Below are positions 1 through 25,084 of a DNA stretch of 25,084 nucleotides, piece after piece. Under the pieces are notes generated by a model that was not told the origin of the DNA, made no database searches, and saw only the letters and a program-made list of their open reading frames with translations. How positions within the stretch are numbered: the first letter of the stretch is position 1; each line of letters starts with the position of its first letter. The stretch covers positions 1-25,084 of the IMG/VR virus record IMGVR_UViG_3300020442_002760. One strand, written 5' to 3'. The stretch comes from a virus. The translations under genes and the position numbers were made by a program.

Positions 1-264
1 GTATCTTGCGGTACTGGTCCAAGAGCAGGTAAAGACTACTACTTTAGTGGAGAACCTGGTGGTGGAGGAACTTCTCTATACTCTAATCAGACTGGTCAAT
101 CTGGAACTAGTGGTGGATCACCTGGTGGTAATGGTGGTAACTATGGTGGTGGGGGTGCTGTTGGAAATCAGACTGGAGGTGGACAAGGAGCACCTGGTGC
201 AGTCAGATTTATATGGCCAGGAGACACTGGGAACTTCCCCAACAATGCGCCGACATATCCATGA
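1..264 (+). CDS. Glycine-rich tail/adhesin-like protein, C-terminal part (5' truncated by window)
   Basis: The open frame enters from the left edge in frame 1 and ends at a TGA (262-264), giving 87 visible residues. They are rich in Gly, Ser, Asn and Gln and finish with the motif GAPGAVRFIWPGDTGNFPN. The same terminal strand (GAVRIIWG...FPSTN) closes the glycine-rich proteins at 293-1684, 1710-4304 and 6822-7703, so this is another member of that family. Glycine-rich runs of this kind occur in phage receptor-binding adhesins such as the gp38 type of T-even phages, where they pack as polyglycine helices; applying that here is inference. The stop codon lies beside a late-promoter-like GATAAATA. 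The N-terminal domains are outside the window, so its anchor type is unknown. Confidence 0.85.
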   Translation, partial: VSCGTGPRAGKDYYFSGEPGGGGTSLYSNQTGQSGTSGGSPGGNGGNYGGGGAVGNQTGGGQGAPGAVRFIWPGDTGNFPNNAPTYP

Positions 265-270
265 TAAATA
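263..270 (+). promoter_or_regulatory. Late promoter candidate (GATAAATA)
   Basis: One mismatch from the T4 late -10 element TATAAATA. It lies 22 bases before the ATG at 293 and overlaps the TGA of the upstream gene. Its position matches the better late promoters after the neighbouring paralogues. Confidence 0.6.
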
Positions 271-292
271 TAGATAAACTATTATTAGATTA

Positions 293-1684
293 ATGGGTAG
301 ATTTGTTGGTTTAGGACCAAACAGAGGTAAAGGTAGTGGTGGTAGCGGCACCATTATAGAAACTACTGTCTATGATAGGAACACTGGTATCACGACTGAT
401 AGTAATAATAATGTTGGTATTGTAACTTTAGGTGATAATACATACTCTGAGATTTTATATAATAATGTTGGTCTAGTAACTTATTATAAAGAAACTATTG
501 GATCTGATGAAAAGTATTGGGAATTAAGTTATGATAGTGTAGGTCTTGTAACATCGATAGTAGAATATGTACCTGAACCGCCTGTTTATTACACTGCTAC
601 AGTAACACCTGCAGCTAGCAGTGTTGATGAAGGAACTGCATTAACTATTAATGTGTCTACATCTAATAATGTTCCTGACGGCACATCCTTATATTGGCAA
701 ACTGGATCTAATACTGATGATTGGGATCCATATTTTGGAAGTTTTACTGTCAATTCACTTTCAGGATCATTTACAGTTACTCCAAAAGAAGATGGTACTA
801 CTGAAGGATCAGAAACATTTACTGTAAAAATTTATCAAGATGTTTCTAGAACAATGAAAATTGGTGAAAGTTCTTCTATCACCATTAATGACACTTCTCT
901 TGATCAAGTTGGTCAAGTTGCATATACTTCAGGAGGAACTCATTCATGGACAGCACCATCTGGTGTAACATCAGTATGTGTTGTCTGTGTTGGTGGTGGT
1001 GGTAGAGGTGGTGGAGCTGGAGGCGGCGGTGGCGGTCTCGGATGGAAGAATAATATCGCAGTAACACCAGGTCAATCTTATACTGTAGTAGTTGGAGATC
1101 GTGGAACTACTTCTGCAGACGGTGGAGATTCTTATTTTATAAATTCTTCTACTGTATGGGGTGAAGGTGGTCATTCTGCTGCCTATAGTAATAATATTGG
1201 TGGTGGATATGCTGGTGATGGTGGTGGTAATGGTGGTAATGGAAGTTCAGCAACTAGCTGGGGTGGCGGCGGTGGAGGTGCTGGCGGATACTCTGGTAAT
1301 GGTGGATCTGCTAACACTGGAAGTGGTAATTCTGGAACTGGTGGAGGCGGTGGCGGTGGCGCTGGTCACTCAAATTCTGACTCTAATGATAGTAAACGCA
1401 AAGGCGGCGGCGGTGGTGGAGTTGGTCTACTAGGTCAGGGAACTAACGGTTTTGGTGCTCCCACTACCACTTATGGTGGTGACGGTGGTGGCGGTGGATC
1501 AGGTGGTGGTAATGGTAATCAATCTAGTACCCATAATGGTGGTCATGGTGGTCAATATGGTGCAGGATCTGGTGGAACAAATGATACTTCTGGTAACAGT
1601 AGTGGAAATCCTGGATCGGGTGCAGTAAGAATTATTTGGGGTGCTGGACGTGCCTTCCCATCAACCAACACAGGTGATCTATAA
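293..1684 (+). CDS. Glycine-rich adhesin-like tail protein with one Calx-beta-like domain (463 aa)
   Basis: Three parts are visible. Residues 1-93 form the MGRFVG domain, shared nearly intact with the next two paralogues and containing two short YD-like repeats (YNNVGLVT, YDSVGLVT). Residues about 100-202 form a Calx-beta-like domain with VDEGT near the start, TEGSETF in the middle and ITINDTS at the end. A short hairpin module (THSWTAPSGVTSVCVVCVGG, 216-235) then leads into a glycine-rich domain that ends in GAVRIIWG and FPSTN. The likely role is an exposed receptor-binding or decoration protein of the tail, with the N-terminus attaching to the particle; this is inference. There is no strong Shine-Dalgarno sequence before the ATG. 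A late-promoter-like GATAAATA lies 22 bases upstream, and the stop codon is inside the next late promoter. Confidence 0.9.
   Translation: MGRFVGLGPNRGKGSGGSGTIIETTVYDRNTGITTDSNNNVGIVTLGDNTYSEILYNNVGLVTYYKETIGSDEKYWELSYDSVGLVTSIVEYVPEPPVYYTATVTPAASSVDEGTALTINVSTSNNVPDGTSLYWQTGSNTDDWDPYFGSFTVNSLSGSFTVTPKEDGTTEGSETFTVKIYQDVSRTMKIGESSSITINDTSLDQVGQVAYTSGGTHSWTAPSGVTSVCVVCVGGGGRGGGAGGGGGGLGWKNNIAVTPGQSYTVVVGDRGTTSADGGDSYFINSSTVWGEGGHSAAYSNNIGGGYAGDGGGNGGNGSSATSWGGGGGGAGGYSGNGGSANTGSGNSGTGGGGGGGAGHSNSDSNDSKRKGGGGGGVGLLGQGTNGFGAPTTTYGGDGGGGGSGGGNGNQSSTHNGGHGGQYGAGSGGTNDTSGNSSGNPGSGAVRIIWGAGRAFPSTNTGDL
1625..1642 (+). repeat. Conserved 3' cassette-end sequence, copy 1
   Basis: The 18-base string gtaagaattatttggggt encodes the closing (A)VRIIWG strand. 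It is identical at 4245-4262 and 7635-7652, so it is a direct repeat at the 3' ends of three tail genes. Confidence 0.9.
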
Positions 1685-1687
1685 ATA
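1680..1687 (+). promoter_or_regulatory. T4-type late promoter (TATAAATA)
   Basis: Exact TATAAATA, 22 bases before the ATG at 1710. The TAA stop of the upstream gene (1682-1684) lies inside the promoter octamer. T4-like phages read such sites with the gp55 late sigma factor. Confidence 0.85.
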
Positions 1688-1709
1688 CTAGGAAGGATTT
1701 CATCTAGAT

Positions 1710-4304
1710 ATGGGAAGATTTGTAGGTTTTACACACCAGCGTCCTAGTGCAGGTGAATCTTTAGCTGCTGACATTGTTAGAACTTCAGAATATGAGAGAA
1801 TTACTGGTCTTTCAACTGATACTGCTAATAATGTTAGTGAAGTAGTATTGGGAAATAATAGATATTCAAATATTGTATATAACAATGTAGGTTTAATTAC
1901 AACCTACACAGAAACTATTGGTACAATAGAAACTACTTTTGAACTATTGTATGATAATGTTGGACTTGTTACAGCAATAAAAAAATTCGTTCCACCTGTA
2001 CCGACTTATTCAATTACTGGTATACCAACAGCATTGGATGAGGGTGTAACTGGTGTCTGTACTATTGCTACAGAGAATGTTAATGATGGTGATATTTTAT
2101 ATTGGTCAACAACAAATCCTACAGACTTTAATCCAAACAGTGGATCATTTTCTGTAACTGGTGCTGCAGGTACTTTTTCTTTTGGACCGTTAAATGATTA
2201 TCTAACTGAAGGTGTAGAGACATTTGAACTTCAAATTAGAACTGGTTCCACAGCAGGTGCTATCGTTACTACAAGTAATTCTATAACGATTAATGATACT
2301 TCTAGAACTCCAACATATTCTATAACATCTCCTGCTTCTGTTGATGAAGGATCTACTGCAGTATTTACTATTAATACAACTAATTTATTGAATGGAGATG
2401 TTATCTATTGGGATGTAACTAATCCTACTGATTTTGCAATATCCTCTGGAATTGCAACAGTTAATTCAAACACTACATCAATTAGTGTCACACCACTAAC
2501 AGATTATACTCTAGAGGGACCAGAAACATTCCAGTTGAAACTTTACAGTGATTCTGCTAGAACTGTTAATGTTAAGTCAAGCACTGATGTAACAATTAAC
2601 GATACATCTCAATACCCAATTCAAGGACAACAAGTATATTCAAGTCCTGGCACATATAGTTGGACTGCTCCAGTAGGCATAACCTCAGTATGTGTTGTTT
2701 GTGTTGGTGGTGGCGGTGGTGGTGATAATGGATTTAATCGAAATAGTTCTAGAACATATGGTTCTGGAGGTGGCGGTGGACTTGGATGGAAGAATTTTAT
2801 TCCAGTCGTACCAGGTCAGTCATATTCTGTAGTTGTTGGTGGAGCTGGTGAAGGTGGCGGTACTTCAGAGGGTGAATGGTGTGGCAGTGCTGGTGGAGAC
2901 TCCTATTTTATTGACGCATCAACTGTTGCAGGTTTAGGTGGAAAATCTTGGACTGGTTCTAACTTATTTGTATATCGAGGTTCTACTATAGTTGCTGCTT
3001 TGGGTGGAAGAAATGTTGATTTTGAATTCAGTGATAATGATCAAATACATGCAGTAGGTGGAGACTTCAATATAGATGTTAGATTTGATGGAGCTAAAGG
3101 TTATGGGGGTGCTGTTGATGGTAATGGGTCGTATATTTCAGGAACTGTTACCATAAAAGATGGACAAAAGTTCACTATTAAAAAAGATGATTATATTGCT
3201 GGATTATTCTATGGACAAGGAAATTTCACCCAACAAAATTGTATTATAATGTCTTCTCAGGGTGGAGAAAAGGGAACTCCATCTAATTCGACATATGATC
3301 CACCACATCCTGGAAGACCTGGTGATTCTGCAGGAGGAACTGCACACCTCAGTTCTGGATCTCAAGGAACATCACTTAATGGTTCTGTAGGTGGAGGTGG
3401 TGCAACTACTAACGGATATATGAATGGAACTCACGGTAATGGTGGATCTTGTGGTGGTGATTTATGCACTGGTGGTGGTGGAAATGGTAGTTTTTGGAAT
3501 GGTGGAAATGGTAATGGTGGCACTGATGGTACTGGTGGAAAAGGTGGTCGAGGATATTTCAGCGGCGGCGGAGGCGGCGGCGGATGGGATCAAGATTACA
3601 ACCAAGGTGGATACTTTGGTGCTGGTGGAGGCGGAGGTTCCTCCTATGCAGGTGGTCTCCCAAGTCCATCGGTAGATTCAAGAAGTCCAGCAGAAGTTGT
3701 CTGTAACTTTACTGGGTGGGGATATTCCACTCAAGTTGGCGCTAAACTAACAAATTGCTCATTTATTTCAGGCACACAAACATCTAACACTACGGGTGCT
3801 GGTGGTGGATATGCTGGTGATGGTGGTGGATTTGGTGGTGCTGGTAATGCATCTTCTAATGCTAATGGATGTGGTGGCGGCGGTGCTGGTGGATATTCTG
3901 GCAATGGTGGTGGTGGTGAAACTGCGACTAATGGATACAATGGTACTGGTGGTGCAGCTGGCGGTGGATCTGGTGGAGTTTCTGGTTCTGAGTATTCTGC
4001 AAGTGGTGGTGGAGTTGGACTACTAGGTGCTGGTGTTAGTGGTGCTGGTGGTCTTAGAACTGCTGGTAGTGAATCAACATCAGATCGTGCTGGTAAAGGC
4101 GGATCAAATGGTGGTGATGGTGGATATGGTATCAGTAAAACTAGTGGTGGAAATTATGGTGGCGGTGGTCGTTGTGGGCATTACTCTACTAGCCAGGGTT
4201 CGACGGGACTTGGATATTTTGGTGATGATGGTGGTGCTGGTGCTGTAAGAATTATTTGGGGTCCGAATAGATCTTTCCCATCTACCAACACTACTGATGT
4301 ATAA
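1710..4304 (+). CDS. Large glycine-rich adhesin-like tail protein with two Calx-beta-like domains and a nested insertion (864 aa)
   Basis: The N-terminal 1-93 domain begins MGRFVG as in its neighbours. Two Calx-beta-like domains follow (about 99-198 and 202-300), each with a DEG motif near the start and ITINDTS or VTINDTS at the end. The hairpin module (TYSWTAPVGITSVCVVCVGG) is at about 315-334. The glycine-rich domain is interrupted at about residue 413 by some 280 residues absent from the 463-aa paralogue. The insert has a less glycine-rich, strand-like section (GRNVDFEFSDNDQ, GTVTIKDGQKF) and its own glycine-rich stretch. The shared pattern resumes at GGGYAGDGGG near residue 697. The protein ends GAVRIIWG and FPSTN. 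An AGGAAGG sequence (1690-1696) lies 13 bases before the start. Probable receptor-binding or decoration protein; receptor unknown. Confidence 0.9.
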   Translation: MGRFVGFTHQRPSAGESLAADIVRTSEYERITGLSTDTANNVSEVVLGNNRYSNIVYNNVGLITTYTETIGTIETTFELLYDNVGLVTAIKKFVPPVPTYSITGIPTALDEGVTGVCTIATENVNDGDILYWSTTNPTDFNPNSGSFSVTGAAGTFSFGPLNDYLTEGVETFELQIRTGSTAGAIVTTSNSITINDTSRTPTYSITSPASVDEGSTAVFTINTTNLLNGDVIYWDVTNPTDFAISSGIATVNSNTTSISVTPLTDYTLEGPETFQLKLYSDSARTVNVKSSTDVTINDTSQYPIQGQQVYSSPGTYSWTAPVGITSVCVVCVGGGGGGDNGFNRNSSRTYGSGGGGGLGWKNFIPVVPGQSYSVVVGGAGEGGGTSEGEWCGSAGGDSYFIDASTVAGLGGKSWTGSNLFVYRGSTIVAALGGRNVDFEFSDNDQIHAVGGDFNIDVRFDGAKGYGGAVDGNGSYISGTVTIKDGQKFTIKKDDYIAGLFYGQGNFTQQNCIIMSSQGGEKGTPSNSTYDPPHPGRPGDSAGGTAHLSSGSQGTSLNGSVGGGGATTNGYMNGTHGNGGSCGGDLCTGGGGNGSFWNGGNGNGGTDGTGGKGGRGYFSGGGGGGGWDQDYNQGGYFGAGGGGGSSYAGGLPSPSVDSRSPAEVVCNFTGWGYSTQVGAKLTNCSFISGTQTSNTTGAGGGYAGDGGGFGGAGNASSNANGCGGGGAGGYSGNGGGGETATNGYNGTGGAAGGGSGGVSGSEYSASGGGVGLLGAGVSGAGGLRTAGSESTSDRAGKGGSNGGDGGYGISKTSGGNYGGGGRCGHYSTSQGSTGLGYFGDDGGAGAVRIIWGPNRSFPSTNTTDV
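4245..4262 (+). repeat. Conserved 3' cassette-end sequence, copy 2
   Basis: Identical to 1625-1642 and 7635-7652. With the copy at 7635 the identity extends four bases further upstream (tgct). Confidence 0.9.
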
Positions 4305-4307
4305 ATA
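4300..4307 (+). promoter_or_regulatory. T4-type late promoter (TATAAATA)
   Basis: Exact TATAAATA overlapping the TAA stop (4302-4304) of the upstream gene, 28 bases before the ATG at 4336. Confidence 0.85.
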
Positions 4308-4335
4308 ATGGATAGGTAACTATTGATAAAATAAA

Positions 4336-6003
4336 ATGGGTAGGTTTGTAGGAACTGGTAATCAGAGATCTACTGGCAGTGGTGGTGGTAGCGGTGATAT
4401 TGTCAAAACTAGTCCATATAATAGATCTACAGGTCTTACTACAAATACCAGTAACAATGTTACTGCAGTAACTCTTGGTGAGAATTCATATAATTCAATT
4501 CAATATGATAGTCAAGGTCGTATAACTGGATATAACGAAATAATTGGTAGTGATAAAAAAGGATTTGAATTAAATTATGATAGTGTAGGTCTTATAACAT
4601 CAATAGTTGAGAGGGAAAGTCCATTCCCAGTATTCTCTGTAGTTGCAAATAAAGTTTCAGTTCAAGAAACAGGATCGTCATCAGATAGACAAGTACAAAT
4701 TACTCTAACCGCAGAAGACGCACCAACAGTTCAAACACAGTATTATGTTGGTATTGTTACTGTTACTGCATTAGAAAGTGATTTTGTTGGTAGTGGCACT
4801 AGTACAATTTCTCTACCTAGTGGAAATACTGCTATCGTAGAAGTTCTAGAAGATGAATCGACAGAAGGTTCGGAGTCATTTAAAATTGGTGTATATACTG
4901 ATAGTGCAAGAACCAATTTGATTGCTGAAACGGATGAAATAACAATTTCAGATACTTCAGTTGCTAGTGCTGGTGGTGCAATATTCCATGCCAGTAACTT
5001 TAATCAACAGACATCTTACAGTTGGACTGTTCCAGCTGGTGTGACTGCTATACATGCTGTTTCTGTTGGTGGTGGTGGAGGAGGAGAAGCCAACCACGAC
5101 GGAGCAAGTGGATGTGGTGGAGCACTAGCATATAAGAATAATATTTCAGTTAATCCTGGAGAAACCATCACAGTTTATGTTGGTGGTGGAGGTAGAGCTA
5201 CTTCATGGGGTAACAATAGTCAGAATGGTCAATCATCTTACATAACAGTCGGCGGATCAAACTTCGCAGTCGCTGGTGGTGGAACTGGTGGTGATCAAAA
5301 CGGCACTAGTAATGATTGGATAACAAATAATAATTATTCTTCCAGTGGTAATGATGGTGGTGGTGCTGGTGGATCTGGAATTCACTACGGTGGATGCAGA
5401 ATGTCAGGTGGTGGTGCTGGTGGATATAATGGAGGTGGTGGAACCAGTAGTGGACGCGCTGGTAATAACCCATATTGGGGAGTACAACCCCAACAAGGAC
5501 AAGCTGGTGGTGGTGGTGGTGGAACCTCTGCAAATGGTTCTACAAATTATTACTCTGCTGGTGGTGGCGGAACAGGTGTTTATGGGCAAGGGTCTAACGG
5601 AGATGCTGGTGGTTATAATAGTAGTCCAAATGATGAACTTGATTTTTGTGGTAAAGGAGGATCAACGGCATTCAATACTGGTCTAAGAGGTTATAGTATG
5701 AATTCAAGTGCCAGTAACTGGGCTGCTGGTAGTGACTTAGGTAATGGATATGATAGAGCGGCTCAAGCAAATGCATATGGTGTTGGAGGTAATACCACTC
5801 CTGATGGCGGATTCCCAGGTGGTGGTGGAGGTGGTGGAAACAGTGGTCATGCTTGTGGTCACGGTGCTCATGGTATGGTGAGAATTATGTATGGAACTAT
5901 TTCTGGTAATGCAAGATCATTCCCATCTACATATGCAAGTAGAACAGATCAGTATGCTTCTGGGGTAACTGAAACGGTTTATGGAAGCCAAAAGATGTAC
6001 TAA
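4336..6003 (+). CDS. Glycine-rich adhesin-like tail protein with one Calx-beta-like domain (555 aa)
   Basis: It opens with the shared domain (MGRFVG, residues 1-93), whose repeats are closer to the YD consensus than in its siblings (YDSQGRIT, YDSVGLIT). A Calx-beta-like domain spans about 97-208 (STEGSESF, ITISDTS). The hairpin module TSYSWTVPAGVTAIHAVSVGG follows at about 226-245, then a long glycine-rich domain. The end differs from the siblings: the closing strand is GMVRIMYG instead of GAVRIIWG, with about 40 extra residues ending in KMY. GMVRIMYG is intermediate between the GAVRIIWG endings and the GMVCVSY endings of the cysteine-rich proteins further right. No clear Shine-Dalgarno is visible; the start is fixed by alignment with the paralogues. 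Likely an exposed tail adhesin. Confidence 0.9.
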   Translation: MGRFVGTGNQRSTGSGGGSGDIVKTSPYNRSTGLTTNTSNNVTAVTLGENSYNSIQYDSQGRITGYNEIIGSDKKGFELNYDSVGLITSIVERESPFPVFSVVANKVSVQETGSSSDRQVQITLTAEDAPTVQTQYYVGIVTVTALESDFVGSGTSTISLPSGNTAIVEVLEDESTEGSESFKIGVYTDSARTNLIAETDEITISDTSVASAGGAIFHASNFNQQTSYSWTVPAGVTAIHAVSVGGGGGGEANHDGASGCGGALAYKNNISVNPGETITVYVGGGGRATSWGNNSQNGQSSYITVGGSNFAVAGGGTGGDQNGTSNDWITNNNYSSSGNDGGGAGGSGIHYGGCRMSGGGAGGYNGGGGTSSGRAGNNPYWGVQPQQGQAGGGGGGTSANGSTNYYSAGGGGTGVYGQGSNGDAGGYNSSPNDELDFCGKGGSTAFNTGLRGYSMNSSASNWAAGSDLGNGYDRAAQANAYGVGGNTTPDGGFPGGGGGGGNSGHACGHGAHGMVRIMYGTISGNARSFPSTYASRTDQYASGVTETVYGSQKMY

Positions 6004-6006
6004 ATA
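5999..6006 (+). promoter_or_regulatory. Possible degenerate late promoter (ACTAAATA)
   Basis: Two mismatches from TATAAATA, but in the same position as the true ones: overlapping the TAA stop (6001-6003) and 20 bases before the next ATG at 6027. Confidence 0.35.
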
Positions 6007-6026
6007 CGTTTAAAGTACTTGATTAG

Positions 6027-6821
6027 ATGGCTGATAAGGATTTTGGTGTAAGGGGATTAAGATTGGTTGGTCCCTCTGGGACTCCAACCATTCATAGTCC
6101 TAACAATTTAAATGTAAATGCTGTAAATGTCGCTATCAGTACCGATGTTTCAATCGGTGGAACTTGTACTGCCTATCAATTTGATGGTGCAATCGCTGGT
6201 TGGATTATTGGTAACGACTCAAGTAATCATTATATTTTCAGTGGTCCTGGTTTAGGTTCTTCATCTTTTTATGATCCAGATATACATCTTGTTAGAGGAC
6301 AAAAATATATCTTCCACAATAGATCAACAGGACATCCTTTCAGGATCCAAAGTACACCTAACGGTAGTGCGGGTACGCAATATAACCTTGGTGTAGTTAA
6401 CAATGATGGTTCTGCACCAACAGACATCATATTTGATGTTCCTTTTGATGCTCCAAATATTTTGTACTATCAGTGTACAGCACATCCTAGTATGGGTGGA
6501 AGACTTATAATTGGATCTGAATTTAAATCAACCACCCCATCAACAGCATATACTTTAGAATCTAAAGATGCTGGAACATTGGTGCAGATGACTCAGAATG
6601 TAACTGTTCCAACATCAACATTTTCTGTAGGTGATGCTGTTACGCTTTATAATAAAGGTGTAGCTAGTAGAACTATTATAGAATCTTCTGGTGCTACTAT
6701 AAGATGGGCAGGACAAGCTAGTCCTTTAACAGGAACAAGAACAATAGTTCAATATGGAGTCGCTACACTATTATGTGTAGGAACTGATGAATATTTAATT
6801 AGCGGTGCTGGATTAACATAA
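6027..6821 (+). CDS. Tail-associated protein with a cupredoxin-like domain (264 aa)
   Basis: Residues about 55-163 look like a cupredoxin (plastocyanin-fold) domain. GHPFRI places a histidine at 103, and LYYQCTAHPSMGGRLII places Cys150, His153 and Met156, matching the order of type I copper ligands (His...Cys-His-Met). The Cys-x2-His-x2-Met spacing is tighter than plastocyanin's Cys-x2-His-x4-Met, so copper binding is possible but unproven. The remaining C-terminal region (about 165-264) is Ser/Thr-rich beta-type sequence ending EYLISGAGLT. There is no signal peptide, so it is not a photosynthetic electron carrier; its place in a tail-gene run suggests a virion protein. I recall similar YYxCxxHxxMGG motifs in marine phage structural proteins. 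The next gene starts directly after its stop codon. Confidence 0.8.
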   Translation: MADKDFGVRGLRLVGPSGTPTIHSPNNLNVNAVNVAISTDVSIGGTCTAYQFDGAIAGWIIGNDSSNHYIFSGPGLGSSSFYDPDIHLVRGQKYIFHNRSTGHPFRIQSTPNGSAGTQYNLGVVNNDGSAPTDIIFDVPFDAPNILYYQCTAHPSMGGRLIIGSEFKSTTPSTAYTLESKDAGTLVQMTQNVTVPTSTFSVGDAVTLYNKGVASRTIIESSGATIRWAGQASPLTGTRTIVQYGVATLLCVGTDEYLISGAGLT

Positions 6822-7703
6822 ATGTCATATAATATTATTCAATCCCTGATAATGTCCGCTGGTAATGCGGAATACGATAGGGAATTTACAACACCTGGTA
6901 CTTACAGTTGGATGTGTCCGATTGGAGTAACATCAGTTTGTGTTGTTTGTATTGGTGGTGGAGCTGGCGGAGATAATGGTTATGGTAATACTGCTGGCGG
7001 AGGTGGTGGTCTTGCATGGAAGAATAATATTCCAGTAACACCAGGAGTTAGTTATGTTGTTGAAGTTGGTGCAGGTGGAGCAGGTGCAGCTCAAGATTAT
7101 AATGCTCGAAATGGAATAGCTGGGGGAGATTCTTATTTTATAAACGCTACTACTGTAAAGGCTTGGGGTGGTCAGAATGGTGGTGGTGGAACATACACTG
7201 GAGATGGTGGTGGTAATGGCGGCATTGGTGATGCAAATATTCTGGATGGAGCTGGTGGTGGCGGCGCTGGTGGATATCAGGGAAATGGTGGTGCAGGAAG
7301 CCACCAAGGCAATGGTTCTCCTGGACAAGGTGGTGGTGCAGGTGGTGGATCTAAAGGTCGTTATGGGCAAGCAGGAGTAACAATGCAGTATGCAGGTAGT
7401 GGTGGAGGAACTGGAATATATGGAATAGGACCAGATGGTGCTGGCGGTACTTTTAGTAATGGAGCTTATTCTCCGCCATTCCCCTCACCTCATGGTGGAG
7501 GTGGTGGATCTAATGGTCAAACTGCTGATGGACAGGATGGTGGTTTATATGGTGGCGGCGGTGCTCAAGGACCAAAGGATGATTTGGGGGGTGCGATATT
7601 TGGGCGAGGTGGATTCTCAGGTGGTGACGGTGCTGTAAGAATTATTTGGGGTACTGGTAGAGCATTTCCCAGTACTAATGTGGATCAAAATTACACACCA
7701 TAA
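6822..7703 (+). CDS. Short glycine-rich adhesin-like tail protein without the MGRFVG/Calx-beta region (293 aa)
   Basis: This paralogue lacks the N-terminal domain and Calx-beta domain of its siblings. It starts almost at once with the hairpin module (GTYSWMCPIGVTSVCVVCIGG, about 26-46), followed by the glycine-rich domain and the same GAVRIIWG and FPSTN ending. It may join the particle through a partner, possibly the cupredoxin-domain protein whose stop codon directly precedes its start; that is inference. The ATG at 6822 is used here; an in-frame ATG at 6852 (MSAGNAEYD) is possible, and neither has a convincing Shine-Dalgarno. Gly codons are strongly GGT/GGA biased, which also creates long spurious open frames on the other strand. 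Confidence 0.87.
   Translation: MSYNIIQSLIMSAGNAEYDREFTTPGTYSWMCPIGVTSVCVVCIGGGAGGDNGYGNTAGGGGGLAWKNNIPVTPGVSYVVEVGAGGAGAAQDYNARNGIAGGDSYFINATTVKAWGGQNGGGGTYTGDGGGNGGIGDANILDGAGGGGAGGYQGNGGAGSHQGNGSPGQGGGAGGGSKGRYGQAGVTMQYAGSGGGTGIYGIGPDGAGGTFSNGAYSPPFPSPHGGGGGSNGQTADGQDGGLYGGGGAQGPKDDLGGAIFGRGGFSGGDGAVRIIWGTGRAFPSTNVDQNYTP
7635..7652 (+). repeat. Conserved 3' cassette-end sequence, copy 3
   Basis: Identical to 1625-1642 and 4245-4262; encodes the closing (A)VRIIWG strand. Confidence 0.9.
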
Positions 7704-7706
7704 ATA
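7699..7706 (+). promoter_or_regulatory. Late promoter candidate (CATAAATA)
   Basis: One mismatch from TATAAATA, overlapping the TAA stop of the upstream gene (7701-7703) and 20 bases before the ATG at 7727. Confidence 0.7.
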
Positions 7707-7726
7707 TCTAATAAAGTATCAATATA

Positions 7727-8506
7727 ATGGCATTCAATAGAGAGCTATCACAATTTGGTCATTATGTATTTGTAGATGATACTACTGGCAAGATTGGTAT
7801 AACTACTAATTACATTCCTAATGTAGGTATTGGTACTACCAATCCACAATATAAACTTGATGTAGTTGGTGATGCTAGATTTACTGGCAACTTGCAACCA
7901 AGTGACTTAAATGTCACTGGATTTGCTACATTTGTTGGCGTCTCTACTTTTAAAAGTGATGTTTTTATTGATGGTACTTTAAATTTTAATGGTGATTTAC
8001 TTCAGAACGGTCAATTATTTACTGCTGGTGTAGGTATTGGATCTACTACTCTTCGTGCTGGTAGTGATGTTATTTCTCAAAAAATTGGTGTTGGTTTCAC
8101 TGATATCAATTTTGTTGGTGATGGATTATTAGTTGCTGGATATGGTTCAACAGTAGTTGTTGACTTTACAACTTTGAAAGTTACTGCTCAAGCAACAGTA
8201 CCTTCCCTGACTTTATTAACACAAACAATAACATTAGGTGCTTCTGATAATAATAAGTCTTATCTAACAAATACTGTTGGAGCAGGATTTACTGTAACTC
8301 TACCATCGATTAAACAACCAGGAGATTTTGTTGAATTCCACGATACAGAATCTACTTGGGACATAAATAATCTTATGGTTGAAACCCAAAATAACGAACA
8401 GTTTAAAAATCACCTCGGCGTAATTGATTCTCCTTTAGCATGTGATGTCGCTGGTGCTGCTGTTAAATTAGTTTGGACCAACAGTTACTGGAGGTTATTT
8501 ACATGA
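7727..8506 (+). CDS. Phage tail fibre-like structural protein (259 aa)
   Basis: The N-terminal half contains NVGIGTTNPQYKLDVVGDARFTGNL (about residues 32-56), a fibre-shaft motif with alternating short strands. A related stretch occurs in the protein at 21490-23100 (GVGTTAAVKLDVLGDAQISG). The C-terminal half (about 150-259) is beta-rich (TLLTQTITLGASDNNKSY, TVTLPSIKQPGDFVEF) and ends VKLVWTNSYWRLFT, a tail-fibre-type C-terminus. No enzymatic motif is visible. A late promoter candidate lies 20 bases before the start; no clear Shine-Dalgarno. The stop overlaps the next start (ATGA at 8503-8506), so the two genes are probably translationally coupled. Expected to be a virion fibre or baseplate-attached protein. 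Confidence 0.85.
   Translation: MAFNRELSQFGHYVFVDDTTGKIGITTNYIPNVGIGTTNPQYKLDVVGDARFTGNLQPSDLNVTGFATFVGVSTFKSDVFIDGTLNFNGDLLQNGQLFTAGVGIGSTTLRAGSDVISQKIGVGFTDINFVGDGLLVAGYGSTVVVDFTTLKVTAQATVPSLTLLTQTITLGASDNNKSYLTNTVGAGFTVTLPSIKQPGDFVEFHDTESTWDINNLMVETQNNEQFKNHLGVIDSPLACDVAGAAVKLVWTNSYWRLFT
8490..8494 (+). promoter_or_regulatory. Ribosome binding site deciding the start at 8503
   Basis: GGAGG ends 8 bases before the ATG at 8503. This selects the ATG over an upstream in-frame TTG at 8473 that would extend the protein by ten residues. Confidence 0.75.
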
Positions 8507-8883
8507 CGATGTTCTTAAGTGGGAGTATGTTATCTGGCACTGGAAGCGGTGGCGGAGGACTCTTATTTGGACAACAGGATAAGTTTACTGTTCATGCTCT
8601 AAGAAGAGACGATGACGGTATGCTTAGATATACCAAAGTAAAGACCACAGACGACGAAGTTGTTGATGTATCTCACAGACTTGATGGAACTCCTTATCCA
8701 GAATTTTTAGAAGGTCTTGATTACGTAGATGAGACCACTGAGGAGAAAACATATAAAAACAATATCTACGATAAATACCAACAGTTCAGGTTTGATTTTA
8801 GGAGAACTTCCTACTACATTGATGATGATGGATATCTAACTGTATCTTTTAGTGATCATGATTATTCCGCAGGACCAAAATAG
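8503..8883 (+). CDS. Hypothetical phage structural protein (126 aa)
   Basis: I do not recognise a named family. The N-terminus has a short hydrophobic and glycine-rich segment (LSGSMLSGTGSGGGGLLFG). The rest is charged and acidic with aromatic residues (RDDDGMLRYTKVKT, GLDYVDETTEEKTYKNN, YDKYQQFRFDFRR) and ends in an Asp-rich beta-like stretch (YYIDDDGYLTVSFSDHDY). It overlaps the fibre gene by four bases and is followed 16 bases later by the giant fibre gene, so it belongs to the same late transcription unit. A small virion or assembly protein is the likeliest role, by position only. The ATG at 8503 is chosen because of the well-placed GGAGG. Confidence 0.8.
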   Translation: MTMFLSGSMLSGTGSGGGGLLFGQQDKFTVHALRRDDDGMLRYTKVKTTDDEVVDVSHRLDGTPYPEFLEGLDYVDETTEEKTYKNNIYDKYQQFRFDFRRTSYYIDDDGYLTVSFSDHDYSAGPK

Positions 8884-8899
8884 GAGTTAAAGAAAAGCA

Positions 8900-11800
8900 A
8901 TGGCTGAATTTAGACTTGGCAGATTAAAATTCAACTGGAGAGGTGACTGGACTGTAAGCACCGCTTTTGTCATTGATGACATTATCAAGTATGGTGCTAA
9001 TACTTACGTATGTAAGGTAAATCATACCTCTTCAGGCAACGAGAACCTTTTTTACTCTGCAGATTTTAGTTACTGGTCTCTGCATACTGAAGGTATTGTC
9101 CATAAAGGTGATTGGGTAGCAAATACTTGGTATAAGTTAAACGATATCTATAAGTATGGTAATACTCAGTATAGAGTAACAACTGCACATACTTCTGGTG
9201 CCGATTTTGTTGATGCAAATCATGTAAAGTATGTTGAGTCTTTCAACTTTGAAGATACTTGGAATACCTCAACACAGTATCAAGAAGGTGATGTTGTAAC
9301 CTATGGTGGTTATACATATGTTGCCAAAGCTCTTAACACCAATAAACCACCTGCATATAATGATGCTCTCTGGGATGTCATCACTACTGGATTCAATGTA
9401 GTTGGTGAATGGAATAATTCTACTGCATATGTACCAGGTGATGTTGTTCAATATGGTGGTAACACTTATGTTGCTACTACAAACTCCACAAATATTGTCC
9501 CAACAACTACTGCAAATTGGAAGCTAGTAAGTAAGGGTATCAATTGGAGAGGAAATTGGGATGCAAGTACAACCTATCAACTAGGTGATACTGTTAAGCA
9601 TTTAAGTAACAGTTATATTGGTGTCGCGACTGCTGGTAGTACAGGTCAAGATCCTTCGACTGATTCTAATGGAGATTATTGGAATCAGTTGGTAGAGGGT
9701 GCTGCCAATAATGTTATGACCACCAAGGGTGACATGGTGTTCTATAACACTGGTGCCGCAAGATTACCCGTTGGTACTAATGGTCAGGCATTAGTAGTCA
9801 GTGAAACTGGTGTTCCTCAGTGGGAAGATAATGGTGTTAGTCATCCAGTCTTCTATGTAACCGAAGAAGGTAGTGATAATAATGATGGATCAAATATTGG
9901 CAGAGCATTTGCATCTGTTAAGAAGGCTTGTAGAGAAGTAGGACTTACTACTAACAGAGCATCTATCTATGTAAAAGCAGGTACTTATAATGAGCAACTT
10001 CCTATTGTTGTTCCTGAAGGTGTATCTATTGTTGGTGACAACCTAAGATCTACAAAGATTAGACCAAAGTCTGGTGTTGCTCATCAACAGCATTTAACTC
10101 TTGCTACTGCACCATCTTCAGTTTCTTATGGTTCTTCTATCTTTACTGGTGATGGAACTAAGTGTGCATCTATTCTAGACTCTTCATACGACGAAAAAAC
10201 CATTGAAATTCGTTGTATTTCTGGTGGTCTATGGGATACTAGTGATACTTGGGAGAATGGTGCTAGTGATATTGCGATTACTAATGTAGAAACCAGACCA
10301 AACGAAGAAGCTAATATGTTCTTAATGAGCAATGCTTCAATGCTCAAGGACCTATTGATGGAAAATCTGACAGGTTTTGAACCTGCAGGTATTGTAACTA
10401 CCAGAACAGTGACTATTTCTGAAACTGTAATGACTGGTAGTGATTTCTTCCCTGATTTGGTAGGAACTACAGTTGTTGGTGCTGGTATATCAGTTGGTAC
10501 TAAGGTTTCTGGATTTGTGAACTCCACTACTGTTGAAGTTGATAAGCCACAAACTGTTAGTTCTGCAACTAGTGTTACTTTTGAGGCACAAGATTATGAC
10601 CCCAATAACGCTAAGATTAGGGGTGTATTCGTTGCACTAAATCCTGAAAGTAGAATTATCAAATCACCTTATGTATCTAACTGTTCTGCATCTTCAGTAA
10701 AAGGTATTGGTGCAGTTGTAGATGGTGGTGTTCATCGTCAGTTTGTTGATGGATCTGCAACTCCATCAAACAAATCTATTGTGTTTGACTCCTTTACCAA
10801 TATTCATGATGAAGGTATTGGTTTCTGGATTACTGATGGTGCTGTTGCTGAAACTGTATCTTGTTTCACATACTACTGTCACACTAGTTACGCTGCAACC
10901 CGTGGTGGAAGACTCAGATCACTGGTAGGTAACTCTTCTTGGGGTAAGTATGGTGTTGTTAGTTCTGGATTCAGCCCTCTTGAAATTCCAAGAGAAGGAC
11001 AAATTGAAGGTTTAGTTCTTGAATTTGATCCAGATACTTTATCAGGAAATTTCCAGCAAGGTGAAAGAATTAGAGGTGGAACATCAGAGGCAATTGGACA
11101 ACTGAATAGTGTTCAAGGTGCATTACAAAATAATCTCTATTATAGTGTAATTACTGAAGGTGCTGTTGGTGTTGGTACTGGATTTGCTGGTGGTGAAGTA
11201 ATTACAGGTCAAACTTCTGGTGCTACTGCAACTCTAAGAGCAAATGGAGCAACTGCTAACAGAGGTCAGAATGGATTTGCTCTGGTTCTTTCTGGGCTAG
11301 GAACTAATCCACCTGTTAATATTAACGGTAGTATTGAGTTTGAAACTGGTTTAGGTAATGGTGGATTTAACAGTGATAATATTACTGGTGCCGACCCATT
11401 TACATTCGTTATTAGTGGTGTTTCTCAACTAGGACCTACTGGTAAAGGAAATATTGTTGTTGATAGAGGTCAATTAACTACTTCTGGCGCTGCACATACT
11501 GGCGGTAATACTTCTATTATTAAGTATCCAGTTCCTGGAGATACTACAACCTTCTTGACTCCTGCTGCTCCATCTGAAAATGTTATTCAGGTAGGTAGCA
11601 TTTCTGGATTTACTCCAGGTGGATATGCACTATCTCCAACGGGTGAGTTGATGAAGATCAACAGTTTCCCAACAGCAAACTCTATGAATGTAGATAGAGC
11701 TCAGGATGGTGCTGCAACTGCAGGATCTTATTCAATTGGTGATTCTATTGTTGCTGTTGGTACTACTAGTTATATTAATACTGCTGAAATTAATAAAGAT

Positions 11801-12577
11801 TTCACTGGTGTTTCTACTCAGTTCAGAGCAACGATATCACAACTCTTTGCAGGAACTGAAGGTTCATACCTAAAGATTGATGATGAATTTGTAAAGGTAA
11901 CTGGCATTACCACTGATACATTTGGACTAACTACTGTTACTCTAGTTGAAGAGAAGGCAGCGAAGGCATTTGATGAGCAGGATATTAAGATCCGCTATAT
12001 CTATAGTCAAGCAAGACTAACTGGACATGACTTCCTACAGGTTGGTACTGGTGGTACTTACACAACTAACTGGCCTGCTGCTCCAATAAATCAACCAGTT
12101 CCTTCTTATGAAATTACTGAAGAGTTCCCAGGTCGTGTATTCTATGTTTCTACTGATAATGAAGGTAACTTCCGTGTAGGTAAGTACTTTAAGGTTAACC
12201 AAGCAACTGGTTCTGCAACTTTGAATGCTAGTGCATTCGATCTATCTGGTCTAACTTCATTACGATTGGGTTCTATTGGTGCTCAATTGGGTGCTCAAAT
12301 TAATGAGTTCTCTACTGACGGTTCAATGAGTCAGAATAGTAATGAGAAAGTTCCAACTCAGGCTGCAGTTAGAACTTATGTTGGAACTCAGGATGCTGCG
12401 ACTTTACTTGCCGCACAAAATGCAGCACAGTTGGGAATTGCAACTGCTACGCAACATGCTAATGCAGGTGTTGGTACTGCAATATCTCATGCTAATGCTG
12501 GAATTGGCACTCTAAGAACGGAGAATGCTACACAGATTCAAGCATCTGAGTATTTCATTAGCCAATGTATTGGCTAA
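8900..12577 (+). CDS. Giant tail/baseplate fibre protein with five N-terminal repeats and a beta-helix-like body (1225 aa)
   Basis: Residues about 12-265 hold five tandem modules of roughly 50 residues with the pattern W(R)G-W...TxYxxGDVVxYGGNTYVA, starting near 12, 67, 117, 167 and 215. The pattern resembles chitin-binding type 3 / CBM5/12-like modules, suggesting glycan binding. A linker (TTKGDMVFYNTGAARLPVGTNG) follows, typical of phage fibres. From about residue 316 a pectate-lyase-like beta-helix start is seen (FYVTEEGSDNNDGSNIGRAF, SIYVKAGTYNEQLPIVVPEG). No catalytic residues can be assigned. The C-terminus has a fibre-type stretch (VFYVSTDNEGNFRVGKYFKV) and an Ala-rich, possibly coiled-coil end. 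AGGAG at 8882-8886 precedes the ATG. The stop codon sits in a perfect inverted repeat. Probable receptor- or glycan-binding virion component. Confidence 0.88.
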   Translation: MAEFRLGRLKFNWRGDWTVSTAFVIDDIIKYGANTYVCKVNHTSSGNENLFYSADFSYWSLHTEGIVHKGDWVANTWYKLNDIYKYGNTQYRVTTAHTSGADFVDANHVKYVESFNFEDTWNTSTQYQEGDVVTYGGYTYVAKALNTNKPPAYNDALWDVITTGFNVVGEWNNSTAYVPGDVVQYGGNTYVATTNSTNIVPTTTANWKLVSKGINWRGNWDASTTYQLGDTVKHLSNSYIGVATAGSTGQDPSTDSNGDYWNQLVEGAANNVMTTKGDMVFYNTGAARLPVGTNGQALVVSETGVPQWEDNGVSHPVFYVTEEGSDNNDGSNIGRAFASVKKACREVGLTTNRASIYVKAGTYNEQLPIVVPEGVSIVGDNLRSTKIRPKSGVAHQQHLTLATAPSSVSYGSSIFTGDGTKCASILDSSYDEKTIEIRCISGGLWDTSDTWENGASDIAITNVETRPNEEANMFLMSNASMLKDLLMENLTGFEPAGIVTTRTVTISETVMTGSDFFPDLVGTTVVGAGISVGTKVSGFVNSTTVEVDKPQTVSSATSVTFEAQDYDPNNAKIRGVFVALNPESRIIKSPYVSNCSASSVKGIGAVVDGGVHRQFVDGSATPSNKSIVFDSFTNIHDEGIGFWITDGAVAETVSCFTYYCHTSYAATRGGRLRSLVGNSSWGKYGVVSSGFSPLEIPREGQIEGLVLEFDPDTLSGNFQQGERIRGGTSEAIGQLNSVQGALQNNLYYSVITEGAVGVGTGFAGGEVITGQTSGATATLRANGATANRGQNGFALVLSGLGTNPPVNINGSIEFETGLGNGGFNSDNITGADPFTFVISGVSQLGPTGKGNIVVDRGQLTTSGAAHTGGNTSIIKYPVPGDTTTFLTPAAPSENVIQVGSISGFTPGGYALSPTGELMKINSFPTANSMNVDRAQDGAATAGSYSIGDSIVAVGTTSYINTAEINKDFTGVSTQFRATISQLFAGTEGSYLKIDDEFVKVTGITTDTFGLTTVTLVEEKAAKAFDEQDIKIRYIYSQARLTGHDFLQVGTGGTYTTNWPAAPINQPVPSYEITEEFPGRVFYVSTDNEGNFRVGKYFKVNQATGSATLNASAFDLSGLTSLRLGSIGAQLGAQINEFSTDGSMSQNSNEKVPTQAAVRTYVGTQDAATLLAAQNAAQLGIATATQHANAGVGTAISHANAGIGTLRTENATQIQASEYFISQCIG

Positions 12578-12578
12578 T
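12557..12578 (+). terminator. Stem-loop over the stop codon of the giant fibre gene
   Basis: Perfect 10-base inverted repeat attagccaat-gt-attggctaat. The TAA stop (12575-12577) is in the right arm and a short T-run follows. With a realistic loop the stem is 8-9 pairs. It lies just before the late promoter at 12590 and may limit read-through or protect the mRNA 3' end. Confidence 0.5.
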
Positions 12579-12589
12579 TTCATTATAAC

Positions 12590-12597
12590 TATAAATA
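12590..12597 (+). promoter_or_regulatory. T4-type late promoter (TATAAATA)
   Basis: Exact TATAAATA in the intergenic region, 26 bases before the ATG at 12624. AAAGGA (12607-12612) lies between as a likely ribosome binding site. Confidence 0.85.
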
Positions 12598-12623
12598 ATA
12601 CAAGACAAAGGAAACACTAAAAA

Positions 12624-12944
12624 ATGGCTTCTGGTATTTTAGGACAATCAGCACCGTCCGCAACTACAAATACATCTGTGTATACGGTTCCTGCCAGTAC
12701 TCTTTCTGTTGTTAATGTTAACATTTTGAACAGATCAACTAGTGCAGCTGCAGTAGTTAGACTTGCTCTTGCTGCTAGTGGATCCCCTACGGATGCTGAA
12801 TACATTGAATATGATGTATCAATTCCAAAAGGTGGAGTTCTTGAAAGAACTGGATTAGCACTTAATGCTTCTAAGCAAGTTGTCGTGTATTCATCTACTG
12901 CTGATGTATCCGTAAATGTTTACGGTATTGAGCAAGCAGTCTAA
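12624..12944 (+). CDS. Small beta-rich virion-like protein (106 aa)
   Basis: The whole protein is one module: a start such as TNTSVYTVPASTLSVVNVNI, a middle EYIEYDVSIPKGGVLERTGL, and an end ASKQVVVYSSTADVSVNVYG. The same arrangement (YTAPAG...VTISIVN, then E-Y-x-D-Y...G...L-x-AGQ, then V-x-F-x-x-G) occurs twice in tandem in residues 1-211 of the protein at 21490-23100. It is therefore probably a structural module used both alone and fused. It has its own consensus late promoter and ribosome binding site, consistent with high late expression, perhaps as a decoration or tail protein. Exact role unknown. Confidence 0.83.
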   Translation: MASGILGQSAPSATTNTSVYTVPASTLSVVNVNILNRSTSAAAVVRLALAASGSPTDAEYIEYDVSIPKGGVLERTGLALNASKQVVVYSSTADVSVNVYGIEQAV

Positions 12945-12984
12945 TTATTTTATACCCAACATAAAACCACTGAGGAAGTAAAAA

Positions 12985-14058
12985 ATGGCAGCAGACGTAT
13001 TAACTTATAATGCTCTGGCAGAAATTAATCAAGAATTAAGAGCAGAGAATGTAGGATTAGGATCTGCTATTATTGAAGCAGGTGGTGCCCTGCCTGGTGG
13101 TGGCGGCGGCGGTGGTGCTGCATCTGAAGTAAACCAAGATAATATTGATATTGTTAGATGGGCAGGATCTCCAAACTTTGGATTGTCTTGTATGATTCCA
13201 AAGGTTCCAGCAAGCGGAGCATCTTGGACTAGTGGATTTAAAGTTTGCGATACTACTTCTTATTACCGTTGCGGTGCTAGCTGTAATTGGACTGTTCCCT
13301 CTGGTGTAACTTGCGCCCGTTTCCAAATCTGGGGTGCTGGAGGTGGTTCTGCTACTGGTTGTTGCTGTGGTGGATCACCTAATGGTGGATCTGGTGCATA
13401 TGCATCTGTAATCATTCCAGTATCACCAGGTGATACATATACTTTATGTGCTGGTTGTGCTTATTGTTGTTACAATGAGAGAGCACAGATGACCGCAGAT
13501 GGTAATCCATCATATGTTCAGGGAAATAATTTAAATAACTTCTGTGCAGAAGGTGGTGAGTCAAGTATTTGGTGTGAAGTAAAAACCAGACAACAGATTG
13601 CTGCACAGGCTGGTAGCTATTGCATGTATGCTGGATCATGTATTTGTAATAGTGGATCGGATTATTGTTCTAATTCTACTGAAACTGGTGGAGTAGGACG
13701 CTGTAATGATTGTAGAAATCATTATCAATCTACTGCAAGTTGCAAAACTTTCTATGGTACTTCAACTGGTGGTTCTGGTGTTTATGGACTCCCAGGTCAA
13801 TTTAGTTACTTTAGATACCAGTATGGTGCATATAGCCCAACATTCCGTCACCCAGGAGTTTATGGATTCCCAACATGTTCATGTTGCTGCAATCAAACTA
13901 TGAGTAATGAAAATGCAGGATGCTGCTATCAAGCTTGTTCCTGCGCTATCATGAGAGTTCCTGGTGCAGGATCTTGGGGATATACTACTTGTGGTGGTGA
14001 TACCAGTGGATGTTCTGATGTTGGTAGAATGGGTATGGTTTGTGTTTCATACTGTTGA
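12985..14058 (+). CDS. Cysteine-rich, glycine-rich adhesin-like tail protein (357 aa, 33 Cys)
   Basis: The N-terminus (1-40) is helical and charged, then comes a poly-Gly linker. The core (about 83-118) reads FKVCDTTSYYRCGASCNWTV then PSGVTCARFQIWGAGGG, matching the hairpin module of the other glycine-rich proteins (SWTAPSGVT...VGGG). Cysteine clusters follow (GCCCGG, LCAGCAYCCY, CSCCCN, GCCYQACSC) and the end is RMGMVCVSYC. By count 33 of 357 residues are Cys, extreme for a virion protein, suggesting dense disulphides or metal binding. It is a clear paralogue of the protein at 14797-15864. GAGGA (12972-12976) lies 8 bases before the ATG. There is no signal peptide, so oxidation would have to happen in the lysed cell, in the particle or by a dedicated factor. 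Confidence 0.87.
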   Translation: MAADVLTYNALAEINQELRAENVGLGSAIIEAGGALPGGGGGGGAASEVNQDNIDIVRWAGSPNFGLSCMIPKVPASGASWTSGFKVCDTTSYYRCGASCNWTVPSGVTCARFQIWGAGGGSATGCCCGGSPNGGSGAYASVIIPVSPGDTYTLCAGCAYCCYNERAQMTADGNPSYVQGNNLNNFCAEGGESSIWCEVKTRQQIAAQAGSYCMYAGSCICNSGSDYCSNSTETGGVGRCNDCRNHYQSTASCKTFYGTSTGGSGVYGLPGQFSYFRYQYGAYSPTFRHPGVYGFPTCSCCCNQTMSNENAGCCYQACSCAIMRVPGAGSWGYTTCGGDTSGCSDVGRMGMVCVSYC

Positions 14059-14065
14059 TTTAAAT

Positions 14066-14073
14066 TATAAATA
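14066..14073 (+). promoter_or_regulatory. T4-type late promoter (TATAAATA)
   Basis: Exact TATAAATA between the first cysteine-rich gene and the gene at 14105, 31 bases before its ATG. Confidence 0.85.
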
Positions 14074-14104
14074 ACTACTAGGAAAACAGAGGTCGTAAAG
14101 GACA

Positions 14105-14788
14105 ATGGCAAACATTACATCATCATTTACCTATTTGCTTCCTACGGAAGATTATGTATCTGGTGTCTCCACCAATAGAAGTGGGAGTTACACTTATACT
14201 GGTCCAGAAAATTTTCCAGTTCAGATTAATGAACTGTCTGGAGAGGTAGAAAAAATCAATGTTACTGTTGCACCTGAAGGATCTCTCATAAAGACAATCA
14301 ATGCAACGGATGCTGCACAACTGCCAATGGCGTATGCATTATCTCATCAATTGATTGATAACTATTCATATGATTACACATATGAAAATGAGACTCAATC
14401 TAATGGAGATGTGTACAGCAAAGCAGTAACCCCAGACTTGAGAGATGTGTATGAAGTTAGATGGGACTTTGCTACTAGCACTTGGGTATTTGATCAGGTT
14501 CTAAAACCCCTAGAGAATAAGTATACTGACGAAGCAAAAGCTAGAAAATCAAAGATGGAGACCTATAGGGACTCCTACGATTTTGGTGCTGAACTTAATA
14601 CTAAAATCGACCATTACATTGCTGGTATAGGAACTTATATTGAAAATAATCCATATCATCGCACTTGGAAATTTGTAACTCTTCCTGATCCAGTAGGCAC
14701 AATACCTAAAATGCCTATCGATGTAATGCAGGCAATTTCAAATGTGCCAATGCCTACAGATTCACATTTAAACTTTCCTGGAGGTTGA
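14105..14788 (+). CDS. Unrecognised protein between the two cysteine-rich genes (227 aa)
   Basis: I do not recognise a family. The protein is soluble, with many Tyr, Asp, Asn and Thr residues and no cysteine, in sharp contrast to both neighbours. The first half looks beta-rich (SFTYLLPTEDYVSG, GSYTYTGPENFPVQ); a central part (VYEVRWDFATSTWVFDQVLK) leads into a charged helical segment (NKYTDEAKARKSKMETYRD). The C-terminus is Pro-rich (LPDPVGTIPKMPIDVM, PMPTDSHLNFPGG). AGAGG (14088-14092) precedes the ATG and a consensus late promoter lies upstream. The cysteine-rich gene that follows starts 8 bases after its stop and has no late promoter of its own, so the two are likely co-transcribed; a chaperone, adaptor or partner role is possible but not shown. 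Confidence 0.82.
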   Translation: MANITSSFTYLLPTEDYVSGVSTNRSGSYTYTGPENFPVQINELSGEVEKINVTVAPEGSLIKTINATDAAQLPMAYALSHQLIDNYSYDYTYENETQSNGDVYSKAVTPDLRDVYEVRWDFATSTWVFDQVLKPLENKYTDEAKARKSKMETYRDSYDFGAELNTKIDHYIAGIGTYIENNPYHRTWKFVTLPDPVGTIPKMPIDVMQAISNVPMPTDSHLNFPGG

Positions 14789-14796
14789 TTAGATAA

Positions 14797-15864
14797 ATGG
14801 ATGTATTAGTATACAGTGCTTTAAACGAGCAAGCAGCACTTAAAAAAGAAATTGCAGAACGACAGCAATGTCTATTTGATTTAAAAGCAAATAGTGCTGG
14901 TGGCGGTGCGGCAGCAGGTAGTCCTGTTACGATGGCTCAAGAATGGCTAACAACTGGTGAAAAGGAACATTGGCTATGTCCAGAAGATACTAGTAAGTGG
15001 AAAATATATGAGGGTAGTGGTTGGACTGATGGATTTAAAGTCTGTGATACCTCTGGATATTATCGTTGCGGTAGAAACTGTACTTGGACTGTACCTAGTG
15101 GAGTAACACAAGCTAGATTCCAAATCTGGGGTGCTGGTGGTGGCGCAAACAAACCACCTTGTTGCTGTGGACATACACCATTTGGTGCTACTGGAGCATA
15201 TGCATCTGTAATTGTACCAGTACAAGCAGGATGGACTTATACTTTATGTGCTGGTTGTGCATATTGTTGCTATGGATATACTACAGAGTCTGCAAGAAGG
15301 TGGAGTGGTTGTCATTCCTTTGTTCAAGGATGTAAGTTAGATAATTTCTGTGCTGATGGTGGTCAGGCAGAAATGGGTAATTGGATGGCAATGTATGGTA
15401 CTCCATGCACATGTAGATTCAATTATTATACTAGTGGTAATGGTGGTAATTTCTGTAACTGTGGTACTGACTGGTGTTATGTTGGAGAAACCATGACAGG
15501 TACAATTCCCTTTGTTCCTGGTTCTGGTTATCACGGTACTATTAAAGATATTGAGAATCCAACTGCGGAGAATGTTATCTATGGTCTTCGTGGAATGTGG
15601 CCAAAGACATATTGGGATGGCAGCCATTATGGATTCGAGCAGCATCCACCCATCTATGGATTCTTAGGTGCAACTGGTGATTGTACAATGTGTTGCCCAT
15701 GCTATACTAGTGGTAACTGCTGTGGATGCCAGTGTAATGCAACTAATACTCAATGCTTAAGAACCCCAGGAGCTGGTGGATGGGGTTCACATGCAATGGG
15801 TGGTGGAAACGGTCTATACGGTGACTCTGGTAGATTGGGTATGGTTTGCGTATCTTACAAGTAA
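14797..15864 (+). CDS. Cysteine-rich, glycine-rich adhesin-like tail protein, second paralogue (355 aa, 30 Cys)
   Basis: Same architecture as the protein at 12985-14058: a helical N-terminus (ALNEQAALKKEIAERQQCLF), a Gly/Ala linker, FKVCDTSGYYRCGRNC and TWTVPSGVTQARFQIWGAGGG, then clusters CCCGH, LCAGCAYCCYG, CTMCCPCY and CCGCQCN, ending GRLGMVCVSYK. By count it has 30 Cys. The two copies keep the first cluster in register (LCAGCAYCC is identical) but the middle regions differ, as expected for paralogues under diversifying selection. GGAGG (14780-14784) is 12 bases before the ATG. It is probably transcribed from the late promoter at 14066. Likely an exposed tail adhesin; whether the cysteines form disulphides or bind metal cannot be told from sequence. 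Confidence 0.87.
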   Translation: MDVLVYSALNEQAALKKEIAERQQCLFDLKANSAGGGAAAGSPVTMAQEWLTTGEKEHWLCPEDTSKWKIYEGSGWTDGFKVCDTSGYYRCGRNCTWTVPSGVTQARFQIWGAGGGANKPPCCCGHTPFGATGAYASVIVPVQAGWTYTLCAGCAYCCYGYTTESARRWSGCHSFVQGCKLDNFCADGGQAEMGNWMAMYGTPCTCRFNYYTSGNGGNFCNCGTDWCYVGETMTGTIPFVPGSGYHGTIKDIENPTAENVIYGLRGMWPKTYWDGSHYGFEQHPPIYGFLGATGDCTMCCPCYTSGNCCGCQCNATNTQCLRTPGAGGWGSHAMGGGNGLYGDSGRLGMVCVSYK

Positions 15865-15895
15865 GAGTAACCGTACAAATTGAATAATTCTGATG

Positions 15896-15929
15896 TACCA
15901 TCGGTTGACTAAATAAATCACCGATGGTA
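15896..15929 (+). repeat. Inverted repeat around the sugar-island promoter
   Basis: Perfect 10-base arms, taccatcggt (15896-15905) and accgatggta (15920-15929), with a 14-base centre. The left arm touches the -35 box and the right arm enters the -10 box. It could be an operator or, as RNA followed by aatttta, a terminator for the upstream late genes. Confidence 0.8.
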
Positions 15930-15933
15930 TAAT
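15905..15933 (+). promoter_or_regulatory. Sigma70-type promoter for the sugar-modification island
   Basis: TTGACT at 15905-15910 and TATAAT at 15928-15933 with a 17-base spacer. The hexamers and spacer equal those at 24754-24782. The first gene starts at 15958. This points to early transcription by host RNA polymerase. Confidence 0.75.
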
Positions 15934-15957
15934 TTTAGGCATTGAGGTTTGACTTGA

Positions 15958-17091
15958 ATGAATAAGGCATTTTTCATTAATGGCGGAGCAGGGCGCGTAC
16001 TCTGTTCTATGCCAGCGTTAGAGAAATACGCAGAGACTCATGATGACTTCATCATTGTCTCAGAATCTTGGTCTGAATTGTTTTTAAACAATACAAAACT
16101 AAGAGATCATGTGTATCCAATGGGTCATAAAGATCTTTTTGAAGAGAAATTAAAAGATAAAGAAATTGTATCTCCAGAACCATATCGAGTAAATGCATAT
16201 TTTAATCAGAAGTGTAATCTGATTCAAGCATTTGATATTATTATTAATGAATTAGATGCACCTCGCGAAACTGGAAAAATCAATTTAGATTTGAATAAAG
16301 AAGATCAAATAAATGGTCATAATCTTGTTGCTGAAGTAAAGCAAACACTAGGAAAAGATAAGGTTATTGTATTTCAACCCTTCGGTCAAAGCACTAAAGT
16401 AGAAGGTAACTTTATTTTTGATTCTACTGGTAGAAGTTTTGAAGTAAGTAATGTAATTTCGATTATTGAAGAACTTAATAAGGATTTTGGTGTGATCCTT
16501 ATGTCTGAGATTGAAATTCCTGGGTGGTCTTCTCTTGGAGTTGCGAAACCAAATGGGATGGGATTGAACGGATGGGCAGGTGTTATCAATGCCGCAGATC
16601 ACTTTTTAGGATGTGATAGTGTTGGACAGCATCTATCATATGCTGTAGGAAAACCAACTACTGTAGTAATTGGATCTACATATCCCGAGAATATTTCATA
16701 TCCTAAAAGTGATAAGTTTAATGTTATTGATAATGGTAGTGGTAGGCGTAGGTATAGTCCTATCAGGATCACATTTGATATGAATGTTGATCGTAATAAT
16801 GAGGATTTAATGGTTCTTGATGATAAACAAATTTCTAATATTATTAAAACCATCAAGGGTCCTGAAATTAAGAAGGTATCTAAATTAAAACCAGGTATTG
16901 CACCAACTGCACCAGAAAAGACCAAGACTCTTACTCCTGGAGTGATGCCCAAAAAGGATATAGATATCTCGGCACCAGTTAAAAAGTTTGCAGAACCTTT
17001 CCTCACTCCAAGAGCAAAGAAAAAGAAAAAACCAATTGATGAACTGCTAGAGATTGAAGCAGTAAAGCCAGCAAAAACGATTAAGTCCTGA
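15958..17091 (+). CDS. GT9/heptosyltransferase-like glycosyltransferase with a basic C-terminal tail (377 aa)
   Basis: The N-terminus (FFINGGAGRVLCSMPALEKY) and the segment at about 203-240 (NGWAGVINAADHFLGCDSVG, then HLSYAVGKPTTVVIGST) match the GT-B glycosyltransferase family 9 pattern, where the second segment contacts the nucleotide sugar. GT9 enzymes typically move heptose from ADP-heptose, fitting the HldE/HldD-like genes downstream. Residues about 300-377 are an unusual low-complexity tail rich in Pro, Lys and Thr (APTAPEKTKTLTPGVMPKKD) with a lysine cluster (RAKKKKKP), not a usual GT9 part. TGAGGT (15943-15948) precedes the ATG. It is first behind the sigma70-type promoter and 9 bases from the carbamoyltransferase. 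Family call fairly good; substrate inferred from context. Confidence 0.75.
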   Translation: MNKAFFINGGAGRVLCSMPALEKYAETHDDFIIVSESWSELFLNNTKLRDHVYPMGHKDLFEEKLKDKEIVSPEPYRVNAYFNQKCNLIQAFDIIINELDAPRETGKINLDLNKEDQINGHNLVAEVKQTLGKDKVIVFQPFGQSTKVEGNFIFDSTGRSFEVSNVISIIEELNKDFGVILMSEIEIPGWSSLGVAKPNGMGLNGWAGVINAADHFLGCDSVGQHLSYAVGKPTTVVIGSTYPENISYPKSDKFNVIDNGSGRRRYSPIRITFDMNVDRNNEDLMVLDDKQISNIIKTIKGPEIKKVSKLKPGIAPTAPEKTKTLTPGVMPKKDIDISAPVKKFAEPFLTPRAKKKKKPIDELLEIEAVKPAKTIKS

Positions 17092-17094
17092 GGT
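17089..17094 (+). promoter_or_regulatory. Ribosome binding site overlapping the upstream stop codon
   Basis: TGAGGT contains both the TGA stop of the glycosyltransferase and the AGG core of the Shine-Dalgarno for the ATG at 17101, implying coupled translation. Confidence 0.65.
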
Positions 17095-17100
17095 TAAATC

Positions 17101-18897
17101 ATGAGCATTATTGTTTCGGTTGCTCGCGGTCACAACGCGAGTACTACCTTAATGGTTAATGGTAAAATTATTTTTTATCTAGAAGAAGAACGCCTTTCTA
17201 GGTGGAAACGAGATGGATGTCCTATGATGGGCATCAAGAAAGTATTTGATTATGTTGATCATATTGATCATCTTGTTGTATGCCATACTCATCGTAATGG
17301 TCCACAGTGTGATTGGACTGGTGAAGATATCTACTATGGTATGGTTAGAAAACTTACTAGAAAGAAAGTTAAGTTCTCTACAACATATATTGATACGATT
17401 CATCATCAATTGCATGGCACTGCAGCATTTTATAATTCTGGATTTGATAGTGCAGCGGTATTGATTGCCGATGGTGCTGGTAGTTTTTTGAAAACAAAAG
17501 GTATAGAAGATACTGTTTTTGAGTTTGAGACTATTTTTAAATTTGAAAAAAATCAACCGCCTGAGATTGTATATAAGCATCTTGGCACTGAAGAAGCGAT
17601 TGGTTATCTTAAATTAGATAGTGATCGGGAAATATTTGCTACTGAATATCCTGGTCTTGTAAAAGAGTACGAAGCTATCACTAGATACTGTGGATTCAGT
17701 TCAATTGATGCTGGAAAGACTATGGGTCTTTCTCCATATGGAAAACCAAATGATAAAATTCCCCCTATGTTTAGAGGTGGATTTGGAAACCGAGATTTAT
17801 TCAAACCAAATTATCCAAATGGTGCCTATGTAATTGGTGATCGTTATCCAGAAATTATTAAGGATGTTCCTCAGCATAAGCAGGGGCAGTATACTGATTT
17901 CCAGAAAGATATGGCGTATGCTATTCAGAAAGAAACTGAAGATGAAATGATCAAACTCATCCAAAAAGCACATGACTTAACTGGTGAGAAAAATATTGTT
18001 ATTTCTGGTGGATATGGTTTGAATTGTGTTGCTAACTATAAATTTAAAAAAGCATTCCCAGATTTCAATTTCTTTGTTGAACCAATTTCTCATGATGGTG
18101 GAACATCTATTGGTGGTGCATATCATGTTTATCTGAATAAAGATAAAAAGACTTACCCACAATTACCAGACATTACTCCTACAGATTCTTTATATTATGG
18201 TCCTTTGTATGACCCCGATGAGTATCTAAACGAAATAGATCTTGAAACAGATCAGTATGAAGTAACTGATACATCATATGATGATGTTGCAAAATTAATT
18301 CGTGAAGGAAATATTGTAACTATCTTCCAAGGAAGATCTGAAGGTGGTCCTCGCGCACTTGGTAATAGATCTATTCTTTTTGATCCTACTATCAAAGATG
18401 GTAAGGACATTGTAAACAAAGTAAAGCGTCGTGAATTCTTCCGACCTTTTGCATGTTCTATTCTTGCTGATAAAGTTCATGACTGGTTTGATCTTGCTGG
18501 AATGGAAGAAAGTCCTCATATGATGTATGCTGTAGATTGTCTACCAGGTGTTGAAGAAAAGATTCCTTCTGTTATTCATATTGATGGAACTTGTAGAATT
18601 CAAACAGTTACACCTGAGCAGAACAATCACTATTACAATTTGATTAGTGCATTTGAAAAACTTTCAGATACTCCTATCTTGTTCAATACTTCATTTAATC
18701 TTGGTGGAGATCCATTAGTTGAAACCATAGAAGATGCTATTGATACTCTGGCTAATAGTGATATTAACTATATGTACTTACCAGAAATACAAAAACTAGT
18801 TTTTGTTCCTGTTTCAGAATCTAGAAAAGTTTATCACGATAGAGATTTTGTTCAAAATGATTCTAGTATTACTACAGCTGTTTATGATGAACTATGA
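17101..18897 (+). CDS. NodU/CmcH-family O-carbamoyltransferase (598 aa)
   Basis: Members use carbamoyl phosphate and ATP to make carbamoyl-adenylate and transfer the carbamoyl group to a sugar hydroxyl. The N-terminal Kae1-like domain shows GHNAS at 10-14, LEEERLSRWK at about 27-36, the histidine motif HHQLHGTAAF near 100-110, and LIADGAGSF. The C-terminal YrdC-like domain is marked by EGGPRALGNRSIL at about 413-425 and RREFFRPFACSILAD, and the end by LFNTSFNLGGDPLVET. The length matches the family (about 550-600). In Pseudomonas, the NodU-family enzyme WapO is linked to 7-O-carbamoyl heptose of the LPS core, which makes the neighbouring heptose genes notable. It overlaps the next gene by ATGA. 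Confidence 0.92.
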   Translation: MSIIVSVARGHNASTTLMVNGKIIFYLEEERLSRWKRDGCPMMGIKKVFDYVDHIDHLVVCHTHRNGPQCDWTGEDIYYGMVRKLTRKKVKFSTTYIDTIHHQLHGTAAFYNSGFDSAAVLIADGAGSFLKTKGIEDTVFEFETIFKFEKNQPPEIVYKHLGTEEAIGYLKLDSDREIFATEYPGLVKEYEAITRYCGFSSIDAGKTMGLSPYGKPNDKIPPMFRGGFGNRDLFKPNYPNGAYVIGDRYPEIIKDVPQHKQGQYTDFQKDMAYAIQKETEDEMIKLIQKAHDLTGEKNIVISGGYGLNCVANYKFKKAFPDFNFFVEPISHDGGTSIGGAYHVYLNKDKKTYPQLPDITPTDSLYYGPLYDPDEYLNEIDLETDQYEVTDTSYDDVAKLIREGNIVTIFQGRSEGGPRALGNRSILFDPTIKDGKDIVNKVKRREFFRPFACSILADKVHDWFDLAGMEESPHMMYAVDCLPGVEEKIPSVIHIDGTCRIQTVTPEQNNHYYNLISAFEKLSDTPILFNTSFNLGGDPLVETIEDAIDTLANSDINYMYLPEIQKLVFVPVSESRKVYHDRDFVQNDSSITTAVYDEL

Positions 18898-19304
18898 AAA
18901 CAATATGGTGTAATGGGACATTCGATGTCCTTCACCCAGGGCATATAGAATTATTTAAAGTTGCTAAATCCCTGGGTGATAAGGTCATTGTTGCAACAGA
19001 TAGTGATGAAAAAATTAGAAAAGATAAGGGTTCTTCTAGACCCATAAATGATATCTGTTCAAGATATGCTATGCTTTCTGCAATCAAATATATTGATCAA
19101 GTTTTAATTTTTAATAATAGAAAGCATCTTGAAGACTTGATTAAATTATATTCTCCTGATATCATATTATTAGGAAACGATTGGGAAAATGGAGATGTTG
19201 TTGGTAGAGAGTATGCCAAAGAAGTTAGATTTCTTCCCAGGTATGGTGGATACTCTAGTACTAAAATTATTGAGAAAGTAAATGAAAGTTCTGCTACTCG
19301 GTGA
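18894..19304 (+). CDS. HldE C-terminal-type (RfaE2) sugar-phosphate nucleotidyltransferase (136 aa)
   Basis: The N-terminus has the nucleotidyltransferase signature CNGTFDVLHPGHIELF with His14 and His17 forming HxGH. Other family motifs are VIVATDSDEKIRKDKGSSRP, the PDIILLGNDWE segment, and YSSTKIIEKV near the end (about 120-129). HldE-type enzymes transfer AMP from ATP to heptose-1-phosphate; related enzymes use glycerol-3-phosphate with CTP. The heptose reading is preferred because a PfkB kinase like HldE's other half is encoded next and an HldD-like epimerase follows. Length agrees with the roughly 130-residue HldE nucleotidyltransferase domain. It overlaps the carbamoyltransferase by 4 bases and the kinase by 23 bases. 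Confidence 0.87.
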   Translation: MKTIWCNGTFDVLHPGHIELFKVAKSLGDKVIVATDSDEKIRKDKGSSRPINDICSRYAMLSAIKYIDQVLIFNNRKHLEDLIKLYSPDIILLGNDWENGDVVGREYAKEVRFLPRYGGYSSTKIIEKVNESSATR

Positions 19305-20028
19305 TAGTTGTGAAGATGAATATATCTATGGTAGATGTAACAGGATAAGTCCAGAAGCACCAGTACCGATTTTAAAGTATGCAAAAATAAAAACAAAATC
19401 TGGCATGGCTGGTAATGTTTGTTTAAACTTACAGGCATTTGGTCTTGATGTAACTTTTCTAACTAATTCAGAAAGAATCGTTAAAACTAGATTCATTGAC
19501 GAAAAATCAAATCAACAAATTCTTAGAATGGATAATGAGGAGAGAGTAAAACCTCTCCTTGTTCCTGTATCAACTGAAAGTTTTGATGCTGTTGTTATAT
19601 CTGACTATGATAAAGGATACTTAACTCATGATAAAATTTTTGAGATAGTAGAAAATTCTTCTTGTCCTGTTTTTATTGATAGTAAAAAAACAATTTTACC
19701 AAATAAAGAAAATTGTTTTGTTAAGATTAATGATATTGAGTATGAAAATCTAAGAGAAGACTGTTATATTGATAATCTTATTGTTACTAAAGGATCTGAG
19801 GGGTGTGTTTATAAACAAACACTATATCCTGCAGAGAAGGTCAATGTGTATGATGTAGTTGGTGCAGGAGATACTTTTCTTTCTGCTCTAGTTTATGGAT
19901 ATATAACATGTGGAGATATTCAAGTATCTCTTATGTTGGGTAACAGAGCAGCTGCTAAAGCAGTTCAGCAACCAGGTACTTATATTTTGAGTGAGGATGA
20001 TGTAAATGAGATACTGTATCGACATTGA
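19282..20028 (+). CDS. HldE N-terminal-type (RfaE1, PfkB family) heptose-phosphate kinase (248 aa)
   Basis: PfkB-family sugar kinase. The start VLLLGDSCEDEYIYGRCNRI followed by SPEAPVP is characteristic of the HldE kinase half. KSGMAGNVCLNL (about 39-50) corresponds to its sugar-binding GGAxN region. The C-terminal signature DVVGAGDTFLSAL (191-203) supplies the likely catalytic Asp197. In HldE this domain phosphorylates D-glycero-D-manno-heptose-7-phosphate at C1. At 248 residues it is about 70 shorter than the E. coli kinase domain (about 318); the part after FLTN (near 61) looks compressed. The bacterial fusion is split here and in reverse order (nucleotidyltransferase first). It overlaps both neighbours by 23 bases, indicating a compact translationally coupled operon. 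Confidence 0.87.
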   Translation: MKVLLLGDSCEDEYIYGRCNRISPEAPVPILKYAKIKTKSGMAGNVCLNLQAFGLDVTFLTNSERIVKTRFIDEKSNQQILRMDNEERVKPLLVPVSTESFDAVVISDYDKGYLTHDKIFEIVENSSCPVFIDSKKTILPNKENCFVKINDIEYENLREDCYIDNLIVTKGSEGCVYKQTLYPAEKVNVYDVVGAGDTFLSALVYGYITCGDIQVSLMLGNRAAAKAVQQPGTYILSEDDVNEILYRH

Positions 20029-20335
20029 CGGAACTATCTGTAGTCCTACGGTGGGGAGGAACTATCACGAAGCAGAACCCTGGTATGATAGAATAGAAAG
20101 AGTAAATAAAATGTATGATGAGGGTCACTACATAATCTACTTTACTGCAAGAGCTATGGGAAGATTTGCTGGTGATCCTGACGCTGCATCTAAAGCAACT
20201 GCACTGATGAAAGATTTAACTACAGAACAGTTAAATACTTGGGGGTGTAAGTATCATGAATTAATTCTTGGTAAACCACACGCCGACCTATTCATCGACG
20301 ACAAAGGAATTAACTGCGATGACTTCTTCAATTAA
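20006..20335 (+). CDS. Small HAD-superfamily phosphatase (109 aa), possible GmhB substitute
   Basis: HAD motif I is CIDIDGTI with Asp6 and Asp8. Motif II is YFTARA with Thr47. Lys90 in LGKPHAD is the motif III candidate, and LFIDDKGIN (Asp98, Asp99) is motif IV. No sizeable cap domain fits into 109 residues, so substrate choice may come from oligomer contacts or be broad. ADP-heptose synthesis needs a phosphatase (GmhB, about 190 residues) between kinase and nucleotidyltransferase; this gene, lying beside both, is the obvious candidate, but the assignment is contextual. Similar small HAD proteins occur in capsule and sugar clusters. The ATG (MRYCIDIDG) overlaps the kinase gene by 23 bases and the stop overlaps the cupin gene by 17 bases. 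Confidence 0.8.
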   Translation: MRYCIDIDGTICSPTVGRNYHEAEPWYDRIERVNKMYDEGHYIIYFTARAMGRFAGDPDAASKATALMKDLTTEQLNTWGCKYHELILGKPHADLFIDDKGINCDDFFN

Positions 20336-20672
20336 ATATGTCCCCAAAGGATGGGGGTATGAGAAGTGGATAGTCAACAACGAAAAATATTGCGGCAAAC
20401 TCTTGTTCATTGAGAAAAACAAGAGGTGCTCATGGCACTATCATAAAATAAAAGACGAGACCTTCTATTTGCAGAGTGGTCTCATCTCACTGTATTATGG
20501 TTATGATGAAAATTTAGCAAAAGCAGATATTATTGTTCTTGCACCTGGTGATAGATTTCATATTCCAACTGGATTAAAACATCAAATGGTTGCTCTAGAA
20601 GACGCTGAACTATTTGAATTTTCAACCCAGCATTTTGATGAGGATAGTTATAGAATACTCACTGGAGATTAA
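20319..20672 (+). CDS. Cupin-domain protein (117 aa)
   Basis: Single-domain cupin. Motif 1 is CSWHYHKIKDETFYLQSG with metal-ligand candidates His40, His42 and Glu47. Motif 2 is PGDRFHIPTGLKHQMVAL with His88. The start VPKGWGYEKWIVNNEKYCGK resembles cupins fused to or acting with sugar nucleotidyltransferases and mannose-6-phosphate isomerases, so a sugar isomerase, epimerase or binding role is likely; the substrate is not visible. The ATG at 20319 (MTSSIKYVPKGWGYEKW) is preferred over a longer in-frame start because it limits overlap with the HAD gene to 17 bases and starts the conserved region. It is the last + strand gene of the island and converges with the epimerase, the 3' ends overlapping by 14 bases. 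Confidence 0.82.
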   Translation: MTSSIKYVPKGWGYEKWIVNNEKYCGKLLFIEKNKRCSWHYHKIKDETFYLQSGLISLYYGYDENLAKADIIVLAPGDRFHIPTGLKHQMVALEDAELFEFSTQHFDEDSYRILTGD

Positions 20673-21453
20673 GATATTTGGGGATGGTTGTAAATATATA
20701 ATCTCCCCATAGTTTTTTCGCACAAGTATAATCTTGATATTTACCTTTTAAATGGTCGGGGAATGGAATGTATTCTATATCTCCACCATATTTTTTTATG
20801 CAGCATTCCGCAACAAATTGAAAACTAACAGGAGCACTAGTACCTAAATCATAGATACCAGATTTTTTCCCATTATCTAATACTAAATTTACAATATCAT
20901 CAACACACACAAAGTCTCTTAAGAAGTCTTGAGATCCTTCAAATAGTTTTAGTTTACCTGTTTCTTTAATTTCTTTGGCAAACTTGCTTACAGGACTTGC
21001 TTGATTACCTTTGTGCCCTTCACCATCACCATATACATTGAAGTATCTGAATCCTTGAATGAGTGGAAACTTGTCTAAGTTATCTTCAACCCAGTAGTCA
21101 ACAGTTACTTTAGATAGTGCATAGTAATTCAAAGGATTAATAATTCCTACTTGATTTCCATATACGGATGCCGATGAAGCATACTTTACAGGTATGCTAT
21201 GCTTAGCAGCCATCGTAAATAACCATCGACTGAAGTCTATGTTGTGCTCATAAATTTTATCCAGATTTGTTTCAGTTGTTGAAGATATTGCCCCTTGATG
21301 AATGATCATCTCAACATCATTCCAACTTTTGAAATAATTTCTAAAGTGATGTATGTCTGATTGTTCTACACCGTAAACTTTTTTTCCTCTTCTTTCTAAT
21401 TCGGTATGAAATTTTTTACCAATAAAACCTTTGTGACCTGTAAGAATAATCAT
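20659..21453 (-). CDS. hldD: ADP-L-glycero-D-manno-heptose 6-epimerase-like SDR enzyme (264 aa)
   Basis: Extended SDR epimerase. The NAD(P)-binding motif TGHKGFIG is at 5-12. The catalytic residues are seen in YASSASVYG (Ser93/Ser94) and YYALSK (Tyr111, Lys115). Several segments are typical of HldD: IIHQGAISSTTE, GFRYFNVYGDGEGHKGNQAS, LFEGSQDFLRDFV and YIPFPDHLKGKYQ. HldD converts ADP-D-glycero-D-manno-heptose to the L-glycero epimer. At 264 residues it is about 45 shorter than the E. coli enzyme, mostly through shorter loops. It is the only confident - strand gene in the window. No good Shine-Dalgarno precedes the ATG. A sigma70-type promoter lies about 60 bases upstream on the - strand, inside the 5' end of the gene at 21490. 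Confidence 0.9.
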   Translation of the reverse strand: MIILTGHKGFIGKKFHTELERRGKKVYGVEQSDIHHFRNYFKSWNDVEMIIHQGAISSTTETNLDKIYEHNIDFSRWLFTMAAKHSIPVKYASSASVYGNQVGIINPLNYYALSKVTVDYWVEDNLDKFPLIQGFRYFNVYGDGEGHKGNQASPVSKFAKEIKETGKLKLFEGSQDFLRDFVCVDDIVNLVLDNGKKSGIYDLGTSAPVSFQFVAECCIKKYGGDIEYIPFPDHLKGKYQDYTCAKKLWGDYIFTTIPKYLNLQ

Positions 21454-21460
21454 ATAAATA
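21453..21460 (+). promoter_or_regulatory. T4-type late promoter (TATAAATA)
   Basis: Exact TATAAATA on the + strand, 29 bases before the ATG at 21490. It abuts the start codon of the - strand epimerase (ATG complement 21451-21453), so both genes share this short divergent region. Confidence 0.8.
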
Positions 21461-21489
21461 TTTAAACTTGTTGTATTCGGTTGATATAG

Positions 21490-23100
21490 ATGGCGTTTGG
21501 ACTTCTAAATTCTATTATACCAGATCCTAATTCAGTACTCAACCTTTATACAGGACCTGCTGGGAAGTTAACTGTAGGTAAGATAACTATTGGTAGTAAA
21601 AATTATGATCCTTCTAGAATTCAGATTGGATATAAAGATGGAAGTGATGTAAGATATTTTGAGTATAATCGTTATGTAAAATACGGTGAGGTTATTGAAA
21701 CCGAGAATATTTATTTGGGTGAAGGGCAAGAGCTTGTTGTAAGATCTACTGAACCTGATGTAAACTTTTTGTTTTATGGGCAGACATATAGTGATACTGT
21801 AAATCCACAAAGATCAGGAGTTCTTAGCCATACATTATCAACTGGAACAACAAAACAATCCATTTATACTGCACCTGCAGGGTCCCAGTCTTCTGTTACA
21901 ATTTCGATTGTAAATATGGGTCCAGATGTATCCACAGTTAAGTTGGGTATTTCTAATGGTGGGTTGAATGATTTTGATTCTACAGAATACTTAGATTATG
22001 GATTTGATATAGGACCTGGGCAAACATATACCAGACCAAATATTAAATTAGATGCTGGACAATCTTTAATAGGATTTTCAAATCCTAAATCTAAGGTATC
22101 TTTCTTATGTCATGGTAGATTATATTATGCGGTTAGTGGATTACCCACTAGTGATGACTTCATGGTTCTTGGTAATGCAAGAATAACTGGTAATATTGGT
22201 GTTGGAACTACTGCTGCTGTTAAACTAGATGTTCTTGGGGACGCACAGATCTCTGGAATGACCTCAGTTGGTCATAATCTAACTGTTGGTGGTGGATTGG
22301 AAGTTGTGGGAATGTCTACATTCTCAGGCATTTCTGTCAACTCTGGTAATATTACTATCACTAGTATTGATACTAATAGAATGTTCCAAGTTGGTGTTGC
22401 AACCTTCAGAGGAACTACTAAGATTGAAGGTGAAACCGCAAACTTCCAAACTAATACTTTTAAGGCACAATCAAATCAGGTAGTTCTTGGGTTTGGTACT
22501 GCTACTACTTTTAGAGCATATGCTACTGGTGGGTCTGACATTATATTCTTAAATCAACAATTAGAATCCAAAGATTTGTTCAGTAATAATGATCTGATCA
22601 ATAATGTATTGGTTTCTGTAGCATCAGTACCTCAAGGATCTAATCTTACCCTAAACCCTGGGACAAGAATTACTGGAAAATATTATGATGATACTGGCAG
22701 AGCAAGATTTCTTACTTTATCAAATCCTGTAGGTGGTAATGGTAATGCAGTTTGTACTTTTAGTGTAAATGGACCAGATGACAATACGGCTGCTAATGGT
22801 GGAATAGTTATTAAAGGTACTGTAGATAAGCATATTCTCTGGAGACAAAGTTTAAATGCATTTGAATTTACACAGGGAATTAAATTAAATACAGGAACAC
22901 TGGCAATTGCTGATCAAAATGCAACTATTTCTATAGGAGTTACTAATGTCCTTACTGCAGATACAGTGCTTGGATGTGGTATAGTAACAGCAATCACAAA
23001 ATCATCAACAGACACAGAAATACCTACCGCAAGAGCAACCTATCTTGCAGCAAGAAATCTTCAGGCATTAAATTACTGGTTAGCTTCATCTAATAGATAA
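21490..23100 (+). CDS. Virion structural protein with two beta modules and a fibre-like middle (536 aa)
   Basis: Residues about 8-98 and 111-211 are two copies of a module also found alone in the 106-residue protein at 12624-12944 (LNLYTGPAGKLTVGKITI; SIYTAPAGSQSSVTISIVN; repeated E-Y-x-x-Y and GQxL patterns). From about 225 a fibre motif follows (VLGNARITGNIGVGTTAAVK, LDVLGDAQISG), related to the protein at 7727-8506, and then strand-rich shaft sequence (LTVGGGLEVVGMSTFSGISV). The C-terminal half contains GSNLTLNPGTRITGKYYDD and ends in STDTEIPTARATYLAARNLQ. No enzyme motif is visible. A consensus late promoter precedes it, while the - strand sigma70 promoter for the epimerase lies within its first 55 bases. 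Probably a tail fibre or baseplate protein. Confidence 0.85.
   Translation: MAFGLLNSIIPDPNSVLNLYTGPAGKLTVGKITIGSKNYDPSRIQIGYKDGSDVRYFEYNRYVKYGEVIETENIYLGEGQELVVRSTEPDVNFLFYGQTYSDTVNPQRSGVLSHTLSTGTTKQSIYTAPAGSQSSVTISIVNMGPDVSTVKLGISNGGLNDFDSTEYLDYGFDIGPGQTYTRPNIKLDAGQSLIGFSNPKSKVSFLCHGRLYYAVSGLPTSDDFMVLGNARITGNIGVGTTAAVKLDVLGDAQISGMTSVGHNLTVGGGLEVVGMSTFSGISVNSGNITITSIDTNRMFQVGVATFRGTTKIEGETANFQTNTFKAQSNQVVLGFGTATTFRAYATGGSDIIFLNQQLESKDLFSNNDLINNVLVSVASVPQGSNLTLNPGTRITGKYYDDTGRARFLTLSNPVGGNGNAVCTFSVNGPDDNTAANGGIVIKGTVDKHILWRQSLNAFEFTQGIKLNTGTLAIADQNATISIGVTNVLTADTVLGCGIVTAITKSSTDTEIPTARATYLAARNLQALNYWLASSNR
21514..21542 (-). promoter_or_regulatory. Sigma70-type promoter on the - strand for the epimerase gene
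   Basis: Read on the - strand: TTGAGT (21542-21537), 17-base spacer, exact TATAAT (21519-21514). It points toward the epimerase start at 21453 and lies inside the coding region of the late gene at 21490. Confidence 0.65.
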
Positions 23101-23107
23101 GATGTGC

Positions 23108-23124
23108 TATAATTATCGTATAAT
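23108..23124 (+). promoter_or_regulatory. Possible weak promoter: two TATAAT boxes before the glutaredoxin gene
   Basis: TATAAT occurs at 23108-23113 and again at 23119-23124 in the 40-base gap before the ATG at 23141. No good -35 box is at the proper spacing; the best (TTCATC, 23085-23090) is poor. Phage middle promoters can lack a -35. Confidence 0.35.
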
Positions 23125-23140
23125 TTTTATCAATTGAGAT

Positions 23141-23377
23141 ATGAAATTTGAAGTATATACGCGGGACGGTTGTCCATACTGCGAAAAAGTCAAGCAAGTT
23201 TTTGAGCTCACCAATCAAGAATTTGAAGTTCGTAATCTGGGAGCAGATTTTGATCGTACTGCTTTCTACGAAAAGTTTGGTGATGGATCAACATTTCCCC
23301 AGGTAATTTGTGATGGAAGAGAAATCGGAGGATGTACAGAAACAATCCAATACCTCAGAGAAAGCAAAATTCTGTAA
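23141..23377 (+). CDS. grx: Glutaredoxin (78 aa)
   Basis: The N-terminus FEVYTRDGCPYCEKVKQVFE has the dithiol active site CPYC at residues 11-14. The cis-proline motif TFPQVICDG is at about 50-58, and GGCTET follows for glutathione contact. At 78 residues it is a standard short class I glutaredoxin. It would reduce disulphides with glutathione, for example donating electrons to ribonucleotide reductase, as assumed for the glutaredoxins common in cyanophages. It could also bear on the oxidation state of the cysteine-rich tail proteins, though nothing here proves that. The ATG is 40 bases after the upstream structural gene. Confidence 0.95.
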   Translation: MKFEVYTRDGCPYCEKVKQVFELTNQEFEVRNLGADFDRTAFYEKFGDGSTFPQVICDGREIGGCTETIQYLRESKIL

Positions 23378-23567
23378 GGATACCGACATAAATAAACCAG
23401 ATTACAATATCGATCGTGGGTTTGAATTTATACTGACGGGAGGAAAACAAAAAGAAACACATCAGACCAAACCTTTTAAATTAGCATTCAATCAGATCAT
23501 CTCTTTTTTTAAGAGAACGATCAATATAAAGTTTGACTTATCGATAGGGATAAGTAAAAAAAATTAG
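23313..23567 (+). CDS. Hypothetical basic protein overlapping the glutaredoxin gene (84 aa)
   Basis: An open frame starts inside the glutaredoxin gene, in another frame, and continues through what would otherwise be a 210-base gap. The part beyond the overlap has plausible protein character (NKPDYNIDRGFEFILTGG, then KPFKLAFNQIISFFKRTINI). It is rich in Lys with a hydrophobic/aromatic segment at about 60-75. The start is uncertain: an ATG at 23313 preceded by CAGG about 8 bases upstream, or a GTG at 23310; either gives a 65-68 base overlap. I do not recognise the family. It could be a real coupled gene or a chance frame in a low-GC gap. Confidence 0.5.
   Translation: MEEKSEDVQKQSNTSEKAKFCKDTDINKPDYNIDRGFEFILTGGKQKETHQTKPFKLAFNQIISFFKRTINIKFDLSIGISKKN
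23387..23394 (+). promoter_or_regulatory. Weak late-promoter-like site (CATAAATA)
   Basis: One mismatch from TATAAATA, just after the glutaredoxin stop. The only gene at a sensible distance is the membrane protein at 23588, nearly 200 bases away, and the site lies inside a possible coding frame, so function is doubtful. Confidence 0.25.
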
Positions 23568-23587
23568 TTCCTCTGGAGGACAGTAAG

Positions 23588-23809
23588 ATGTTAGCAGTAA
23601 GTTTAGTTGTAGGATCTTTCCTAACTGTAATGTTCCTCCTGGTGGGGGTTATTGGTGGATGGGTTGCCAGAGAGTACTTAATGAACTATCATGATGTCCC
23701 AAGAGTTCACCCCGAAATGTTTGATGGGCAAGGAAACTTGATTCCAGATGAAGTAATTGCATTTAACTTTGAAAACTATTATGACGACAGCGAAGAAGAC
23801 GACGAGTAG
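23588..23809 (+). CDS. Small single-pass membrane protein (73 aa)
   Basis: Residues about 1-27 form one hydrophobic segment (LAVSLVVGSFLTVMFLLVGV, then IGGWVA), followed by a soluble tail with HDVPRVHPEMFDGQGNLIPD and a strongly acidic C-terminus (NYYDDSEEDDE). An excellent Shine-Dalgarno GGAGGA (23575-23580) is 7 bases before the ATG. The arrangement suggests an inner-membrane anchor with an acidic cytoplasmic tail. I recall similar small membrane proteins in cyanophage genomes but cannot name a family. Its 3' end overlaps the next gene by 29 bases in another frame. Confidence 0.8.
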   Translation: MLAVSLVVGSFLTVMFLLVGVIGGWVAREYLMNYHDVPRVHPEMFDGQGNLIPDEVIAFNFENYYDDSEEDDE

Positions 23810-24404
23810 AAAGAAACCAGCAGCAACTGCTGCAAAGAAACCCGCAGCAAAAAAACCTGCGGCGCAAAAAATTCCAGAACTTCCACATAATCCATTTGCG
23901 TTTGAAGTTCTGGAAGCTGCTTCTAAAATGAGAAGCAAAGCAAATAAAGTAAAAGTTCTCCAACAATATGGAGATATGTCTCTCAAAGCAGTTCTTATCT
24001 GGAACTTTGATGAGACCATTGTAACTTTATTGCCAGATGGTCCAGTTCCTTATGGAAGCAATAAAGAAGATGAATTAAGCACAGGATCACTATCTGATAA
24101 GATCAATGATGCTGTTGGTAAGATGGGTGAACTTGGATCTACTTCTCTTGGTGCAAACGATCAAGGGTTTACCACCATTCGTAAAGAATATGTCAAGTTC
24201 TATAATTTCTTGAAAGGTGGTAATCCAACATTATCATCTCTTCGTAGAGAAACAATGTTCATTGATATTCTCCAAGGATTGCATCCTCTCGAAGCAGAAA
24301 TTCTTTGTCTAGTAAAAGACAAAAATCTTGAAACAAAATACAAAATCTCTAAAGATGTTGTGTCTGAAGCATTCACTGATATCCAATGGGGAGGTCGTTC
24401 TTGA
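23781..24404 (+). CDS. Conserved cyanophage-type protein with a Lys/Ala/Pro-rich N-terminus (207 aa)
   Basis: Residues 1-28 are low complexity and strongly basic, with several KKPAA units, like a histone H1 tail. Next comes a globular part: PFAFEVLEAASKMRSKANKV, SLKAVLIWNFDETIVTLLPD and TTIRKEYVKFYNFLKGGNPT. It ends RRETMFIDILQGLHPLEAEI with LCLVKDKNLETKYKISKDVV. I recall this type as conserved in T4-like cyanophages, but its function is unknown to me. The ATG at 23781 is preferred to an upstream TTG at 23757 because it begins MTTAKKTTSRKK and reduces the overlap with the membrane-protein gene to 29 bases. The basic tail suggests nucleic-acid or acidic-partner binding; the preceding gene ends in an acidic tail, which is suggestive only. 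Confidence 0.82.
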   Translation: MTTAKKTTSRKKPAATAAKKPAAKKPAAQKIPELPHNPFAFEVLEAASKMRSKANKVKVLQQYGDMSLKAVLIWNFDETIVTLLPDGPVPYGSNKEDELSTGSLSDKINDAVGKMGELGSTSLGANDQGFTTIRKEYVKFYNFLKGGNPTLSSLRRETMFIDILQGLHPLEAEILCLVKDKNLETKYKISKDVVSEAFTDIQWGGRS

Positions 24405-24409
24405 ATCTT

Positions 24410-24670
24410 ATGAAAATCATTCACGAAAATTGTGATCCCGAGTTGGCAAATGATAAAACTTTGCCTAATAATGCGTTCCTAATTGAATACAAGATTGATG
24501 GAACCTCATATTATGACATATCAGCTGCAGCAAAGCAGTCGGAATTGTTTGATCACTACTACGATAAGTATAAGCGTGATTTCGTTACCATGAAGCAGGC
24601 AGAAGGTAGAATCAGTCCTAAACTCTGGGGTAACGAACCACCCAAGTCCAAAAACAAAAAGCGAAAGTAA
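24410..24670 (+). CDS. Small conserved-type phage protein with a basic C-terminus (86 aa)
   Basis: The sequence begins MKIIHENCDPELANDKTLPN, continues through ELFDHYYDKYKRDFVTMKQA and ends GRISPKLWGNEPPKSKNKKRK, with a lysine-rich C-terminus. It has no membrane segment or enzyme motif. I recall similar proteins in cyanophages without a known role. The ATG at 24410 is chosen over one at 24386: the latter would overlap the upstream gene by 19 bases and add residues (MGRSFLNL) that look like the other frame's sequence. GGAGG at 24389-24393 could serve 24410 at a long spacing. A terminator-like hairpin follows within 12 bases of the stop, so it is the last gene of this transcription unit. Confidence 0.78.
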   Translation: MKIIHENCDPELANDKTLPNNAFLIEYKIDGTSYYDISAAAKQSELFDHYYDKYKRDFVTMKQAEGRISPKLWGNEPPKSKNKKRK

Positions 24671-24681
24671 AACCAAATATA

Positions 24682-24725
24682 GGGCAAAAAAAATTCGCCA
24701 AAATTTTTGCCCCTTAAGGTTTTTT
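24682..24725 (+). terminator. Rho-independent terminator
   Basis: Stem gggcaaaaa (24682-24690) with tttttgccc (24704-24712), a 13-base loop, then a small CCTTAAGG palindrome and a T-run (24720-24725). It lies just after the gene ending at 24670 and before a new promoter. Confidence 0.75.
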
Positions 24726-24753
24726 AATATTGTATCGTAAGTTACAAAATTAC

Positions 24754-24782
24754 TTGACTACATAGTGCATAGGAGTTATAAT
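24754..24782 (+). promoter_or_regulatory. Sigma70-type (early) promoter
   Basis: TTGACT (24754-24759), 17-base spacer, TATAAT (24777-24782). The -10 box is flanked by inverted GGAGT (24772-24776) and ACTCC (24783-24787), a possible operator. It follows a terminator and precedes the ATG at 24802. Confidence 0.85.
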
Positions 24783-24801
24783 ACTCCAGTACGTTCATCT
24801 C

Positions 24802-25002
24802 ATGCTCAGTATCCTACTGGCATTGACCCTTGCCCATCATGATGACGCTAATCCTTACGGGTGGCACATGTCTTGTGAAAGGTTCTTACAGAGACGAGTA
24901 GAAATCCAATTGGATCCCAATCTTGATCTTCGATCAAAGTTGAATCTAATAGGGTATCTTAAGTCAAAAGTAGAAGGTCAATGTGAAGGAACATACACAT
25001 GA
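24802..25002 (+). CDS. Small secreted-like protein, probably early (66 aa)
   Basis: The N-terminus MLSILLALTLAH is a short hydrophobic segment like a minimal signal peptide or membrane anchor. The rest is soluble: DDANPYGWHMSCERFLQRRV, then LDPNLDLRSKLNLIGYLKSK and QCEGTY, with two cysteines that could pair outside the cytoplasm. I recall comparable small proteins in cyanophages but no function. It sits about a dozen bases after the expected start of transcription from the sigma70 promoter, so its leader is very short and has no Shine-Dalgarno. The 13 bases covering its start codon (24792-24804) recur with one change at the start of the next gene. Confidence 0.75.
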   Translation: MLSILLALTLAHHDDANPYGWHMSCERFLQRRVEIQLDPNLDLRSKLNLIGYLKSKVEGQCEGTYT

Positions 25003-25037
25003 GACGCAAGTAAGTCGCGGAACGGAGCGTTCATCCC

Positions 25038-25084
25038 ATGTTAGAACTACTTTTCTATTCTAGTATGACCTGCACCGATGCTGA
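25038..25084 (+). CDS. Start of a small secreted-like protein (3' truncated by window)
   Basis: Fifteen codons are visible: MLELLFYSSMTCTDA. An hydrophobic start followed by a cysteine resembles the preceding gene's N-terminus and small cyanophage proteins I recall (MxELLLYxxxxC), so the frame is probably real although most of it is off the edge. A CGGAG (25023-25027) lies about 10 bases before the ATG. The last 13 bases up to and including the ATG match those before the gene at 24802 with one change, suggesting the two genes are related or share a translation signal. Confidence 0.6.
   Translation, partial: MLELLFYSSMTCTDA

Follow-up and report, generated by a model that had tools for sequence, protein, structure and literature searches.

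Predicted cysteine-rich tail-fibre tip proteins of marine cyanophages occur in sets of two or three paralogues

Viruses of marine cyanobacteria carry a conserved set of two or three sister proteins, almost a tenth of whose residues are cysteine, that are predicted to fold like the receptor-binding tip of a known cyanophage tail fibre and are accompanied by their own likely folding helper. These proteins are very probably late-made, chaperone-folded receptor-binding tips with cysteine-rich distal loops, although their presence in the virion and receptor binding are inferred. The cysteines suggest an unusual, possibly cross-linked or metal-loaded, grip on the host. Proteins with 8-12% cysteine are foreign to what is known of phage tails, yet this set is kept in over two hundred viral contigs and in the isolates P-SSM2, S-SSM7 and S-CAM1, where it is annotated as hypothetical. 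If they are the receptor-binding tips, they identify candidate host-range determinants for major marine cyanophages and pose the question of how a protein with some 33 cysteines is folded in a reducing cytoplasm and what the thiols do on the outside.

General features of the locus

The DNA analyzed (the window) is a stretch of 25,084 nucleotides from IMG/VR record IMGVR_UViG_3300020442_002760, a fragment of a P-SSM2-like cyanophage (Kyanoviridae). The following features were identified or predicted:

8900..12577 (+): large tail fibre protein of 1225 aa (phrog_9851 tail fiber protein, E 0; PF02839 CBM_5_12 in five stretches), candidate shaft or carrier for the tips
12590..12597 (+): TATAAATA, T4-type late promoter motif in front of the gene at 12624 that precedes CysA
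12624..12944 (+): small tail-fibre-like protein of 106 aa between the large fibre and CysA (phrog_11338 tail fiber protein, E 1.5e-10)
12985..14058 (+): CysA, 357 aa, 33 Cys (9.2%), predicted receptor-binding tail-fibre tip (phrog_35878, E 3.1e-122; P-SSM2 counterpart PSSM2_304)
14066..14073 (+): TATAAATA, late promoter motif between CysA and M
14105..14788 (+): M, 227 aa, 0 Cys, predicted tail-fibre assembly chaperone
14797..15864 (+): CysB, 355 aa, 30 Cys (8.5%), paralogue of CysA with the same N-terminal DVLxYxALxE segment (phrog_35878, E 1.3e-124; P-SSM2 counterpart PSSM2_306)

An earlier note on this DNA had reported two extremely cysteine-rich paralogues sharing the segment LCAGCAYCC, and this observation proved correct in its counts, in the shared segment and in the relationship of the two proteins, which have 42% identity. 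The other 19 ORFs called in the window contain 0-3.7% Cys. Among 222 ORFs called greedily in ten loci the median is 1.1%, and the 21 richest are all cysteine-rich ORFs of this locus. The third gene, M, belongs to the same conserved unit and was added by the present analysis. Prochlorococcus phage P-SSM2 has the same gene order with PSSM2_304, 305 and 306, all called hypothetical. Both window proteins are full-length members of phrog_35878, a family of unknown function.

Distribution and copy number

A scan of IMG/VR retrieved 62 loci. Counting the named phages and the window as well, 61 loci (55 distinct) show both paralogues, and in all 61 an ORF of 211-288 aa lies between them. The pair, with a cysteine-poor gene between, is not due to chance. 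Of 53 loci with 2.5 kb on both sides, 52 have exactly two paralogues and one has one. At the same place, between the large tail fibre and the carbamoyltransferase, S-SSM7, Sf-FS3, S-CAM1 and S-CAM3 carry three Cys-rich paralogues followed by a counterpart of M. Scans with these (the S-SSM7 type and the S-CAM1/3 type) gave 80 loci (the best 80 of 249) and 77 loci (from the best 80 of at least 291), and 27 of 27 and 62 of 62 well-flanked loci have exactly three paralogues. In the loci of these two types that reach far enough, an M hit follows the last paralogue in 70 of 70 and 68 of 68, while 10 and 5 loci are too short. Single-cell phage contigs show further forms, with one Cys-rich ORF in AG-345-P14, and 73 Cys in 758 aa plus 31 in 290 aa in AG-345-O18. 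A scan of a genome collection with the family gave 5 pattern matches and 0 relatives.

All 594 complete family members found contain 6.05-12.37% Cys. This is not an unbiased estimate, since two of the three viral-collection scans used patterns with cysteines (GCAYCC and GCCC) and the members were collected with Cys-rich profiles, so that cysteine-poor relatives could be missed. The third scan used patterns with little cysteine and still gave only Cys-rich members with those profiles.

To investigate the relationships among the copies, trees were examined for the paralogue positions, which form separate lineages. For the P-SSM2 type the A/B label needs 4 changes over 55 loci (shuffled mean 37). 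The three positions need 4 changes over 67 loci for the S-SSM7 type and 2 over 59 for the S-CAM type, where 2 is the least possible. In a joint tree of 96 rows each type is one side of a branch (support 99, 100 and 93), so the copies seem to have arisen within each type, and triplication seems to have arisen apart in two lineages, although gene conversion could mimic this. Copies of one type share their first residues (DVLxYxALxE in the P-SSM2 type, MAxYxSYK in the S-SSM7 type, and an R-x-LL segment in five of six S-CAM proteins) and the types differ. We infer that this would be expected if all copies of a phage dock on the same partner.

Predicted fold

An AlphaFold2 model of CysA built from 103 sequences (pLDDT 83.8, pTM 0.81) shows an N-terminal helix (5-33), a short helix (46-58) and a TNF-like beta-sandwich with distal loops (about 80-357). 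The best solved relative of this model is the tail fibre gp24 of cyanophage Pam3 (7ypx; Foldseek E 6.8e-7; VIA Z 12.5, rmsd 3.2 A, 193 residues, 20% identity, model 80-357), a trimeric receptor-binding tip. This is followed by the Bxb1 tail tip (Z 11.3) and the ALK/LTK glycine-rich domain (Z 7.5-8.4), while the next unrelated chain is at Z 2.7. The order of helices and sandwich is that reported for gp24 (PMC9608196), although the helices lie outside the aligned range. In BFVD the nearest matches are P-SSM2 and S-CAM3 members, then many glycine-rich domain proteins and Syn9 gp38.

Sequence searches were less informative. CysA gives no Pfam match, and CysB matches Gly_rich_2 (PF21722) only at 11.5 bits (E 0.31), below the gathering cut-off of 24.3 bits. 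Among the relatives scanned, two of two S-SSM7 proteins and one of two S-CAM1 proteins pass this cut-off, whereas S-CAM3 (19.3 bits) and the others do not. A search of PDB sequences with the family profile returned only coiled-coil geminin at E 1.1 and above, and a search with the window's adhesin at 6822 returned nothing. The claim of the earlier note that the two proteins share a scaffold with the window's glycine-rich adhesins is supported by fold and by a short profile match around W-x-x-P-x-GVT (hhalign, 59 columns, E 2.4e-5, Prob 75.6), but not by BLASTP, as a direct comparison of CysB with the 6822 adhesin gave nothing. It looked likely by eye that cysteine replaces glycine at the same position, but the hhalign columns set C155 and C158 against residues other than glycine, and this idea was dropped.

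The gene between the paralogues

The window M itself has no match to Phage_tail_APC (PF16778; gathering cut-off 26.6 bits), while its positional counterparts in S-SSM7 and Sf-FS3 pass at 38.4 and 42.6 bits (E 1.1e-9 and 5.3e-11), 2 of 10 M proteins scanned. The window's M family aligns with the S-SSM7, Sf-FS3, S-CAM1 and S-CAM3 genes by hhalign with Prob 97.7 and E 1.4e-12. The AlphaFold2 model of M (pLDDT 93.8) has a beta-rich N-terminal part and an alpha-helical hairpin on the C-terminal side. Its own fold matches are weak, with a best Foldseek E of 0.09 and VIA hits only on the helical hairpin (Z 7.3 or less), and the beta part has no clear PDB fold match. A search of PDB sequences with the M profile gave a best E of 0.04. 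The chaperone function is therefore inferred through the relatives and the position.

Late promoter motifs

The T4-type late motif TATAAATA occurs five times exactly in the window, all on the + strand in gaps before tail genes, including 12590 and 14066. As many matches were found in 8 of 100 shuffles, so the number alone is not striking, but the placement is. Before M the motif is found in 34 of 55 loci of the P-SSM2 type and in 58 of 64 and 43 of 60 loci of the two other types, against a + strand background of 0.02 per 120 nt. Over all 2.44 Mb it occurs 415 times on the + strand and 14 times on the - strand. It is found before the gene preceding CysA in 10 of 44 loci, directly before CysA in 3 of 54 and before CysB in 0 of 55, so CysA and CysB would be read from the promoters of their upstream neighbours. 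Downstream of CysB, a sigma-70-like site (11 of 12; 15905-15933) precedes the sugar genes, apparently a different regulatory unit.

Conservation and arrangement of cysteines

The earlier note had set conservation of the cysteines between related phages as a test, and this was passed. In 103 sequences, 12 positions are 89-100% Cys (C96, 100, 127, 128, 155, 158, 161, 162, 187, 221, 228 and 301), and Cys and Gly are the best conserved residue types (0.59-0.66). Other cysteine positions turn over, with up to 13 changes per column, while the total stays near 33. Between types only some positions are kept (C128 and C187 are above 90% in all three), yet the content stays. Of the 33 Cys of CysA, 32 lie in 80-357. 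Runs of CC, CCC and CxxC exceed shuffles (496 v 336, 89 v 35 and 425 v 335), CxC hardly, and the number of Cys is odd in 49 of 103 proteins.

Pairing of cysteines was sought by co-variation. The phi coefficient over 703 pairs of variable Cys columns is confounded by the A/B split, and a tree-based test of independent pairs gave only 4 usable pairs in the one test run. A count of co-changes on branches, with other residues as controls, singles out C96-C161, which change together on 4 branches, as the one pair of otherwise conserved positions. Three other pairs of 3160 also reach 4, all among variable loop positions. Apart from C96-C161, Cys pairs hardly co-change more than control residues, which gives no support for many fixed pairs, although the loop alignment is uncertain. 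Together these data support a conserved core, possibly bonded or metal-bound, plus a changing set whose number rather than position is kept. Neither disulfide nor metal is proved.

Published virion proteomes and related literature

No virion proteome of a phage with this cassette was found in the literature searched. Virion proteomes of S-SM1, S-PM2 and Syn9 (PMC3037559), S-CREM2 (PMC10665884) and S-SCSM1 (PMC9602691) were examined, but none of these phages was retrieved in tblastn searches with CysA, CysB and five relatives, so they neither support nor refute the presence of the proteins in virions. The S-SCSM1 carbamoyltransferase locus is a different one. Evolution experiments with S-TIM4 (PMC6224464) and S-PM2d (PMC9910659) do not mention cysteine. 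The cysteine-rich form and the fixed paralogue sets were not found described in a literature search in which most subscription journals were not covered, while the fold and the chaperone pairing are already known.

Possible role of the cysteine-rich proteins

The reading that we favor, with a probability of about 0.55 as a whole, is that CysA and CysB are receptor-binding tips of a cyanophage tail fibre. In this view, each has an N-terminal helix that docks on a partner common to both, the fibre encoded just upstream, followed by a TNF-like sandwich whose strands run out into long distal loops, as in Pam3 gp24. In most relatives of this fold the distal loops are glycine-rich, and here they are cysteine-rich. 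The proteins would be made late, with M as their assembly chaperone. The loops would most likely stay reduced while the chaperone holds them in the cytoplasm and become locked by disulfides, within and between subunits, once the phage reaches oxygenated water, giving a rigid, durable tip with changeable surface loops. Conservation, synteny, the predicted fold, the chaperone relationship, the late promoter motifs and the fixed paralogue sets were shown by the analysis, whereas presence in the virion, the trimer, the docking partner, receptor binding, chaperone function and the disulfide step are inferred. The identity as a tip is the firmest part of this reading and is very probable, while the disulfide step is the weakest and remains tentative. 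The odd Cys counts and the weak pairwise co-change argue against fixed disulfides, and the excess of CC and CCC runs suits metal-thiolate clusters at least as well.

The interpretation in the earlier note was partly supported. A tail-tip-like nature and the conservation of cysteines are supported, and its remark that phage tail proteins are rarely so rich in cysteine also fits, but the choice among cross-links, bound metal and a hard tip is not decided by these data.

The main alternative is a metal-loaded tip, in which the clustered cysteines bind zinc, copper or iron as thiolate clusters, either for stiffness in the reducing cytoplasm or to address a host metal-uptake receptor, a thiol version of the Ferrojan or Trojan Horse idea. 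The excess of CC, CCC and CxxC, the odd counts and the little pairwise co-change favor it, and iron in tail-fibre tips has been proposed from HxH motifs (PMC11705849). However, many Cys positions turn over between relatives, unlike a fixed metal site, His is scarce (2 in CysA and 7 in CysB), and no HxH is present in either protein. This alternative is considered unlikely. Still less likely, the variable cysteines might sit on the tip surface and exchange with host surface thiols or disulfides, so that attachment becomes covalent. The cysteines at many loop positions come and go singly while the total stays near 33, as this would allow, but there is no direct evidence and no host partner known, and some hundred free thiols per trimer would be expected to oxidise in seawater. 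It is equally improbable that the proteins are late-expressed proteins of another kind, for example secreted or sugar-locus proteins, that only share the fold and are not in the virion. They are annotated as hypothetical wherever annotated and lie next to a sugar gene block, but the fold, the chaperone-type neighbour, the position behind the large tail fibre in the annotated relatives and the late motif speak against this.

The two- or three-paralogue rule points to hetero-oligomeric fibre tips, and the separate lineages of the positions and the apparently separate triplications fit such tips. In a more far-reaching and unlikely version that the data still allow, the paralogues are obligate subunits of one tip, a 1:1:1 heterotrimer in the three-paralogue phages and an A/B mixed trimer in the P-SSM2 type, holding about a hundred cysteines. 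A single chaperone would build it reduced, and oxidation or metal uptake after lysis would arm it, so that the tip would be a redox- or metal-set switch for attachment to cyanobacteria.

Comparison with known systems

The closest known system is the Pam3 tail fibre gp24 with its chaperone gp25 (PDB 7ypx/7yfw; PMC9608196), which has helix, TNF-like sandwich and distal loops in the same order and an adjacent chaperone gene of the TFA/APC kind. The neighbour M corresponds to that chaperone by relationship and position. Pam3 has one fibre gene with a distal domain of 39% glycine, whereas here there are two or three paralogues with, over the whole protein, about 16% Gly (57 in 357 aa and 56 in 355 aa) and 8.5-9.2% Cys, and M is longer (227 v 162 aa). 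Among Gly_rich_2 adhesins, which include the window's own at 1710 and 6822, the window's ordinary adhesins (293, 1710 and 6822) have 0.4-1.3% Cys and 23-32% Gly over the whole protein. The families phrog_35878 and phrog_4205 carry no function, and the fold, chaperone and paralogue rule are added here.

Agrobacterium phages Milano and 7-7-1, which have disulfide networks, are also tailed phages with unusually many cysteines in virion proteins. Cysteine makes up 2.1% of Milano's structural proteins (PMC10811340) and 2.58% of four capsid proteins of 7-7-1 (PMC12796354), against 8.5-9.2% confined to one cassette here. Some disulfides of Milano must be reduced for contraction, showing that phage particles can carry such bonds. 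The tail of Dishui Lake virophage 2 (PMC12724248) was compared by its authors with the T4 gp37 tip, not a TNF-like fold, and the word cysteine does not occur in that paper. Its consecutive related tail proteins are, however, reported to form a 1:1:1 complex that binds Synechococcus, the one case of a hetero-oligomeric fibre tip that we found in print, which makes the hetero-oligomer reading testable.

Late promoter motifs and tail genes

Five exact copies of the late-promoter motif TATAAATA were found in the window, at 1680, 4300, 12590, 14066, and 21453. All five are located on the + strand and stand in gaps about 30–40 nt before tail genes. In 2.44 Mb of related loci, 415 copies lie on the + strand and 14 on the - strand.

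Some further tail genes were identified in the window:
6027–6821 (+), tail protein (phrog_677, connector)
8900–12577 (+), large tail fibre
12624–12944 (+), tail gene, short stand-alone copy of phrog_11338
21490–23100 (+), tail gene, phrog_11338 copy fused to a longer fibre

The tail protein encoded at 6027–6821 contains the stretch CTAHPSM, a C-x2-H-x2-M pattern that resembles a blue-copper site. The domain of this protein is found in 347 phage records, mostly of Synechococcus and Prochlorococcus phages, but it shows no Pfam match and no clear relative among PDB entries. The large tail fibre contains five stretches of CBM_5_12, a carbohydrate-binding module family. The tail genes at 12624–12944 and 21490–23100 share phrog_11338.

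Cysteine-rich ORFs and a phage glutaredoxin

In L076, the single-cell phage contig AG-345-O18, a 758-aa ORF with 73 cysteines (10016–12289) was found near the equivalent locus, next to a 290-aa ORF with 31 cysteines. A phage glutaredoxin (23141–23377, +; PF00462, E 1.4e-12) is encoded about 7 kb from the cysteine-rich genes in the window and is also present in P-SSM2. T4-like phages often carry a glutaredoxin, so a link between this gene and the cysteines remains purely speculative.

Sugar gene block

A sugar gene block at 15958–21453, behind a strong sigma-70-like site at 15905–15933, comprises a heptosyltransferase-like gene (match under cut-off) and genes for a carbamoyltransferase, a cytidylyltransferase, a PfkB kinase, a cupin, and an epimerase. 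The P-SSM2 gene in the place of the window gene at 20313–20669 (+) is annotated as cysteine dioxygenase. The window gene, however, matches Cupin_2 just under the cut-off and D-lyxose isomerase weakly, and lies in this sugar block, suggesting that a sugar-type cupin is more likely than the function annotated in P-SSM2.

What the first reader, a model, noticed from the sequence alone, without database searches (positions are those of the whole stretch)
15958..21453. Phage-encoded near-complete ADP-heptose pathway with a heptosyltransferase-like enzyme and a carbamoyltransferase
Seen: HldE-type kinase, HldE-type nucleotidyltransferase, small HAD phosphatase, HldD-like epimerase, GT9-like glycosyltransferase and NodU-type carbamoyltransferase within 5.5 kb. 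Known: ADP-L-glycero-D-manno-heptose synthesis uses GmhA, HldE kinase, GmhB, HldE transferase and HldD; Pseudomonas WapO is a NodU-family enzyme tied to 7-O-carbamoyl heptose; reported LPS of marine Synechococcus is simple and lacks heptose. Inference: the phage may make a carbamoylated heptose foreign to its host and place it on the host surface (receptor masking, superinfection exclusion), on its own fibres, or on DNA. Only the GmhA step is missing from the window.
Basis: partly seen in the sequence, partly recalled or inferred. Interest (0 to 1): 0.82.

Follow-up and report, generated by a model that had tools for sequence, protein, structure and literature searches.

The report
Phage heptose pathway with replacement isomerase

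Summary
It changes the conclusion "only GmhA is missing". NT-kinase-HAD-cupin is a tight cassette: cupin in 56 of 57 dereplicated loci found by kinase or transferase searches. SIS-type GmhA is absent from 50 kinase-bearing records and from 11 of 12 cyanophage genomes. The cupin's best relatives by sequence and fold are D-lyxose/D-mannose isomerases; all eight sugar-contacting residues correspond. In DPANN archaea the same cupin is fused to HldE kinase, or inside a GmhB-cupin-HldC polypeptide. Next to HldE kinases one finds either SIS-GmhA (27) or the cupin (10), never both (p=1.5e-4). In two phages it sits in a GDP-heptose (HddA/HddC) cluster. Best reading: the cupin is a non-orthologous sedoheptulose-7-phosphate isomerase, completing a five-step ADP-heptose pathway. 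The glycosyltransferase has the heptosyltransferase fold. Cassettes with it and the carbamoyltransferase lie by fibre or neck genes in 52 of 57 cases, those without in 0 of 28, which favours virion-fibre modification over host LPS. No enzyme was assayed. The same operon has long been public in P-SSM2.

The parts
15905..15933 (+). Near-consensus sigma70-like promoter TTGACT-N17-TATAAT upstream of the operon; -35, spacing and -10 conserved in P-SSM2-like relatives
   Evidence: inference, no transcript data
15958..17091 (+). GT9-family glycosyltransferase (heptosyltransferase fold) with a ~75-aa low-confidence C-terminal tail; phrog_8954
   Evidence: AF2 model pLDDT 84.5; Foldseek best 1psw WaaF 2.6e-10, WaaC, TibC; VIA Z 19-23 against GT9 members, rmsd 3.2-3.8 over 249-274 residues, then a drop to Z 12
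17101..18897 (+). NodU/TobZ-type O-carbamoyltransferase
   Evidence: PF16861 194.6 and PF02543 79.8 bits, both over cut-off; PDB 7xb6 2.5e-56, TobZ 4.5e-43
18894..19304 (+). HldE C-domain-like nucleotidyltransferase (predicted heptose-1-phosphate adenylyltransferase)
   Evidence: TIGR02199 108 bits, below cut-off 181.5; TIGR02199 matched by 30 of 30 family members
19282..20028 (+). HldE N-domain-like PfkB kinase (predicted D,D-heptose-7-phosphate kinase), compact, with RISPEAPVP, QQ.LR.D and GAGDT motifs
   Evidence: TIGR02198 145 bits, below cut-off 345; best PDB HldA 4e84 1.7e-38
20006..20335 (+). Small HAD phosphatase, EcbF/BcbF-like (predicted bisphosphate 7-phosphatase in place of GmhB); catalytic DxDGT, T and K..DD motifs kept
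20319..20672 (+).
20659..21453 (-). HldD-like ADP-heptose 6-epimerase (NAD-dependent SDR)
   Evidence: TIGR02197 211 bits, cut-off 274.6; PDB 1eq2 HldD 3.1e-65
12985..15864 (+). Context: two Cys/Gly-rich paralogues (12985-14058, 14797-15864; phrog_35878) directly upstream
21490..23100 (+). Context: tail-fibre protein directly downstream (phrog_11338)

Best explanation
The cassette encodes a self-contained ADP-heptose pathway. [quoted passage not shown] The HldE-N-like kinase phosphorylates C1, the small HAD removes the 7-phosphate, the HldE-C-like enzyme makes ADP-heptose, and HldD epimerises it to the L,D form. The GT9-fold enzyme then transfers heptose and the NodU-type enzyme carbamoylates the sugar, most likely on the phage's own tail fibres. 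Shown: gene content, homology, conserved active-site residues, co-occurrence, gene fusions, absence of SIS-GmhA, and fibre context. Inferred: every catalytic activity, the position of the carbamoyl group, and the acceptor. The confidence given is for the five-step pathway with the cupin as isomerase; fibres as the acceptor are about even odds.
For: Cupin in 56/57 dereplicated loci from kinase/NT scans, which are not biased by the cupin query. No SIS_2 in 50 kinase-bearing records; in 12 cyanophage genomes only one sub-cut-off match. Cupin profile best PDB matches are D-lyxose isomerases 2y0o and 7nzo; Foldseek best 7nzp 9.4e-10, and Thermococcus phosphomannose isomerase also matches. TsLI contacts K62 H75 H77 K86 E88 H143 E156 D163 (PMC8378251) map to K27 H40 H42 K45 E47 H88 E100 D107; in 144 distinct viral cupins the first seven never vary (one row is gapped at two of them) and D107 is D or E. 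D-mannose/D-fructose isomerisation is the same stereochemistry one carbon shorter (own knowledge). DPANN archaea have kinase-cupin fusions (L233, L235, L236, L255, L258, L260) and a GmhB-cupin-HldC fusion (L257). Beside HldE kinases of at least 200 bits: SIS 27, cupin 10, both 0, neither 14, Fisher 1.5e-4; of at least 300 bits 1.8e-5. Cupin lies between HddA-like and HddC-like genes in phages Bellamy and SynMITS9220M01. GT9 fold. Fibre context 52/57 versus 0/28, p=1e-17.
Against: No activity measured. Phage kinase, transferase and epimerase score below NCBIfam equivalog cut-offs, and the transferase's nearest solved structures are cytidylyltransferases. Babeliales/TM6 carry the cupin outside any heptose cluster, so substrates vary. 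One phage lineage (L022, L027, L030) has kinase and transferase but no cupin or HAD nearby. SynMITS9220M01 also has a weak GmhA-like gene in a second cluster. Many viral contigs are fragments and the archaeal assemblies carry no completeness value here. The Fisher test ignores relatedness, and the fibre queries came mostly from this phage group.
Confidence: 0.7

Rival explanations
1. The pathway makes heptose, but a host enzyme supplies D,D-heptose 7-phosphate; the cupin does another sugar step, such as a nucleotide-sugar epimerisation, or a regulatory role.
For: Cupins are diverse; WbuC and CapF-type cupins occur in surface-sugar clusters, and the highest VIA Z is CapF (15.7, rmsd 2.1 over 113 residues, 16% identity). 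Host genomes were not searched.
Against: Fusions to kinase and to GmhB-HldC, mutual exclusion with SIS-GmhA, complete match of isomerase contacts, and presence in both ADP- and GDP-heptose clusters. Cyanobacterial LPS is reported to lack heptose.
Confidence: 0.15
2. The cassette makes a nucleotide sugar other than heptose (for example CDP- or ADP-activated pentose or hexose), using HldE-like enzymes on another substrate.
For: Scores lie below equivalog cut-offs; transferase PDB matches are cytidylyltransferases; cupin relatives act on lyxose and mannose.
Against: Best curated family of kinase, transferase and epimerase is in each case the heptose one; catalytic and signature motifs kept; the GT has the heptosyltransferase fold; archaeal counterparts with the same cupin include kinases and an epimerase over the curated cut-offs.
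Confidence: 0.12
3. The heptose is made and goes onto host LPS or capsule for receptor masking or superinfection exclusion, not onto fibres. This rivals only the acceptor part of the best explanation.
For: S-SM2 and P-TIM68 carry the core genes in large sugar islands with many glycosyltransferases; earlier authors called these LPS clusters (PMC3037559).
Against: GT9-plus-carbamoyltransferase cassettes lie by fibre/neck genes in 52 of 57 loci and none of 28 cassettes without them do; no flippase or ligase in the operon; TibC, a protein heptosyltransferase, is among the closest folds.
Confidence: 0.35
4. [quoted passage not shown]
For: Raised as a possibility by Sullivan et al. 2010 (PMC3037559).
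Against: Active-site residues and gene order are kept at 45-85% protein identity across many contigs, and the promoter is conserved; this needs purifying selection.
Confidence: 0.03

Closest known systems
GmhA-HldE-GmhB-HldD ADP-heptose pathway (E. coli)
   Same: Kinase, adenylyltransferase and epimerase homologues with kept motifs; same five-step logic
   Different: HldE split into two proteins with the kinase shortened; GmhA replaced by a cupin; GmhB replaced by a small EcbF/BcbF-type HAD
Cupin D-lyxose/D-mannose isomerase (TsLI 7nzo, YdaE 2y0o, E. coli Z5688 3kmh)
   Same: Fold and all eight sugar/metal contact residues
   Different: Shorter (117 versus ~175-225 aa); extra invariant residues (K10, W12, E15, H105, R112) that could bind a distal phosphate; predicted phosphorylated seven-carbon substrate
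P-SSM2 operon PSSM2_307-313
   Same: Identical gene order, about 75% DNA identity
   Different: There annotated with likely errors (HAD as phosphoheptose isomerase, cupin as nucleotidyltransferase or cysteine dioxygenase); pathway not worked out; carries an extra 2OG-Fe(II) oxygenase gene after the epimerase
GT9 ADP-heptosyltransferases WaaC/WaaF/TibC
   Same: Fold over residues 1-305
   Different: 11-17% identity in the structural alignment; long variable tail; acceptor unknown
GDP-heptose route (GmhA-HddA-GmhB-HddC)
   Same: Shares the isomerase and phosphatase steps; the same cupin sits in HddA/HddC-like phage clusters
   Different: Window uses HldE-type enzymes

Membership tests
GmhA (SIS sedoheptulose-7-phosphate isomerase) | SIS_2 domain | tested here: not met
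   No PF13580 match in the window, 50 related records, or 11 of 12 cyanophage genomes; one sub-cut-off match
D-lyxose/D-mannose cupin isomerase | Cupin fold with four metal ligands and four further sugar contacts as in TsLI | tested here: met
D-lyxose isomerase Pfam PF07385 | Gathering score | tested here: not met
   17.1 versus 20.8 bits for the window protein; 11 of 45 members match at E<=0.001
Sedoheptulose-7-phosphate isomerase by function | Catalytic activity | not testable with these tools
   needs enzyme assay
HldE kinase (TIGR02198) | Equivalog cut-off 345 bits | tested here: not met
   145.3 bits, though best family by a wide margin
HldE kinase | RxSPEAPVP, QQ.LR.D and GAGDT motifs aligned to HldA | tested here: met
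HldE adenylyltransferase (TIGR02199) | Equivalog cut-off 181.5 bits | tested here: not met
   108 bits; best curated family for the window protein and matched by 30/30 family members
HldD (TIGR02197) | Equivalog cut-off 274.6 bits | tested here: not met
   210.7 bits on a shorter protein
HldD | SSxxxYG, PLNxYxxSK and HKG..AS motifs of E. coli HldD | tested here: met
   alignment to 1eq2; catalytic roles from own knowledge
GmhB | HAD-IIIA GmhB/histidinol-phosphatase family | tested here: not met
   No GmhB match at E<=0.01; EcbF/BcbF only, 33 bits
GT9 heptosyltransferase | PF01075 gathering score | tested here: not met
   18.2 versus 22 bits
GT9 heptosyltransferase | GT9 fold | tested here: met
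NodU/TobZ carbamoyltransferase | PF02543 and PF16861 over cut-off | tested here: met

The most novel reading that the evidence does not exclude
A new, non-SIS class of sedoheptulose-7-phosphate isomerase (cupin, metal-dependent), shared by marine phages and DPANN archaea, starts both ADP- and GDP-heptose routes; in phages the product is placed on tail fibres as carbamoylated heptose, which would be virion heptosylation, not known to me from any phage.
Probability: 0.33. Interest if true: 0.82.

Novelty: new variant of a known kind. Interest (0 to 1): 0.68.

Why it matters
It gives a concrete, assayable function to a family annotated as cysteine dioxygenase or nucleotidyltransferase, closes a pathway hole in many marine phages and in archaea without gmhA, and turns the old question of what cyanophage 'LPS genes' do (PMC3037559 left open even stuffer DNA) into a direct test. 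If fibres are heptosylated, phage adsorption and host range in abundant ocean cyanobacteria could depend on a sugar the host is reported not to make.

Tried and rejected
Searching for SIS-type GmhA in the window, in P-SSM2/S-SM2 and in 50 related records: none. RefSeq labels 'phosphoheptose isomerase' for the HAD and 'cysteine dioxygenase' for the cupin rejected on profiles and folds. DNA modification as target: no evidence. Papers naming a cupin phosphoheptose isomerase: none found; no paper joins DPANN and ADP-heptose. The Sullivan 2005 paper is not held under the id tried. Fold comparison of the cupin by Z alone does not single out one function.

Full report
What is there. The window is a 25,084-base virus record from a T4-like cyanophage related to Prochlorococcus phage P-SSM2. 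The operon at 15958-21453 matches PSSM2_307-313 gene for gene at about 75% DNA identity. A seventh was missed: a cupin with ATG at 20319 and stop at 20672, overlapping the HAD gene by 17 bases and the convergent epimerase by 14.

Profiles. The kinase is closest to HldE domain I (145 bits; the next sugar-kinase families are about 40 bits), the transferase to HldE domain II (108 bits), and the epimerase to HldD (211 bits). All are below the curated equivalog cut-offs. Among solved structures the kinase family hits HldA (1.7e-38) and the epimerase family hits HldD (3.1e-65). The transferase family's best solved matches are cytidylyltransferases, although TIGR02199 is matched by 30 of 30 members and is the best curated family for the window protein. 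The HAD belongs with EcbF/BcbF capsule phosphatases, not GmhB. The carbamoyltransferase is well above cut-off and related to TobZ.

The cassette is general. Scans of viral contigs with kinase, cupin and transferase gave over 200 loci. Taking only loci from the kinase and transferase scans, dereplicated and with 3 kb downstream, the cupin is present in 56 of 57, the transferase in 56, the HAD in 53 and the epimerase in 43. Every cyanophage record with the kinase also has the cupin. SIS_2 (GmhA) is absent from 50 kinase-bearing records. Of 12 cyanophage genomes only SynMITS9220M01 shows a weak sub-cut-off match, in a separate cluster.

The cupin as isomerase. Its family profile matches D-lyxose isomerases best in the PDB. 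The AlphaFold model (pLDDT 95.6) has Thermofilum D-lyxose isomerase as best Foldseek hit and also matches Thermococcus phosphomannose isomerase. In VIA-align the D-lyxose isomerases (Z about 14.5, up to 33% identity) are tied or nearly so with many other cupins, and CapF has the highest Z at 16% identity, so fold alone does not decide. The residues speak more clearly: the eight sugar or metal contacts of the Thermofilum enzyme with mannose and fructose (PMC8378251) map onto K27, H40, H42, K45, E47, H88, E100 and D107. The first seven never vary in 144 distinct viral cupins (one row is gapped at two of them), and D107 is D or E. From established chemistry, fructose to mannose isomerisation and sedoheptulose 7-phosphate to manno-heptose 7-phosphate use the same stereochemistry, one carbon longer.

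Independent evidence from archaea. A genome scan with the cupin found Woesearchaeota and Nanoarchaeota with the cupin fused to the C-terminus of an HldE kinase; in two of them it lies next to an HldC-GmhB fusion and an HldD-like gene. Another archaeon has GmhB-cupin-HldC in one 504-aa frame (L257). In 236 genomes of that phylum, HldE-type kinases of at least 200 bits have SIS-GmhA within 4 kb in 27 loci, the cupin in 10, both in none and neither in 14 (Fisher 1.5e-4; at least 300 bits: 25, 9, 0, 6, p=1.8e-5). Fused kinase-SIS frames (for example G129, G150, G282) mirror the fused kinase-cupin frames. The test does not correct for relatedness, and these assemblies carry no completeness value here.

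A second pathway context. In phages Bellamy and SynMITS9220M01 the cupin lies between an HddA-like heptose kinase (279-287 bits; cut-off 600) and an HddC-like guanylyltransferase (about 60 bits). The ADP and GDP routes share only the isomerase and phosphatase steps (own knowledge), which points to the cupin's step.

Where the sugar goes. The GT9-like protein falls below sequence cut-offs but its model matches WaaF, WaaC and the protein heptosyltransferase TibC. Cassettes with GT9 and carbamoyltransferase have fibre or neck genes within 8 kb in 52 of 57 loci; cassettes without them in 0 of 28. The structural queries came from this phage group, so distant fibre genes could be missed in the second set. 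I favour fibre modification (about even odds) over host-surface modification (about one in three). The sugar that receives the carbamoyl group is inferred only. Cyanobacterial LPS is reported to lack heptose and Kdo (PMC4390846).

What was known. Sullivan et al. 2010 (PMC3037559) noted that seven LPS genes, including T4-GC 304, 305, 307 (the cupin) and 308, co-occur in three cyanophages and left their function open. PMC7378029 mentions heptose genes in SynMITS9220M01. No held paper proposes a cupin in the GmhA step.

Limits. Nothing was assayed. The cupin family also occurs in Babeliales outside heptose clusters, one phage lineage lacks it near the kinase, and host genomes could not be searched.

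Noticed in passing
window 15905-15933: Near-perfect sigma70-like promoter (TTGACT-17-TATAAT) conserved about 30 bases upstream of the GT9 gene in P-SSM2-like phages, with an overlapping late-like CTAAATA in the window.
   Followed up: partly
window 12985-14058 and 14797-15864: Two paralogous Cys/Gly-rich proteins (phrog_35878) directly upstream; homologues of the 12985 protein occur upstream of GT9 in 44 of 64 full cassettes; candidate acceptors.
   Followed up: partly
L234, L238, L242: Babeliales carry the cupin beside lpxK-like and ribulose-phosphate-epimerase-like genes (read by eye), suggesting another ketose-aldose step (perhaps arabinose 5-phosphate for Kdo).
   Followed up: no
L022, L027, L030: A related lineage has kinase and transferase but no HAD, cupin or epimerase nearby, and carries unknown ~250-aa genes around the transferase.
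   Followed up: partly
L273 548-7436, L278 798-6426: S-SSM7 and Sf-FS3 cassettes carry extra genes (tryptophan halogenase in S-SSM7; 2OG-Fe(II) oxygenases and a second carbamoyltransferase-domain gene in Sf-FS3), hinting at further decoration.
   Followed up: no
L001 27312-27993: Public annotation calls the HAD 'phosphoheptose isomerase' and the cupin 'cysteine dioxygenase'; both labels look wrong.
   Followed up: yes
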